Shown: positions 1-60,088 of the stretch, one piece after another
How the letters are laid out: the number at the start of each line of letters is the position of its first letter
Position numbering within the stretch: the stretch's first letter is position 1
Made by a program: the position numbers and the translations under genes
Source: Prolixibacteraceae bacterium
GTDB lineage: Bacteria; Bacteroidota; Bacteroidia; Bacteroidales; Prolixibacteraceae
Direction of reading: 5' to 3'
Length of the DNA: 60,088 nucleotides
Assembly (NCBI GenBank): GCA_019163175.1
Contig: JAFLKN010000031.1
Location: 1 to 60,088 of the forward strand
Notes under the pieces: generated by a model
What the model was told of the DNA's origin: nothing
The model's database searches: none
Seen by the model: the letters and a program-made list of their open reading frames with translations, nothing else

Positions 1-524
1 GATGATGACCAGATTTGCCCGTGCGGATGCGGGTTTGAACAGCCCATGATTGCGCCCTTATTTTCAAATATCTGGACGTAATTAATCATCGGATTGCTAG
101 CCAGTTCAGCAAATTCATCACACCAAACCTCAACTACTTTCCGGATATCTTCCACTTCCATTTCAGGAATAGTCAAACTATGATTTTCGCTAAAGCAAAT
201 CACTTTGCAAATGCCGGTTTCGCTTTTGGCCTGAAAAAGATTGCCTTCATCAACAATTCCGAAGGGAGAATCGGTTAATAAGGCACTAAAATCGTTGGTA
301 AAAACGAAAGTTCCTTTGTACTGAGGATTATACTTCCCTCCTGCCCTTTCGTTTCCAGCGCATAAATAGCAGGTGGGATCGTAGGCCGGACGCTCATCAG
401 AAACAGCCTTCTCTACTTGTCCTTGCCATGGACGTTTTGCCCTATGTGGCGATACTAAAATCCAATCGCCAGTCAGGGGATTTAACCTTTTGTGTGGGTG
501 ATCTTCAATATTGAAATTACTCAT
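1..524 (-). CDS. galT: Galactose-1-phosphate uridylyltransferase (3' end outside window)
   Basis: This gene exchanges UMP between UDP-glucose and galactose-1-phosphate in the Leloir pathway, in the cytoplasm. I translated the strand directly: it opens [20 protein letters not shown], has a CxxC pair (CYLCAGNER) expected to bind metal, and reaches the catalytic motif HPHGQIW close to the window edge, so about the first 175 residues are present. The start ATG at 522-524 gives the usual galT N-terminus. The gene is transcribed away from the regulator at 754-1752, and a 16-bp operator-like site lies about 155 bp upstream. Only the C-terminal half is missing, because of the window boundary and not because of gene damage. 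Confidence 0.93.
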
Positions 525-552
525 TTATTATTTTTTTAGTTATTAAATTGTT

Positions 553-618
553 GCGAGATGCGGGCTTCGAGTTACAGGTGTGGGTTGCATAACCCGAAAC
601 CCGTAATTCGAAACAGAA
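553..618. repeat. Degenerate short-period repeat in galT leader
   Basis: The stretch is built of variants of CGAGTTAC, CCCGAAAC and CGTAATTCGAAAC in loose tandem. A related stretch with CTCGTAACCTGAAAC lies upstream of galM at 1876-1920. It has no open frame of note. It may be an expanded low-complexity spacer; function unknown. Confidence 0.45.
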
Positions 619-678
619 TCTTCATCCTACTGCGATGATCTATTCACTTCATTATTTCACTAATTCAGTCTTTAACTA

Positions 679-694
679 ACTGGTAGGTACTGGT
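679..694. promoter_or_regulatory. Operator-like site, copy 1
   Basis: ACTGGTAGGTACTGGT reads as the dyad AC-NN-GTA-NN-TAC-NN-GT, and also as ACTGGT twice with a 10-bp period. The exact reverse complement recurs at 1818-1833 on the other side of the regulator gene. This copy lies upstream of galT. Binding by the GntR-type protein at 754-1752 is inferred. Confidence 0.7.
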
Positions 695-715
695 GGGTAA
701 AATTAGATTATTTAC

Positions 716-729
716 CAGTTCACGAACTG
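716..729. promoter_or_regulatory. Short palindrome between galT and its regulator
   Basis: CAGTTC-AC-GAACTG is a perfect 6+6 bp dyad 21 bp from operator copy 1 and just past the 3' end of the regulator gene. It could be a second binding site or a weak hairpin terminator; the sequence does not decide. Confidence 0.3.
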
Positions 730-753
730 ACTAATTTTGTGTTTAGAAACATG

Positions 754-1752
754 CTAGAGCGAATTGCGTCGAATCAAGGAAGAGTTATTCCTGATCTTTT
801 CGCTACTACGCTCCTGAATCATCCGTGCCAGAGTTTGGCCCATCAACTGAAAATCAGTTGAAATGGTAGTAATTCCTCCTGCAACTACTTCTTTCAATAC
901 AGTATCGTTAAAAGAAACAATGCCAACATCCTTTCCCAATAGAAAATCTTTTTCAGCTGCCATTTTAACCAGACGCACCAGATTACGGTCGGAAGGAACG
1001 AAATAGGCCTCTCCACTCTTCATTTCTTTATTCACCACATTTCGGATAATTTCCGATTGGAATCCCTTTTCGTCACAAAAGCGCTTAAAGCCGAGCAATC
1101 TTCCTTCGGGCTCTTTACCTCCCGGAAAAATCATAATTAGTTTTGTGTATTTCTGAAGCAGATCAAGACCTTCAATCAGGGCATCATAAACATCTTGTTC
1201 AAAATCCTGGTAAACAACAGGATATTCAGCCAAATCGTCCTTTTTACGGTCCAGAATGTACACTTTGTCTTTCGGAAGTTTACCAACAATATCAGCAGTA
1301 TAATCGAAAGTAGCAGGCATAATTACATACGAAGTATATTTGCCAACACTTTCCGAAATCAAATCTTTAAAAACCTGATAATTAAAGTGATGAAAGTAAA
1401 TATCAACGCTTGATTTGGCATCCAGACTATTCAGAACGGAAGTATATAAATCTTCTTTGAAGGCGTTTAATTCGTCGAAAAGCACAAATATTTTCTGATC
1501 CAGATTAATTTCGGTGCTGTTAATGTAGTATCCTTTTCCGGGAATAGAATTTATGATTCCCTTTGCCTTTAATTCGTTAAACGCAACCATCACTGTATCA
1601 CGCGACAGATCAAATTCTGAACAAATCTGGTTCAATGAAGGTATTTTATCACCCAATTTCAATTCGCCAATTGATATGGCTGTGTAAATGGAGTTAATAA
1701 TCTGGCGGTACTTGGGCACACCGAGGGTATCATCAATCTGAATGTTCTTCAC
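754..1752 (-). CDS. GntR-type regulator with LacI-like sugar-binding domain
   Basis: This is a transcription factor of 332 residues. Residues about 8-78 form a GntR winged helix-turn-helix (KYRQIINSIYTAISIGEL, then FDLSRDTVMVAFNELKAKGI and the wing GKGYYI). The rest resembles a LacI/periplasmic-binding-protein fold, ending in the typical VGIVSFNDT and GITTISTDFQLMGQTLA stretches. The architecture matches the AraR-like group of Bacteroidota regulators. It sits between divergent galT and galM, with matching operator-like sites on both sides, so a role as a galactose-responsive repressor that also controls itself is a reasonable inference. The inducer cannot be read from sequence. Confidence 0.85.
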   Translation of the reverse strand: MKNIQIDDTLGVPKYRQIINSIYTAISIGELKLGDKIPSLNQICSEFDLSRDTVMVAFNELKAKGIINSIPGKGYYINSTEINLDQKIFVLFDELNAFKEDLYTSVLNSLDAKSSVDIYFHHFNYQVFKDLISESVGKYTSYVIMPATFDYTADIVGKLPKDKVYILDRKKDDLAEYPVVYQDFEQDVYDALIEGLDLLQKYTKLIMIFPGGKEPEGRLLGFKRFCDEKGFQSEIIRNVVNKEMKSGEAYFVPSDRNLVRLVKMAAEKDFLLGKDVGIVSFNDTVLKEVVAGGITTISTDFQLMGQTLARMIQERSSEKIRNNSSLIRRNSL

Positions 1753-1785
1753 TCGTTTTGATTTTTAAGTTGGGTTAATTGATTT

Positions 1786-1793
1786 CAAAAGTA
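1786..1793 (-). promoter_or_regulatory. Possible -7 box of the regulator gene
   Basis: On the minus strand this reads TACTTTTG, fitting the Bacteroidota -7 consensus TAnnTTTG, 34 bp before the regulator start. A TTG at the -33 position would fall beside the operator at 1818-1833, which fits autoregulation. Confidence 0.45.
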
Positions 1794-1817
1794 AAAATAA
1801 ATTGGAACATTTATACA

Positions 1818-1833
1818 ACCAGTACCTACCAGT
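1818..1833. promoter_or_regulatory. Operator-like site, copy 2
   Basis: ACCAGTACCTACCAGT is the exact reverse complement of the site at 679-694. It lies between the regulator and galM, next to the -33 zone of the regulator promoter and 14 bp before a TAAATTTG -7 box facing galM. One bound protein could therefore block both directions. Confidence 0.75.
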
Positions 1834-1847
1834 AAGAATGAAAAAGT

Positions 1848-1855
1848 TAAATTTG
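1848..1855 (+). promoter_or_regulatory. Possible -7 box of galM
   Basis: TAAATTTG matches the TAnnTTTG consensus and lies about 90 bp before the galM start. The -33 zone overlaps the operator-like site at 1818-1833. Confidence 0.45.
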
Positions 1856-1875
1856 TATGCCAGATTAAAGGTATG

Positions 1876-1920
1876 CCGCAGTTACAAGGCAACTCGTAAC
1901 CTGAAACACGAAACTCTAAC
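1876..1920. repeat. Degenerate short-period repeat in galM leader
   Basis: Loose repeats of the type GTTAC/CTCGTAAC/CTGAAAC/ACGAAAC, related to the block at 553-618 in the galT leader. Confidence 0.4.
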
Positions 1921-1946
1921 GTTTTATAAAACTAAAATATCTAAAC

Positions 1947-2993
1947 ATGAAAATTACCAGATCACTCTTCGGGAAAACGAATGAAGGAATTGAAGTTGAA
2001 TTATTTACACTAACCAATGACTATCAGACAACTGTAAAAATCACAAATTATGGAGCAATCATTACCTCAATTGTAACTCCTGACGAAAACGGCACATTGG
2101 CTGATATTGTCTGTGGATTTGAAAAGCTTGAAAACTATTTGAGTGCTGAATACCTTGGAAGCTATCCTTATTTTGGATGTATTTGTGGCCGGGTTTGTAA
2201 CCGCATTGCTGAAGGCAAATTTACGCTCGAAGGCAAGAGCTATTCACTTGCCGTGAATAACGGACCGAACCACTTACATGGTGGATTAATTGGTTATGAC
2301 CGCAGATTATTTTCAGCTGAAGTAATCGACGAAAGTGGAAAAGTAGGCGTTAAGCTGACATATCAGAGCCAGGATATGGAAGAAGGCTATCCGGGAAATA
2401 TAAAGGTTACCTGTACCTATACCTTAAATAACAACAACGAACTGTCAATTGAATATACAGCAGAAACAGATCAGACCACGATTGTGAACCTGACCAATCA
2501 TACCTATTTTAACCTCACAGGTGGCAAAGAATCGATTTTAAATCACGAACTCGAATTGACTGCCAAAACATTTACTGAATCGATTGGCTCTATTCCGACC
2601 GGAAACATTGTAACTGTGGAAGGAACTCCATTCGATTTTCTTACCAAAAAGAAATTGGGTAAAGACATTGCTGGACTAGCAGATGGCTATGACCTGAATT
2701 TTGTTTTAGACAATGACGAAGGAAAGCTGGTTCATGCCGGGAGTTTGAGTGAAGAGACTTCAGGTAGGATGGTAGAAGTATATACAACACAACCAGGAAT
2801 TCAGCTTTATACAGGATTTTGGATTCCAGAGTTAACCATCAACGGAGAGAAAAAATTTGGAAAGTATTCGGGTGTAGCATTGGAAACTCAGCACTATCCT
2901 GATTCCATTAATAAACCAGATTTTCCATCTGTAATTTTAAGTCCCGGACAAAAATTCTACGAAAAAACAGTTTATGAATTTGGAACAAAATAA
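1947..2993 (+). CDS. galM: Aldose 1-epimerase (mutarotase)
   Basis: The enzyme interconverts alpha and beta anomers of galactose and other aldoses, feeding the Leloir pathway. It has 348 residues, the usual length. Visible family motifs are the NNGPNHLHGG substrate-site loop (catalytic His), the second catalytic His in TIVNLTNHTYFNL, and ALETQHYPDSINKP near the C-terminus with the expected acidic residue shortly before. There is no signal peptide, so it should act in the cytoplasm. It is a single gene, preceded by an operator-like site and followed by a strong terminator. Its place beside galT and a sugar regulator supports galactose use. Confidence 0.95.
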   Translation: MKITRSLFGKTNEGIEVELFTLTNDYQTTVKITNYGAIITSIVTPDENGTLADIVCGFEKLENYLSAEYLGSYPYFGCICGRVCNRIAEGKFTLEGKSYSLAVNNGPNHLHGGLIGYDRRLFSAEVIDESGKVGVKLTYQSQDMEEGYPGNIKVTCTYTLNNNNELSIEYTAETDQTTIVNLTNHTYFNLTGGKESILNHELELTAKTFTESIGSIPTGNIVTVEGTPFDFLTKKKLGKDIAGLADGYDLNFVLDNDEGKLVHAGSLSEETSGRMVEVYTTQPGIQLYTGFWIPELTINGEKKFGKYSGVALETQHYPDSINKPDFPSVILSPGQKFYEKTVYEFGTK

Positions 2994-2995
2994 TG

Positions 2996-3018
2996 AAAAG
3001 GGCTTCGGCCCTTTTTTT
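2996..3018 (+). terminator. Rho-independent terminator of galM
   Basis: AAAAGGGC-TTCG-GCCCTTTT with a T run begins 3 bp after the galM stop codon. The UUCG tetraloop and A/T flanks make it a textbook intrinsic terminator. Confidence 0.93.
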
Positions 3019-3043
3019 ATGAATACCGGAAAAATAAAATTTG

Positions 3044-3051
3044 TACATTTG
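3044..3051 (+). promoter_or_regulatory. Possible -7 box of acyl-CoA synthetase gene
   Basis: TACATTTG fits TAnnTTTG and lies 28 bp before the start codon at 3080, just after the galM terminator. Confidence 0.45.
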
Positions 3052-3079
3052 AATCCATAGACTAAATAAATTTAAACGT

Positions 3080-4984
3080 ATGAAAACGATCATCGAACTT
3101 TTTGAAACCAGTGTTGCTAAATTCCGGAACAACATTTACCTGTGGGAAAAACAAAACGGGAAATACGAAGGAACTACTTACCAACAAACGCGTGATCTGG
3201 TCTATCGTTTTGGTGCCGGACTGGTATCCCTCGGAATTCAAAAAGGCGATCGTATTGGTTTAATTTCAGAAGGGCGAAATGCCTGGATTATTTCAGAACT
3301 AGGAATTTTATATGCTGGTGGAATTAATGTTCCATTATCGGTGAAACTTGATTCAAGCAGCGAACTCAAATTCCGTTTAGCACATTCCGGCTGCAAAATG
3401 ATTGTGGTCTCCAAAGGTCATGCCTCTAAAATAGAAGAGGTTCGAAATGATCTTCCGGAGTTGGAAAAAGTAATTTATATAGATGGCAAGGAAAATCAGG
3501 GTGCCAACGATATATCATTCGAACAGATTTTAGCATTGGGAGACGAGTACCTGAAAACAAACCGGACTGAGTTTGAAGCAATTTACACTACTATTGGGCC
3601 CGATGATATTGCCAATATTTCCTACACTTCCGGAACAACGGCCGATCCAAAAGGTATTATGCTTTCGCAATTGAATTATGCAGCAAATGTTTTACAGGCT
3701 GAAACCTTAATGCATGTTTCTGCAGAATGGAAAACGCTTGCGTTTCTCCCATGGGATCATTCATTTGCACATACTGCCAATTTATATTTATTCCTGCACA
3801 ACGGGGCAAGTGTTGCTTCACTTGAGGTTGGTAAAACACCAATGGAGACACTAAAGAATATACCCAAAAACATCAAGGAAATTCAACCCAGTATTCTGAT
3901 GAGTGTTCCAGCCGTAGCAAAAAATTTCAGAAAAGGAATAGAGGCCGGAATCAGACAAAAAGGCCCAATCATTGAAAAGCTTTTTAAACATGCACTGAAG
4001 ATTTCCTATGAATACAATGGTTCAGGTTATGATCGTGGAAAAGGAGGTACCGCAATATACAAACCCCTGATTCAGCTTTACGACAAAATTCTGTTCAGTA
4101 AAATTCGTGAAGGATTTGGCGGCAAACTTGAATTTTTCATAGGAGGTGGCGCTTTACTGGATATCGAACTTCAACGCTTCTTTTACGCTATTGGAATACC
4201 AATGTGTCAAGGTTACGGGCTTTCAGAAGCTTCACCAGTCATTTCATCCAACGTACCTGCTGCAATAAAATTTGGATCTTCAGGAAAATTGGTGAAATAC
4301 ATGGATTTAAAAATCTGTGACAACGATGGCAATGAGCTTCCGTTAGGTGTGAAAGGCGAAATCGTGGTGAAAGGTGACAACGTGATGAAAGGTTACTGGA
4401 ACAATCCGAAAGCCTCGGCCGAAACTGTAAAAGACGGATGGTTATTTACCGGCGATATGGGATACATGGACAAAGACGGATTCCTTTATGTTTTGGGTCG
4501 TTTCAAAAGTTTGCTGATTGGCAGCGACGGCGAAAAATTCAGTCCTGAAGGCATTGAAGAATCACTCGTTGACCAATCTCCGTATTTTGATCAATGCATG
4601 CTGTATAATAACCAGAATGCTTACACTTCAGGAATGATTGTACCAAATATGCCCGCTCTAAACCGTGAAATCGAAAAGCGTGGACTAAAACCCGGAACCG
4701 ACGAGGCATTGACAGAAGCATTAAAAATTATTCAGCAGGAAGTTGATGCTTACAAGGCAGGTGGAAAATTTGAAAATTCATACCCTGAACGGTGGTTACC
4801 CGCAACCATAGCTATTTTACCTGAGGCATTTACCGAACAGAACCATTTACTTAACTCAACAATGAAGATGGTTCGCGGTAAAATCAACGAATACTTTAAA
4901 AGTGAACTCGAATTCTTGTATACTCCTGAAGCTAAAAACATAGTGAATCAACGGAATTTGGATGCCCTTAAAAAATGGAAATGA
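3080..4984 (+). CDS. Long-chain fatty acid-CoA ligase (AMP-forming)
   Basis: The protein activates a fatty acid with ATP and CoA through an acyl-adenylate. It has 634 residues, typical of the FadD15/FAA1-like class of AMP-binding enzymes. The P-loop-like motif is YTSGTTADPKGIMLS (about residues 181-195), the second motif is QGYGLSEASPVIS, and the hinge region is GWLFTGDMGYMDKDGFLYVLGR. The long insertion after the adenylate core and the C-terminal lysine-rich end fit this class. It starts a two-gene unit: the next gene begins 2 bp after this stop codon. Exact chain length of the substrate is unknown. Confidence 0.92.
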   Translation: MKTIIELFETSVAKFRNNIYLWEKQNGKYEGTTYQQTRDLVYRFGAGLVSLGIQKGDRIGLISEGRNAWIISELGILYAGGINVPLSVKLDSSSELKFRLAHSGCKMIVVSKGHASKIEEVRNDLPELEKVIYIDGKENQGANDISFEQILALGDEYLKTNRTEFEAIYTTIGPDDIANISYTSGTTADPKGIMLSQLNYAANVLQAETLMHVSAEWKTLAFLPWDHSFAHTANLYLFLHNGASVASLEVGKTPMETLKNIPKNIKEIQPSILMSVPAVAKNFRKGIEAGIRQKGPIIEKLFKHALKISYEYNGSGYDRGKGGTAIYKPLIQLYDKILFSKIREGFGGKLEFFIGGGALLDIELQRFFYAIGIPMCQGYGLSEASPVISSNVPAAIKFGSSGKLVKYMDLKICDNDGNELPLGVKGEIVVKGDNVMKGYWNNPKASAETVKDGWLFTGDMGYMDKDGFLYVLGRFKSLLIGSDGEKFSPEGIEESLVDQSPYFDQCMLYNNQNAYTSGMIVPNMPALNREIEKRGLKPGTDEALTEALKIIQQEVDAYKAGGKFENSYPERWLPATIAILPEAFTEQNHLLNSTMKMVRGKINEYFKSELEFLYTPEAKNIVNQRNLDALKKWK

Positions 4985-4986
4985 CG

Positions 4987-5493
4987 ATGAAACGTGCCAA
5001 ACTGCTTCTGATCCTTTTTCTTTTAGTCGGAATAAGTTCCTATGCCCAGAAACTGTCTGGTTTCGGTGCAGAACTTTCCGTCCTGAGTTTTAAACCCAAT
5101 CTACGGATGTGGTTTTCAAAAACTACCGGAGCTGAAATCTTTGCAGGGCAGTCATCTGAACTCAATGACTTCAAGCCAAACGATTTAGAAGCTGGCTTCA
5201 AGTTTCTACATGTTATCATGTATAACAGAACTGACCGCACCTACGTTGGTGTTGTAGGAAAATGGAAATGGATTAATGTTTACGGAGATGTTGACAAAAC
5301 GAGCCTGCCTATTCCCGGAATACTGATTGGGAAAGAATGGTACAGTAAACGTATCAACCGCAAAGGATTTGCTGTTGAATTAGGGTATCAATATGGTGTA
5401 AAAAGCTATGGTCGGGAGAGAATCGGTGAAACTACATTTGAAGAATTTCCACTTATTCTGAATCTCCGATATTCATTCTATCGAAAAAAATAA
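4987..5493 (+). CDS. Small secreted protein, possibly outer-membrane beta-barrel
   Basis: This 168-residue protein is not recognised as a known family. I take the third in-frame ATG, just after the preceding stop codon, because it starts a clean signal peptide (MKRAKLLLILFLLVGISSYAQ). The mature part has alternating polar and hydrophobic stretches (GFGAELSVLSFKPNLRMWF, GFAVELGYQYG, LILNLRYSFYR) and ends in an aromatic-rich segment, as in small outer-membrane barrels. It follows the acyl-CoA synthetase closely, so the two are likely co-transcribed. It converges on the last gene of the pectin locus with only 10 bp between them. Confidence 0.7.
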   Translation: MKRAKLLLILFLLVGISSYAQKLSGFGAELSVLSFKPNLRMWFSKTTGAEIFAGQSSELNDFKPNDLEAGFKFLHVIMYNRTDRTYVGVVGKWKWINVYGDVDKTSLPIPGILIGKEWYSKRINRKGFAVELGYQYGVKSYGRERIGETTFEEFPLILNLRYSFYRKK

Positions 5494-5503
5494 GCGGCGA
5501 TTT

Positions 5504-6283
5504 CTACTTTTTAACAACAATTCGTTTGGCCAGCGAATTGTCCAGCAAAACCAACTGCTGTGCGGCTAATTTGGCTAACAGATTTGCACCTTCAACGCTT
5601 AAATGTGTATCGTCTTTGCGTCCTTCCGGAAACTTATCGGTTGGCTGAGTCCAAAGGTAAATACCTTTCGAAGCTTCGTCGCCAAGTGCAGTAACAGCAC
5701 CGGCAGTGAGTAATTGCAAATCGACCAAAGGGACATTCATTTCTGCGGCAACTTGCCGAACCACCAATGGATAATTTCCATGAGTATCGGTTAAAAAACC
5801 ATTTTCAAACTTCCGGCGTACAATTGAGGTAAAAAGAATCGGATTCGCTCCTTTCTCACGTGTTTCGCGCACAAAACATTCCAGATTCCTGCGATAACTA
5901 GTAAATGGCTCAGTATATCGGGTTGAATCCAGAATTTTCTCGTCATTGTGTCCAAACTGGATAAACACATAATCGCCCGCCTGAAGCGAATCAAGAACCG
6001 ATTTCCAGCGACCTTCGGAAATAAAACTTTTCGTACTTCTGCCATTTAATGCCCTGTTTTTAATTATCACCGTTTGGTCGACAAAGGCAGGAAATGCCTG
6101 GCACCAGCCGATTTCAGGAGCCACTTCCGCCTTTTTGTTGGCCATGGTCGAATCACCAATCGTAAACACAGTGATTTTTTTACCCTGATTTTCAGTGACT
6201 GCCTGCTGTGCTGAAACCATTTCAGAAGACAAGACTAAAAAAAGCAGGATTGTAACTATTGATTGGATTTTTCGAATTTGCAT
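5504..6283 (-). CDS. CE12-type pectin/rhamnogalacturonan acetylesterase
   Basis: This SGNH-fold esterase of 259 residues carries the block I motif GDSTMANK, the block II/III motifs (KNRALNGRSTKSF and FGHND) and the final catalytic pair in DDTHLS. This pattern is that of CE12 rhamnogalacturonan acetylesterases, which remove acetyl groups from galacturonic acid. A signal peptide precedes the domain (residues 1-25, ending SAQQA), so the enzyme is exported. It is the last gene of the long pectin operon. A second, diverged CE12 enzyme lies at 13022-13813; the two may differ in acetyl position. Confidence 0.88.
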   Translation of the reverse strand: MQIRKIQSIVTILLFLVLSSEMVSAQQAVTENQGKKITVFTIGDSTMANKKAEVAPEIGWCQAFPAFVDQTVIIKNRALNGRSTKSFISEGRWKSVLDSLQAGDYVFIQFGHNDEKILDSTRYTEPFTSYRRNLECFVRETREKGANPILFTSIVRRKFENGFLTDTHGNYPLVVRQVAAEMNVPLVDLQLLTAGAVTALGDEASKGIYLWTQPTDKFPEGRKDDTHLSVEGANLLAKLAAQQLVLLDNSLAKRIVVKK

Positions 6284-6341
6284 ACCTTCTAATGTTTGTG
6301 TTTAGAGCAATCTACCGGTAATTTCAGACTTCCGGCTATCA

Positions 6342-8024
6342 CTATTTCACCAACTGAACAGCATTTTTGGGCACTTCTTTCCCGAGCACCAATTGCTTTT
6401 CAGGATTAGTAAGACCTAAATTTTTAAAAACAGTATTTGCTGTTGCCGGACCTGATACCTGAATCAATGGGAAAACATCAGATTGTGTGATCAGACCGTC
6501 AACCACAACATCCTTGCTGTTTTTAAAATCTGCCACAGGCATTTTCTTGGTGATCAACGTCAGATTTTTAATTTTCACACCTGAAGCATCGGCACAAGTC
6601 AGACCATAATCAGCTTCCATCCTGATGTTTTCAAGCTCCACATTTTCGAGATTCATTTCAGGAAGTCCCTGCAACTGGATACCCAATAGGGCTCCTTTGC
6701 AATTCACATTTTTAATGAAAATATTTTTGAACTGTGGTGTTTCCTCACTGACCGGTAAAAGTTTTGCAACTGTTCCATCGGCTCCGGCTTCCAAATCTTC
6801 AGAAGCCGAACGTCCGCTATAGAATAGGTTGAACGAAATAGCCTGTGTAGGAATATTGATCATTTCTATGTTTGAAATATAAATGTTTTCAACCACTCCT
6901 CCCCTGCCGCGATTGCTTTTGAAACGCAGGCCAACATCAGTTCCAATAAAAGTACAATTCGAAACATGCAGGTTTTTCACACCGCTCGACATTTCGCTAC
7001 CCACAGTTACACCTCCATGACCATGAAATACGGTACAATTTTTCACAATCAGGTTTTCGTTGGGCTTTTTACGGTCGCGTCCATCTTTGTCTTTTCCAGA
7101 TTTAATGCAAATGGCATCGTCGCCCACATCGAAACTTGAATCGTGAATCACGCTGTTTTTGCACGATTCAATGTCGATTCCATCACCGTTTTGCGAAAAC
7201 CATGGATTACGGATGGTCATGTTACGGAAAGTAAAATCTTCACACATCAGCGGATGAATGCACCATGCAGGCGAATTCTGAAACGTTGGGCCATCGAACA
7301 ATACCTTTTTGCACGAGATTAAGCTAACCATTACCGGACGCAAAAAATCGCGTATCTTTTCGAATTCAGCTTTGGTTTTAAGGCTGCGCGGTACGTTCAT
7401 TTCGGCCTGCTTTTCGCCATCACGAAACTGCTGCGACGGATACCATGTTTTCCCATTTTCGTGAATAATGCCGCCTGAAGCAATTAATTTTTTCCACTGC
7501 CCTTCAGTCAGTTTTTCTTTCTTCACAGCTCGCCAGGCCTCACCTGTGCCATCAAAAACTCCATGCCCGGTTATCGCAATGTTTTCCAGATTCCGGCCGT
7601 TTACAGGCGACATACACCGGAATGTATTGAACCCTTCAAAGTTGGTTTCCACCAACGGATATAAATCTTTATTGTTACTGAAAATAATCAAGGCTCCAAT
7701 TTCAGAATAAAGCTCAATATTGCTTTTGAGAGTTATCGGACCTGTAAGCCATGTTCCACGCGGAATCACAACCCGGCCTCCTCCTTTTTTCGATGCGGCA
7801 TCGATGGCATCGGCGAAGGCTTTTGTGCAGAGCTCTTGTCCTCCGCTTTTAGCGCCAAAATCGGTTATCGACACTGAATTTTTCGGTATTACAGGTTCCT
7901 TTACAACCGGCATTTGAAATTCTATACCCTGATAAAGCGATGAAACAGCCGCCTTTTGTGCAAAAGAGCCCATCGCAAGCACAGCAGCAAAAAGTAAGAC
8001 GAAGGTTGATTTTAAGATTTTCAT
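6342..8024 (-). CDS. GH28 polygalacturonase-family hydrolase
   Basis: The protein hydrolyses alpha-galacturonide bonds in pectin. It has 560 residues with a signal peptide ending FAQ at residue 23. The GH28 signature set is complete: NGDGID (279-284), GDD (301-303), the HGHGG turn (334-338) and RFK (367-369), which hold the three catalytic aspartates and the subsite His and Lys. Right-handed beta-helix repeats surround them. The spaced motif set and extra N-terminal segment suggest an exo-acting or oligomer-acting enzyme, but this is inference. It lies between CE12 and CE8 genes, as expected for a substrate that is deacetylated and demethylated first. Confidence 0.93.
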   Translation of the reverse strand: MKILKSTFVLLFAAVLAMGSFAQKAAVSSLYQGIEFQMPVVKEPVIPKNSVSITDFGAKSGGQELCTKAFADAIDAASKKGGGRVVIPRGTWLTGPITLKSNIELYSEIGALIIFSNNKDLYPLVETNFEGFNTFRCMSPVNGRNLENIAITGHGVFDGTGEAWRAVKKEKLTEGQWKKLIASGGIIHENGKTWYPSQQFRDGEKQAEMNVPRSLKTKAEFEKIRDFLRPVMVSLISCKKVLFDGPTFQNSPAWCIHPLMCEDFTFRNMTIRNPWFSQNGDGIDIESCKNSVIHDSSFDVGDDAICIKSGKDKDGRDRKKPNENLIVKNCTVFHGHGGVTVGSEMSSGVKNLHVSNCTFIGTDVGLRFKSNRGRGGVVENIYISNIEMINIPTQAISFNLFYSGRSASEDLEAGADGTVAKLLPVSEETPQFKNIFIKNVNCKGALLGIQLQGLPEMNLENVELENIRMEADYGLTCADASGVKIKNLTLITKKMPVADFKNSKDVVVDGLITQSDVFPLIQVSGPATANTVFKNLGLTNPEKQLVLGKEVPKNAVQLVK

Positions 8025-8071
8025 ATTTTAAGTTTTAAATTGTTTCGAATTGAACTGAAAACTGAGACTGA

Positions 8072-9055
8072 TTACTGACCACTGAATTTCTTCACCCATT
8101 CTCCCAATATCTTTTCAGGCGTATATTCTTTAGCCTCCACCTCGGTTAACTGGTGCGACCAGCTTACTCTTTTGCCTATCGAAGCTCCTGACCCGGTATT
8201 TTTGTATTCGGCAAATGATGCCGTTTTCTCATTATCCGGTTTACCCCAATTATTCCAGCCTTCAGGTTTAATCATGCCACCCAATTCGCATCGTAGAAAC
8301 GCTGATTTCCCGAACGGTCGCCATGGACGCCCCAAATAGAATGATGCTTCCGAAGCGGTTCCTGTAATTTTGCAATCGAGGAAAACAAAGCCAAAAAGCG
8401 TTCCTTCATTGGTTGACGGAGCAGTTATAAAACCATGATCTTTACATACAATTTCGCATTGATCAAAAACTGCAGTTGACCAGCCAAAAATGAAATCGAC
8501 GGTTCCTTCAATTAGACAATTTTTATAGTACTGGCGGCTTTTTTCTCCATGTGGGTAAAGCGTATCCTGAAATCCGAGGAAGCGGCAGTTGATAAAAGCA
8601 ACCATATCGCCATCGACCCGAACAGCCACTGCCTGACCAACTGGTCCAGATGAATTCTCGAATGTGATATTTTCGGCACGGAAACCATCGCCAAACACGA
8701 AAAACGAAGTTGAACCGGTTGTTCCAATTTCTTCTCCAAAGCGATTTTTCTTCAAAGCAAAATCGTCGTAAGTCAGGATGGTTTGATCGCGATCTTCGCC
8801 GATAAAAACAACATTGGTCTTGCTTCCGGCCAGTACCAGTTTTTCCTTGTAAGTACCTTTCTTAATGAAAATCCTTGTTTCATTCTTCCTGAAATCGGGC
8901 ACTGCATTGATGGCTTCCTGAACAGTTCGGAAATCACCGGAGCCATCGGGAGCCACAACAAAATGGTAGTCGGCGGCAAAAGCAGAACACGCCAAGACCA
9001 GTAAAAATGCAACACTACAGATTTGCTTTAAATATTTCAATATCATTTTATTCAT
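8072..9055 (-). CDS. CE8 pectin methylesterase, copy 1
   Basis: The enzyme removes methyl esters from homogalacturonan. CE8 motifs are present in order: GPVGQAVAV, GFQDTL with a catalytic Asp, DFIFG with the second catalytic Asp, and LGRPW. I prefer the start at 9055 (MNKMILKYLKQ) or 9046, since either gives a clear signal peptide ending SAFA. The longer frame to 9079 would begin next to a repeat element. The product is about 327 residues, normal for bacterial CE8. A second CE8 lies at 10923-11876, separated only by the GH43 gene; they are alike in layout but clearly diverged. Confidence 0.92.
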   Translation of the reverse strand: MNKMILKYLKQICSVAFLLVLACSAFAADYHFVVAPDGSGDFRTVQEAINAVPDFRKNETRIFIKKGTYKEKLVLAGSKTNVVFIGEDRDQTILTYDDFALKKNRFGEEIGTTGSTSFFVFGDGFRAENITFENSSGPVGQAVAVRVDGDMVAFINCRFLGFQDTLYPHGEKSRQYYKNCLIEGTVDFIFGWSTAVFDQCEIVCKDHGFITAPSTNEGTLFGFVFLDCKITGTASEASFYLGRPWRPFGKSAFLRCELGGMIKPEGWNNWGKPDNEKTASFAEYKNTGSGASIGKRVSWSHQLTEVEAKEYTPEKILGEWVKKFSGQ

Positions 9056-9081
9056 CCTATTTACAAACATTTTTACCATTC

Positions 9082-9193
9082 CGTCCGAAACAAGAAATAC
9101 GCATTGTTCAACATTTTCGCGCGGACGGTTTCATTATCTCCATTCTACCCGGGGTTGAAACCCCGGGCTATTGATTTTAAACCCTTTCAGGGT
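9082..9193. repeat. Composite repeat: CGTCCG-N34-CGGACG plus REP-like hairpins, copy 1
   Basis: CGTCCG at 9082 and CGGACG at 9122 are exactly 40 bp apart. They are followed by CCCGGGGTT-GA-AACCCCGGG (9148-9167) and the small hairpin ACCCT-TTC-AGGGT (9181-9193). The same module order and the same 40-bp spacing recur at 36372-36502. The two-hairpin tail is like the REP sequences mobilised by REP-associated transposases in Bacteroidota. Confidence 0.75.
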
Positions 9194-9250
9194 AAAAAAG
9201 CAACATGCTCCTTTCGACTTGGTTCGAGCTCAGACAGTGGTGCTTCGAGC

Positions 9251-9286
9251 ATCTGTCTTCTGTCTCCGGACTTCCGTCTTCGGTCT
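9251..9286. repeat. Degenerate short-period repeat
   Basis: Five loose copies of a 6-8 bp unit (TCTGTCT/TCTGTCTCCGGACT/TCCGTCT/TCGGTCT) run up to the stop codon of the GH43 gene. No coding or binding role is evident. Confidence 0.4.
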
Positions 9287-10910
9287 ATTTTTCCACCCTG
9301 AACCAGTCAATATCAGCAGAGCCGGCATCGTTGATCACACCTTCGCGAAGGGCATAAAACCCAACTTTGGCGCCAATCCATTTTCCTTCACGGGCTTTGA
9401 ATACATTTCCAAGGTTGGTAAACGAATTTCCATCCAAACTATAGCTGAACTGACACTCGGCTCCTTTTCTTACTATTAATCTAAAATAAACGGTATTCGA
9501 TTCAATTGCAGGTCCGGCAACCAATTCTTCGGCTGTGCCTTTATCCGCATTTTTACAGGTTGCTGTATAAAGATTCAGTTTGCCATTTTCACGTTTTACA
9601 GTTAATCGGCCGTAATCCAAACCCATCACAATCAATCCAACTTCTTCCTTGTCGAAGCGGGAGTCGAAAGTCAGTTTGGTTGTTGCTGTGAATTCCTGTG
9701 CAGGAAATTTCTGCAAAAGCATATTCGAAACATCCCAAAGATTTTTCATTTCTACCGGACGGGGAATACAATTCAACCTGTAAAAACCCAGATTTCCGGA
9801 GGAAAAGCCCCATGTGGTTTGGTAATTGGCGTGCCATTGCCATTGCAAACCCAACTCATTTCCGTTAAACTCGTCACTTTCAGGAGGTGTCATTTTGGGG
9901 TAGGTTTTACCCACATTGGGTTTTTTATAAATTCTGACAGGCTCGCCACAACCGTCGCCATCAGCATCAACGCCAATCACTGGCCAGTCGTTTACCCATT
10001 TCATGGGATTGAGATGTAATACGCGGCCGTAAGCGCCCAAATCCTGAAAGTTTAGGAACCAGTTTTCACCAGTTTTGGTATCAATCCAGGCACCCTGATG
10101 TGGTCCGTTTATGTCGGTTTTGCCCTGAGCCATTATAATCTTATCTTCATAAGGACCAAAGATATTTTTCGAGCGCATTACCATTTGCCAGCCCGGAGCA
10201 ACACCACCTGCAGGAGCAAAAATGTAATACCAGCCGTTGCGTTTATAGACTTTAGGCCCCTCGATTGTCGGGTGATTTTTATGCCCATCGATCAACATCA
10301 CGCTGTTTCCGATCAATTTGGTACCGTCAACAGCCATTTGGTTCAGGAGAATAACACTCTTCACTCCGGCCCGACTTCCGGCCAAAGCATAAGCCAAATA
10401 AGCTTTGCCATCTTCGTCCCAAAAGGGCGATGGATCAATCAAACCTTTTCCGGCTTGAATGAGCAAAGGATCCGACCACGGCCCTTTCGGATTGGAGGCT
10501 TTTACCATGTAAATCCCGAAATCAGGATCAGGATAATAAATGTAAAACTCATTATTGTGAAACCTGATGCACGGGGCCCAAACACCACCGCCATGCTGAA
10601 CTTTATTGAACACGTCGAACGGAGGTTGTTTTTCCAGGGCGTAAGCAATCAATTCCCAATTGACCAAATCTTTGGAATGAAGAATTGGTAATCCAGGTAC
10701 ACAATTGAATGACGAGGCAGTGAGGTAATAATCGTCGCCCACCCGAATGGCATCGGGATCAGAATAATCGGCATACAACACCGGATTGGTATAGGTTCCG
10801 TCGCCATTGTCGGAAACCCATGATTTGGAGATAGAATTGTTTGTTTGTGCTGTGGCATTCCACGAAACAGCAACAGTCAAAGCTAAACAAAGTGAATAAA
10901 ATCGGTCCAT
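9285..10910 (-). CDS. GH43 exo-glycosidase with C-terminal beta-sandwich
   Basis: This secreted 541-residue protein has the GH43 five-bladed propeller: the base Asp in YADYSDPDAIR near residue 52, the pKa-setting Asp in LIDPSPFWDEDGKAYL, and the general acid Glu in TIEGPKVYKRNGWYY. The layout and the C-terminal laminin/DUF1349-like beta-sandwich (from about residue 345, LGLQWQWHANYQ onward) resemble subfamily GH43_12, whose known activities are alpha-arabinofuranosidase or beta-xylosidase. In this pectin operon it would trim arabinose or xylose side groups. The precise sugar is not shown by sequence. Confidence 0.9.
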   Translation of the reverse strand: MDRFYSLCLALTVAVSWNATAQTNNSISKSWVSDNGDGTYTNPVLYADYSDPDAIRVGDDYYLTASSFNCVPGLPILHSKDLVNWELIAYALEKQPPFDVFNKVQHGGGVWAPCIRFHNNEFYIYYPDPDFGIYMVKASNPKGPWSDPLLIQAGKGLIDPSPFWDEDGKAYLAYALAGSRAGVKSVILLNQMAVDGTKLIGNSVMLIDGHKNHPTIEGPKVYKRNGWYYIFAPAGGVAPGWQMVMRSKNIFGPYEDKIIMAQGKTDINGPHQGAWIDTKTGENWFLNFQDLGAYGRVLHLNPMKWVNDWPVIGVDADGDGCGEPVRIYKKPNVGKTYPKMTPPESDEFNGNELGLQWQWHANYQTTWGFSSGNLGFYRLNCIPRPVEMKNLWDVSNMLLQKFPAQEFTATTKLTFDSRFDKEEVGLIVMGLDYGRLTVKRENGKLNLYTATCKNADKGTAEELVAGPAIESNTVYFRLIVRKGAECQFSYSLDGNSFTNLGNVFKAREGKWIGAKVGFYALREGVINDAGSADIDWFRVEK

Positions 10911-10922
10911 ATTTATAGTTTT

Positions 10923-11876
10923 TTACAATTCATACCATTTCTTTCCGCTGGAAATTTCCCAACTGAAAGGCGCGAACATCTTTTCTTTCGTATAGTTTGC
11001 AGCATCTTTTTTTGTCAGTTCGCGTGACCATATTACCCGTTTTGAGCGGTCCGCACTTGCTCCCGTATTTTTAAATTCCTGAAATGTAACCGTTTTTTCA
11101 TTTTCGGCATTCGACCAATTGTCCCAACCTTCAGGAACGATGAACGAACCCATTTCGCAATTCAGGAAAGCCACTTTGGCAAATCCGTGCCACGGACGGC
11201 CCAAATAAACTTTGCTAATTCCTTCTGCGGCTGTTATTTTGCAATCGAGAAAAACGTACCCAAAGGCTTTGCCCTGAGCTGTGCTGGCAGCCGTTAAGTA
11301 TGAATCAGCTTTAGCATGAATCGTACATTTTTCAAAAAGTGCAGTAGCCTCGCCAAAAATGAAATCGGTCGTTCCTTCGATGTAGCAATTATAAAAATAC
11401 TGGCGGCCAATTCTTCCGGCGGCATAAACAGTATCCTGATTTCCAAGGAAACGGCAGTTCACAAACACGCAACGATCGCCTTCGACATACAGAGCCAATG
11501 CCTGCCCAACAGGTCCGGCTGTGTTTTCAACGGTAATGTTTTCCATGCGGAAATCGCCCGCTTCAACTTTCAGTGTGTAAGTATAAAACGTGCTGTTTCG
11601 TCCACGGTTAATTTTATTGAAATGATCGTCCCAACTGATGATGGTTTTCTCAACGCTCTCGCCAATAATGGACAAATGAGTGTTGCCTTCCAGAATAGCG
11701 ACTTTTTCGCGATAAACGCCATTTTTAACCTGAATGGTAAACGGCTTATCGGGAAAAATGCGGCAGGCATCAATGGCCTGTTGAATGGTTTTGTAATCGC
11801 CCGAACCATCCTGAGCAACTACTAAATCGTATTTTTCTGCAGAAAAGGCCATTAACGGAAGAATTAAAAAGCTCAT
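10923..11876 (-). CDS. CE8 pectin methylesterase, copy 2
   Basis: This is a second pectin methylesterase of 317 residues with the motifs GPVGQALAL, GNQDTVY, DFIFGEAT and LGRPWHGFA. I place the start at 11876, where MSFLILPLMAFSAEK gives a signal peptide. The frame stays open to 11975, but its first 33 codons run through an intergenic repeat (11882-11948) and look like translated spacer. It lies 12 bp upstream of GH43 in the direction of transcription. The pair of CE8 enzymes may differ in processivity or in tolerance of acetyl groups; that is inference. Confidence 0.92.
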   Translation of the reverse strand: MSFLILPLMAFSAEKYDLVVAQDGSGDYKTIQQAIDACRIFPDKPFTIQVKNGVYREKVAILEGNTHLSIIGESVEKTIISWDDHFNKINRGRNSTFYTYTLKVEAGDFRMENITVENTAGPVGQALALYVEGDRCVFVNCRFLGNQDTVYAAGRIGRQYFYNCYIEGTTDFIFGEATALFEKCTIHAKADSYLTAASTAQGKAFGYVFLDCKITAAEGISKVYLGRPWHGFAKVAFLNCEMGSFIVPEGWDNWSNAENEKTVTFQEFKNTGASADRSKRVIWSRELTKKDAANYTKEKMFAPFSWEISSGKKWYEL

Positions 11877-11881
11877 TTTTA

Positions 11882-11948
11882 AACACAAAGACACTAAGAC
11901 ACTATGTATTTGTTGTTTTAACTTTGTGGCTTCGTGGCTTCGTGTTCC
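11882..11948. repeat. Degenerate 9-bp-type repeat extending a reading frame
   Basis: The block has AAAGACACTAAGACACTA on one side and CTTTGTGGCTTCGTGGCTTCGTG on the other, i.e. tandem variants of a unit near GGCTTCGTG. Spacers of this kind occur in many Bacteroidota genomes. It is open in the frame of the CE8 gene downstream, which makes that gene look 33 codons too long. Confidence 0.5.
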
Positions 11949-11978
11949 AATTTTTCTTTCGATCATATCATTCAATTT

Positions 11979-12974
11979 CTATTTCTTCAATATTTTATCC
12001 AGAAAGTCGGTCATATATTTAACGGTTGGCTCAAACCACGGATGAAACAACCAAAACGGATGCGGTGTATTTTCGATGGTATGAACTTCAGTATAAATTT
12101 TGTGCTTACTCAAAATTGCAATCACACTGTCGCGGCCAAAGTGGAAACGAGGCAAAGCGCTGTTGATAAATAATATAGGTGGTGTATTTTTACCAACATA
12201 TTGAATGGGTGACGCCTCTATCCATTTTTCCGAACTTTGATTAAAAGTTGTTCCAAACCACAATGCTCCAGCCGAGCGTTTGGCCGTTTCTTCGTCCTTC
12301 CCCTTTTCATCAGGCGTATTAAAATCCAGAACTCCGTCAATGTCGATTATGGCTTGAACTGCCGATGATACTCCGGGATTCCCTTCATTCCCATCGAACT
12401 TTTCCACCCCGACTGTTGCGCCAACCAAAGAAGCTAACTGCCCACCAGCAGAACTTCCTGCTATTGCTATTTTTTTCGGATTAATACCGTATTTTTTGGC
12501 ATTGGCCCTAATGAAACGAACCGCGGCCTTAATGTCGTAAACGGCCGCTGGGTGAAGGGCTTCGGGCGACAAACGATGCTCGATTGTTGCGGTTACATAA
12601 CCTTTTGCTGCAATTTGCTGGGCCAGCGGAATGTCCATCGATTTGTTTCCCGAACGCCAGCCACCACCATGAACAAGCAGTAAAACAGGATATTTACCGG
12701 GTTTGGCCGGACGAAAAAGATCGAGATGCAACTCGCGCTTACCAAATGGAGTGTTGGGCAAGGTGGCATACACAATGTCCTTTTCTTCCACAACACCGGG
12801 TGGCAAGGATGGTTTGACAATCTGCGCCTGCGGAAATTCCTTTTTTATTTTGATCCAGGCCATGTAGGGCGTAAACGATGTATCGCGCGGAATACCATTG
12901 ATTTTAACAAGTTGTGCATTCGATATAAGGCCAATCAGGCAAAATGCCAAAAGAATAAGGCTAATCCGTTTCAT
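11979..12974 (-). CDS. Secreted alpha/beta-hydrolase esterase
   Basis: The fold is that of the hormone-sensitive-lipase/acetyl-esterase group: oxyanion motif LLVHGGGWRSG, nucleophile elbow AGSSAGG (Ser), and a C-terminal His in NTPHPFWLFHPW. It probably removes acetyl or other ester groups from pectin or its fragments. I choose the start at 12974 (MKRISLILLAF, signal peptide ending SNA). The open frame runs back to 13022, but those codons translate an AT-rich spacer of the type found between other genes here. About 331 residues. It is similar in layout to esterases found in other plant-polysaccharide loci; the ester cleaved is not known. Confidence 0.82.
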   Translation of the reverse strand: MKRISLILLAFCLIGLISNAQLVKINGIPRDTSFTPYMAWIKIKKEFPQAQIVKPSLPPGVVEEKDIVYATLPNTPFGKRELHLDLFRPAKPGKYPVLLLVHGGGWRSGNKSMDIPLAQQIAAKGYVTATIEHRLSPEALHPAAVYDIKAAVRFIRANAKKYGINPKKIAIAGSSAGGQLASLVGATVGVEKFDGNEGNPGVSSAVQAIIDIDGVLDFNTPDEKGKDEETAKRSAGALWFGTTFNQSSEKWIEASPIQYVGKNTPPILFINSALPRFHFGRDSVIAILSKHKIYTEVHTIENTPHPFWLFHPWFEPTVKYMTDFLDKILKK

Positions 12975-13021
12975 CATTTTGAATCTCGAATCCTGAATTT
13001 TGAGTTTTAAATCCATAATCA

Positions 13022-13813
13022 TTAATCTTTTTTCAACTTCTTTAACCCGTCAAAAACCAATTGAGCCACCGCTTTTCCACCGGCAGGCTGAAAATGCGTA
13101 TTGTCTTTTTGCCCGTCGGGATAAGCCTGATAGGTGTTGGCCGGAAGGTTCATAAAATAATTGGTAGTGACAAAATCCTGCCCTTTCTTTGTAAAAAAGT
13201 TACACGACAATTGGGTAAGGTCGATCAACAGAACATTCATTTCAGTAGCAACATCTTTCACTGCCTGTGGATATTCACCATGGCAGCTTTTCAAAACTCC
13301 ATCTTCCCAGGGATAATTACGGTTCACGGGAGTCATCAAAACTGGAATTCCACCTTTCTGGCGGGTTTGCGAAACGTACAAACGCAGAAACTCTTTATAT
13401 CCTTCCACATCTACATAACGCTCGGTTTTATCCTTTGCTGCATCATTATGACCAAATGAAATGATCACCAAATCACCGGCTTGCAATTCAGTATAAATAG
13501 CCCGCCAACGGCCTTCCTGAAAAAAGGTGCGGGTACTTCTACCCCCTTTGGCGCGGTCGTCAACAATTGCGCTGTCAGCCTTAATTATTCCTGAAACTTT
13601 GTTCAGACTGTCTTTCCTGAAGAATTGCTGAAATACCTGTCCCCAGCCAACCAGCGGAAATCGTTTGGTTTGATAATCGTCTTCCAATGCATAATTCGCA
13701 CAGGTTGAATCGCCGGCCAAAAACAATTTAACCGGTCTTTTTTTCTCCGACACCATTCCCGATATCAAACCGGCAACAATCAGAAACAATGCGATTAAGG
13801 TATATTTCTTCAT
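13022..13813 (-). CDS. CE12-type acetylesterase, copy 2
   Basis: This SGNH hydrolase of 263 residues has FLAGDSTCANY (nucleophile Ser), GWGQVF, DRAKGGRSTRTF, SFGHND and DNTHFQPAGG (catalytic Asp/His). This is the CE12 set, as in the copy at 5504-6283. The N-terminus (MKKYTLIALFLIVAGLISGMVS) is a signal peptide or anchor. It sits 1 bp after the stop codon of the STN-esterase gene, showing tight co-transcription. Substrate is probably acetylated galacturonan. Confidence 0.88.
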   Translation of the reverse strand: MKKYTLIALFLIVAGLISGMVSEKKRPVKLFLAGDSTCANYALEDDYQTKRFPLVGWGQVFQQFFRKDSLNKVSGIIKADSAIVDDRAKGGRSTRTFFQEGRWRAIYTELQAGDLVIISFGHNDAAKDKTERYVDVEGYKEFLRLYVSQTRQKGGIPVLMTPVNRNYPWEDGVLKSCHGEYPQAVKDVATEMNVLLIDLTQLSCNFFTKKGQDFVTTNYFMNLPANTYQAYPDGQKDNTHFQPAGGKAVAQLVFDGLKKLKKD

Positions 13814-13814
13814 T

Positions 13815-15197
13815 TTATTTATTTTTTAATAGTGCTTTTAAGGCCTCAAGCCTATGAATGGCATGAGCAGGCAAACGTTCGCCATTTTTGCCAAAAACCA
13901 GCATGGCCGATTTGGGTTCGATAACCGATTTCGATTCATCAACTAATCCTGAAGCCGCTTTTACCGCGTTGATATTCAAACTAAACTGGCGGGCAAAAAA
14001 CTCATAAACTGCCTGACGTTTCGATGGACCGTAATCGTGTCCTTCCTTTATTAGATGAACATTCTCTACCAATTCAGGCTTTCCAAACAAAGTATAGACC
14101 TTTTTCAGGTATGGAAATTCGATTTCAGGAACATTGGCCGTCCAGTCACCGCCGTCGGAAACAACCAACATTGGACGTGGAGCTGCCATAGCGGCAATTT
14201 CCACATTGTTGGTGCCCCATTCTCCACACGAATGAATCGGCATTCCGCTTTCACAAGGGCAACCGCCAAAGAACCAAGAGGAAACCATCACCACCGGAGC
14301 ACTCACTGCAATTCGAGGATCAAGTGCTGTCATCACAAATGTTTGGGTTCCACCGCCGGAAGCTCCGGTCATGCCAATTCGCTTCGGATCAACATAGGGT
14401 AATGCACTCAGGAAATCAAGTATCCGGATGCTGTTCAAGGTCTGCATGGTTGGCGCCAAAATCGTGCGATGATCTTCAAAAGCAAACTGAAGACTCTCTT
14501 CTCCTTTGGCAAACATGTCGTAACTAAAAACTACTGCGCCCATGCGTGCCAAAGTAGCGCTCAACAGTTGCGAACTTTCGCCATAATGCTGAATTTCGCC
14601 ATGTCCCTGGGCAAGCATCACAGCTGGAAAAGGACCTTTCCCTTTGAGCGGTCGGTATAATGTTCCGCTGACAAATACTCCGGGAAGGCTTTCTATGGCA
14701 ACGTTTTCGGCAATGTATCCATCCAACTGGCGTTTATTGGCATAGATCGGGCTGGAATTTACCTTTGTCGGTAACGGTAATAATCCGAGTGTTGAGAGGA
14801 AACATTGCTGCAATTCGGCGCTGCGTTTCCACCAATCCGGAAGCGCCGGATATAACGAGAGCAAACGGTTCAGGTGTTTTTGTCCATCTTCGACCGAACG
14901 GCGATGGTACTGAAAAGCTTCAATTTTATAAGTACCGTCTCCGCTTTTCGAAAAAACCAAATCGAGTGGAGCCAAAACAGCTTGCAAGGTTGTCTCAACG
15001 TCGTCCTTAAAACGCCACTGCGCATAATTGACCGAGCGATCGGTGACCAACTTCTCATCAAAACTGAGTTTGACATGAAAGCGGTTTTCGACCTGATTTA
15101 ATACCTCTTTCAGTGGTTTCCGAAAATTTTCCTCAACGGTTTGGGCAAATAAGTTATTTGCAATTAGCAGGGAAACAGCAAGTATAAATGTTCTCAT
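13815..15197 (-). CDS. Fusion of STN-like domain and alpha/beta-hydrolase esterase
   Basis: The 460-residue secreted protein has two parts. After a signal peptide (ending FAQ, residue 19), residues about 23-95 look like an STN/secretin-N domain: FRKPLKEVLNQVENRF, then LSFDEKLV, then VETTLQAVLAPLDLVFS and a final beta-strand. STN domains are usual at the N-terminus of TonB-dependent receptors that signal to FecR-type anti-sigma factors. Residues about 140-410 are an esterase with QGHGE, nucleophile elbow GMTGASGGG (Ser280), and His387 in KEGHDYG. The esterase resembles acetyl-xylan-esterase/dienelactone-hydrolase-like enzymes. Why an STN domain is attached is unknown. Confidence 0.8.
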   Translation of the reverse strand: MRTFILAVSLLIANNLFAQTVEENFRKPLKEVLNQVENRFHVKLSFDEKLVTDRSVNYAQWRFKDDVETTLQAVLAPLDLVFSKSGDGTYKIEAFQYHRRSVEDGQKHLNRLLSLYPALPDWWKRSAELQQCFLSTLGLLPLPTKVNSSPIYANKRQLDGYIAENVAIESLPGVFVSGTLYRPLKGKGPFPAVMLAQGHGEIQHYGESSQLLSATLARMGAVVFSYDMFAKGEESLQFAFEDHRTILAPTMQTLNSIRILDFLSALPYVDPKRIGMTGASGGGTQTFVMTALDPRIAVSAPVVMVSSWFFGGCPCESGMPIHSCGEWGTNNVEIAAMAAPRPMLVVSDGGDWTANVPEIEFPYLKKVYTLFGKPELVENVHLIKEGHDYGPSKRQAVYEFFARQFSLNINAVKAASGLVDESKSVIEPKSAMLVFGKNGERLPAHAIHRLEALKALLKNK

Positions 15198-15221
15198 AAG
15201 ATCAGTAGTTTAGTATCATTT

Positions 15222-17693
15222 TCATTTCTGTTTCAGGATCAAAACCCAATCCTCACCATCCTTTTGCTCACCAGGTGGATCGAATTCATGAATGTCCTTC
15301 TTTTTGAAAGTACCAGAACCAACAAACTTGCCGTTCCGTGGATTATACCAGTCAAATTCAAAATCATCACCACCCAACTGATCAGACTTTAGTCTAATTG
15401 TCCGGCCATTGTAAGTATAAACCAACAAACAGTTCTTCCCTTTGAGAGCCACCAAATGATTGTATCGTTCTCCGGGCTCGGCCAATATGGATTGATCAGG
15501 AACGAGTTCTTCAAGATGATAGTCAAGCATTAAACTTTTCAGGAATTTTAACTGACTGGCGCCTGGGCTGCTAAGCGCTTCGGTCCAAGGCATTCGTGCG
15601 CCATAAGCTCCGGCTTTTGGTGCGGAAGTATAAAACTGCATCACCGAATTATGACCGTAAGTATAACCACAAGCTCCCGAAAAAACTGACCAATAAGCAT
15701 ATCGGCGGACATCGTTATCGTTCCAACGAACCTGCAACGTGTCGTGCAATCCATGTGGAATTCCTTCGTAGGATGGTTCCCCGTCCAACGTAGGTTTTAC
15801 GGGACTTTTGATGTAATCAGATAGAACATACCGCCAATTGTCTTCACCGTAGCGAAGATCAGAGCGGGCAGTATCCTGAGCATAGTTTCGGTGCCCCGAC
15901 TGAAACATATTAAAATCGAGCCAGGACTCATTGTGAAACCAGGTTGACGACTGAGTGCGTCCAAAAGGATGATAGGTAACCAGATGATTGGGATCGTATT
16001 TTTTCAGCGTATTCCCAATCGTTTTCCAGATTTGAATGGAATCGTCACCACGAAGGTCACCACCGTTCATCCACACAATATTGGATTTATCCTTGTACCG
16101 TTTTGCTAGAAATTCAGCATACGCTTCAGCCTGTGTTCTGGTAACATGACCAGCTTTTACGTTCGATCCCCAAACCGGAACCAGTGCCAGGAATAATCCT
16201 TTGTTTTCTGCCAGATCAATAGCAAAATCAAGATTTTCCCAATACCCGCCATTCTTAGGAGTGCCTATATTTTTTCGAACTAATGCCGAATCTCCCTGAA
16301 TATTGACGGCAGACAGGCTGTGCAAAACCATGACCTGAATGACATTGAACCCTTTCTGTTTGCGGTCTTCCAGGTATTTTTCAGTTTCTTCCCGATTCAG
16401 TTTACTTAAAAGTAGCCAGCCAGTATCACCTAACCAGAAAAAGGGTTGATCTCCAAGATTTAAAAATCTTCCGTTTTCGGAAACTGAAAGCTTTTGAACT
16501 TTAGATTTCTGAGCTGGATTAGAAAATTTCTTTTCCCACTTCGGATATTTATCAAGTATTTTTTGTGGAGCGTAAGTGTACCAGGCGTAACCCACCCGGC
16601 GCTCGCGGCTCACTTCGGCCATAGAATAAAGGAACTTGCTGTTTCGGTCACAAAACAAAGGCTTTTGGGTCCGCAATTCATAAAAACGTGTCCAGATTGG
16701 TGGAGCAGATGAATCGGTCACCACCACCCGATCAGACGAATACGACATGTATTTCGATTTTTCAGTTGGGGCTTTCACTGTCTCAACACGGGTATTTAAA
16801 ATCTTTGAGTCCTGAAACCATTTTACAGCAGCCTGTATGGAATTAATGATCTTTTGGTCAGGCTTTTCAATGCTCATCAGGAACTGAACAATCCCTGCAC
16901 TTTCTCCATTGCAAATACTTGGCGGCTCGAAAGCCCTTGCCCATGCCGGTTGTAGCGTAATTTCATCATGTTGCTGGCACCAAACAGTAAGTCGTCCATT
17001 ATCCACAATCTGCATTTTCAGGATACATTCCAGTCCTTTTTCGTAAGCAACTTTTACATTTTCACGAAGGTTATTGCCGACAAACGTAAAGTTCGGATTG
17101 TCATCAACGATTTTTTTCAGCATTTCCATAATTCCTATGTAAGCTCCATCATTAAAAGTGATCCGACGGCTGTAATTACCTTGTTCTATCGGGAAATACT
17201 GAGGCCAGCCTCCGTTTGCATACTGAGCCCCAAGCACAAAACTGATTCCTTTGATGCAGGCATCTTTATACTTTTCAATGTGAGTCAACGAATAAGCCGT
17301 GGCCAGATATTCGATATGTGTATAAGTTGTGGAATTATCGAAAGTGGTGTGCGTCTGATTTTTAGTTCGTACCAAACTATCAATTTGTTCAGGCAAAAGA
17401 ATGGCCTGCATATCGTAGTTTTTAGGCCAGCCACCATTGTTACGCTGGTAAAGCAAAATGTTGTCGGCAATCTTTGTTATTTCAGCCTCCGTATATCTGG
17501 CTTGATTTTGTTTGGGTTGTATGATATTTCCATTGTCGCGAATGCCGTACCAATGGCGCATACTATCACCAAACGGTTCCATGCTGATAGCATTTGTTAT
17601 GCCATCAGTAATTGTCTGAGCGTGCATAAAGCTCGATGCATTCAGGAGCAATGCCAAACACAATAATCTTACATTTAGAAGTTTTCTCATCAT
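15222..17693 (-). CDS. PL10 pectate lyase fused to GH140-like apiosidase
   Basis: The 823-residue protein carries two catalytic modules after a signal peptide (ending MHA, residue 25). Residues about 40-390 are a PL10 pectate lyase: NNGGWPKNYD (85-94), QYANGGWPQYFP (157-168) and WARAFEPPSICNGES (251-265) with the Arg expected to act as base. Residues about 400-730 match the DUF4038/GH140 (beta/alpha)8 domain: FFWLGDTGWLL, WMNGGDLRGD with candidate acid Asp546, DGEPSYEG with candidate nucleophile Glu639. A C-terminal beta-sandwich (735-820) follows. GH140 is known to release apiose from rhamnogalacturonan-II chains. The fusion suggests one enzyme that strips apiose and cuts the galacturonan beneath. 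It overlaps the upstream GH28 stop codon by 4 bp. Confidence 0.88.
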   Translation of the reverse strand: MMRKLLNVRLLCLALLLNASSFMHAQTITDGITNAISMEPFGDSMRHWYGIRDNGNIIQPKQNQARYTEAEITKIADNILLYQRNNGGWPKNYDMQAILLPEQIDSLVRTKNQTHTTFDNSTTYTHIEYLATAYSLTHIEKYKDACIKGISFVLGAQYANGGWPQYFPIEQGNYSRRITFNDGAYIGIMEMLKKIVDDNPNFTFVGNNLRENVKVAYEKGLECILKMQIVDNGRLTVWCQQHDEITLQPAWARAFEPPSICNGESAGIVQFLMSIEKPDQKIINSIQAAVKWFQDSKILNTRVETVKAPTEKSKYMSYSSDRVVVTDSSAPPIWTRFYELRTQKPLFCDRNSKFLYSMAEVSRERRVGYAWYTYAPQKILDKYPKWEKKFSNPAQKSKVQKLSVSENGRFLNLGDQPFFWLGDTGWLLLSKLNREETEKYLEDRKQKGFNVIQVMVLHSLSAVNIQGDSALVRKNIGTPKNGGYWENLDFAIDLAENKGLFLALVPVWGSNVKAGHVTRTQAEAYAEFLAKRYKDKSNIVWMNGGDLRGDDSIQIWKTIGNTLKKYDPNHLVTYHPFGRTQSSTWFHNESWLDFNMFQSGHRNYAQDTARSDLRYGEDNWRYVLSDYIKSPVKPTLDGEPSYEGIPHGLHDTLQVRWNDNDVRRYAYWSVFSGACGYTYGHNSVMQFYTSAPKAGAYGARMPWTEALSSPGASQLKFLKSLMLDYHLEELVPDQSILAEPGERYNHLVALKGKNCLLVYTYNGRTIRLKSDQLGGDDFEFDWYNPRNGKFVGSGTFKKKDIHEFDPPGEQKDGEDWVLILKQK

Positions 17694-19033
17694 TCAATAA
17701 TCTTGTCGTTGACTTTCACATTGATCAGCTTCACTCCATCGATAAGGCTTTTGTTGTAAGCACTGTTTTTAGCCTTGATATTTAAACCACTGAACGTGAA
17801 ATCAGCCAGCCGGTTGTATTGGTTTATATCGATATCGTAAAACACGTCGCAGGTCATGTCAATATTTTTCATCGAGATGTGTTTGCAATAGGAAAGAAGC
17901 ATGTCTTTCCTCCCTTTCAGGTCGAAAAACTGTGTCCATGGTTTGGCGTAAATCATGCTGTGCGCCTGTCCTTTCACATTTTCCACCGAAACATATTCAT
18001 ACAATTGAGGTGTATCGGGCCGCATTTTCAGCCACAGCAGGCGCTCGGCCTCATTCACATGGCAATTTCGCATCAGAATATTTTTGTTGTGGATGGCTTC
18101 GCTGCCACAGGTGAGTGCTGAATGACAAAATCCAAACTCGCAGTTTTCGATGATTATATTGGTATTTTCTCCGTTGTTCGGATCGGAGTCGGCCCAAGGC
18201 CCTTTGCCACCTTTCAAAGCAATGGCGTCATCGTTCACCGACAGGTAGCAGCCTTTAATCAACACATTGGAGCATACGTCGAGGTCGATGGCATCGGTGC
18301 TTGGTGCCCGGACCGGTTTGCTTGGTGAAAAAATGTGCAGATCGAGAATCTTGATGTTCTTGCATTGATAATAATGACTGGTCCAAAATCCTGAATTATG
18401 GAGCTTAACATCCTGAACCTGCACATCATTCGATTTCCAAATAAAGACCAGCCGCGGCCGGGAAACTTCAAGGTTTGTGCATTTCGGATTTTCTTTCCGG
18501 CGCTGCCAAAAGGCTTCCCAATATTTCAGGCCATTTCCGTCAATGGTTCCTTTTCCTGAAATGGTGAAACCGTCAACTCCGTAAGCATTGACCAGTGCAG
18601 CGTAATAATTGAGGTTTTGTCCTTCCATTCGTGATGGAATCAGCGGGTAGTCGGCAATATTGTCGGAACCTTTCAAAACCGCGCCTTCAGAAACATACAG
18701 ATGGGTATGTGGTTTGAAAAACAGCGCACCACTTCTGAAAGTACCTTTAGGTACAACAATTACACCACCACCCTGACTGCTGGCCAGATCGATCACTTTT
18801 TGAATAGCCAAAGTCTGAACCAAAGTACTATCGGCAACAGCTCCAAAATCAGTTATTGTAAACTGTTTGCCAAGGTCTTCCGGTTTCACTTTTTTAACTT
18901 TGGAAAACCATTCCGGAATTTTTGTTCCGTCAGGAAAAGTCTCTGTTTTTTTGCTTCGGGCACTGCATTGAAGCGTAAAACCCAACATGCAAATAATCAG
19001 GAAATAGATGCTCTTCATGGTGATCTTCTTCAA
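17690..19033 (-). CDS. Divergent GH28-family hydrolase
   Basis: This 447-residue protein has the beta-helix of GH28 but altered motifs: STDAIDLD (Asp247), NDDAIALKGG (Asp268-269), FGFCHSALTCGSEA (His304 kept, the glycines around it lost) and LWLKMRP (Lys336) where RIK is usual. The aspartate triad is therefore present while the subsite around His and Lys has changed, so the enzyme may act on a branched or decorated galacturonan and not on plain polygalacturonic acid. A signal peptide with a Cys at residue 23 (LQCSA) might make it a lipoprotein. It lies between the SGNH and PL10-GH140 genes. Confidence 0.85.
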   Translation of the reverse strand: MKKITMKSIYFLIICMLGFTLQCSARSKKTETFPDGTKIPEWFSKVKKVKPEDLGKQFTITDFGAVADSTLVQTLAIQKVIDLASSQGGGVIVVPKGTFRSGALFFKPHTHLYVSEGAVLKGSDNIADYPLIPSRMEGQNLNYYAALVNAYGVDGFTISGKGTIDGNGLKYWEAFWQRRKENPKCTNLEVSRPRLVFIWKSNDVQVQDVKLHNSGFWTSHYYQCKNIKILDLHIFSPSKPVRAPSTDAIDLDVCSNVLIKGCYLSVNDDAIALKGGKGPWADSDPNNGENTNIIIENCEFGFCHSALTCGSEAIHNKNILMRNCHVNEAERLLWLKMRPDTPQLYEYVSVENVKGQAHSMIYAKPWTQFFDLKGRKDMLLSYCKHISMKNIDMTCDVFYDIDINQYNRLADFTFSGLNIKAKNSAYNKSLIDGVKLINVKVNDKIIE

Positions 19034-19041
19034 TAGTTATT

Positions 19042-19890
19042 TTACTCCTGTACAAACGTTGACGGCAAGGCCTGTAACTGATACAAAATAGTCTTTGCCA
19101 ATCGGTAATTTCCTTTGGTATTTGGATGTAACCGATCGGTATCAGCATGATTAAAATATTGAACCTGCGAATCGGAAAGCGGGTACAAACCACTGACCGA
19201 ATACAGATCAATCAATGGTACGGCCCAGTTCATGGCAGCCTGTTTCAAAGCATCCACATAGTCATCGAGATACAGTCCTTCGCCGTTGGCAAAATTTTCG
19301 TCCGGTTGCACATTGGTATCACTGAATTTTGCAAATCCGCGGTGAATTGGTGTTAAAATCACAATCTGTTGCTCAGGAAATTTCGCTTTCAAAAAGGCCA
19401 TTGCCTTGTTGACTCTACCACAAAAAGTTGTATCATTTTCGATTTGAACCCGGTATTTGCGTGTTACAATTTTCCCGTTGTGATTGGTCTCTTTGCTTGT
19501 TTCGCTGAAAAAACTACCCATGGGTATACCGTGATTATAGTCGTTTGTTCCGGCAAAAATGAAGATGGCATCCACCGCTGTGCCTTTTTCTTTGTACAGC
19601 TTAACTGCCTGATTGTAAATATTATTCCATTGATGACCGCTGATTCCATAAACAAAAGGCTGAATTTCAAGCCACTCCGAAAGGTATTCCCAGTAAATTT
19701 TATTCGATCCGTTTCTTGATCGCTGTGTCATTGAATCACCCAGATAAGCAACACGTTTCCCTTGCCAATGAGTGGTCTCAACCTTTTCGGCAGAAGTATC
19801 TGCAATTCCAGAGCTACTCCCGGAAATAACCTGAGTGAACCCTGTCAGCATGATCAGTAAGGCAAATACACTAAAACCTATTTTTTTCAT
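19042..19890 (-). CDS. SGNH/GDSL hydrolase, secreted
   Basis: A 282-residue esterase with YLGDSMTQR (nucleophile Ser), the block II Gly in GISGH, block III IFAGTNDY and the catalytic Asp/His in DTDRLHPNTKG. It has a signal peptide (to about residue 22) and a Ser-rich linker before the domain. It is distinct from the two CE12 enzymes and fits the broader GDSL family, which includes acetylesterases in pectin loci. It starts the second block of the pectin operon, after a 224-bp spacer. Confidence 0.85.
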   Translation of the reverse strand: MKKIGFSVFALLIMLTGFTQVISGSSSGIADTSAEKVETTHWQGKRVAYLGDSMTQRSRNGSNKIYWEYLSEWLEIQPFVYGISGHQWNNIYNQAVKLYKEKGTAVDAIFIFAGTNDYNHGIPMGSFFSETSKETNHNGKIVTRKYRVQIENDTTFCGRVNKAMAFLKAKFPEQQIVILTPIHRGFAKFSDTNVQPDENFANGEGLYLDDYVDALKQAAMNWAVPLIDLYSVSGLYPLSDSQVQYFNHADTDRLHPNTKGNYRLAKTILYQLQALPSTFVQE

Positions 19891-20114
19891 CTGTCTATAA
19901 TTTGTTTTTTAATTGCCAGATGGAACTCGCAAATACAGTCATTCTCCTGTGTGTGGTTGTCTCTCATAGCTCGTTTCATATATTCATTTTACTTTACTTC
20001 TTTATATCATTTCACCATAATCAACAAATATCAGCAATCAGGTTGTCAATGGGAAATGCTTTTGCGGCGGATTTTTAGTTTTCCACTGAATTTTAATTAA
20101 AACATCGGTCATTG
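19891..20114. other. Spacer inside pectin operon, nothing recognised
   Basis: This 224-bp AT-rich gap lies between the PL10-like gene and the SGNH gene, both on the minus strand. I see no open frame, no strong hairpin and no clean TAnnTTTG box on the minus strand. It is the longest gap inside the locus and could hold an internal promoter that is not obvious by eye. Confidence 0.4.
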
Positions 20115-21728
20115 TCATTTTACCGACTTCTGCATTTCTCCTGGTATTTTCGATTCGCGGATAAAATTGATTAGCATTTTCATGTTCCGAATATAATCGC
20201 CGGTCGAAATATAATCCTGATCGGTCATATCTCGGTAGGGCGAAGTATCCGTTTCGTCGCCAACATTTGTTGAAGCAAATTCCTCGGTTTGTTCCTGTTT
20301 TTGCCCGTCGCCAATGTAAGGGTGACTAATGGAAGCATGTTTCGACAGCCAGCGGTTATGAGCATCGAGGGAGCGAATAATTTCTCCGGCTATCTTTTCA
20401 TCGACCTTCAACGGAAAATTATACCGATTCAAATCGTAATAGGATTGCGGAGATCCGACACCTTTGAACTGCTCAGGTTTCAGAGGCGAATCCTTGATAA
20501 CTTCTTCCGGAGAAAGGGCTAAAAGCCGCTTGTATTCCGCCTTTAATTCATCGAGTTGGACACTACATTTTCCGCCGTAATGCGCCAACAGATGATCGTC
20601 ATTATAATCTACGTAATACGATCCAAACTTTACGTTTGAGCCTTTCCTGTGTACATAAATGGCTTTGTTGCTACCCACTTCAACAAAAGTTGAATGATCG
20701 CGGAAATCCTCAACCTTATCTGCCGGAAGTTTGGTTTCTTCCAACCATTTGATGGCATCGGGAATTCGCGCTATAAATTTTTTATCGCCTGTATATTGGT
20801 AGAATTTCAATAACAGCATGGCATTTTCGCAGGTAGCCGAAGGCAGGAATGCAGCCGGTTCGTAGGTGCGGGCACCGGCAGTTTTCATGTCCATATTGAG
20901 TTGCTGTCCCCATGCTCCACATCCGTCCTGAGAAATCAGGTAAAATTCCATTCCACGACGGATTGGATCGAGAAAACGTTCTTCGCCAAGTGAAAGGTAG
21001 CATTGAAGCAGGAAATGTGTATTTTCCCAAATTACATCGTCGTTAAAGGTGTAATATGATGTATAATCGGGATGTCCTTCTTTGTTGAAATCGTATTTCA
21101 GCGGATAGCGCTGTGGCCAGCCACCATTGGGATATTGGCTTTTCAGGATAAAACTGATGGCTTTTTCCAGCGCTGTTTTGTAACTCGGATCAAGCTTTTC
21201 GAGATACATCCGGAGTAAAAAACGGGCAGCATCGGAAGTGATATCGTCGTCGAAAGTGGAATTTCCATAGTAATGCTGAAATTCTTCAAGACGCCAGCCG
21301 TTCTTGCCAATGGTATTGTACCATTGTTTCAAAGAACGGTCACCGGCAAAGTCAATCATGTAATTCCAGCCGCCCTCGTGGCTTTGCCCCCAAATAATAG
21401 CAGCTGCAGCTTTCTGTGCCGACTGGTAATAATATTCGTTTCCGGTTGCCCGGTAGGCGTCCAGAAAAAGGTGACCCATACTGATTGTTCCCGGATGTTG
21501 CAGCCAGATCATGGTTTTGTAGGCTTCCATCTCGCCCCATTGACGCGAGAAATCGGGCATATAATACCACACATAACCGCCGTTTGTACTGACCGTATCA
21601 ACCATGTATTGAGTGGCTTTGAGCATGGTTTGCTCTGCATCACCAACCAACTTGCTGTTTTGGGCTGAAGGCCGCAAAACACCTAATAACAGGGGCAGTA
21701 AAAACAATATTTTCAGAAGAATCTTCAT
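20115..21728 (-). CDS. PL10-like pectate lyase, distant member
   Basis: This secreted protein of 537 residues has the alpha/alpha-toroid motifs of pectic acid lyases: QSHEGGWNYMID, the hallmark QYPNGGWPQRYP (198-209) and WGQQLNMDMKTAGARTYEPA (273-292), which lines up with the WARAFEPPSICNGES stretch of the fused PL10 enzyme. The stretch between hallmark and catalytic motif is longer than in classical PL10 and the His of the QQHD motif is missing, so it may be a separate subfamily. The signal peptide ends about residue 22. It is the first enzyme gene after the LamG-like protein and probably cuts the main galacturonan chain. Confidence 0.8.
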   Translation of the reverse strand: MKILLKILFLLPLLLGVLRPSAQNSKLVGDAEQTMLKATQYMVDTVSTNGGYVWYYMPDFSRQWGEMEAYKTMIWLQHPGTISMGHLFLDAYRATGNEYYYQSAQKAAAAIIWGQSHEGGWNYMIDFAGDRSLKQWYNTIGKNGWRLEEFQHYYGNSTFDDDITSDAARFLLRMYLEKLDPSYKTALEKAISFILKSQYPNGGWPQRYPLKYDFNKEGHPDYTSYYTFNDDVIWENTHFLLQCYLSLGEERFLDPIRRGMEFYLISQDGCGAWGQQLNMDMKTAGARTYEPAAFLPSATCENAMLLLKFYQYTGDKKFIARIPDAIKWLEETKLPADKVEDFRDHSTFVEVGSNKAIYVHRKGSNVKFGSYYVDYNDDHLLAHYGGKCSVQLDELKAEYKRLLALSPEEVIKDSPLKPEQFKGVGSPQSYYDLNRYNFPLKVDEKIAGEIIRSLDAHNRWLSKHASISHPYIGDGQKQEQTEEFASTNVGDETDTSPYRDMTDQDYISTGDYIRNMKMLINFIRESKIPGEMQKSVK

Positions 21729-21786
21729 TCTTGGTTCAATTGGTTGGTTCGGTTAAAGTTAGTTTAATTGTTCGCTGGTTTCGGGA

Positions 21787-22443
21787 TTAAAGATTTAAAA
21801 ATTCTTTGGGTTTTAAAGCCTTTGGTGAAATTCGGATTTGTGAAATGGCTCCTTTAAACCACGATTGTTCGTTTAACCTGACTCCAATTGAAGTTTTTCC
21901 GGTTTGTATGGGCGAAAATTTGATTGAACCTTCCAGTTCTTTTTGGCCATTTATGTACGTATAAAGCTTGCCGTGATCGACCACATACGCCACATGAACC
22001 CATTGATTAATTGGATGAAGCATTGTTGGATCAATCAGTGTCATTTTTTGATTACCCGACTGGACAAAGGCATCGAAATACCAATCGGTGGCAGTTGTCC
22101 GAATTTCGAGAAGGACCCGATCTCCACGGATTTCACCCGTATGAAAAAATCGTTGCTCAAAATTTCCACCGCTTTCAGGATAAAAAAGAACTTCGATCGT
22201 GAATTGTTTGAGGTCGGCCAATGGGGTATCTGTTAAAAACAGACCATCGCCAATTCCGTTGAATTCGATTACTTTTCCGTATTTACTTTCAATGATCTGT
22301 GGATTTCCAGCGATCCGGACTTCAGATTTTGAAGCTACCAGTTCAGCGATATTCCATTGAATCACTTTCGACCCTTTTGATTTCGCTGAACCAAAAAGAA
22401 CGGAAAACAGGAAAAAGGAAAAAAAGAAAAGCCGGATTTTCAC
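21787..22443 (-). CDS. LamG-like (concanavalin-fold) secreted protein
   Basis: The 218-residue protein has a signal peptide (ending GSAKS) and one LamG/concanavalin-type jelly roll: FNGIGDGLFLTDTPL, FTIEVLFYPESGG, WVHVAYVVDHGKLYTYINGQ and ISQIRISPKALKPKEF. Such domains bind sugar or protein or occur in some lyases; I see no catalytic pattern. It lies right after SusD, behind the hairpin at 22458-22499. A surface glycan-binding role like that of SusE/F-type proteins is possible, although there is no lipobox Cys. Confidence 0.75.
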   Translation of the reverse strand: MKIRLFFFSFFLFSVLFGSAKSKGSKVIQWNIAELVASKSEVRIAGNPQIIESKYGKVIEFNGIGDGLFLTDTPLADLKQFTIEVLFYPESGGNFEQRFFHTGEIRGDRVLLEIRTTATDWYFDAFVQSGNQKMTLIDPTMLHPINQWVHVAYVVDHGKLYTYINGQKELEGSIKFSPIQTGKTSIGVRLNEQSWFKGAISQIRISPKALKPKEFLNL

Positions 22444-22457
22444 GATTTGAAGGATAA

Positions 22458-22499
22458 AAATTTAACCATCCGCCGGTACTTTTGCGGATGGTTAAATTT
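22458..22499 (-). terminator. Perfect 16-bp hairpin after susD, likely attenuator
   Basis: AAATTTAACCATCCGC at 22458-22473 pairs perfectly with GCGGATGGTTAAATTT at 22484-22499 around a 10-base loop. On the minus-strand transcript a short U run follows. It sits between the susD stop and the next gene of the same operon, so it could act as a partial terminator, or protect the 3' end of a processed susCD mRNA. Confidence 0.75.
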
Positions 22500-22515
22500 A
22501 TAAGTGAAACAGATT

Positions 22516-24576
22516 TTACTTATTTGGCAATCCGTAACCATTCGTTACTGTACCTTTTGATTGGTCAATTACAGTAAGTGGCATCGCGTGGAAGTAGCGA
22601 GGTGCGGCATTTTCGCGACCAACTACCCCGTCCAGAATCGCAGCATTCAACATTGCTTTGGCATTGGCATCATTCCAAACCTTTCTGCCCCACTCCACTT
22701 GAGTATATCCATCAGCCTTTAATGCGGTTGCTTCAGCACTAGCAGGATCGATGTAGTTATACAAGCCTTTGATAGCCAGATTTTTTGATGTAGCAGTATG
22801 TGCAGTCGCTCCCCAATTGAAAATACCGCGCCAACCCGGGTAAAGTGCCGGGTCATTTTCGTTGGTACTTTCCTGGGTGACAACAGCGGTGGCGCTTCCG
22901 CCTACCTGAACATATTTAGTCCAAACATAGTTGGAAATGGTTCTGCCACTTGGGAATGTATAGTATCCGTTAGCCTGAAGGCCTGCAGCCATACTGGCCA
23001 TTTCCTGACGAACCGCAATTGCTCTTTCGTTGAACTTGCCTGAACGAATCATGTCCCACCGAATATCACCTTCACCAAGTAATTCTAATTTACGTTCGTT
23101 ATAGACAGCATTTAACAGCGCTTCGCCTGAGAGTCCGGTAATATTCTTGCTTGCATTGCCAAAGGCTCTTGTACGAATTTGGTTGACCAATGCAATTGCC
23201 CCTGCATTATCGCTTCCTGAAATTGCTTTTGCTTCTGCAAGCATAAGCATTGCGTCAGCCATTCTCATAATCACGTAGTTGATACCTGAAGAGCGGTTGG
23301 CTGCATTGGGATATAATGGTACATCCCCTCTGTTTTTATCCCATTTATTGGTACTTGGTCCACCACCACCAATACGGGTTCCAACACCAAGCGGAATCAG
23401 GTTTTCCTGCCCGGTTGCCGCGTTGCTTCCAGTTACAACCATACTTGGGTCACGACGTTTGTCACCCACTTCGTAACCATTATAGAAGAACGAAGGAATG
23501 ATGCGAATAGCAGCAAAGGTATTTAAGTAAGCCATCACAGAACTATTGGAACCCGGACGTCCCATACTGTATCCATATTCAGCGTTTCCAATGCCAGCTA
23601 CAGTTCCAATTTCAAAGAGCGTTTCAGGACTTTTACGTCTGGAGTTAATATCCTGAAAATATTTCTGGAAAGGATTGTTGGCTGCCCTGGTATCTGTTGT
23701 GATCAATGTTGCAGTTCCTTTTTGGGTATTCACCGCAGCATTCAGGTATTGCTCGGCCACTCTGATGTAATCCAGGTAGTCTTTACGACGCGCATAAACA
23801 CATGTTCCGTCATTCGTTCCTTTTTCTTCAAACTGCACATTGCCATACAAGCCCTGCATATCGGTACGAATGGTCTGCCATCCTCCTGCATGAAGTGCAA
23901 TTTCACCTATCAAAGCATTAACGTAGGTTCGGCTCAAACGTTCAGTAGTAATACCACCTTGACCTAATACATACATTTTACCCTCAACAGCTTTGAGTTC
24001 TTCTAAAATTTTATCGATGATTACAAAGCGTGAGGTCAATTCGTACGAGTCCACAATTTTATTTTCATAACCAAACGGGACATCCCCAAAGTGACGCACC
24101 AATTCCCAGGCGCAATAAGCCCACAAAGTTTTCGCTTCACCGTATACCTGAGTCCAGGCAGTAGGTGTGCCACCTGCTGCTTCTGTTTTGTATTCGGGTT
24201 TTTCTGCAATCAGATCGGCAATACGGGCAGCTCGTGCAAGAGCAATATTTAAACTATTGTACAAACCCGCACCCGCATTAATAGTTGTTGCAGTTGGTTG
24301 CACCCTGGCAATAACATTGTTTGCAGTAGGATATTCACTCATATATTCAGCATCAGATCCCAGCGGATCCTGCCAGTTGTAATTTCCGCCATGTACAGCG
24401 TTGGTGCGATACTCTGCATATGCCCATGATAACGCTTTAAAGGCCTCATTAGGAGTCGACATTACAAAGTTATCGTCGGCCTGGCCTTCATTCGTTACAT
24501 CCAGATAGTCATTGCACCCTGTAAACAGGAAGGGCAACAACGCTATGCTTATATATATTATTATTTTTTTCATCAT
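22516..24576 (-). CDS. SusD-like outer-membrane glycan-binding lipoprotein
   Basis: A 686-residue lipoprotein with lipobox LFTGC (Cys21) followed by NDYLDVTNEG, the standard SusD opening. Tetratricopeptide-like helices follow (AKTLWAYCAWELVRHFGDVPF), and the RagB/SusD C-terminal domain includes YVIMRMADAMLMLAEAKA and YNERKLELLGEGDIRWDMIR. It would cap the SusC channel and present pectin oligomers. At 686 residues it is larger than the usual 500-600, with a long insertion before the C-terminal part. Confidence 0.95.
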   Translation of the reverse strand: MMKKIIIYISIALLPFLFTGCNDYLDVTNEGQADDNFVMSTPNEAFKALSWAYAEYRTNAVHGGNYNWQDPLGSDAEYMSEYPTANNVIARVQPTATTINAGAGLYNSLNIALARAARIADLIAEKPEYKTEAAGGTPTAWTQVYGEAKTLWAYCAWELVRHFGDVPFGYENKIVDSYELTSRFVIIDKILEELKAVEGKMYVLGQGGITTERLSRTYVNALIGEIALHAGGWQTIRTDMQGLYGNVQFEEKGTNDGTCVYARRKDYLDYIRVAEQYLNAAVNTQKGTATLITTDTRAANNPFQKYFQDINSRRKSPETLFEIGTVAGIGNAEYGYSMGRPGSNSSVMAYLNTFAAIRIIPSFFYNGYEVGDKRRDPSMVVTGSNAATGQENLIPLGVGTRIGGGGPSTNKWDKNRGDVPLYPNAANRSSGINYVIMRMADAMLMLAEAKAISGSDNAGAIALVNQIRTRAFGNASKNITGLSGEALLNAVYNERKLELLGEGDIRWDMIRSGKFNERAIAVRQEMASMAAGLQANGYYTFPSGRTISNYVWTKYVQVGGSATAVVTQESTNENDPALYPGWRGIFNWGATAHTATSKNLAIKGLYNYIDPASAEATALKADGYTQVEWGRKVWNDANAKAMLNAAILDGVVGRENAAPRYFHAMPLTVIDQSKGTVTNGYGLPNK

Positions 24577-24611
24577 TTTATTCTTTAAAGATTATTATCC
24601 ATTTACACGAA

Positions 24612-27600
24612 TTAGAAAGTAGCATTTAATCCGATCACAAACTGACGGGCACGAGGATAAGTTCCCCAGTCAAGTCCCGGAGTAGGATAACGGGCGTTGT
24701 TCATGTTATCGTTGGCATTAACTTCTGGGTCAAGTCCTGAATAACCGGTCAATGTAAATACATTGTAAATGGCTCCATAAACGCGGATATTGCTTGCTTT
24801 GATCTTGTTCATCAACAGTTTTGGCAAGGTATAGCCCAAAGTCAAAGTATTGAGGCGAAGGTACGAACCGTCTTCAATACCAATATCTGACACATAACCT
24901 TGTTGCAGATAAGTTGATGGCAGAGTCGCATTTACATTGGCAGAATTCAGTTTTTCGGGAGTAGTAAGTTTTACCAAATTGCCATTCTGAATTTCAAACA
25001 GGGTATAGGAATCTTTTACAATAGCCAGTTTGTTACCATACAAACCACCACCTTTGTTACCGTTAAAAAGCGTTGCTAATTTATTTGCATTGTAAATATC
25101 ATTACCATAGCTCCAATTAAAGTACAAGCCAAGATCGAAGTTCTTGTAATTAGTGTTGATATTGAATCCACCAGTATGAACGGCATTCATATTACCTATT
25201 TCAACATAGTCTTTTTCATCAATCACACCGTCTTTAAAAGAATCAACAAATTTTGGCAAACCGGGATAAGCCTGTTGTGCACCGGGAACCAAACCTCCGC
25301 GGTAGGAAACGAAAGCTTTTGAAAGATCGGCCACACCTTGTTTTAAAGTGTACATGCCGGTGTTAGCATCGAAATCGAAATCTTCGGGAGTGTAATATCC
25401 TTTACCATCCATTTTATACCCCATTACAATACCAACAGGTTTTCCTTCCAGCAAACGATAATCTGAACTTGGAATACCCGACTGCAGGAACTGAGTTCCA
25501 TAGGCACTTTGGAGCCCCTCGGCCAGTTCGTCGATATTACCTCTGTTAAAGTTGATGTTGGCTCCGGCTGTAATATCCCAATCTTTGTTTTTAAATACTA
25601 CACCTGAAAGTGAAAGTTCTAAACCCTTATTACTGGTTTGACCAATGTTGGCATAAGTGGTTGTAAACCCGCTTATAGACGGAATATCTGTCAGCATCAA
25701 CAGGTCTTTTGTGGTATTTTTATACACATCGATAGTACCTCTTAACCGATTATCCAAAAGTGTAAAATCGACCCCAATGTTACGTGTAATGGTGGTTTCC
25801 CATTTCAAATCGCGGTTGGCCATTTGACTGGATGCCAAATCATAAGAAGGCAGAAGAACACCGTTCATACCATATTGCCAGCGAGTGTCACTCTCTGATG
25901 TCCACAATTGCGACCATTGGTCAGCACTAATGGCGTCATTTCCAACTTCACCGTATGATACCCGCAGTTTTAAATCGTCGAGCCAATTGGCACTTTCCAG
26001 GAACGATTCTTCAGAAATGCGCCAGGCCAAAGAAGCAGCTGGGAAATATCCCCAACGATGTTCGGGAGAAAAGTTTGAAGAACCGTCGGCACGGAATGTC
26101 GCGGCAATCATGTATTTGTCAAGAAGTGAATAATTTGCCCGACCGAAATAAGACATGATACGGCTTGGAGTGCTAACACCTGTTGCTGTAACAAGGTCAG
26201 CCCCGTATTGTGAAATCATGGCAAAAGCATTGTCTTTGGTAAAATTGTTTGGGAACTTTCTTCCGGAAATACGCATGTTTGTTCCTCCGGAGTTTGTAAC
26301 TTCCTGTCCAGCTAAAATATTGATCCGATGAATCTCATTCAGCTTAAGTTCATATCCCAGAGTGTTCACCCAACGCATTCCCCAACTGTCATTTTTTCGG
26401 TAATCGGCATCGCCTGCCCACTTAAATGATCCATCACCATTCAGGTAGTTTTCTTCATTAAAGCTTGAAGGAGTAGGTCCTCTCCATATTTTATTTTGTG
26501 AGAAATTGCGCGAAACAGTCAATTCGGTGCGATAGTTTAAGCCTTTTACAAGGTTCCAGTTTAAACCGGCTGTCCCAAGGATTGATTGGTTCCAGGTAAT
26601 GTTCTCACGGTCTTTAATAACTTTTACCGGGTTGTACATGTCATCAAATACGAATGCCTCTTCACCCATCGACGCGTCATTCAGAAATGCCAGATCGCCT
26701 TTTATATTTTCTCTAGTTAAAGGACGAAAGCGGTAAGATCCCGAAAGAGACGAACCATAACCACTAACTGTACCTTCATTACCCATGTTTTCTCTATCGG
26801 TATAACGTACATCTAAGTTAAAATCGAGCTTTTCGCTTATTTTTTGATCTAACTTAAATGTGGCTGAAGCCCTTTTTGAATAGGAGTTGAGCTTCATACC
26901 ATCTTCGTCCATGTAGCTAACGGCAAAAAGCACCTTCGTTTTATTGGTACCTCCGGAAATGGTAAGGTCGTGATTGTGTGAAAATGAGCTCTTATACACC
27001 TCTTCCTGAAGGTTATAGGCCGACATATTTTTATAAGTATCGATACCTCCGGAGTTACTGCCAGTGAAGGCTCCAACGCCAAATAATTTTTGAAATGGAG
27101 TTGTATAGGTCGTTCCGAAATATACATCGAGAAGTCCCCATCTTGATGTCACATAATCATAAGGACTCAAAGTCTCAAGATATCCGGTTGGGGTATTGAA
27201 TTTTGAATACCCGCTATAACTCACAGAAACCGCGCCTTCTTTACCCTTTTTAGTCGTAACGAGGATAACCCCATTTGCACCACGTGCACCAAAAATGGCT
27301 GTTGAAGATGCATCTTTCAGAACATCAACGCTTTCAATCATTTCTGACGGAATAAGGCTCATGTTGCCCGGTATTCCATCAATCAATACAAGCGGTTCGT
27401 TGCTTTGGGAGATAGAACCTCCACCACGCACCCGAATCGAGATTTCCGCGTCGGGACGACCGTCCTGTGATGTTACATTCACACCCGGAAGACGTCCTTG
27501 AAGTGCCATTGCCGCATTGGAAACAGGAATGGATGCAAGTTGTTCTCCGGAAACTGAAGCAACTGATCCAGTCAAATCCCGCTTTTTAACAGTTCCGTAT

Positions 27601-27944
27601 CCAACTGCCACCACTTCTTCAATTTCAAGTGTTGTGCTTGTCAATTGCACGTTAATCACTGATTGTCCATTGATTTTCAATTCTTTAGTATCGAAACCAA
27701 TAAAAGAGAATGCAAGTACATCCTTTTGAGCATCGGCAGGAACAATTGTATAAGTTCCTTCGCTATTGGTAATTACTCCGTTTGTTGTTCCTTTTACAAC
27801 AACATTTACACCCGGAATGGGAGTGTTTGTCTCATCAACCACTTTACCGGTTACTTTTTGGGCATATAGCTGAGCGCCCGCTAAAATAACAGTTAGTGCT
27901 AACAGACAAACTTTCTTCAGAAAACTTTGCTTCATTTTCATCAT
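24612..27944 (-). CDS. SusC-like TonB-dependent outer-membrane transporter
   Basis: The 1110-residue protein carries a signal peptide (ending LYAQ), a carboxypeptidase-regulatory-like domain (KVTGKVVDETNTPIPGVNV to about residue 105), the TonB box and plug start (EEVVAVGYGTVKKRDLTG), the plug motif RGGGSISQSNEPLVLIDG, and a 22-strand barrel ending with an aromatic Phe (VIGLNATF). It forms the import pair with SusD, taking up galacturonan oligomers. There is no N-terminal STN domain, so it is not of the sigma/anti-sigma signalling type. It starts 28 bp after GH105. Confidence 0.96.
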   Translation of the reverse strand: MMKMKQSFLKKVCLLALTVILAGAQLYAQKVTGKVVDETNTPIPGVNVVVKGTTNGVITNSEGTYTIVPADAQKDVLAFSFIGFDTKELKINGQSVINVQLTSTTLEIEEVVAVGYGTVKKRDLTGSVASVSGEQLASIPVSNAAMALQGRLPGVNVTSQDGRPDAEISIRVRGGGSISQSNEPLVLIDGIPGNMSLIPSEMIESVDVLKDASSTAIFGARGANGVILVTTKKGKEGAVSVSYSGYSKFNTPTGYLETLSPYDYVTSRWGLLDVYFGTTYTTPFQKLFGVGAFTGSNSGGIDTYKNMSAYNLQEEVYKSSFSHNHDLTISGGTNKTKVLFAVSYMDEDGMKLNSYSKRASATFKLDQKISEKLDFNLDVRYTDRENMGNEGTVSGYGSSLSGSYRFRPLTRENIKGDLAFLNDASMGEEAFVFDDMYNPVKVIKDRENITWNQSILGTAGLNWNLVKGLNYRTELTVSRNFSQNKIWRGPTPSSFNEENYLNGDGSFKWAGDADYRKNDSWGMRWVNTLGYELKLNEIHRINILAGQEVTNSGGTNMRISGRKFPNNFTKDNAFAMISQYGADLVTATGVSTPSRIMSYFGRANYSLLDKYMIAATFRADGSSNFSPEHRWGYFPAASLAWRISEESFLESANWLDDLKLRVSYGEVGNDAISADQWSQLWTSESDTRWQYGMNGVLLPSYDLASSQMANRDLKWETTITRNIGVDFTLLDNRLRGTIDVYKNTTKDLLMLTDIPSISGFTTTYANIGQTSNKGLELSLSGVVFKNKDWDITAGANINFNRGNIDELAEGLQSAYGTQFLQSGIPSSDYRLLEGKPVGIVMGYKMDGKGYYTPEDFDFDANTGMYTLKQGVADLSKAFVSYRGGLVPGAQQAYPGLPKFVDSFKDGVIDEKDYVEIGNMNAVHTGGFNINTNYKNFDLGLYFNWSYGNDIYNANKLATLFNGNKGGGLYGNKLAIVKDSYTLFEIQNGNLVKLTTPEKLNSANVNATLPSTYLQQGYVSDIGIEDGSYLRLNTLTLGYTLPKLLMNKIKASNIRVYGAIYNVFTLTGYSGLDPEVNANDNMNNARYPTPGLDWGTYPRARQFVIGLNATF

Positions 27945-27971
27945 AGATAATTGTTAAGTTTGAGTATTGCT

Positions 27972-29165
27972 TTATTTGTTTATGCTGTATTCTAGTGATG
28001 CCAGAATAAATGGCCCCACTCCTTTCGGATCGTTATCCCGGACTTGTTCTTTTATATAGTATTCGTAAGAACCATCACGGTATGGATTTCCACCCAAACC
28101 AGCAACTGCGCAGCATTTGGTCAGGCTAATCGTTCCATTGCTGTTTGTTTTGACGAGGTTTTCCAGAATTCCTGAATAGGCCTTATTAGCAACAGCTTTA
28201 TAATCTTTGCTGATGTAGCCTTTGCGGACAGCTTTTAACAAAGCATAGGTAAACATTGAAGAAGCAGTTGCTTCCAGATAATTTCCCTCACGATTTCCCT
28301 GATCGAGTACCTGATACCACAAGCCGGTTTTCGGATCCTGGTATTTTTTTATTCCGGCAGCTACCTGATTCAGGATTTCAAGAATTTTAGCTCTATCTGT
28401 ATGATTTTCAGGAAGAAAATCGAGCACATCAACCAAAGCCATAGCATACCAACCTTCGGCACGCCCCCAGTAGTTTGGCGAACAACCGGTTTGCTGATTG
28501 GACCATTTTTGCTCTTTGCTTTCATCCCATCCGTGGAAATTCAAGCCTGTTTGTTTATTGTATGTGTATTTGTGTACCAGTATAAATTGTTTTACTACAT
28601 CATCAAAAAGCTCGGGCTCTTTCATTTCCATAGCATATTGCGCATAAAAGGGCGCGCCCATATACAAACCATCTAACCACATTTGATGCGGATACCGCTT
28701 TTTATGCCAGAAGCCACCTTCCGAAGTACGCGGGTGTGTTTTCAACTGCTCGCGCAAGTTTTTAATAGCCTTCAGATAGCGTTCGTCTTTGGTTTGATGG
28801 TAAAGATCAAAAAGGAATTTTCCGGAGTTTACGGCATCAATATTATAATCTTCAAGATCATAGGCTGAAATGGTTCCATCGGTTCCAATAAACTTATCTG
28901 CATAAGTCTTGGCATATTTAAAATACGTTTCGTTGCCATTCTCTTGCCATACTTTCATCATAGCATAGGCAATCAAACCTTGGGTATAATTCCATACTGG
29001 CTTTGGATTAAAATCAACTGTCCAAGGTTCGGGAAATTGCTTGATTTCAGAATCGGCCATCTTAACGGCTACTTCAAGACCGTTGATCCGACTCTTTTTG
29101 GATTGGGCAAAGCACGACTGAAAAACGGTGAGCAGTCCCAGCGAAATGATTAAGATTCGTTTCAT
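27972..29165 (-). CDS. GH105 unsaturated (rhamno)galacturonyl hydrolase
   Basis: The enzyme removes the unsaturated uronic acid left at the non-reducing end by pectate lyases, so it completes the work of the PL10 enzymes. The 397-residue sequence has the (alpha/alpha)6 motifs WLDGLYMGAPFYAQYA (with the catalytic-type Asp), SPNYWGRAEGWYAMALVD and LEATASSMFTYALLKAV. A signal peptide (ending CFAQ) points to the periplasm. It is the first enzyme gene of the operon and begins 17 bp after the end of a small possible membrane peptide. Confidence 0.92.
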   Translation of the reverse strand: MKRILIISLGLLTVFQSCFAQSKKSRINGLEVAVKMADSEIKQFPEPWTVDFNPKPVWNYTQGLIAYAMMKVWQENGNETYFKYAKTYADKFIGTDGTISAYDLEDYNIDAVNSGKFLFDLYHQTKDERYLKAIKNLREQLKTHPRTSEGGFWHKKRYPHQMWLDGLYMGAPFYAQYAMEMKEPELFDDVVKQFILVHKYTYNKQTGLNFHGWDESKEQKWSNQQTGCSPNYWGRAEGWYAMALVDVLDFLPENHTDRAKILEILNQVAAGIKKYQDPKTGLWYQVLDQGNREGNYLEATASSMFTYALLKAVRKGYISKDYKAVANKAYSGILENLVKTNSNGTISLTKCCAVAGLGGNPYRDGSYEYYIKEQVRDNDPKGVGPFILASLEYSINK

Positions 29166-29182
29166 TTGTGAATTAAGTTTGT

Positions 29183-29311
29183 TAGTTCAATGCGATAAAC
29201 CTGCAACTAGAAAATCGAAATAATCGAAAAAAACAAGATTGTAGCCAACACAATTGCCATCAAGACAATTGACCATGACACCCTTTTTATTTTTTTGATT
29301 ATCTCTTCCAT
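29183..29311 (-). CDS. Possible 42-residue single-span membrane peptide
   Basis: Reading the minus strand from ATG at 29311 gives a frame of 42 codons. It starts MEEIIKKIKR, a basic cytoplasmic end, followed by the hydrophobic helix VSWSIVLMAIVLATILFFSI and a short tail ending in RFIALN. It stops 17 bp before GH105, placing it as the first gene of the pectin operon. No family is recognised. The positive-inside layout is what a real membrane peptide would show, but a frame this short can arise by chance. Confidence 0.4.
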
Positions 29312-29645
29312 CAGTTTACTGCAAGTTGTGATGTAAATCTACAACAAGGGCAATCGGAAGAGGACTTAAAGCATATCAGATGAGAAGGACTGGCGTACCA
29401 CCAGCGGGATGTATTTCCCAAAATGCGGGTTTATTTTTTTACGAAAGAAGCATAAAATACTCCTAAAACACTAACAAATAACAATTTAAACAGAAATACC
29501 AAAATTTCAGTGTGTGAATCAAAAGTTAAAAATGTGTAAATTATTTGGGTGTTTTTAAGAGTGTAAACTAATCAGGAAATGGTCGAAAGAATTGGATTCA
29601 AATTAGCTACTTCGTGCTTGAAAAATAGGAGATCAACCTGTAATT
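29312..29645. other. Regulatory gap upstream of pectin operon
   Basis: This 334-bp region separates the lpxB stop codon from the head of the pectin operon. It is AT-rich, notably at 29430-29560, and must contain the main promoter of a 24-kb operon. I find no exact TAnnTTTG box; the nearest on the minus strand is TTTTAACTTTTGATT around 29518-29532. No gene, RNA gene or strong hairpin is visible. Confidence 0.5.
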
Positions 29646-30770
29646 CTATTTTTTCAACTTATTTACCATCAAAACGGCTGCCCGTTTCGAAGCTCCTGCG
29701 TCTCCGAGTTTAACCATCATATCTTTGTAATCGGTAAGCATCCGTTTTTCATTCTCCGGATCAAGGAGTATCTTTTTTAACTCATCAATTACATTTTTCA
29801 GCGTGAAGTCAGATTGAATTAATTCTGCAACAGCTTCGCGACCTAAAATAATATTAACCAGAGAAACCCACCTGGTTTTCAGGAAAAACTTCTTCAGGTA
29901 TTTGAATAGCCAATTGGGAGTAAGCTGATAAACGACAACTTGCGGCACATTCATAATCGCTGTTTCTAGTGTTGCGGTTCCGGAAGAAACGATGGCCACC
30001 CGGCTGTGAGTCAGTATCTCGTAGGTTTTTCCCCAAACAACCGGCACTTTACTTTCGGGCATAAATGGCTGATAAAATTCAATGCCCATGTTAGGTGCCC
30101 CAGCAATTACACACTGAAATTCGGGAAACTGCGCAGCTGCTGCGAGCATAGTTGGCAACAAAACACTGATCTCACCTTTTCGGCTCCCGGGCAATAGGGC
30201 TAAAACCGGCTTTTCAGGCAAGCTATTTTCGGCCCAAAACCTTGGAAAATCAGGTGCAGTTTTCTTTTCCAGAATAGCATCCAGCAAAGGGTTTCCTACA
30301 TAGTTGACGGGATAGTTATACTTCTTATAAAATTCGGCTTCGAAAGGAAGGATGGAAAACATGTCATCGACATAAGCTTTTACTTTGTGTACACGTTCCT
30401 CTTTCCATGCCCAAATTTTAGGCGAGATGTAATAAAACGTACGAATACCTTTAGCCTTGGCAAACTTGGCCATCCGAAGATTAAATCCGGGGTAATCAAC
30501 CAAAATCAGCACATCAGGCTGAAAGGCCAGCATGTCTTCTTCACAAAATCTGAAATTCTTTTGGATGGTGCGAAAATTCATGATGACAGGGACAATACCC
30601 ATAAAAGCCATATCGCGGTAGTGTTTCAGCACAGTCATTCCGGCATTTTCCATCAGGTCACCGCCAAATCCCCGGAATTGAGCTTTCCCGTCAATCAAAC
30701 TAATTTCTTTGATCAGATTTGAGGCATGTAAATCGCCTGAGGCTTCACCAGCTAAAACGTAGTATTTCAT
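29646..30770 (-). CDS. lpxB: Lipid-A-disaccharide synthase
   Basis: The enzyme joins UDP-2,3-diacylglucosamine and lipid X to form the lipid A disaccharide at the inner membrane. The 374-residue product starts with the family motif YYVLAGEASGDLHASNLI and keeps FRGFGGDLMENAGM, DYPGFNLRMAKFA, ISPKIWAWKEERVHKV, LLPGSRKGEI and SSGTATLETAIMNVPQVVVY. Length is normal. It is the third gene of a surE - small membrane protein - lpxB unit common in Bacteroidota. Confidence 0.96.
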   Translation of the reverse strand: MKYYVLAGEASGDLHASNLIKEISLIDGKAQFRGFGGDLMENAGMTVLKHYRDMAFMGIVPVIMNFRTIQKNFRFCEEDMLAFQPDVLILVDYPGFNLRMAKFAKAKGIRTFYYISPKIWAWKEERVHKVKAYVDDMFSILPFEAEFYKKYNYPVNYVGNPLLDAILEKKTAPDFPRFWAENSLPEKPVLALLPGSRKGEISVLLPTMLAAAAQFPEFQCVIAGAPNMGIEFYQPFMPESKVPVVWGKTYEILTHSRVAIVSSGTATLETAIMNVPQVVVYQLTPNWLFKYLKKFFLKTRWVSLVNIILGREAVAELIQSDFTLKNVIDELKKILLDPENEKRMLTDYKDMMVKLGDAGASKRAAVLMVNKLKK

Positions 30771-30828
30771 TTAGTTTAAACTTACAAGTTTCGGGGTTGT
30801 GGTTACCATGCAACTCACAACATTATTT

Positions 30829-31131
30829 TTAAATCACTTTGGCAATTAGCACAGCAAAAGCATAAATAAAAGTTGCCATAATAACGCCACGTGCGGCCAT
30901 ATCGTATTTATTGCGGTAAAACAAGAAGAAAAATCCGAGGTTGGGAAAAACACAAAGGCTAAGTAATTTCATGAATATCTTCATTTCCCACATGCTCTGA
31001 AGAAAGACCCGAAAATCCATTTCGTTGTATTTCACCTCGTAAGTAATCAGGAAAATAACGATTGGAAAGATAATTCCAATTATCAGGCCTGTCAGAATTC
31101 GATCGAAACGGTTTCGTTTACGCATTGCCAT
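30829..31131 (-). CDS. Small inner-membrane protein of the surE-lpxB unit
   Basis: A 100-residue protein with three predicted membrane spans (ILTGLIIGIIFPIVIFLITY, LLSLCVFPNLGFFFLFY and VIMATFIYAFAVLIAKVI) and a basic N-terminus. Its start codon lies 1 bp past the surE stop, so the two are translationally close. Function is unknown; the constant place between surE and lpxB hints at an envelope role. Confidence 0.8.
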   Translation of the reverse strand: MAMRKRNRFDRILTGLIIGIIFPIVIFLITYEVKYNEMDFRVFLQSMWEMKIFMKLLSLCVFPNLGFFFLFYRNKYDMAARGVIMATFIYAFAVLIAKVI

Positions 31132-31132
31132 G

Positions 31133-31894
31133 TTAAAACCTCCAGCTTTTCATGCTTTCAAAAGTCTCATAACAAGTCATATCAGCATTTACCGGAACGA
31201 TTGATACAAAGCCGTTTTCGAGTGCATGAATATCAGTATCGACCACATCTTCCTCGAAATTTTTGAAATAACCCGACATCCAGTAATATTCACGTTTATG
31301 CGGATCAATGCGCTTATCGTATTCCTCTACCCATTTTCCTGAAGTTTGTCGACACACTTTAGCGCCTCGGATATCTCCTTTCGGGATATTTACGTTGAGG
31401 CAAACAAAAGGTGGAAGTCCATTTTCGGCAACCTGCTGAAATACGCGGGCAACATATATTTTAGCACGTGAAAAATCAGCCTCCGGATCATAGTCGTTCA
31501 GCGAAAAACCAACTGACGGAATTCCATGAATACAACCTTCCAAAGCACCACCCATCGTACCTGAATAAACTACGCTGATTGAAGAATTTGAGCCATGATT
31601 TATGCCTGAAACCACAAAATCGGGATAGCGGTCGAGCAATTGATTGAATGCAAGCTTTACACAATCAACCGGTGTACCTGTACATTTATACACCTGATAA
31701 CCTTCTTCCTCAATGGTTTTAGTAACCCGAATCGGATGATCGACCGTAATTGCATTCGACATCCCCGACCGATGACTATCTGGTGCAACCACCACCACAT
31801 CGCCAAAAAGGCGCATAACCTCTGTTAATTCCTTTAATCCTTTTGCCGAAACACCATCATCGTTGGTAATTAAAATCAGGGGACGCTCGTTCAT
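31133..31894 (-). CDS. surE: 5'-nucleotidase SurE
   Basis: SurE is a metal-dependent nucleoside monophosphatase linked to stationary-phase survival. The 253-residue product has ILITNDDGVSAKGL (metal-binding DD), APDSHRSGMSNAITV, CTGTPVDCVKLA, VSGINHGSNSS and YSGTMGGALEG, all conserved in the family. It is the first gene of the unit with the membrane protein and lpxB. A -7 box lies 21-28 bp upstream of the start codon. Confidence 0.96.
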   Translation of the reverse strand: MNERPLILITNDDGVSAKGLKELTEVMRLFGDVVVVAPDSHRSGMSNAITVDHPIRVTKTIEEEGYQVYKCTGTPVDCVKLAFNQLLDRYPDFVVSGINHGSNSSISVVYSGTMGGALEGCIHGIPSVGFSLNDYDPEADFSRAKIYVARVFQQVAENGLPPFVCLNVNIPKGDIRGAKVCRQTSGKWVEEYDKRIDPHKREYYWMSGYFKNFEEDVVDTDIHALENGFVSIVPVNADMTCYETFESMKSWRF

Positions 31895-31915
31895 AATTTA
31901 TTTTTTGAATGCACA

Positions 31916-31923
31916 CAAAGATA
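31916..31923 (-). promoter_or_regulatory. Possible -7 box of surE operon
   Basis: The minus strand reads TATCTTTG, an exact TAnnTTTG match, 22 bp before the surE start. Confidence 0.5.
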
Positions 31924-31968
31924 AATGAATGTACCTGACAAAATCCTTTCAAGCAAATTTTTAAATGG

Positions 31969-32754
31969 CTAATTTTTCAGGATAATAAAAAATTCGTCCT
32001 TGTCTTTCCATTTGCGCGAAATCTGGCAATATTCACCCGGACGTGCCACGTATTTCACATTCCCATGTGCAACAGTTGGATTGACAGCCCATTCCGGAAT
32101 CCGGATAAATACATCGAGATAGCGGGCATCGTTAGTTTCACAGGTTAAAGTCATAATATTGCTCTTAGGAAAATCTGTTCGCTGAGTTAATTTGACTGTT
32201 CCTCCGGTAGTATGGTAGTGTATCAAACTCGATGAACCAAGGAGGTTAATAAAAATCTGATCGAACAGATGCGTGTAGATTACTGATTTCAGCGTGCCTT
32301 CGGATAAAACAGAAACAGGTTGTTCGTAAACAAGCTTTTCAAGAGCATCGCCAAAACGCACTTCTCCTGAAAATTTCAATAACCCGATATTCAATTCGGC
32401 CCATTTCTGAAGAATAAGCTTCGCCTCTGTAGTTGTGTCAGCAGAAGAAATTGCCGGATCCATTTTAACATCTTCCCAGCTTTTCTGAACTGAAATCCAC
32501 AAACTATCCGATTCAGATTCCTTTAATTTTTGTGATCTGGAAATCAATTCATCCAATCTATTTATCAACTCGGTTGGCTCCTGAGCAGTGAGCGTGGTGT
32601 CAATGCTAAATCTTTTGGCCAATGCGTCATCCAGTGTGATCTGCTTTTCAGCAAAAGATTTTGAATTGACGATTGTTAGTGCATTCTCCTGTTTTCCACA
32701 AGCCATGAAAAAAAGTACAAATCCCGAAATAGCAATTAATTGTGAAAGCTTCAT
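31969..32754 (-). CDS. Lipoprotein with GH127-like C-terminal domain
   Basis: The 261-residue protein has a lipobox (FFMACG, Cys19). The first half is helical and charged with no family I recognise. From about residue 120 it resembles the end of GH127/GH146 beta-arabinofuranosidases: LLKFSGEVRFGDALEKLVYE, then DQIFINLLGSSSLIHYHTTGG, VKLTQRTDFP, FIRIPEWA and PGEYCQISRKWKDKDEF. The (alpha/alpha)6 catalytic barrel is missing apart from that helical piece, so it is probably not an enzyme. It could be a derived binding or scaffold lipoprotein. It stands alone between surE and the MATE gene. Confidence 0.65.
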   Translation of the reverse strand: MKLSQLIAISGFVLFFMACGKQENALTIVNSKSFAEKQITLDDALAKRFSIDTTLTAQEPTELINRLDELISRSQKLKESESDSLWISVQKSWEDVKMDPAISSADTTTEAKLILQKWAELNIGLLKFSGEVRFGDALEKLVYEQPVSVLSEGTLKSVIYTHLFDQIFINLLGSSSLIHYHTTGGTVKLTQRTDFPKSNIMTLTCETNDARYLDVFIRIPEWAVNPTVAHGNVKYVARPGEYCQISRKWKDKDEFFIILKN

Positions 32755-32820
32755 TGAATAATTTTTACTCCTGAAACATTTTTATCGTTAACAGGTTCAA
32801 ATTTAAAATTCAAATTTACT

Positions 32821-32828
32821 TATATTTG
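32821..32828 (+). promoter_or_regulatory. Possible -7 box of the MATE transcript
   Basis: TATATTTG fits TAnnTTTG exactly. Transcription from about 32835 would give a 135-base leader before the MATE start codon. Confidence 0.55.
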
Positions 32829-32840
32829 CCGCACACTAAA

Positions 32841-32922
32841 AGACCGAATCATGAAACTGACATCAATTCCGGCGGTCTATAATCCCGCAATCTCGTAATT
32901 TCTGCAAGGCAGAGAGCGGATT
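32841..32922 (+). promoter_or_regulatory. Folded leader upstream of MATE gene
   Basis: Stem 1 is AGACCG (32841-32846) with CGGTCT (32873-32878). Stem 2 is AATCCCGC (32881-32888) with GCGGATT (32916-32922), one base bulged, holding the inner hairpin TCTGC-AAG-GCAGA (32901-32913). A 15-codon frame starts in the first loop (ATG 32851, stop 32896-32898). The layout is that of a riboswitch or a leader-peptide attenuator; I cannot match it to a known class. Confidence 0.45.
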
Positions 32923-32969
32923 CTTCATTTTACCCAAATTTTCATTTTTCATTTTAATACTTTTTTATC

Positions 32970-34406
32970 ATGTCTGATAAAAACACAATATCATTTTTTG
33001 CCCAAATCAAAACCATCAATTTTCGATCTTTGTGGACCGACATTAAAGAGGCCATAGCCGGAAGCGATCGCGATTTCACCAGCGACAGTATTGGAAAAGC
33101 ATTGCTCATTCTTTCTATCCCGATGGTTTTGGAAATGATCATGGAATCAATTTTTGCCGTGGTCGATATTTTCTTTGTTTCAAAACTAGGTGCCGATGCG
33201 GTTGCAACGGTTGGAATTACAGAATCGAGCATGACCATTGTTTACGCTTTGGGGATGGGACTAAGCACAGCAACTACCGCACTTGTTGCCCGCCGTGTGG
33301 GTGAAAAAAAAACTGGAAAAGCCGGAACCGTGGCCTTTCAGGCTATCATTTCGGGGTTAATAGTGTCCATCCTGATTTCTATTCCGGGAGTTATTTATGC
33401 CAAGGAATTTCTTCTTCTGATGGGCGCTTCCGAAGAAATGGCCGAAGCCGGATACATGTTTCCCGCCATCATGTTTGGCGGAAATGCTGTTATCATGCTG
33501 CTATTTATCATCAATGCTATTTTCAGGAGTTCGGGCGATGCTGCAATTTCCATGCGCGTTCTTGTGTTTGCAAACCTCATCAACATTGTACTCGATCCGC
33601 TGCTGATATTTGGCATTGGGCCATTTCCTGAACTTGGACTAAAGGGGGCTGCTGTGGCCACCACAACCGGTCGTGGTTTGGCTGTTTGTTATCAGTTCTA
33701 CCTTTTATTCAGAGGACACAAAAGGATCAGTCTCGAACTTAAGCACCTCCGGATTAAACTGAAAGTGATGATTCAATTGTTTAAACTTTCGGCAGGCGGA
33801 ATCTTTCAATACATTATTGCCACTTCGAGTTGGATTGCCCTTTACCGCATTATTTCAGAATTAGGGTCGGAAGTAATGGCGGGTTACACCATTGCCATCC
33901 GGATTGTGGTTTTTGTGTTGCTGCCTTCGTGGGGACTGAGTAATGCAGCATCAACCTTGGTTGGCCAAAATCTGGGAGCCAAACAACCTGACCGGGCTGA
34001 ACGAACAGTTTGGATTACGGCCTATGCCAATATGGTTTTACTTGGCTTGGTTGGAATTGTTTTAATTATTTTTCCTGAATCCTTTATTCGTCTGTTTATC
34101 GACGATCCAAATGTAATAAGCAACGGAGCAATTAGTTTGCAGATTATCAGTATCGGATTTGTTTCGTATGCGATGGGTATGGTCATGACTCAAGCCTTTA
34201 ACGGAAGTGGTGATACAATTACTCCAACATGGATTAACTTTTTCTGTTTTTGGTTATTCGAAATACCACTGGCCTATTTGTTGGCTATTGTTCTGGACAT
34301 GAAAATTTATGGAATCTCCATCGCAATTGTAGCTGCCGAAACTGCATTAACACTGACAGCCTGGTATTATTTCAGAAAAGGAAGATGGAAGACGGTGAAA
34401 GTTTAG
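32970..34406 (+). CDS. MATE-family multidrug/sodium antiporter
   Basis: A 478-residue inner-membrane exporter with about 12 spans. MATE signatures include SIPMVLEMIMESIFAVVDIF in helix 1, the LGADAVATVGITESS turn, GKAGTVAFQA and the duplicated second half with STLVGQNLGAKQPDRAERTV and QAFNGSGDTITPTWINFF. It expels cationic drugs or metabolites in exchange for Na+ or H+. A cytoplasmic N-terminal extension of about 45 residues precedes helix 1. The gene stands alone with a structured leader and a strong terminator. Confidence 0.93.
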   Translation: MSDKNTISFFAQIKTINFRSLWTDIKEAIAGSDRDFTSDSIGKALLILSIPMVLEMIMESIFAVVDIFFVSKLGADAVATVGITESSMTIVYALGMGLSTATTALVARRVGEKKTGKAGTVAFQAIISGLIVSILISIPGVIYAKEFLLLMGASEEMAEAGYMFPAIMFGGNAVIMLLFIINAIFRSSGDAAISMRVLVFANLINIVLDPLLIFGIGPFPELGLKGAAVATTTGRGLAVCYQFYLLFRGHKRISLELKHLRIKLKVMIQLFKLSAGGIFQYIIATSSWIALYRIISELGSEVMAGYTIAIRIVVFVLLPSWGLSNAASTLVGQNLGAKQPDRAERTVWITAYANMVLLGLVGIVLIIFPESFIRLFIDDPNVISNGAISLQIISIGFVSYAMGMVMTQAFNGSGDTITPTWINFFCFWLFEIPLAYLLAIVLDMKIYGISIAIVAAETALTLTAWYYFRKGRWKTVKV

Positions 34407-34423
34407 GAAAAGGTCATTAGAAA

Positions 34424-34510
34424 ATTAGTCATTAGTATAAAGGATTGAGGAAAGAGGAAAAAGAACCCGAATTGGGATTTTTTCCTCTTTCCTTTTTTCT
34501 AATGACTAAT
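34424..34510. terminator. Nested bidirectional terminator
   Basis: An outer 12-bp stem, ATTAGTCATTAG (34424-34435) with CTAATGACTAAT (34499-34510), encloses an inner 14-bp stem GGAAAGAGGAAAAA (34449-34462) with TTTTTCCTCTTTCC (34479-34492), and a CCC/GGG tip. T runs exist on both strands. It separates the convergent MATE and MFS genes. Confidence 0.88.
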
Positions 34511-34522
34511 GACTATTTCCGA

Positions 34523-35785
34523 TCATTGGTCTGAATAGTTTTTCAGTGACAGTTTCCTTAGTTTAGGCGCGGTAATTGTAGCGACAGTAACAACAATTAA
34601 AGTCATTACTCCGCCAAAAACAACCGATGGAACCAAGCCCATCAGGCTGGCAGCTGCACCCGATTCGAAAGCTCCCAATTCGTTCGACGAGCCCACAAAG
34701 ATGCTATTGACTGATGAAACACGGCCTTTCATTTCGTTGGAAGTGAATAACTGAAGAATGCTGCTTCGAACAACCACACTCACAAAATCGAACGACCCAC
34801 TCAACAACAAACAAGTCGCCGAGAGGTAGAAATTTTTCGAGAGCGCAAAAACGATCATGCAAACGCCAAAACCTGCTACACTGTAAAGCATTTGTCTGCC
34901 CGAGTTTTTAACAGGAGGATAAAAAGTAAGAACCACCGACATTAGAATGGCTCCAATAGCCGGACAGGCGCGCAAAATCCCCAATCCTTCGGGACCAACT
35001 TTCAGAATATCATGCGCAAAAACAGGCAGCATAGCCACTGCCCCACCAAACAAAACGGCAAACATATCGAGCGAAAATGCACCCAGCAAAACCTGATTTT
35101 TAAATACATAGCGAATTCCTTCGCCTATGCTTGCAAAAATCCGGTCATCCCGATCGGGATGATGTACCACCTTTCCCGGACTTTTGATCAGAAAAATAAG
35201 GATAACACATGTCAGGAAGAAGGCAAAAACCAGCGAATAAGCCGGAACAATGCCGAAGAAGCCATACATCAATCCACCCAATGCCGGACCAGTTACAGCA
35301 GCAATCTGCCAGATGGTGCTTCCCCAGGTAGCTGCGCCGGCGAGTAATTCGCGCGGAACCAACTGGCCCAAAAGCGCGGTATGAGCGGGCATCAATATTC
35401 CTCGGGTCAATCCGACCAAAAATATGGTGACGAAAATTGGAAAAGTTCCGGTCAGAAAACGGGTATAGTCAGAATGGACGCTGGTCCCCAGCAATATTGC
35501 CGAACCAAGTAGTAAGATAAAACTGGTGCGGAAAATGATCCGTTTCCGATCCCAAATATCCACAAAATGGCCGGCAAACAAGGCAATGGCAACCTGTGGA
35601 ATCACTTCGGTAAGTCCAATCATTCCCAACGAAAGCGGATTTTTGGTGATGTCGTACAACTGCCAACCCACAATTACAGCCTGCATCAGCACCGCCGATG
35701 TCATAAAAAAGCGGTAGGCCAAAAACAACCGGAAATTCCGAATGTGCAATACCGCGAATGTTTCACCCGAAAGAAATTTCGTCAT
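34523..35785 (-). CDS. MFS exporter, EntS-like
   Basis: A 420-residue major facilitator with 12 spans. Loop 2-3 carries the MFS motif A variant GHFVDIWDRKRII, and the ends of each half keep LVPRELLAGAATWGSTIWQIAAVTGPALGG and SNEMKGRVSSVNSIFVGSSNELGAFESG, seen in enterobactin exporter-like (EntS, MFS_3) proteins. I set the start at 35785 (MTKFLSGETFAVL), because the frame to 35830 would place the start almost on the transcription start implied by the -7 box at 35844. Substrate unknown. Confidence 0.87.
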   Translation of the reverse strand: MTKFLSGETFAVLHIRNFRLFLAYRFFMTSAVLMQAVIVGWQLYDITKNPLSLGMIGLTEVIPQVAIALFAGHFVDIWDRKRIIFRTSFILLLGSAILLGTSVHSDYTRFLTGTFPIFVTIFLVGLTRGILMPAHTALLGQLVPRELLAGAATWGSTIWQIAAVTGPALGGLMYGFFGIVPAYSLVFAFFLTCVILIFLIKSPGKVVHHPDRDDRIFASIGEGIRYVFKNQVLLGAFSLDMFAVLFGGAVAMLPVFAHDILKVGPEGLGILRACPAIGAILMSVVLTFYPPVKNSGRQMLYSVAGFGVCMIVFALSKNFYLSATCLLLSGSFDFVSVVVRSSILQLFTSNEMKGRVSSVNSIFVGSSNELGAFESGAAASLMGLVPSVVFGGVMTLIVVTVATITAPKLRKLSLKNYSDQ

Positions 35786-35843
35786 TGATCTGTATTCAAA
35801 ATTCATCGGAAATACCGGAACAAACAGCAATCTCCTGAATTGG

Positions 35844-35851
35844 CAAATATA
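35844..35851 (-). promoter_or_regulatory. Possible -7 box of MFS gene
   Basis: Minus strand TATATTTG, exact TAnnTTTG match, 58 bp before the preferred start at 35785. Confidence 0.5.
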
Positions 35852-35961
35852 GATATTCCATTTACCGGTAAAATACTTTCAGTGATCTATTCTTCGACAA
35901 AACAGGTCAATTCATTGATGTATTGTTGTACTTTTAAAATCAAATTTCAAAATAATTCAAC

Positions 35962-36336
35962 ATGGGCACACTTGGAAATTTAATCTGGCTGATCTTTGGA
36001 GGATTTCTGGTTTTTATCGAATATATGGTGGCTGGTTTTTTGCTATGCATCACCATCATCGGTATTCCGTTTGGAATTCAGGCATTTAAACTAGCCTTTC
36101 TTGCCTTGTGGCCATTTGGCAAAACCATTGTTTTAACACCCGGAAATCCGGGATGTTTGTCAACCATCATGAATATTCTGTGGCTGCTCATTGGCGGAAT
36201 CTGGATCGCCCTAACTCATTTGATCTTCGGAATATTACTGGGAATTACCATTATCGGAATTCCATGGGCCAAACAGCATTTCAAACTAGTTTCTCTGGCG
36301 CTGACCCCATTTGGAAGAGATATTCGGGATAATTAA
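35962..36336 (+). CDS. YccF-family inner-membrane protein
   Basis: A 124-residue protein made of two YccF (DUF307) repeats, each with a hydrophobic hairpin and the motif GIPFG or GIPWAKQ followed by F/LALWPFG and LALTPFG. It is a small four-helix inner-membrane protein. The family is widespread and has no firm function. It is a single gene; the next element downstream is a REP-like composite repeat. Confidence 0.92.
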   Translation: MGTLGNLIWLIFGGFLVFIEYMVAGFLLCITIIGIPFGIQAFKLAFLALWPFGKTIVLTPGNPGCLSTIMNILWLLIGGIWIALTHLIFGILLGITIIGIPWAKQHFKLVSLALTPFGRDIRDN

Positions 36337-36371
36337 AATCCGGACAATTTTTTATTCGATTATCACCGTTT

Positions 36372-36502
36372 CGTCCGAAAGATGGGACATGTTTTGTTCG
36401 TCGAAATCTCGCGGACGATTTGGTTAACCTGCATCACAACCCAAGGCTGCGTTCGTTCCTCTCTTACCTTGGGCTACCAATATTTCGCCCATACTGGGCT
36501 AA
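36372..36502. repeat. Composite repeat: CGTCCG-N34-CGGACG plus REP-like hairpins, copy 2
   Basis: CGTCCG at 36372 and CGGACG at 36412 are again 40 bp apart. Then come CCCAAGG (36440-36446) with CCTTGGG (36467-36473) and the small hairpin GCCC-ATACT-GGGC (36487-36499). The order of parts, with GGGCTA at the end of the first hairpin and an AT spacer before the second, equals copy 1 at 9082-9193, although hairpin sequences differ. Confidence 0.75.
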
Positions 36503-36508
36503 AGTAAC

Positions 36509-36557
36509 AAATGACTATCATTGACGTGAAACAAATGACATTTAATGATAGTCATTT
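36509..36557 (-). terminator. Perfect 14-bp hairpin downstream of cysH
   Basis: AAATGACTATCATT (36509-36522) pairs with AATGATAGTCATTT (36544-36557) around 21 bases. It lies 22 bp past the cysH stop on that strand and may end the cysH transcript, although the U tract is weak. Confidence 0.55.
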
Positions 36558-36579
36558 ACATACTGAGACTGAAAACTGA

Positions 36580-37320
36580 CTACTCCTTGTGCGTGTGCAA
36601 CCCACACTCTTTCTTCGAGTTATCTTCCCACCACCAGCGACCTGCGCGGAAATCTTCCCCGGGCTGGATGGCTCGTGTGCAGGGAGCGCAACCAATGCTC
36701 ACAAAACCACGATCGTGCAACACATTGTATGGAACATTATTTTCCTTCACATATTTCTGGCAGTCTTCGAGCGACCAATGAAGCAATGGATTGCATTTAA
36801 CCAATTGAAACCCGGCATCCCACACAAAAAAATCAAGATCATGGCGATTTTCGGATTGGGAAGCACGCAATCCGGTAATCCAGCATTCCATACCGTCTAA
36901 AGCACGCTTCAAGGGCTCAACTTTGCGAATATTGCAGCACTCCTTGCGGTTTTCGAGCGACACATAAAAGCTCAGCGGACCTTTTTCGGTGATCATTTTT
37001 TCAACCGGTTCGTGTTTTGGATAATAAACCTGAATGCTTTTGCCATACTTGTCCAAGGTGCGGTTCAGCACTTTATAGGTTTCTTCAAAAAGGCGTCCGG
37101 TATCGAGCGTAACTACACGTATATCCAGATTATTACTGAAAATGAGATCAGTAATTACTTGATCTTCAATTCCTATACTGGTTGTAAAAACTACTTTCCC
37201 CGGAAATTGTGATGCCACTTTTTCCAACATTCCAACCAAATTGGCGGCATCGGCTTGCTTATTCAAATCTGAAACCAAATTCTGATCAACCATAGCTATT
37301 TGTTTATTAATCGCATTCAC
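36580..37320 (-). CDS. cysH: Adenylylsulfate reductase, assimilatory
   Basis: The enzyme reduces APS (or PAPS) to sulfite in sulfate assimilation, in the cytoplasm. The 246-residue sequence has the catalytic ECGLH motif at the C-terminus (Cys239), SIGIEDQV, and the pairs CC (128-129) and CAPC (211-214). Those four cysteines bind a 4Fe-4S cluster and mark the APS-type enzyme, in contrast to the cluster-free PAPS type. The start could also be the Met at 37293. No cysD/N or sulfite reductase lies nearby, so it is not in its usual operon here. Confidence 0.9.
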   Translation of the reverse strand: MNAINKQIAMVDQNLVSDLNKQADAANLVGMLEKVASQFPGKVVFTTSIGIEDQVITDLIFSNNLDIRVVTLDTGRLFEETYKVLNRTLDKYGKSIQVYYPKHEPVEKMITEKGPLSFYVSLENRKECCNIRKVEPLKRALDGMECWITGLRASQSENRHDLDFFVWDAGFQLVKCNPLLHWSLEDCQKYVKENNVPYNVLHDRGFVSIGCAPCTRAIQPGEDFRAGRWWWEDNSKKECGLHTHKE

Positions 37321-37382
37321 TTTATCTTGCCGGCAAATATCAAAAGAAAACTCAAAAAATCATCGAAAAGACTTCCGAAATA

Positions 37383-38750
37383 TTGCCAGTCGCATTTTTA
37401 GACCGAATCAAAACCCAGTTTCCAACTGATTTTAATCGCTTTGTCCAATCCATCGATCAGGTTCCGACTATCAGTTTGCGGACGAATCCCCGAAAATTTA
37501 ACATCCCGAATTCTCTGGAACGAATTCCCTGGTGCGAAAGCGGAATTTTTCTGAATGAGCGTCCTTCGTTTACACTGGACCCAATTTTTCACTCCGGAGC
37601 TTATTACGTTCAGGAAGCCAGTTCGATGTTCGTGGAGCAGGCTTTCCGGCAAATTGAACACGGCAAAGACCGGATTGTTCTCGATTTGTGCGCCGCACCC
37701 GGTGGAAAATCGACACATCTTTTGAGTTTGCTTGACAGCAGCGACTTGTTGGTTGCCAACGAAGTTATTCGCTCACGCGTTTCTGTTCTGGACGAAAATG
37801 TCCGGAAATGGGGACACCAAAATGTAGTAGTTTGCAGCAACGATCCGGCAGATTTCAGTGATCTGGATGGCCTATTTGATGTCATTCTGGTTGATGCACC
37901 TTGCTCCGGCGAAGGACTTTTCCGGCGTGATGCTTCGGCTATTCAGCAATGGTCGGTCGAAAATACGAACCTTTGTTCTACCCGTCAGCGTCGCATTCTG
38001 GCCGATATTTGGCCATCGCTAAAAAACGATGGCTACCTGATTTACAGTACATGCACCTTCAATCCGGCGGAGAATGAGGAAAACCTGAAATGGCTGGATA
38101 AAAACAACGAAGTGGAAAGTATCCGGATTCCGATTCAGGAAAATTGGGGCGTTGAAGAAATTGAACTGAACAATCTATTTGGCTACCGTTTCCTTCCACA
38201 CAAAGTAAAAGGCGAAGGCTTTTTCCTGACTCTGATCCGCAAAAAAGATGGAAGCATCTCCTACCCGATTCCGAAAAAAATAAAATCGCGCTTGGAAAAA
38301 ATGCCGAAACAATTTGCCGAAGTTCGCAATTGGCTGACTACTGAAAATTCAGAGTATTTTGCCAAAAGCGAATTTCTGATTGCCTTTCCGGAAGATAAAA
38401 TTTCAGTTCTGAATGCTTTGATGGATCAGCTTCGTGTGATCAGCTTTGGTCTGCCTGTGGCTCAATTCAAGAAAAACGATCTTCTTCCTGAACATACTTT
38501 TGCCCTTTCGGTAGATCGAAATCCTAAGATTTTTGAAACCATTGAACTTGATTTGCATGATGCTTTGCTTTTTCAGAAGAAAGATGAAATCAGGATTGAT
38601 TCAACAACGAAAGGCTGGATGCTGGTTCAATATCAGGGAGTACCGCTTGGCTTTGTAAAAAACCTTGGGAACCGCGCCAACAATTACTTTCCGAAAGAAT
38701 GGCGGATAAGGATGGCCTTACCGGACTTGCTGGAGCCGTGGTATCGGTAG
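37383..38750 (+). CDS. RsmF-like rRNA cytosine-C5 methyltransferase
   Basis: The protein methylates cytosine C5 in 16S rRNA using SAM. Motifs: DLCAAPGGKS (101-110, SAM loop), DAPCSGEG with Cys174 and YSTCTF with Cys224, the two cysteines of the NOL1/NOP2/Sun mechanism. The C-terminal third (from about residue 300) holds the PUA-like domain seen in RsmF. The start is TTG at 37383; no in-frame ATG is available upstream before a stop, and this gives the N-terminus MPVAFLDRI expected for the family. 455 residues. Confidence 0.9.
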   Translation: MPVAFLDRIKTQFPTDFNRFVQSIDQVPTISLRTNPRKFNIPNSLERIPWCESGIFLNERPSFTLDPIFHSGAYYVQEASSMFVEQAFRQIEHGKDRIVLDLCAAPGGKSTHLLSLLDSSDLLVANEVIRSRVSVLDENVRKWGHQNVVVCSNDPADFSDLDGLFDVILVDAPCSGEGLFRRDASAIQQWSVENTNLCSTRQRRILADIWPSLKNDGYLIYSTCTFNPAENEENLKWLDKNNEVESIRIPIQENWGVEEIELNNLFGYRFLPHKVKGEGFFLTLIRKKDGSISYPIPKKIKSRLEKMPKQFAEVRNWLTTENSEYFAKSEFLIAFPEDKISVLNALMDQLRVISFGLPVAQFKKNDLLPEHTFALSVDRNPKIFETIELDLHDALLFQKKDEIRIDSTTKGWMLVQYQGVPLGFVKNLGNRANNYFPKEWRIRMALPDLLEPWYR

Positions 38751-38795
38751 GTTGTGTTATTTATTTTCTATCATTTCACTAAATCGAAAAATATC

Positions 38796-39176
38796 ATGAC
38801 TGAAATCCATTTTGCAATTACAAATGCATTTTTAACCGGAATAATAATACTTTTTCAGTTTTGTCTTTCCATAGGATTACCTTGGGGAGCAGCCTCAATG
38901 GGTGGTAAATTTCCCGGTGTTTATCCAAAAAAGATGCGCGTAGTAGCAGTCGCAAATATGATTCTTTTAAGTTTTCTGATGATGATTGTTTTGGTTAAAG
39001 CAGGATTGATACTTCCTCAATTTCTTTCCTTTTCGGAAATTGCGATATGGTTTGTTGTTGCTTTTTATGGCATTGGGACCGTATTAAATACAATTACACC
39101 AAGTAAGATTGAACGAATATGGGCGCCAGTGGTTGCAATTCAATTGATTACAACTATTTTGGTGGCCATTAAGTAA
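38796..39176 (+). CDS. Small four-span membrane protein
   Basis: I start it at 38796 (MTEIHFAITNAFLTG); the open frame from 38754 begins in spacer. The 126-residue product has four hydrophobic spans, with a short polar loop AASMGGKFPGVYPKKMR after span 1. No function is recognised. It lies 45 bp after the RsmF-like gene and could be co-transcribed with it. Confidence 0.75.
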   Translation: MTEIHFAITNAFLTGIIILFQFCLSIGLPWGAASMGGKFPGVYPKKMRVVAVANMILLSFLMMIVLVKAGLILPQFLSFSEIAIWFVVAFYGIGTVLNTITPSKIERIWAPVVAIQLITTILVAIK

Positions 39177-39211
39177 AGTTGCGAACCGTGACTGCGACTG
39201 AATACTTTCTC

Positions 39212-40489
39212 CTATTTCCCTATCCGGTACAAAAACTTGTCCGTCCGTAAAATGATGTTGTCGCGAACAATAGCCGGAGTTGCTTTAAGTTGTCCCTCCA
39301 ATTGATTTTCGGCAACCTGTTGAAAAGTTAATCCAGGTTTAATTACATAGGTCTTCGCTTTCACGCTGAACAAATAAATATTTCCGGAGGCATACAAAGC
39401 GGAGGCGTTAAATTGATCTTTCAGCTTAGTTTTCCAGATTACTTTCCCCGTTTTTGCACTCAGACAAGTGAGGTCGCCGCGTTCGTGAACCATGTATATC
39501 AAGCTATCTACAATAACCGGAGTCGAAATTTGGGGAACATCTTCCGCGGTTTCCCAAGGAACATGCGTTTTGGTAATGTCGCCGGTTCCGGTTGGATCAA
39601 CCGCCAGCAAACGGCAATAGAATGTTCCGCCATCTTTGGGAAACATCCATCCCGAATTGACATACACCATTCCGTTGTAACTCAAATTCATCGCAACTGT
39701 CGAATCATCGCCATAAAAAACCTGCCAGATTTCCTTGCCGGTTTCGGGTTCATAAGCAATACAAAGCTGCGCTCCATTGCTGATCAGCTGATCTTTGCCA
39801 TTTACCTCAACAACAATCGGAGTGCAGTACGCTTTCCGGTAAACAGGTTCAACATCTTTGTAAAAATCCCAGGGTCTCGGAGTTTTCCAAACCGTTTTTC
39901 CGGTGCGTTTATCCAGCGCAACCAGGTACTGAACATCAGTGCCTTCAATATGCAGAATCAGCAGATTTTTATAAAGAATGGGCGACGAAGCAGCTCCCTG
40001 CATGTGTTCACAATTCAAGTCGGTGCGTGTCCAGATGATATCAAAAGTTCGTGTATTGACACAGGCTGTTCCATAAGTTCCGTAGTGTACATACACGAAA
40101 CCATCTTCAATACAGGGCGTTGACGTAGCATAACTGTTGGTCGGATGAATATGCTGAACCGAATCGGGTTTAAAAAGTGTCAGTTCCTTCAGTATTTTTC
40201 CTGAATTAAAATCGGTGCACACAGCAAATAATTCTTTTCCATCGGGAGTAGCCGAACTGGTCCAGATTTGGTCGCCAAAAACAACCGGTGACGACCAGGC
40301 CACCCCACGAATAGCAGTTTTCCAAACAACATTGCTGGTTTCGCTCCAACTGACCGGGGCGTTTGCGCTTAGTGAGTGCCCATCAAGATTAGTTCCACGC
40401 AGATGCCTCCAGTTTTCCTGACTTTGTGCGGAAAATCGACAGGTTAATATGGATAATAGAATAAGGAAAGTACTAAAGGTTCGGTTCAT
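39212..40489 (-). CDS. PQQ-like beta-propeller protein, secreted
   Basis: A 425-residue protein with signal peptide (ending FSAQS) and repeated PQQ blades: SSPVVFGDQIWTSSA, DKRTGKTVWKT, EPETGKEIWQVFYG and SAKTGKVIWKTKLK. The fold is that of BamB and of PQQ dehydrogenase propellers, but no catalytic or haem motif is present, so it is likely a binding or scaffold protein of the envelope. It stands alone between the small membrane protein and pepD. Confidence 0.88.
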   Translation of the reverse strand: MNRTFSTFLILLSILTCRFSAQSQENWRHLRGTNLDGHSLSANAPVSWSETSNVVWKTAIRGVAWSSPVVFGDQIWTSSATPDGKELFAVCTDFNSGKILKELTLFKPDSVQHIHPTNSYATSTPCIEDGFVYVHYGTYGTACVNTRTFDIIWTRTDLNCEHMQGAASSPILYKNLLILHIEGTDVQYLVALDKRTGKTVWKTPRPWDFYKDVEPVYRKAYCTPIVVEVNGKDQLISNGAQLCIAYEPETGKEIWQVFYGDDSTVAMNLSYNGMVYVNSGWMFPKDGGTFYCRLLAVDPTGTGDITKTHVPWETAEDVPQISTPVIVDSLIYMVHERGDLTCLSAKTGKVIWKTKLKDQFNASALYASGNIYLFSVKAKTYVIKPGLTFQQVAENQLEGQLKATPAIVRDNIILRTDKFLYRIGK

Positions 40490-40550
40490 TGGTTTTAGTT
40501 ATTGGGACACGCTAATATGCGATTTTTTAACCAAATTACCGAATAAAAAA

Positions 40551-40581
40551 AATGATCCGATGAGTTAGTCATCGGATCATT
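40551..40581 (-). terminator. Rho-independent terminator of pepD
   Basis: AATGATCCGATGA (40551-40563) pairs with TCATCGGATCATT (40569-40581) over a 5-base loop. On the minus-strand transcript an 8-base U run follows. It begins 10 bp after the pepD stop. Confidence 0.92.
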
Positions 40582-40590
40582 CAACAAAAC

Positions 40591-42045
40591 CTACCTAATA
40601 TTTTCGAGCACTTCAACCAGTAGTTTCCAGAATTTATCTACGGTTTCAATGTCGATTCGTTCGTCGGGCGAATGGGCTCCGCGGATGGTTGGACCGAAAG
40701 AAACCATATCGAGTTCGGGGTATTTTTCGAGGAACAAGCCACATTCCAGTCCGGCGTGAATTGACTTTACGACCGGCTCATTACCGAATAATTTGGTGTA
40801 CGAATCGGCAGCTATTTTAGCTACTGCCGAATCCGGATTCGGGGTCCAGCCGGGATATCCATCAGAATGGGCGACCGAAGCGCCAGCAAGCAACATTGCT
40901 GATTCAACCATTTCGGCAGCCATGTATTTACGGCTATCTATTTCACTACGCTGACTGGTAGTCACCATGATTTCATTATTCTCCTTAAATTTCACTGAAG
41001 CCAGATTGGTCGATGTTTCTACCATCCCAATCATCCGGCTGCTCATTTCCAAAACACCGTGCGGACAGGCAGCAATCAATTTTAGCAGTTGACCTTGAGT
41101 TTCCAAATCAATTACAAACTCAGGCAAAGCAACCGATTGATGGTGCATTTTCAGTTTTGGCTCCGAGCGTTCGAACTCAAATTCCATCTCCGAAGCAAAA
41201 ACATTCCATTCCACGATCAGGTTTTCCTTTTGCGAGTGGGGAACAACAACGATAGCCGAAGCCTCACGTGCAATGGCATTCCGAAGATTTCCGCCATTAA
41301 ATTCAGCAATCCGCAAACTGAACAATTTGGAAGCTGAAAGCAAAAAACGGTTGAGTATTTTGTTGGCATTCCCACGATTCTTGTTGATATCGTCGCCGGA
41401 GTGACCGCCAAGTAAACCTTTAACCTCAAGTTTTGCAGCGAACGAACCGGCTGGCAAGGATTCCGGAGTGTATTTTAATGTTCCTACCGAATCGATTCCT
41501 CCGGCGCAGCCAATGAATAATTCGCCTTCGTCTTCCGAGTCGAGATTGAGCAAAACATTGCCACTCAAAAAGCCTGACTGAAGCGCAAATGCTCCGGAAA
41601 GTCCGGTTTCTTCATCGATGGTAAACAAACATTCGATGGGGCCGTGCGACAGATCGGTTGCGGTAAGTACAGCCATTTGAGCTGCCATACCAATGCCGTC
41701 GTCTGAACCTAAAGTTGTTCCTTCGGCCTTCACCCAGCCTTTATCGACGAATGGTTTAATGGCGTCGGTATCGAAATTGTGCTGCGTTTCGCTGTTTTTC
41801 TCGCAAACCATATCAACGTGAGATTGCAGAATAACCACCGGGTCACCTTCACGGCCCGAAGTGGCAGGCTTGCTGATCAACACATTGCCAATTTCATCCT
41901 GACGAGCTTTCAACCCGTTTCCTTTGGCAAAATCGAGCAGAAACTGAATTATTTTCTCCTCCTTTGTTGAAGGCCGAGGCACCTGGCAAATGTCTTCAAA
42001 GTAGTTCCACAAAGGTTGTGGCGATAAGTTCTTTAAATGTTTCAT
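40591..42045 (-). CDS. pepD: Aminoacyl-histidine dipeptidase
   Basis: A cytosolic M20-family metallo-dipeptidase that cleaves Xaa-His dipeptides. The sequence shows QSHVDMVCE (metal His/Asp), GSDDGIGMA (bridging Asp), IDEETGLSGAF (catalytic Glu, metal Glu) and GGHSGDDI. I set the start at 42045 (MKHLKNLSPQPLWNYFE), giving 484 residues, as in the family; the frame runs on to 42162 through spacer. There is no signal peptide. A clear terminator follows. Confidence 0.93.
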   Translation of the reverse strand: MKHLKNLSPQPLWNYFEDICQVPRPSTKEEKIIQFLLDFAKGNGLKARQDEIGNVLISKPATSGREGDPVVILQSHVDMVCEKNSETQHNFDTDAIKPFVDKGWVKAEGTTLGSDDGIGMAAQMAVLTATDLSHGPIECLFTIDEETGLSGAFALQSGFLSGNVLLNLDSEDEGELFIGCAGGIDSVGTLKYTPESLPAGSFAAKLEVKGLLGGHSGDDINKNRGNANKILNRFLLSASKLFSLRIAEFNGGNLRNAIAREASAIVVVPHSQKENLIVEWNVFASEMEFEFERSEPKLKMHHQSVALPEFVIDLETQGQLLKLIAACPHGVLEMSSRMIGMVETSTNLASVKFKENNEIMVTTSQRSEIDSRKYMAAEMVESAMLLAGASVAHSDGYPGWTPNPDSAVAKIAADSYTKLFGNEPVVKSIHAGLECGLFLEKYPELDMVSFGPTIRGAHSPDERIDIETVDKFWKLLVEVLENIR

Positions 42046-42208
42046 TCGTATCTGTTTTTTTGAACAATTAACGGTTAAAGCTATGAAAAGTTGCGGACTT
42101 TCGGGCGATTTGCTGTCGAACCGGAATGCAGTTTGACAGGAAAGATACACACCGAAAACCACTGCTGCCGGGATAGCTGGCGTTCGGTTCCTCCCAATTC
42201 AGTTGCCG

Positions 42209-43851
42209 TCATTTTATCTTTTTCGGTTTCTCCTTTGTGAAAAGGTCAGCCGTATATTTCTCGTATAACTCAAATAGAAATACCATTCGGTTTGCTTCGC
42301 TGGTAAACGGTTGTGGTCGGTATGCCAAATCAACCGCTTTATCTAACTCATTGTGTGCTTTTACCAATGCAGGAGGCATTGTCAAAGGGTAATAAAGGTC
42401 GGCAAGTGAACTGTTTGGAAATTGCAATCTTACATCTAAAACTTTCTGTGCCTTTTCTTCTATGGCTGCTTTTTGTTTTTCAGTTGGATTTTCCGGCCAG
42501 GGAAAATTGTTGTAAACATTATCTTTGGTAAATCTCCAATCACTTTTTAAACGACCTCCTACATTTTTTATCCACCCCATCATCATAATAGAAGAAAGAA
42601 CGCCAAAAGTATATAATGAAGCATCAGGAATTATATTAACAAGATTAGACGCTATAATATCTTTTGAAAAGATATCAATTGGAATGTATTTTCTATTAAT
42701 TGATGAAACAACTGGAGCAATTAAATAATCAGAGTCCGGTTGCCGAATTTCACCAAACAAAGTTGGGTAATTTGAAAGCTTTTGGGTCGCTTCTCTCGTA
42801 CTCTGACTTCTAAATTTTCTTACATTTTCAATCCTATCTAATAAAATTGGCAGTTTACTCAAATCATTAGGTTGGGCATCTTTCAACCATATACAATATC
42901 GATCTTGATTATTAAGATATTCAATAGCTCCAACAAATTTTTTGATATATTTTTCGGTTTGAGGTTCCTTTGATAGTAAATCATTTTTTTCATCCGAATT
43001 TAATAGCAGATTACCATCATCATTAGGCATACTACCATTCATCATATTTTGAACTTTACAAATTGGTCTTGTTCTTGAGTTTAAAACAAAATCTTTCCCT
43101 TCAAACAAATATGGATTAATGTTCTTCACTTTAACCTCATGAGGCTTTCCTTTTACATTTTCATATTCAAAAACACTTTTGTTGTTAATATCATAGTTTG
43201 CAAAACCAACGATAATAACATGAACAGCAGCATTCCCTTTTGCTTCATTGCTCCAGCTAAAAGTCCGATGCGCAAAGTGTATTTTAATTTTGAATTGATT
43301 TAAAAGGATATTCCAGAGGATTCCAACCTGCTCGCCTTGCGATATTGAATTAGTAGAAACAAAAGCAACTTTGGTTCTAGTATTTTGTATTAGTTGAGCA
43401 GCTTTCAAATACCATGCTGTTACAAAATGTATCCGAAATGCTGAACGTTATTGACAAGTTCGTTTAGTTTAAACTCTATATGTTTATCTTCTTCGAGGTC
43501 GTAAAGCCGAAAGTTTTCAAAGTCGGATACAAGAATATACTTGGGTAATTCATGTTGTTTTAGTCCGTGTGTGTAATCAATTGCTTGTTGGTAGGCTCTG
43601 TCAAGGTTTTTGCCACGACTTTTCATTTCTATTAAAATCGTTCCTTTCCAAAGCAAGTCAATGTAGCCGTCTTTTTCGTCCAGTTTTTTAACCCGATGTT
43701 CGAAAGTGCCAACTCTCTTACTGCTAATACCAAACACGTTAAAAAACTCAACCAAGAATGGTTTTGCGTCTGCTTCTTCGTTTGAAGTGTCAGCCCACTC
43801 TTTTGAGAAATTTAATGCTCTGTCTTTTATTTCATTCCAACTTAAAGCCAT
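42209..43851 (-). pseudogene. MmeI-like restriction-modification gene with internal deletion
   Basis: Two adjacent reading frames are the ends of one gene. The 5' piece (43420-43851, 143 residues) is the N-terminal nuclease domain with the PD-ExK-like pattern DGYIDLLWKGTILIEMKSRG. The 3' piece (42209 to about 43425) starts inside the methyltransferase, at TAWYLKAAQLIQN followed by VAFVSTNSISQGEQVG, and keeps the target-recognition and C-terminal regions. The helical part and the catalytic NPPY-type motif between them are missing, and the frames are shifted at the junction near 43415-43425. Both activities should be lost. The region is AT-richer than its flanks. Confidence 0.88.
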
Positions 43852-44001
43852 ATTCTATTTTTAATCTTTCGGGTTTGTTTAATGTCTGTTTTGTTGTCTT
43901 TACGCTTACAACTAAAATTCCTAACATATCAAGTTAGGGATTGCGGGTCTTGTTGTCCGCACCGAAACCCCAATTGACATGAAGTTTTTGTGTACAACAG
44001 A

Positions 44002-44895
44002 TTATCTTTTAAATCCTTGAAAATTACCATTTACGCAACCTAATTGTCGTGAATTTCTTGAATTTTCACCGTGAAAATCTGAACCAAATGTAATATTCAG
44101 ATCACATTCGATAGCCATTTTATGGAAAATAGCATTAAGCGAATCTGCTTCTTCAATACTTTCATACGAGTGCATTTCGATTCCCCAAAGTCCCATTTTC
44201 TTGGCTTTTTTAAGCTTCTCCTTGTACTGGTTGTATTCAGTTAGAATTTTGTCTGTGTCCTTTTTAAATTGATATGCTGGATGCGCTAAAACAGCAAAAC
44301 CACCATCTTTATTAATCAATTCAATACAGTTCAAAAATTCAGGTTTAAAAGATAATTCAACGAATTCCTTATCGTTGAAAAAATTATTTTTAAAATCTTG
44401 ATAATTAAGAAATTTATGAGGAACTTTTTTATTGACAAAATAATTAAAAACATCTGGTTTTGTAAGTGATATTTTATCATGTAAAAATTTGGGGTAATTA
44501 TTTCCAATTTTACTTTCAATCAACTCTACAATATCAAGGTCGTGAAAATTAAATTCTGCTTCCGCTTTTTGCAAAGACAAATCAACTATTTTTCTTCTCA
44601 ATATTTGAAATTGTGATATATATTCAAAGGTCTTTTCAAAATCACCTTCCGGGAAATATCCTAGCAGCTCTGATTTAAAGCCAAATGTATTATCAATGAA
44701 GTCAATTTCTATAGCAGGGATTCCGATAATATTTCTTTCAGTTGTGGCCTTTATAAAGTCACTTACGCCTTCGAATGTATCGTGGTCGGTCAACGCAACT
44801 ATTTCGATACCCTTTTTATATGCCATATTAACTAACTCATCTGGCCAAAAAAATCCGTCTGAATATTTTGAATGGAAATGCAAATCTGCTCTCAT
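44002..44895 (-). CDS. PHP-domain phosphoesterase
   Basis: A 297-residue protein with the four PHP metal motifs: ADLHFHSKYSDG, ALTDHDTFEG, VLAHPAY and TFGSDFHGEN. The closest known layout is that of stand-alone PHP phosphoesterases (nuclease RNase AM/YciV-like), with a long helical insertion between motifs 2 and 3. The coding sequence is AT-rich like the damaged restriction gene beside it, so the two may have arrived together. Substrate could be a nucleotide or nucleic acid. Confidence 0.85.
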   Translation of the reverse strand: MRADLHFHSKYSDGFFWPDELVNMAYKKGIEIVALTDHDTFEGVSDFIKATTERNIIGIPAIEIDFIDNTFGFKSELLGYFPEGDFEKTFEYISQFQILRRKIVDLSLQKAEAEFNFHDLDIVELIESKIGNNYPKFLHDKISLTKPDVFNYFVNKKVPHKFLNYQDFKNNFFNDKEFVELSFKPEFLNCIELINKDGGFAVLAHPAYQFKKDTDKILTEYNQYKEKLKKAKKMGLWGIEMHSYESIEEADSLNAIFHKMAIECDLNITFGSDFHGENSRNSRQLGCVNGNFQGFKR

Positions 44896-44936
44896 ATGTA
44901 TCCTAACTTAATTTGTTGCTAATTTGAAAGTATAAC

Positions 44937-44944
44937 CAAAGATA
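44937..44944 (-). promoter_or_regulatory. Possible -7 box of PHP gene
   Basis: Minus strand TATCTTTG, exact TAnnTTTG match, 41 bp before the PHP gene start. Confidence 0.45.
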
Positions 44945-44988
44945 AAGTACTTTACCCAATCATTATTGATAATCAGAATTTTTGTTTT

Positions 44989-45052
44989 AGAATATTTTGC
45001 TTGTGTTCTGGTTCTTTCAGCCGAAAGAACTTAATTTGCTGCAAAATATTCT
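44989..45052 (+). promoter_or_regulatory. Two-tier hairpin abutting the sdaA start codon
   Basis: Outer stem: AGAATATTTTGC (44989-45000) with GCAAAATATTCT (45041-45052), 12 bp perfect. Inner stem: GTTCTTTC (45011-45018) with GAAAGAAC (45023-45030), loop AGCC. Between them lie two 10-base unpaired strands, exactly symmetrical. The structure ends 3 bases before the ATG at 45056, so it would hide the ribosome-binding zone. Confidence 0.75.
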
Positions 45053-45055
45053 GCA

Positions 45056-46261
45056 ATGGAATCAATCAGGGAAATATACAAAATAGGCCACGGCCCATCG
45101 AGCAGTCACACCATGGGCCCAGCCAAAGCCGCCAAACGTTTTCTCGACTCAAATCCGGAGGCCTCAAACTATAGGGTTTATCTGTACGGAAGCCTTGCAG
45201 CAACAGGCAAAGGGCACTTAACCGATGTGGCCATTCTGGAAGTTTTCAGCGAAAAATCGATGGAGATCATTTGGGAACCCGAAACATTTTTGCCCAAACA
45301 CCCCAATGCCCTGAAATTTGAAGCATTTGACCAAGAGCAGCAACTCGTAAAAGACTGGACAGTTTACAGCGTGGGCGGAGGCGCCATTATTGATGATTTT
45401 ACCGAATTGGAAACCCGAAACGTTTACACGCTCAGCAAACTGGAAGATATTTTAAACTGGTGCCACGAAAACGGCAAACAGCTTTGGGAGTTTGTTGAGG
45501 ATCACGAAGGACCTGAAATTTGGGGGTTTCTGGCCGAAGTTTGGAAGGTAATGGACGATGCCATTGCCCGCGGACTGAAAAAAGAAGGCACTTTGCCCGG
45601 CGGATTGATGCTTCCCCGAAAATCGAGTTCGTTTAACCTGAAAGCTCAGAATTTCAGTGGGCCATTCAAAAAACGCTCGAAATTGTTTGCATATTCGCTG
45701 GCGGTTTCCGAGGAAAATGCTTCGGGCGGATTAATCGTTGCAGCACCCACCTGCGGGGCTTGCGGGGTAATTCCGGCTGTACTGAAACATTACCAGAAAG
45801 TGTACGACGCCGATTTGCAACAAATTTACAAAGCGCTTGCTACAGCAGGATTAATCGGGAATCTGGTGAAGCAAAATGCCTCCATCTCGGGAGCAGAAGT
45901 GGGGTGCCAGGGCGAAGTTGGAACGGCCTGTGCCATGGCTTCGGCAGCCGCCAACCAACTGATGGGCGGAACAATTAACCAGATTGAATATGCTGCTGAA
46001 ATGGGCATCGAGCACCACCTTGGGCTGACCTGCGACCCGGTGGCCGGACTCGTGCAAATTCCGTGCATCGAACGAAATGCCTTTGCCGCCGAACGCGCTT
46101 TGGCGCACAATACCTACGCACTCATGTCCGATGGTCGCCACCGGATTAGCTTCGACCAGGTTGTTGAAACAATGTACAAAACCGGTAAAGATTTATCGAA
46201 TTACTACAAAGAAACCAGCAAAGCCGGACTTGCATTGTTTACAGCCTTACCCAAATGCTAA
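45056..46261 (+). CDS. sdaA: L-serine dehydratase, single-chain Fe-S type
   Basis: The enzyme deaminates L-serine to pyruvate with a 4Fe-4S cluster. The 401-residue product joins the beta domain (GPSSSHTMGPAKAAKRF at the N-terminus) and the alpha domain (PTCGACGVIPAVL, GEVGTACAMASAAANQLM, LTCDPVAGLVQIPCIERNA) in one chain; the cysteines there are the cluster ligands. The start codon lies directly behind a large hairpin, suggesting translational control. It is richer in GC than the PHP gene upstream. Confidence 0.95.
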   Translation: MESIREIYKIGHGPSSSHTMGPAKAAKRFLDSNPEASNYRVYLYGSLAATGKGHLTDVAILEVFSEKSMEIIWEPETFLPKHPNALKFEAFDQEQQLVKDWTVYSVGGGAIIDDFTELETRNVYTLSKLEDILNWCHENGKQLWEFVEDHEGPEIWGFLAEVWKVMDDAIARGLKKEGTLPGGLMLPRKSSSFNLKAQNFSGPFKKRSKLFAYSLAVSEENASGGLIVAAPTCGACGVIPAVLKHYQKVYDADLQQIYKALATAGLIGNLVKQNASISGAEVGCQGEVGTACAMASAAANQLMGGTINQIEYAAEMGIEHHLGLTCDPVAGLVQIPCIERNAFAAERALAHNTYALMSDGRHRISFDQVVETMYKTGKDLSNYYKETSKAGLALFTALPKC

Positions 46262-46285
46262 CACTATTTTTACCGATTGCACAGG

Positions 46286-47266
46286 CTAGTAGTTGGACAT
46301 CTTTATAAAATCTGAAAGCGTATTGGTAATCTGATCCGTCATGGATAGCATAAACGAATCGAATATGCCCTGTAAGTCCGCTCCATAGTTGGGCAAATAA
46401 CCTTTCCAGATAAATTGAGTTGGAATCCGTCGGTCGAAAATAGTTCGGTCTTCCTTTCCTGAAACGATTTTGATATCGGCCACTCCATTCACATAAACAA
46501 ATTTTGAATTGTCGATAGAAGCAGCATTCTCCATAAAAATGTCGATAAAAGAAATGCGCACAGTCCAGTCCTGAACCAATTTTCGTTGCTTAAATTCTGT
46601 AGCCGTATAAAAAAGAACAAACTGATCAAGCAAAAAATCGGATTGCAGCTTATTCTGAAGGGCTTCGTGAAACCTCACGGTATAAAGATTTTTGTAACTT
46701 GCATAAGCCGCCGGGGTGTCGATCAAAATCCTGATTGTGGCTTTTCCTTTGGCTTCCTGAAGTTTTTGCTTTCCCTCAGCGAATGCTGGTCGTAATTTCA
46801 CAGCCTTTTCGAAACAAAAATAAGCCTGCCTTGCTCTCTGAACTCCACCTGAATTTAGCGCCTTTGTGCCCAAATCATACAACTCCTGAACTGCTTTTTG
46901 CTTAACCTCCGTAAGTTCTTCATCATAAAACCTGGGCTCGCAAATTAGCCGATTGGCTGAAGAATTGTATCGAATCTCGTTCGACAATTCATTCAATTCA
47001 TCCATCAGATCATAAGTTTTGGTCCATTTAAACGAATCCGTTTCACTTTGCAGGCGATCAATCTCCTTTTGATAATAGACCAAAGCACTCGAATAGGTTT
47101 TAAGCAGCTTTTTCGCAGCCTGACGATCATCGGGATCGCAACTTAAGCGAAAGGTGAGTTCGTTGATTTGTTTGGGATAATCCGACTTCTGTAATTTCAC
47201 AAAGTCGGAAGAAAAACCACTCAATACAGCAAAAAAGAAGAGCAAAACAGAAGTAGAAATACGCAT
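46286..47266 (-). CDS. TPR-like envelope protein, paralog A
   Basis: A 326-residue secreted protein with a signal peptide (ending SGFSS). It shares its plan and many positions with the lipoprotein at 47701-48918: a tetratricopeptide-like helical block (LVYYQKEIDRLQ..., QAYFCFEKAVKLRPAF) followed by a beta-rich domain (KATIRILIDTP, VQDWTVRISFIDIFMEN). No known family name. The pair are tandem paralogs split by a transposase remnant. An envelope scaffold role is guesswork. Confidence 0.7.
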   Translation of the reverse strand: MRISTSVLLFFFAVLSGFSSDFVKLQKSDYPKQINELTFRLSCDPDDRQAAKKLLKTYSSALVYYQKEIDRLQSETDSFKWTKTYDLMDELNELSNEIRYNSSANRLICEPRFYDEELTEVKQKAVQELYDLGTKALNSGGVQRARQAYFCFEKAVKLRPAFAEGKQKLQEAKGKATIRILIDTPAAYASYKNLYTVRFHEALQNKLQSDFLLDQFVLFYTATEFKQRKLVQDWTVRISFIDIFMENAASIDNSKFVYVNGVADIKIVSGKEDRTIFDRRIPTQFIWKGYLPNYGADLQGIFDSFMLSMTDQITNTLSDFIKMSNY

Positions 47267-47386
47267 TTCAGTTTGTTCTAGAGGTAATCAATAATGCGCC
47301 TTGTGTAGCAAAGCAAGTGCCATGAAATTCAAATCAGCACACATTTCCAGATGAAAAAACATGTTGTAAATCAACAAATTTGGCTG

Positions 47387-47650
47387 CTATTGCGCATAGT
47401 TGTATTTATCGTCACCCCATCGGGCAGGGTTGTCCCTAATATATTCCCTGATTTTCCAATATTTGCTTTCATCCCTGATTATGTGATCATGAAAACGCGT
47501 CTGCCAGGCAAAATCGGCATGAATTAAACGCGCCTGCCTGGATACTGATGATTTATATGAACGAATTACAGACGATAACGATCTCTGTTTGGGTGAAATA
47601 TCAGCCATTTTTTCGATTTTTATTGTTGGCTGATCTGGTAATTGCGGCGA
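47387..47650 (-). pseudogene. Remnant of REP-associated tyrosine transposase
   Basis: About 85 codons keep the C-terminal part of a Y1-type (IS200-like) REP-associated transposase: LSSVIRSYKSSVSRQAR, then ADFAWQTRFHDHIIRD and YIRDNPARWGDDKYN. The His-hydrophobe-His metal motif and the N-terminal half are absent. The frame appears to continue into the palindrome at 47651-47688, where its apparent start lies, but that part is not real coding sequence. It lies between two paralogous genes. Confidence 0.82.
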
Positions 47651-47688
47651 ATGTTGTAGAGACGTTGCATGCAACGTCTCTACAACAT
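47651..47688. repeat. Perfect 38-bp palindrome
   Basis: The left arm ATGTTGTAGAGACGTTGCA is followed directly by its exact reverse complement, with no loop. Palindromes of the type GTAGAGACGTTGCATG... are scattered in Bacteroidota genomes and go with REP-associated transposases. Here it lies at the broken end of such a gene and may be the scar of the insertion that cut it. Confidence 0.9.
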
Positions 47689-47700
47689 CACACAATGGAA

Positions 47701-48918
47701 TTAATTGTATTGCCTGAAATAATTCGTCAGTTTCTCTGACAATTGGTTAAAGATAGGTTTGGTAAACAGTACAAACATGTCTTGTGCCGGGGGTGGCATG
47801 ATCATTTTGTTGTTCAGGATAACCGTGAGTTCGTTGGTTAGCACTTCGTTGTCGCCAACAAAAATACCGTATTTGTTTTGCCAGGTAAATTGTCCGGGAA
47901 TTTTATCGGTAAATACAATTTTTTGCGATTGAAATTCAACGGCTTTCAGTTCAAGCAATCCACCGGAAGCAACCTGATCGGTCAATATTTTGATTTTCCC
48001 CTTTTTAGTAATCATTCGGGTAAGCGTAATCGGTTCACCTTTTTTCACATTTACCATCACCAGATTTCTCTGCCCATTTGGTCCGGGCACCAATAAGGTT
48101 GTATCTTTTTTTGCTTTACTCTCATATTTCTCTTCGACTTGTTTGTTAAGCTCCTGCTGTTCTTCAAAGTGCTGAGGACGGTCGATAAAAAAGTCATAGA
48201 AACCCATCTGCAAAACCATATCCGGATATTTTAGTTTGGTTTTTTCGGCCTCTTCAGGCGAAAAAAAGTGCACAAAATCCTTTTCCTGAAATTGCTGGTT
48301 GAGCATCTGGAAAACATTGTCGTAAAAAAATTGTGCTGAATATTCATATTTGCCATTCACCGGTATTTGTTCAACAACCACTTTCAAAGTCGCCAGGTCT
48401 TTAGCCAGCAACATCTTTTGCTTGGTGTCCTTAAAACCACGAACCAAACCATCAGCATTCTGGAAATGGAAATAAGCCTGCTTGGCCGCTTCGCGGGTTT
48501 TCCGACTCAGGGCATCTATTCCGGCATCATAAAATTCCTGTGCTGCCCGATTCTGCACATCAGTCATTTCTGAAGTATACGTTTTGGGAGACGGAACCAA
48601 CTTACGTGCAGCGGGAATGCGACGAACTTCTTCTGAAATTCGATTGACGGTCTGCATAATTTCGAGTGTACGTTTCCACCTGAAAGGATCGTTGCTGGTT
48701 AAAACCTGATCTATTTCCTCCTGATAATAAGCTACCGCCATAGGGTAACCTTCACGTACCACCTGGCTTGCTTTGCGGTTATCCGGATCACTACTTAAAC
48801 GATTGGCTGCTTTCATAATAGCATCGTAGTAATTGCCCTGTTGCAGCGACTTCAGTCCGGTAGAACAAGAGTTCAGGAATAATGCGGCAATGATGAGGTA
48901 GAAAAAATATTTTTGCAT
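47701..48918 (-). CDS. TPR-like envelope lipoprotein, paralog B
   Basis: A 405-residue lipoprotein (lipobox LFLNSCS, Cys18). It matches paralog A in a helical block (VAYYQEEIDQVL, RWKRTLEIMQTVNRISEEVRR, AAKQAYFHFQNADGLV) and in the beta domain (LATLKVVVEQIP, LQMGFYDFFIDRPQ), with about 80 extra residues near the middle rich in Lys and Glu. It is not a known family to me. A -7 box lies 27 bp upstream. Confidence 0.75.
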   Translation of the reverse strand: MQKYFFYLIIAALFLNSCSTGLKSLQQGNYYDAIMKAANRLSSDPDNRKASQVVREGYPMAVAYYQEEIDQVLTSNDPFRWKRTLEIMQTVNRISEEVRRIPAARKLVPSPKTYTSEMTDVQNRAAQEFYDAGIDALSRKTREAAKQAYFHFQNADGLVRGFKDTKQKMLLAKDLATLKVVVEQIPVNGKYEYSAQFFYDNVFQMLNQQFQEKDFVHFFSPEEAEKTKLKYPDMVLQMGFYDFFIDRPQHFEEQQELNKQVEEKYESKAKKDTTLLVPGPNGQRNLVMVNVKKGEPITLTRMITKKGKIKILTDQVASGGLLELKAVEFQSQKIVFTDKIPGQFTWQNKYGIFVGDNEVLTNELTVILNNKMIMPPPAQDMFVLFTKPIFNQLSEKLTNYFRQYN

Positions 48919-48944
48919 AAAACGGTTTTTATGAATTCGTATAG

Positions 48945-48952
48945 CAAAAGTA
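48945..48952 (-). promoter_or_regulatory. Possible -7 box of paralog B gene
   Basis: Minus strand TACTTTTG, exact TAnnTTTG match, 27 bp before the start codon. Confidence 0.5.
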
Positions 48953-48989
48953 AAAAGGGAAAAGCAAATAACAAGTTGAGAAAGGACTA

Positions 48990-49796
48990 TTACCAGACAT
49001 AAGCTAGTTTTACCCCCTGAAAATTACTGTTTCCGAATGGAACGACGGTAAATTGAGAATTTGATTTACGGTGACTGACCAGATTCCCGACCAAAGTTCC
49101 AATGGTAGCGCCAGCCACCACATCGGTCAGCCAGTGTTTGTTATCGTAAATCCGTGATAACCCGGCTAAAGTTGCAACCGAATAAGCAGTTATAGGTATC
49201 CATTTATGGTCGCGAAATTGAGTAGCCAAGACTGAGGCTACAGCAAAAGATGCCGTAGTGTGCCCCGATGGAAAACTGGTTCCATGCAGCGGTCCGTCGA
49301 AATGAAACGGTCCGTAACCCTGCCAGTTATCCGGTCGTTGCCGACCAACCAAAGTTTTAGGAATGCGTGTAATTAAACTGGCAAGCGCAAAACTTTCAAG
49401 CGCCAGTAAAGCAGTACTAATACTTTTATTGTTTTTAGCCAATATACCATAAGTAAAGATGCCTGAAATTACAATGAAGCTGTGTTCGGCACCGAAATGC
49501 TCAAGTATATTCTTGGAAATATAGGTCTCCGTAGTAGTTCTATGCGTTTGAAAAAAGTTAGCAACCGATTGATCGGCAAATAACAATCCACCTTCAGCCG
49601 CTACAAAAACGCCTAACTTTGTCCAATCTTTTGCATCCCATTCTAAAGGAGAAGTTACAATTGCCTTGGTATCAGTCCAGTATTTTTTGAAATAGTATTT
49701 ATTAAACCGAACGGTATCAACCTGGGCAAATACCAGATTGGTGAAAACGACCAGTGTCAGAATAAGTGCCGAGAGGTATTTCGGAGTAGAATTCAT
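48990..49796 (-). CDS. PAP2-family membrane phosphatase
   Basis: The acid phosphatase motifs are KTLVGRQRP (motif 1), PSGHTTASFAV (motif 2) and SRIYDNKHWLTDVVAGATIG (motif 3, catalytic His). I set the start at 49796 (MNSTPKYLSALILT), right after the mazG stop, where a signal peptide ending FAQ begins; the longer frame overlaps mazG. 268 residues. Probable substrate is a lipid phosphate (undecaprenyl pyrophosphate or lipid A phosphate) at the outer face of the inner membrane. Confidence 0.88.
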   Translation of the reverse strand: MNSTPKYLSALILTLVVFTNLVFAQVDTVRFNKYYFKKYWTDTKAIVTSPLEWDAKDWTKLGVFVAAEGGLLFADQSVANFFQTHRTTTETYISKNILEHFGAEHSFIVISGIFTYGILAKNNKSISTALLALESFALASLITRIPKTLVGRQRPDNWQGYGPFHFDGPLHGTSFPSGHTTASFAVASVLATQFRDHKWIPITAYSVATLAGLSRIYDNKHWLTDVVAGATIGTLVGNLVSHRKSNSQFTVVPFGNSNFQGVKLAYVW

Positions 49797-49801
49797 CTCA
49801 A

Positions 49802-50605
49802 TCACTGTTTCGGGTTTTGTATCTGTTGTCTTTCCAGGCGTTTGGCCTCGTCCCATATTTCATCCATCTCAGCCAAAGTCATCTTTTTCAAATCCCGTCC
49901 TTTCTGTAGTGTTTCGGTCTCCAGATAATTGAACCGATTGATAAATTTCAGGTTGGTACGCTCCAAAGCTGTTTCAGGATCGACTCCATACAATCTAGCT
50001 GCATTTACCATAGCGAAAAACAGATCGCCAAATTCTCCTTCAATCTTGTCTTTGTCAACAGCATCAATTTCGACACTTAGTTCGTTGATTTCTTCTTTCA
50101 CTTTATCCCAAACCTGCTCTTTATATTCCCAGTCGAACCCTACCCCACTGGCTTTTTCCTGAATACGGTTTGCTTTAACCAAAGCTGGCATGGCTGCCGG
50201 AACACCTTCCAAAACCCTTTTATTGCCACCTTTTTCTTTCAGTTTAAGCGTTTCCCAATTCTGCTCAACTTCGCGTGAGTTGGCTACATCCACTTCCCCA
50301 AAAACGTGCGGGTGGCGGTAAATCAGCTTTTCATTGATGGAGTTCAGCACATCGGCCATATCAAAAGCTCCCTTTTCTGAACCTATTTTGGCATAAAACA
50401 CTATATGCAGCATCAGATCGCCCAATTCCTTTTTTATTCCGTTCAAATCGTTTTTCAGGATAGCATCTGCCAATTCGTAGGTTTCTTCAATGGTCAGTTT
50501 CCTAAGCGATTCCAGCGTTTGCTCTTTGTCCCACGGACATTTTTCGCGTAACTCATCCATGATTTCAAGCAGGCGGGCAAAAGCATCTAATTTTTCGTTC
50601 ATCAC
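49802..50605 (-). CDS. mazG: Nucleoside triphosphate pyrophosphohydrolase
   Basis: MazG hydrolyses all NTPs to NMP and pyrophosphate, cleaning the pool of odd nucleotides. Two repeats carry the EExxE...EExD metal motif: TIEETYELADAILKNDLNGIKKELGDLMLHIVF and the second half VKEEINELSVEID...GEFGDLFFAMVNAARLYGVD. 267 residues, usual. It begins with the -7 box at 50626 and is followed 5 bp later by the PAP2 gene, likely in one transcript. Confidence 0.95.
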   Translation of the reverse strand: MMNEKLDAFARLLEIMDELREKCPWDKEQTLESLRKLTIEETYELADAILKNDLNGIKKELGDLMLHIVFYAKIGSEKGAFDMADVLNSINEKLIYRHPHVFGEVDVANSREVEQNWETLKLKEKGGNKRVLEGVPAAMPALVKANRIQEKASGVGFDWEYKEQVWDKVKEEINELSVEIDAVDKDKIEGEFGDLFFAMVNAARLYGVDPETALERTNLKFINRFNYLETETLQKGRDLKKMTLAEMDEIWDEAKRLERQQIQNPKQ

Positions 50606-50625
50606 AAATTTTTATCAATGAAGTC

Positions 50626-50633
50626 CAAATTTA
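50626..50633 (-). promoter_or_regulatory. Possible -7 box of mazG
   Basis: Minus strand TAAATTTG, exact TAnnTTTG match, 21 bp before the mazG start. Confidence 0.5.
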
Positions 50634-50732
50634 GAATCTTTATTTTTAAATGGAAGTTTTAACCCATAAACATTCAATTAATTCTGTTTCAAACTCATCA
50701 GGCGAGGGCAATTTGAATGAAATTTTATGCAT

Positions 50733-50763
50733 AAAAAAAGCAGGCCCTCCGAAGAAAGCCTGC
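50733..50763 (-). terminator. Rho-independent terminator of htpG
   Basis: On the minus strand GCAGGC-N12-GCCTGC is followed by a run of seven T. It begins 35 bp after the htpG stop codon. Confidence 0.9.
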
Positions 50764-50797
50764 CCAAACTAAACCTAACTAAACTAAACCCAAGACT

Positions 50798-52852
50798 TTA
50801 TTTAATCATTTCGAAACTGCGTTTTACGAACTTATCCAGATCTTCGCCTTTCAGCATTCCATTGGCAAGTAAGGCTAAATCGACCAACTGTTTGGCTAAT
50901 TTATTTTCCTTACCGAAGGCAGAAAGTTTCGCTTTTTGCTCATCTTTTAATGCTGAAATTACTTTTTCAAGTTCTTCCGATTTTTCTTTTACTTCCGAAG
51001 GTATTTCTTCGTCTTTCTTGTCCTTTTTCGACTTGTCGAGTTCTTCCTTTTCTGTCGTTTTATCCTGAAGGTTGATTTTTATGGTTGCAAGTTCGGAGCC
51101 AATTGCAGCATCACGATCTTCAAAAACCTGTTTTACCAGCGGGTGAGACGTATTTACAACCAGATTCAGATTTTCAGGAAGGTCGCCATAAAAGCTCATT
51201 CCACCACCTTGCATGCTACTCATATCTTTCATACGGCGCATAAATTCGTTGCGGGTAATCACCATCGGACTGCCGGTTTCGCCCAAATCTTTGAAATCGA
51301 CGATAAAACCATAATCCTTGTTCTCCGGACAAACAGCTTTAAAAATCGGACTCAGTTCATTTTTTTCTTCCCAGCTCAACTCATTGTTCGTGTGATCTTT
51401 CTGAATCAGATGTTCAACCACATCAGAGTCGACACGAACAAATCTTTTGCTGGTATATTTCTGCTCCAGTTTGTTGATGAGCGGAGTTGCCAATACATTG
51501 TTCATTATCAGCACATCGTAGCCCTTATTTTTGGCCGCCTGAACAAAAGAGAACTGATCTTCCTGATTGCTGGTGTACAGATAAATCAGGTTATCGTCCT
51601 TGTCTGTTTGTTCCGGTTTGATCAAGGTTTCGTATTCTTCCAGTGTAAAATATTTCCCATCGGTATTTTTGAACAGGAAGAATTTTTCAGCCTTTTCGTA
51701 GAATTTTTCTTCGGTCAGCATTCCGTATTCGATAAACAGGCGCAGATCGTCCCATTTTGCTTCAAAATCTTCGCGCTTTTCGGCAAACAACTGAGCCAAA
51801 CGATCACCCACTTTTTTGGTGATGTGGCTGCTGATTTTCTTCACATTCGAATCGCTTTGTAAATAGGAGCGTGAAACGTTCAGCGGAATGTCAGGAGAAT
51901 CGAGAACCCCGTGCAGCAAAGTCAGGAATTCAGGAACAATTCCTTCAACCGAATCGGTCACAAAAACCTGGTTGCTGTACAATTGAATCTTATTTTTCTG
52001 TACTTCAATGGTATTTTTCAGTTTTGGGAAATACAAAATACCAGTCAGGTTGAACGGATAATCCACATTTAGGTGAATATTGAAAAGCGGCTCTTCGGCC
52101 ATTGGATACAACTGACGATAGAAATTCGAATAATCTTCCTCTGTCAGATCAACCGGTTTTTTGGTCCAGGCCGGAGCTGTGTCGTTAATTTGATTGTCCT
52201 CATCAGTCTCAACTTCTTTGCCGTCTTTCCAAGTTGTTTTCTTGCCAAACACAACCGGAACCTGCAGAAATTTACAGTATTTATTCAGCATTTCACCAAT
52301 ACGCGATTTTTCCAAAAACTCTTCAGAATCGGAATTAATGTGCATGATAATGTCGGTTCCAACTTCAGCACGTTCTGCTTCTTCGAGCATATATTCAGGG
52401 CTTCCATCGCATTCCCAGCGAATTGCAGTGGCACCTTCGCGGTACGATTTCGAAATAATATCAACCTGGCTCGAAACCATGAACGATGAATAAAATCCAA
52501 GTCCGAAATGCCCAATAATCGCATTGGCATCATCTTTATACTTTTCCAAAAACTCTTCGGCACCTGAAAAAGCAATCTGATTAATGAATTTTTCTACCTC
52601 CTCGGCAGTCATCCCGATACCATTATCAGAAACAGTGATTGTTTTGGCTTCTTTGTCAATCGTCACACGTACTTTAGCATTCGATAAATCGCCGGAATAT
52701 TCGCCACGACCAGCCAGAGTGCGGAGTTTTTGTGTGGCATCAACAGCATTCGAAACAATCTCACGAAGGAAAATATCGTGATCGGAATACAGAAATTTTT
52801 TGATAATGGGAAACAGATTGTCACTGCTTACACCAATTTTTCCTTTTTGCAT
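50798..52852 (-). CDS. htpG: Molecular chaperone HtpG (Hsp90)
   Basis: Cytosolic Hsp90 homologue of 684 residues. The ATP-binding N-domain shows LREIVSNAVDATQKL, VSDNGIGMT and GHFGLGFYSSFMVS; the middle domain has GVLDSPDIPLNVSRSYLQ; the C-domain ends near LANGMLKGEDLDKFV. A charged Glu/Lys stretch (about residues 588-620, TTEKEELDKSKKDKKDEE) sits in the C-domain and is longer than in E. coli HtpG. It is a single gene with its own terminator. Confidence 0.97.
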   Translation of the reverse strand: MQKGKIGVSSDNLFPIIKKFLYSDHDIFLREIVSNAVDATQKLRTLAGRGEYSGDLSNAKVRVTIDKEAKTITVSDNGIGMTAEEVEKFINQIAFSGAEEFLEKYKDDANAIIGHFGLGFYSSFMVSSQVDIISKSYREGATAIRWECDGSPEYMLEEAERAEVGTDIIMHINSDSEEFLEKSRIGEMLNKYCKFLQVPVVFGKKTTWKDGKEVETDEDNQINDTAPAWTKKPVDLTEEDYSNFYRQLYPMAEEPLFNIHLNVDYPFNLTGILYFPKLKNTIEVQKNKIQLYSNQVFVTDSVEGIVPEFLTLLHGVLDSPDIPLNVSRSYLQSDSNVKKISSHITKKVGDRLAQLFAEKREDFEAKWDDLRLFIEYGMLTEEKFYEKAEKFFLFKNTDGKYFTLEEYETLIKPEQTDKDDNLIYLYTSNQEDQFSFVQAAKNKGYDVLIMNNVLATPLINKLEQKYTSKRFVRVDSDVVEHLIQKDHTNNELSWEEKNELSPIFKAVCPENKDYGFIVDFKDLGETGSPMVITRNEFMRRMKDMSSMQGGGMSFYGDLPENLNLVVNTSHPLVKQVFEDRDAAIGSELATIKINLQDKTTEKEELDKSKKDKKDEEIPSEVKEKSEELEKVISALKDEQKAKLSAFGKENKLAKQLVDLALLANGMLKGEDLDKFVKRSFEMIK

Positions 52853-52929
52853 TTTTTATAATTTTAGATTAACATTCTATTTAATGTGCAGCACAATTTT
52901 CAAAGACTATACCACGAAGTAAAAATGAC

Positions 52930-52977
52930 TTTTTGTCACCGAACTTGACAGCCACCCAATCTGCAAGGTGACAAAAA
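52930..52977. promoter_or_regulatory. 11-bp inverted repeat between htpG and the desulfurase-like gene
   Basis: TTTTTGTCACC (52930-52940) and GGTGACAAAAA (52967-52977) are perfect inverted copies 26 bp apart, in the divergent spacer. The arms are about two and a half helical turns centre to centre, as for two operators or one hairpin. No known regulator motif fits. Confidence 0.5.
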
Positions 52978-53047
52978 CTGATTTTATTCTTCTTTTATCT
53001 GACGGAAAGGGCGTATTTTGCGGCGCATTTTTCAATAATCGGGAACC

Positions 53048-54514
53048 ATGACAAAACTTGAATCTTATTTTGAGTCGTTCAGACAAGAAATTGTAGGTAT
53101 CGACCAACATTTTGAATCGCCGTTTGGTACAAAAAAAATCATTTATGCTGACTGGATTGCAAGTGGAAGACTTCATCAACCCATTGAAAAACAGATAACT
53201 GAAATATTTGGGCCCTTTGTAGCAAATACACATTCCGAAACCAGTGAAACCGGAGCATTAATGACCCATGCCTATCATCAGGCACAACAAATTATAAAAA
53301 CCCATGTGAATGCCGGGCCTAACGATATTATTATCACTGCAGGTTCAGGAATGACTGCCGTAATTAATAAGTTTCAGCGCATGTTGGGCCTGAAATATTG
53401 CGGGAAAGTCAATCATACCGGATGTCTTGCCCAACGCGAACGTCCGGTTGTCTTCATCACGCATATGGAACACCATTCGAACCACACCAGTTGGTACGAA
53501 ACCAATGCCGATGTGGTGATTGTTGATCCTGACGAAAACATGCAGGTTTCTCCGGAAAATCTCCGGATGAAATTGGAAGAATACAAATACAGACCATTTA
53601 AAATTGGTTCGTTTACTGCCTGTTCCAATGTTACCGGAATTCGCACGCCCTATTATGAACTAGCTCAGATTATGCACGAAAATGGTGGCGTAGTTTTCAT
53701 CGATTTTGCGGCTTCGGCACCTTACGACGAGATGAATATGCATCCTGCCGATCCGATGCAGAAGCTTGATGCCATCATGTTTTCGCCACACAAATTTCTG
53801 GGTGGACCAGGTTCTTCAGGAGTACTGATTTTTGACCAGTCGATGTATCACAATTCAGTACCCGATCAGCCAGGCGGTGGAACCGTAGACTGGACAAATC
53901 CGTGGGGCGAATACAAATATGTTGACAATATTGAAGTCAGAGAAGATGGTGGCACTCCCGGATTTCTGCAAGCCATCCGCACTGCACTCTGCATCAGACT
54001 AAAGGAAAAAATGGGCATCGAAAATATTCATATTCGCGAAAATGAACTGCTGAAGCTGGCATTTGAGGGTCTGGATCAAATTCCCGGCGTTAAAATCATG
54101 GACGAAAAACACCGCAACCGACTGGGGATTATTTCATTCTATGTGGTCAAGATACACTACAATTTGCTTGTGAAGCTATTAAACGATTTGTATGGAATTC
54201 AGGTTCGGGGAGGTTGCGCCTGTGCCGGAACTTACGGGCACATTTTACTTGAAGTAAGTCACGAATTGTCAGAAGAAATAACTAACCGCATCAATCAAGG
54301 CGATTTGTCGTTAAAACCTGGCTGGGTTCGCTGGTCGTTACATCCAACCACCACCAATCATGAAGTTGATGTTTTTATTCATGCGCTCCACGATATTGTA
54401 GCGAATTACGAAAAATATGCCGCCGACTATACCTATTTCCCTAAAGAGAACATTTTCAGGCATAAAGAAGAAAAATTGTTTAAGAATACAATAACTGAGT
54501 GGTTCGAAATATAA
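53048..54514 (+). CDS. PLP-dependent class V aminotransferase, cysteine-desulfurase-like
   Basis: The 488-residue product has the PLP lysine in SPHKFLGGPGSSG (Lys249), FIDFAASAPYDEM before it and GGCACAGTYGH, whose cysteine may act as the persulfide-carrying residue of SufS/CsdA-type enzymes. The long C-terminal extension (after residue 430) is unlike classical SufS. It could make persulfide or act on a cysteine- or selenocysteine-like compound. No Suf partners are near. Confidence 0.85.
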   Translation: MTKLESYFESFRQEIVGIDQHFESPFGTKKIIYADWIASGRLHQPIEKQITEIFGPFVANTHSETSETGALMTHAYHQAQQIIKTHVNAGPNDIIITAGSGMTAVINKFQRMLGLKYCGKVNHTGCLAQRERPVVFITHMEHHSNHTSWYETNADVVIVDPDENMQVSPENLRMKLEEYKYRPFKIGSFTACSNVTGIRTPYYELAQIMHENGGVVFIDFAASAPYDEMNMHPADPMQKLDAIMFSPHKFLGGPGSSGVLIFDQSMYHNSVPDQPGGGTVDWTNPWGEYKYVDNIEVREDGGTPGFLQAIRTALCIRLKEKMGIENIHIRENELLKLAFEGLDQIPGVKIMDEKHRNRLGIISFYVVKIHYNLLVKLLNDLYGIQVRGGCACAGTYGHILLEVSHELSEEITNRINQGDLSLKPGWVRWSLHPTTTNHEVDVFIHALHDIVANYEKYAADYTYFPKENIFRHKEEKLFKNTITEWFEI

Positions 54515-54655
54515 AATAAACATCATAAATAAAATACAGCAGCAAGGGTTTTGCCCGACCAAAGCGTTGAATAGTTTGATTGGCTGAATTGCTATTTGCA
54601 ATCGTGGCTTAAAGAATACAATAAAAGTATAAATCGCAATCAAACTACTTAACCT

Positions 54656-56782
54656 ATGACCCCCAATCCAGTCCGATCTTTAATCTTCAAAATAGGATCA
54701 TTGCTGTTTGTCTATTTGCTTTCAGTATATTATGCTTTTCCGAAACAACAACCTTTTACGGTGTCTTCAAATATCAACAACTCTACAGCAGTTGTACTAC
54801 CTCAAGCTCATGCGGAGCTAGACCTTTGGATAAAGGAACATTTTGCCCAGGGAAAGATTCCTCCATTTTCTTTCGCATACGGGGGCAAAAGCTCTGACAA
54901 ATTCATTAAAAACTGGAAGTTTAAAGCTGAAAAAGGGAATGGCGCTGAGCCTAATTCAGAAGTAACCATTTTTACCTATTCCGAACCTTCCGGAGGGCTT
55001 TTGGTAAAATGTACTCTGACTCAGTTTACCGATTTTCCGGCAGTAGAATGGGTACTGAACTTCAGCAATAAATCAGCAAAAAACTCGCAAATTATTGAAA
55101 GAGCCTGTGCAATTGATTATTCGTTTACAAGCCAGGATACAGGCAAATTTATTCTGCATCATTCGAAAGGAAGCAATGCGGCAGTGAATGATTTTCAGCC
55201 GTTTGATGAACAAATGCAAGTTGGAAAAAACATTTACATGACTCCCGTTGGCGGACGTTCGTCTGACGATACAGCTTTTCCGTTTTTTAATATTGAAATG
55301 CCCACGCAACAAGGGATTGTAGTTGCGGTTGGCTGGACCGGAAAATGGTTTGCCGATGTTGTTCAGAAAGATGAACGATCAGTTTCCCTGAAATCGGGCA
55401 TGGAAAACATGCATCTTACGTTGTATCCAAAAGAAGAAATCCGCACACCAAAAATTTGTTTGCTTTTTTGGAATGGTGATGACCGAATGGTTGGGCACAA
55501 TCAGTTCCGAAGATTTATTCTGGCTCATCATACCCGCAAAGTTAAGGGTCGTAATCCGGAGTTGCCACTGTCGGTTGCATTCGAATTAGATGGTGCGCCT
55601 TTCCCATGTACTGTCCACACTTGCCTGACTGAGGCATCAGCATTGGCTCATATAAAGCGGTATCAGCAATTTAAACTTACGCCAGAACTTTTCTGGATTG
55701 ATGCAGGCTGGTATTCGGGTTGCGGATGGGATAAAGAAAACGGCGAATGGCCGCAGAGTGTTGGAAATTGGACTGTGGATAAGGAGCGTTTCCCCAATGG
55801 ACTTAAACCAATTTCCGAAGCCGCCCACGCTGCGGGGGCCAAATTAATGGTGTGGTTTGAACCGGAGCGCGTTTACAAAGGAACTCAGGTTTACAATGAG
55901 CACCTAAACTGGTTACAGAGTTTACCCAATTCTGATTCGTATTTATATGATCTTGGTAATCCTGAAGCCCGATTGTGGCTAACGAATTATTTAACGAAAT
56001 TCTTTACGAAGGAAGGTGTTGATTATTACCGGCAGGATTTCAATTTTGATCCGATGCCTTATTGGAAAAACAGCGATAAGCCAAACCGGATTGGTATTTC
56101 GGAAGCAAAATATACTGAAGGTTTGTACGCTTTCTGGGATAGCCTACTCGTTCGCTTTCCCAATATGATCATTGATAATTGCGCGTCGGGCGGAAGGAGA
56201 ATTGATATTGAAACAACATCGCGAAGTACACCCTTTTGGCGTACCGATCTGGAACAAAATTCAACAGGTCATCAAAATCACACCTACGGATTGAATTTAT
56301 ACCTGCCCCTACATGGAACTGCTTTATATAAAACAGGGAATTATTACGTGCGGTCGAGCCTGGGAAGCTTGGCGGTTATAAACTGGAAAGTTGATGGAAG
56401 CAACAATGACAGGATAGAAACCTACCAACAATACATTGCTGATTTTAAGAGATTAAGACCCTACTTTTATGGTGATTATTATCCTTTAACTGTCGCCCAC
56501 AAACGTTATATGAATAACAATTCCTGGTTAGCTTACCAGCTAAATCGTCCCGAACAGAAAGACGGAATAGTATTGGCGTTTCGTCGCGATAGGTTTACCG
56601 AAGATTCAATGATAATTAAATTGAACGGTCTAGTTGCCGATGCCCGCTATGAATTGTTTTATGAAGACAATGGCGCTCGTACATCAAAATCGGGTAAAGA
56701 ATTAAAAGACGGAATAGAAATAAAAATTTCAGACAGACCGGGATCCTTGCTTATAAGCTACAAGATGATTGAGAATCGATAA
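54656..56782 (+). CDS. GH36 alpha-galactosidase
   Basis: A 708-residue secreted enzyme that releases alpha-galactose from oligosaccharides such as raffinose or galactomannan fragments. Motifs: LFWIDAGWYSGCGWD, LMVWFEPERV, the nucleophile Asp in YYRQDFNF (about residue 461), and DNCASGGRRIDIE with TPFWRTDLEQ (acid/base Asp about 529). An N-terminal beta-sandwich domain precedes the barrel. The N-terminus has a hydrophobic signal (SLLFVYLLSVYYAF). The gene stands alone, far from galT and galM, which would use its product. Confidence 0.92.
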   Translation: MTPNPVRSLIFKIGSLLFVYLLSVYYAFPKQQPFTVSSNINNSTAVVLPQAHAELDLWIKEHFAQGKIPPFSFAYGGKSSDKFIKNWKFKAEKGNGAEPNSEVTIFTYSEPSGGLLVKCTLTQFTDFPAVEWVLNFSNKSAKNSQIIERACAIDYSFTSQDTGKFILHHSKGSNAAVNDFQPFDEQMQVGKNIYMTPVGGRSSDDTAFPFFNIEMPTQQGIVVAVGWTGKWFADVVQKDERSVSLKSGMENMHLTLYPKEEIRTPKICLLFWNGDDRMVGHNQFRRFILAHHTRKVKGRNPELPLSVAFELDGAPFPCTVHTCLTEASALAHIKRYQQFKLTPELFWIDAGWYSGCGWDKENGEWPQSVGNWTVDKERFPNGLKPISEAAHAAGAKLMVWFEPERVYKGTQVYNEHLNWLQSLPNSDSYLYDLGNPEARLWLTNYLTKFFTKEGVDYYRQDFNFDPMPYWKNSDKPNRIGISEAKYTEGLYAFWDSLLVRFPNMIIDNCASGGRRIDIETTSRSTPFWRTDLEQNSTGHQNHTYGLNLYLPLHGTALYKTGNYYVRSSLGSLAVINWKVDGSNNDRIETYQQYIADFKRLRPYFYGDYYPLTVAHKRYMNNNSWLAYQLNRPEQKDGIVLAFRRDRFTEDSMIIKLNGLVADARYELFYEDNGARTSKSGKELKDGIEIKISDRPGSLLISYKMIENR

Positions 56783-56811
56783 AATACTAAATGAACTGAA
56801 ACTTGGACAGG

Positions 56812-58767
56812 TTAATTCTCCATCGGTAAAAACCCAAAATCAGCGCTGTATCGCAACATTTGCGAAGCGTAATCTTCGTCATAGCTAATCAGCACATCAT
56901 TTGGAGTTCCACAAGGCCAGGTTTTCAGTTCGTAAACCGGATTCAGGAAACCTGCGTAGGGCGCCAAATCAAGCTTTTTGAAACGTTCAAGTATTTCAGC
57001 ATGCAATTGCCGATCAACTTTTACCGCATAATCTTCAACCAGATTTTTAGCCGCTTCAAAATCGCCCTCCGACTTTATGCGCTGAATTTCTTTCAATAGT
57101 TGTCCAAACAACTCACGTAGTTTTTGATAATCATTAATCCTTACAAATGTTTTTTCATTCTGTCTGACGAATTCAACGATGTTCTGATCCTTTCCCGCTT
57201 CATAAACCCAACGGGCAATCAACTGCCGGTTACGCATATGTGATTCTTCAATGTCTTTTCCGGGTTCAATCCGAGTTAATTGTGTCATTAATCCGTTGCG
57301 CAAATAAGCATCAAAATCAGCTTTGGCAGCTTCAACCGAAGGAACCAAACCTAGTTTTATCATTTGCTCATCCATAATGTAATACAAAGCAAAAAGGTCG
57401 GCTCTTGTCTCTTCAATGGTCGAATAATAGTTTTTCAAGGCTTCTGTATTCACTCCATCGCGAACTTTCCCGGAGCCGTGCCCCAAACATTCGTGCAGAT
57501 CGGTATGCAGATTTCCGGCTAAATAGCCGTACATTTTGGCCCGTTCAATTTCTTCAGAAGAGCCTGCAAACTCTTCAAGCATTCCATTGTTCATAGAATC
57601 AAGGAAGTAGGCTTGAGTAATATTTTCGATGGTCACCGATTTTGAGCCATGTTTTTCGCGGATCCATTCGGCATTCGGCAAATTAATACCTATAGGAGTC
57701 GCCGGATAGCAATCGCCCCCAAGCATCGCCACATTAATCACTTTGGCGCTAACGCCTTTTACTTCAGTCTTTTTAAATTCTGGATTTACAGGAGAATGAT
57801 CTTCGAACCATTGGGCATTTTGGCTCAAAATAGTTGCTCGTTTGGTCGCTTCAGTATCTTTATAGTTTACAATCGATTCCCAACTTCCTTTAATTCCCAA
57901 GGGATCGCCGTACACTTCAATAAACCCATTCACAAAATCGACCTCACCGGCAAGTTCTTTAACCCAATCAATGCTATATTGGTCGAATAAAGCCAAATCA
58001 CCAGTTTCGTAATACTGAATCAGGCTTTTGATGTATTTTTTCTGAAGTTCGTTATCAGCATATTCGATAGCCTTATTTAACCAGAAAACGATTTGTTCGA
58101 TTGCTTTTCCATATTTGCCATTCAACCTCCAAACCTTTTCAACAAGTTGTCCATTTTCTTTTACAAGTGTAGAATTAAGTCCAAACGAGACGGGTTCAGA
58201 ACCAGCATTTGCTTTTAAATTGGCATAAAAAGCTTCGGCCTCTGCTTGACTAACTCCCTGATAATAATTGTTGGATGATGTTTCGATTAAGTCTTTGTCC
58301 GATTCCAGATTCACCCGTTTAACTTCTCTGTCCCGATTAAAAATTACATCCCGGATTTCAGAAATAAAAAATTCAAAACGTGTCCCTGAAGGAACAGAAA
58401 AACCATCCCAGTCAGACTGATCAACCAATTCGTCAAAGTAGATTTCCGGAAATCCGGCAGGCAATTTCTCGGTAGAATAATGATAATGAATTCCGTTTGA
58501 AAACCAAACTCGTTTCAGGTATATTTCGAATGAATGAAAGTTTTCTGATTCACGGTTCCCCTTGAAAGTTTTCCAAATGGTTTCGAGTACGCCCCTGACA
58601 CTTAAATTGTACCGGTTATTCTGATCCCATAGAATATCTCTTCCACAAAGTGCAGCCTGCGAAAGGTTATAGATGTATAGTTTCTTCTTCAAATCCAACA
58701 ATTCAAATTCGGGTACTGAATATCTTAAAATCTTAACATCAGCAAATTTTTCAGCAAAAACATCCAT
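56812..58767 (-). CDS. Dipeptidyl peptidase III
   Basis: A zinc exopeptidase (M49) that removes dipeptides from peptide N-termini. The zinc site is HECLGH (425-430) and the third ligand and neighbour lie in EETRADLFALYY (452-463). 651 residues, near the family norm. No signal peptide is seen, so it should be cytosolic, while many Bacteroidota DPP III enzymes have one; the start at 58767 cannot be moved upstream because the next gene ends at 58776. Confidence 0.93.
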   Translation of the reverse strand: MDVFAEKFADVKILRYSVPEFELLDLKKKLYIYNLSQAALCGRDILWDQNNRYNLSVRGVLETIWKTFKGNRESENFHSFEIYLKRVWFSNGIHYHYSTEKLPAGFPEIYFDELVDQSDWDGFSVPSGTRFEFFISEIRDVIFNRDREVKRVNLESDKDLIETSSNNYYQGVSQAEAEAFYANLKANAGSEPVSFGLNSTLVKENGQLVEKVWRLNGKYGKAIEQIVFWLNKAIEYADNELQKKYIKSLIQYYETGDLALFDQYSIDWVKELAGEVDFVNGFIEVYGDPLGIKGSWESIVNYKDTEATKRATILSQNAQWFEDHSPVNPEFKKTEVKGVSAKVINVAMLGGDCYPATPIGINLPNAEWIREKHGSKSVTIENITQAYFLDSMNNGMLEEFAGSSEEIERAKMYGYLAGNLHTDLHECLGHGSGKVRDGVNTEALKNYYSTIEETRADLFALYYIMDEQMIKLGLVPSVEAAKADFDAYLRNGLMTQLTRIEPGKDIEESHMRNRQLIARWVYEAGKDQNIVEFVRQNEKTFVRINDYQKLRELFGQLLKEIQRIKSEGDFEAAKNLVEDYAVKVDRQLHAEILERFKKLDLAPYAGFLNPVYELKTWPCGTPNDVLISYDEDYASQMLRYSADFGFLPMEN

Positions 58768-58775
58768 GAGATTTT

Positions 58776-59450
58776 CTATTTATGAAGTTCTTCAAATTTT
58801 CTTTCCAGTAAATCAACGCGTTTAATTGATGTCCGCAACCATTCGAGCAATAACCTTTGTTTCTCATTGTCAGTCAAATGCCAATCGATTGAAGAGTTGT
58901 TACGAAGTTGGTAAGTCAAATGGTGTAAAGTTATCGAAACAGCCACCGATACATTCAAACTTTCAGTGAAGCCAACCATTGGTATTTTCATGAATTCATC
59001 AGCTTCCTTTTTAGCCCATTCGGTTAGGCCCGGGCGTTCGCAACCAAAAACAAGAGCAGCTTTTCCTTTGTTCAAATCAAAATCTTCCAGATTTGTATCA
59101 CACTCATGCGGGCTGGCCAAAACAATCCGGTAACCATCCCTACGGAGTTTTTTTAGCGCTTCGGGAGTATTCATCTCTTTTCCATTGTGGTGATTAACTG
59201 TTATCCAATTTGATGCTCCTCTTACCACATCCGGATTAACCTGAAATGAATGTTTATTCTCAATTACATGAACATTCTGAATTCCAAAACAATCAGCAGT
59301 TCGAACAACAGCGCTTGTATTCTGGGTCTGGTACAAATCTTCAAGTACAACAGTCAGATAATTTGTTCGCAATGAAAGTATCCTATTAAATAAGCTAAGC
59401 CTTTCAGCAGTAATAAATTCGGAAAGAAACTGAATTAATTCGTGATCCAT
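58776..59450 (-). CDS. tRNA (guanosine-2'-O-)-methyltransferase TrmH-like
   Basis: A SPOUT-fold methyltransferase, probably methylating G18 of tRNA. The knot motifs are NTSAVVRTADCFGIQNVHV, LVFGCERPGLTEWAKKEAD and IPMVGFTESLNVSVAVSITLH. I set the start at 59450 (MDHELIQFLSEF): the frame to 59492 enters the HU terminator and a -7 box lies at 59470-59477. 224 residues. It lies 8 bp upstream of the DPP III gene, so both may be co-transcribed. Confidence 0.92.
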   Translation of the reverse strand: MDHELIQFLSEFITAERLSLFNRILSLRTNYLTVVLEDLYQTQNTSAVVRTADCFGIQNVHVIENKHSFQVNPDVVRGASNWITVNHHNGKEMNTPEALKKLRRDGYRIVLASPHECDTNLEDFDLNKGKAALVFGCERPGLTEWAKKEADEFMKIPMVGFTESLNVSVAVSITLHHLTYQLRNNSSIDWHLTDNEKQRLLLEWLRTSIKRVDLLERKFEELHK

Positions 59451-59469
59451 CGTATCTTTTTTGGCAATG

Positions 59470-59477
59470 CAAAGATA
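59470..59477 (-). promoter_or_regulatory. Possible -7 box of trmH
   Basis: Minus strand TATCTTTG, exact TAnnTTTG match, 20 bp before the start at 59450. This supports the shorter start. Confidence 0.55.
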
Positions 59478-59479
59478 AA

Positions 59480-59512
59480 AAAAGGGATGCATATCAATTA
59501 TGCATCCCTTTT
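59480..59512 (-). terminator. Rho-independent terminator of HU gene
   Basis: AAAAGGGATGCAT (59480-59492) pairs with ATGCATCCCTTTT (59500-59512) around a 7-base loop. A U run follows on the minus-strand transcript. It begins 22 bp past the HU stop. Confidence 0.92.
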
Positions 59513-59534
59513 GTAAAATTTTTCAGGTATAATA

Positions 59535-59804
59535 CTAGATCGTATCAGCTAATTCAGCACCTGGTTTAAATTTAACAACTTTCTTCTCAGCGATTTCAAT
59601 AACTTTACCAGTTTGTGGGTTTCTGCCGGTTCTTGCGCTGCGTGAAGCAACTGAGAAAGAGCCAAATCCAATAAGAGCAACGCGATCGCCATTTTTCAGG
59701 GCATCAGAGGTGGCATCTACAAAAGCGTCTAAGGCTTTTTTTGCATCGGCTTTTGTTAAGTTAGCTTTGTCAGCAATTGCATCGATTAATTGTGCTTTGT
59801 TCAT
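59535..59804 (-). CDS. HU-family nucleoid protein
   Basis: An 89-residue DNA-bending protein that binds as a dimer. It has the helical half MNKAQLIDAIADKANL, the GFGSFSV turn and the beta arm with RTGRNPQTG (the Pro that intercalates), ending in KKVVKFKPGAELAD. Typical length for HU. Its own terminator follows. Confidence 0.96.
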   Translation of the reverse strand: MNKAQLIDAIADKANLTKADAKKALDAFVDATSDALKNGDRVALIGFGSFSVASRSARTGRNPQTGKVIEIAEKKVVKFKPGAELADTI

Positions 59805-59969
59805 AAGAAAACTTGTTTAAGGTTAAAAATATCTAAATTAAAAAATCATTTCTCAAGCTCAATTAAAAGAAACCAAAAACAGGAAACCTTAATAAAATCA
59901 ATGCTTTCAAATGGTTAATTTTAATCTGACACTAAATTCCTAAATATGATTCAAAAAAACAACCCTTCT

Positions 59970-60001
59970 CAAAAATATTTTAAAAAAAAATTTTAGAGCA
60001 A
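59970..60001 (-). promoter_or_regulatory. Possible promoter of HU gene
   Basis: On the minus strand TTG (59999-60001), 21 bases, then TATTTTTG (59970-59977). This fits the Bacteroidota TTTG-N19-21-TAnnTTTG pattern, but the leader to the HU start would be about 160 bases. Confidence 0.35.
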
Positions 60002-60016
60002 TTATTGCTAAATGTT

Positions 60017-60046
60017 TTTGCAGTTAGAAAAAATGTTCTACTTTTG
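60017..60046 (+). promoter_or_regulatory. Promoter of the tRNA-Ser gene
   Basis: TTTG at 60017-60020, 18 bases, then TACTTTTG at 60039-60046, ending 11 bp before the tRNA 5' end. Good fit to the -33/-7 consensus. Confidence 0.65.
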
Positions 60047-60057
60047 CCACCGCGTTT

Positions 60058-60088
60058 GGAGAGATGGCAGAGTGGTCGAACGCGGCGG
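60058..60088 (+). tRNA. tRNA-Ser, 5' part only
   Basis: The first 31 bases, beginning GGAGAGATGGCAGAGTGGTC, show the acceptor strand and the D arm with the AGTGGTCGAACGCGGCGG pattern typical of class II tRNA-Ser. The anticodon lies outside the window, so the isoacceptor cannot be named. Confidence 0.88.

Follow-up and report, generated by a model that had tools for sequence, protein, structure and literature searches.

A single open reading frame of a Prolixibacteraceae bacterium joins a PL10 pectate lyase to a GH140 apiosidase, which raises the question of what polysaccharide such an enzyme would act on. For a lyase and an apiosidase to share a substrate chain, apiose has to be attached to galacturonan, as in rhamnogalacturonan-II (RG-II) or in apiogalacturonan, a main pectin of duckweeds and some seagrasses. 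Below, the window is the whole stretch of 60,088 nucleotides that was analysed. Labels beginning with L denote loci, L002 being the window itself; a contig scan confirmed 594 relatives, of which the best 80 were kept.

Fusion protein and catalytic modules

The fusion has a signal-peptide-like start, followed by the PL10 module (residues 83-380), a linker of approximately residues 381-400, the GH140 module (405-727) and a C-terminal domain (731-820). The pectate lyase profile PF09492 matches over its entire length (324 bits, 1.2e-96, profile 1-292 of 292) and the Apiosidase profile PF13204 over nearly all of it (372 bits against a cut-off of 26.5, 3.9e-111, profile 1-318 of 320), whereas the C-terminal domain matches PF12904 (1.4e-25). 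The NCBIfam pectate lyase model TIGR02474 gave 331.7 bits with a cut-off of 189.8. The top PDB sequence matches were 3kzs/5msy (GH140, 436.5 bits) and the pectate lyase 1r76 (202.7 bits).

A preliminary description had considered both modules intact, pointing to Asp546 and Glu639 in GH140 and to an Arg region at residues 251-265 in PL10. In the alignment to 3kzs, D546 and E639 match chain residues 167 and 264, which with a 20-residue offset correspond to D187 and E284 of BT1012, the pair that we take to be catalytic in GH140. In an alignment of 60 GH140 rows the D546 column holds D in 59 and N in one, and the E639 column holds E in all 60. In the PL10 module, D119 aligns with the Asp mutated to Ala in 1gxo, and R253, inside the named Arg region, aligns with the PL10 Arg R524, presumably the catalytic base. 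The Apiosidase domain with the Asp/Glu pair places one half in GH140, and the Pec_lyase profile with the Asp and Arg places the other in PL10. Judging from the near-whole profiles and the residues kept in these alignments, both modules look intact, as described.

We considered an assembly artefact and ruled it out, as the same fused frame occurs in L005, L007 and L008, which come from other assemblies. Moreover, the GH140 module does not begin with a signal peptide, whereas the separate GH140s of L010 and L006 by eye start with one; this also argues against an artefact.

The AlphaFold2 model of the fusion has a mean pLDDT of 84.0 and a pTM of 0.62. In the GH140 half most residues exceed 90. 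Confidence is poor in the PL10 half, with pLDDT below 50 at residues 330-372 and at 252-257, the latter including R253, so the model gives no confirmation of the geometry of the PL10 site. A Foldseek search with the model returned BT_1012 first (5msy_B, TM 0.90 by target length, 47% identity) and the PL10 structures 1r76 and 1gxo at TM 0.58. The matches also included 8t9w, a GH140 member from a mangrove metagenome.

Gene cluster around the fusion

The fusion lies in a run of 16 minus-strand genes, from 5504 to 29165, with intergenic gaps of -4 to 224 bases (Table 1). A SusC/SusD pair and carbohydrate enzymes on the same strand identify it as a Bacteroidota polysaccharide utilization locus (PUL). 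The fusion overlaps the neighboring GH28 gene by 4 bases. The flanks hold household genes for the most part.

Table 1. Features of the PUL and its flank, with the evidence for each assignment
Feature	Position	Strand	Evidence
GDSL esterase (CE12-like)	5504..6283	-	Pfam
GH28, polygalacturonase/galacturonidase type	6342..8024	-	Pfam; NF049892 270.5 bits, under cut-off 800
Pectin methylesterase (CE8)	8072..9079	-	PF01095 264 bits
GH43 with GH43_C2	9285..10910	-	Pfam; nearest PDB 6mly, 6ms3
Pectin methylesterase (CE8)	10923..11975	-	PF01095 245 bits
BD-FAE-type esterase	11979..13022	-	PF20434 169 bits
GDSL esterase, putative CE12-like pectin acetylesterase	13022..13813	-	PF13472; PaeY model 87 bits, under cut-off
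Alpha/beta-hydrolase esterase, BT1017-like, without DUF3826 half	13815..15197	-	6goc 372.3 bits, residues 18-455
PL10-GH140 fusion, 823 aa	15222..17693	-	ATG start; Pfam, NCBIfam and PDB sequence searches
GH28, BT4153-type rhamnogalacturonidase	17690..19033	-	NF049899 771.8 bits, cut-off 650
GDSL esterase	19042..19890	-	Pfam
Divergent PL10-like protein, 537 aa	20115..21728	-	PF09492 82 bits
LamG (concanavalin-like) protein	21787..22443	-	PF13385 70 bits
SusD-like lipoprotein	22516..24576	-	PF07980
SusC-like TonB-dependent transporter	24612..27944	-	PF07715, PF13715
GH105, YteR-like unsaturated (rhamno)galacturonyl hydrolase	27972..29165	-	PF07470 425 bits; 4wu0 390 bits
261-aa ORF, possibly an unusual small protein or a remnant	31969..32754	-	match to GH127 middle domain only

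The GH43 may be a xylosidase or an arabinofuranosidase. The GH28 next to the fusion scores above the cut-off of the model for BT4153 rhamnogalacturonidase, so some RG-I is probably processed too. In alignments to 1r76 and 1gxm the divergent PL10-like protein retains the Asp and Arg of PL10; it has copies with 62-79% identity in L005, L012, L013, L014, L018 and L132, and may represent a new PL10-related group. The BT1017-like esterase resembles 6goc, which we take to be the RG-II methylesterase BT1017, and has copies with 76-89% identity in the sister PULs L009, L011 and L017, which lack GH140.

Arrangement of the modules in related loci

Among the best 80 of 594 relatives, L005 and L008 encode PL10, GH140 and BD-FAE as one ORF, and L007 encodes PL10-GH140 as one ORF with BD-FAE next door. 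In L006, L012 and L013, PL10 adjoins an ORF encoding GH140-BD-FAE. Both modules thus occur with this PUL in six loci, and the BD-FAE-type esterase appears as a third partner, fused to GH140 in five of them (L005, L006, L008, L012 and L013). Two related PULs, L010 and L138, have GH140 and lack PL10 of this type; the PULs of L009 (a short contig, at its edge), L011, L014, L017, L132 and L140 have PL10 and no GH140. The "single enzyme" of the preliminary description, with PL10 and GH140 in one ORF, is only one among several arrangements across these loci.

No match spanning PL10 and GH140 was found in 394 other genomes of a phylum sample, 392 of an order sample (at most two candidates scored per genome in either) or 60 of a sample of relatives; the three samples overlap. 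G423 of the relatives sample, presumably the genome of L012, has PL10 and GH140 side by side. Among 23 sampled genomes of the genus, five have only this PL10, two only this GH140, and one, that of the window, both.

Other partners were also seen. In L018 (9968-12577), within a related PUL, PL10 is joined to a GH43 carrying GH43_C2, and DUF6298 comes next; in L029 (9833-13984) GH140 lies inside a 1383-aa ORF of Chitinophaga japonensis and is hence fused to another partner. A second arrangement, GH28-PL10-BNR-GH43-CE8-GDSL-GH140-GDSL, is found in Labilibaculum L058 (2455-12194, by full Pfam scan) and in the Marinifilaceae MAG L069. We read this as a second recruitment of GH140 and possibly a second cluster for apiose-bearing pectin.

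L006, L007 and L013 appear to come from freshwater bodies. L006 is from Loclat, and we read L007 (AM) and L013 (MJ) as the lakes Alinen Mustajarvi and Mekkojarvi, both listed in the available part of PMC8121793; Umea, the place name attached to L012, does not appear there.

Phylogeny of the GH140 and PL10 modules

The GH140 tree (IQ-TREE, 60 rows, bootstrap not fully settled) left out L002, the duplicates L133-L137, L139 and L144, and matches shorter than 300 residues. Rows were labelled RG-II if a GH143 (BT_1020-like) match above 200 bits lay within the fetched locus; L037 is labelled under this rule though its GH143-like match is weak (38-39% over 342 residues). Thirty-six of the 60 rows carry the label and separate ORFs are usual, in agreement with the preliminary description of GH140 as a separate protein of RG-II degradation. 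The window falls in a clade of ten with 100/100 support, together with L005-L008, L010, L012, L013, L138 and L015, and none of the 36 RG-II rows is inside it. The median identity of the window's GH140 is 68.5% to eight of the nine other members of the clade versus 56.2% to the RG-II rows. Across the 60 rows, the clade and the RG-II rows are told apart by just two alignment columns; a new active site is therefore not apparent. The short loop at residues 477-484 was tried as a diagnostic of the clade and rejected: the window and L138 have 7 residues here and the remaining members of the clade 13-18, but lengths of 7 or 13 also occur in three of the RG-II rows.

The PL10 tree has 37 rows and left out L002, six duplicates and matches below 480 bits. 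The window's PL10 nests within its own genus among unfused PL10s (support 96/84, 99/88 and 96/93), and given the strongly supported branches the fused state must have changed at least three times. These can be several fusions, or one fusion with later splits. The linkers of the window, L007 and L005 fusions are unlike in length and letters, which speaks for several fusions.

Markers of RG-II degradation

PF24067, the GH143 profile, has no match among the 16 proteins of the PUL. Among the ten genomes of the clade, which include incomplete MAGs (88% completeness for G410), a strong GH143 match was found in one (that of L008, 349 and 312 bits), weak matches in three (the window's own genome, 93 bits; those of L007 and L015, 76 and 78-103 bits) and none in six. 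All four RG-II control genomes gave strong matches, at 403-417 bits. For 11 further GH140 rows outside the clade, four genomes have strong GH143 and six do not (those of L032, L047, L058, L066, L069 and L143; the count omits that of L039); the lack of GH143 is thus not special to the clade. The weak 93-bit match of the window's genome is a BT_1020-like propeller protein in L154 (929-11966; C31), where a TonB receptor and a BNR protein resembling sialidases are its neighbours.

Another marker of an RG-II PUL, a BT1017-like methylesterase, is present in the PUL (6goc, 372 bits) as well as in the sister PULs without GH140. DUF6298, a family of RG-II loci, gave nothing over its cut-off in the window's genome (20 bits only) and was found in L012, L013 and L018. 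We also considered whether the three other GH140s of this genome (C10, C11 and C13) make up an RG-II system, and rejected this, as there was no RG-II marker among the 20 neighbouring proteins scanned.

Proposed function and alternative explanations

On balance we lean towards a methylated and acetylated homogalacturonan with apiose on its backbone as the target, either apiogalacturonan or a pectin of aquatic plants that bears apiose, and not RG-II, with the fusion as an enzyme of two activities. The fusion would be secreted, probably to the periplasm. The role of its GH140 half would be to take beta-D-apiose, or a side chain linked through apiose, off O-substituted galacturonic acid; the PL10 half would then cleave the freed alpha-1,4-galacturonan by beta-elimination, so that debranching and cutting probably occur in one place. 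In the predicted pathway, the SusC/SusD pair imports oligosaccharides; the two CE8, the GDSL, BD-FAE and BT1017-like esterases would de-esterify, GH140 and GH43 would debranch, PL10 would cut, and GH105 and GH28 would finish.

The separate GH140 clade, the content of the locus and the missing GH143 favor apiogalacturonan over RG-II. A GH105 that suits lyase products, the recurrent pairing of PL10 and GH140 in six relatives and the L058/L069 clusters without strong GH143 also count for this explanation. Against it counts that only the window's genome, of 23 sampled in its genus, has both modules. The BT1017-like esterase and the BT4153-like rhamnogalacturonidase do not point to apiogalacturonan alone, and since there are versions of the core PUL that lack GH140, removing apiose seems to be an optional addition to a PUL for decorated homogalacturonan and not its defining job. 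The linkage is a further point against: in the available text of PMC11229556 the apiose of zosterin is described as O3-linked, whereas BT1012 cuts Api-beta1,2-GalA according to the accessible part of PMC7939467. With the E. coli SE15 apulose kinase as query, the best match in the window's genome was the glycerol kinase GlpK, and the SE15 transketolase gave a generic match at 30%; these two queries turned up no apiose catabolism. The apiogalacturonan substrate of the preliminary description is thus partly backed by a GH140 clade apart from the RG-II rows, a homogalacturonan-type PUL and the pairing in six loci, and is weakened by the sister PULs and the two RG-type enzymes.

The same evidence can be read as RG-II debranching at homogalacturonan junctions, where GH140 would clear the apiose-linked chains A and B from the shared backbone, PL10 and GH28 would go on, and the side chains would be discarded or used by neighbours. 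RG-II is kept in play by the BT1017-like esterase, DUF6298 in three related loci and GH140 active-site columns almost identical to those of RG-II loci, to which the strong GH143 in the genome of L008 and the activity of BT1012 on RG-II oligosaccharides, as given in the portion of PMC7939467 at hand, can be added. We nevertheless judge it unlikely, given the separate clade, nine of ten clade genomes without strong GH143, and a genome in which neither DUF6298 over its cut-off nor any RG-II marker among the 20 proteins near the other GH140s was found. As RG-II is a minor share of pectin, a dedicated fusion would also be a large outlay. The PUL could instead serve decorated, xylogalacturonan-like homogalacturonan in general, with GH140 as an interchangeable debranching module for another furanoside or a minor decoration. 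The PULs without GH140, the GH43 in its place in L018 and the existence of GH140 members such as 8t9w, from a mangrove metagenome, fit this, and we still find it distinctly improbable in view of the catalytic pair, the identity to BT1012 in the Foldseek alignment and the mere two columns that differ from the RG-II rows. A reading in which the fusion arose by accident, or at least one module is inactive, would be in keeping with the rarity of the fusion in the three genome samples and the low confidence at 252-257; it is very improbable, as the catalytic residues are kept and fused and adjacent forms persist across seven loci.

Returning to apiose-bearing homogalacturonan, we suggest with slightly less than even confidence that a GH140 lineage left RG-II degradation and became the core of a dedicated Bacteroidota apiogalacturonan PUL, joined repeatedly and in different orders to a homogalacturonan lyase and an esterase. 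PMC6062639 describes duckweed walls as rich in apiogalacturonan and xylogalacturonan and reports, citing Avci 2018, that duckweeds exchange apiogalacturonan for xylogalacturonan. We speculate that PULs swapping GH140 for GH43 beside PL10 would fit this exchange. Our literature search, of titles and abstract openings mostly outside subscription journals, returned no PL10-GH140 fusion, no apiogalacturonan PUL and no defined genetic signature for apiogalacturonan utilization. A GH140 clade outside RG-II that is repeatedly coupled to a pectate lyase offers named enzymes and a genetic signature for testing apiogalacturonan breakdown in fresh water and sea, and the fusion is a candidate tool enzyme for apiose-bearing pectin.

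Comparison with known systems

The GH140 half shares its fold, catalytic pair and C-terminal domain with the RG-II beta-apiosidase BT1012 (3kzs/5msy). BT1012 is a separate protein with kin in GH143 loci, whereas the window's GH140 belongs to another clade, is fused to PL10 and lies in a homogalacturonan-type PUL. The PL10 half has the whole profile and the Asp and Arg of the lyases Pel10A (1gxm) and 1r76, the chains of which carry no GH140. Bacterial attack on apiose-bearing galacturonan, here predicted, has a parallel in PfPL1 of Pseudoalteromonas fuliginea PS47, a lyase reported active on apiogalacturonan (PMC11229556); PfPL1 belongs to family PL1, and the available text of that paper names no apiosidase or GH140 beside it. 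The closest parallels in design are the PL10-GH43 fusion of L018 and the PL10 with GH140-BD-FAE of L006, L012 and L013, which in related PULs likewise couple PL10 to a side-chain remover, with another partner or another joint.
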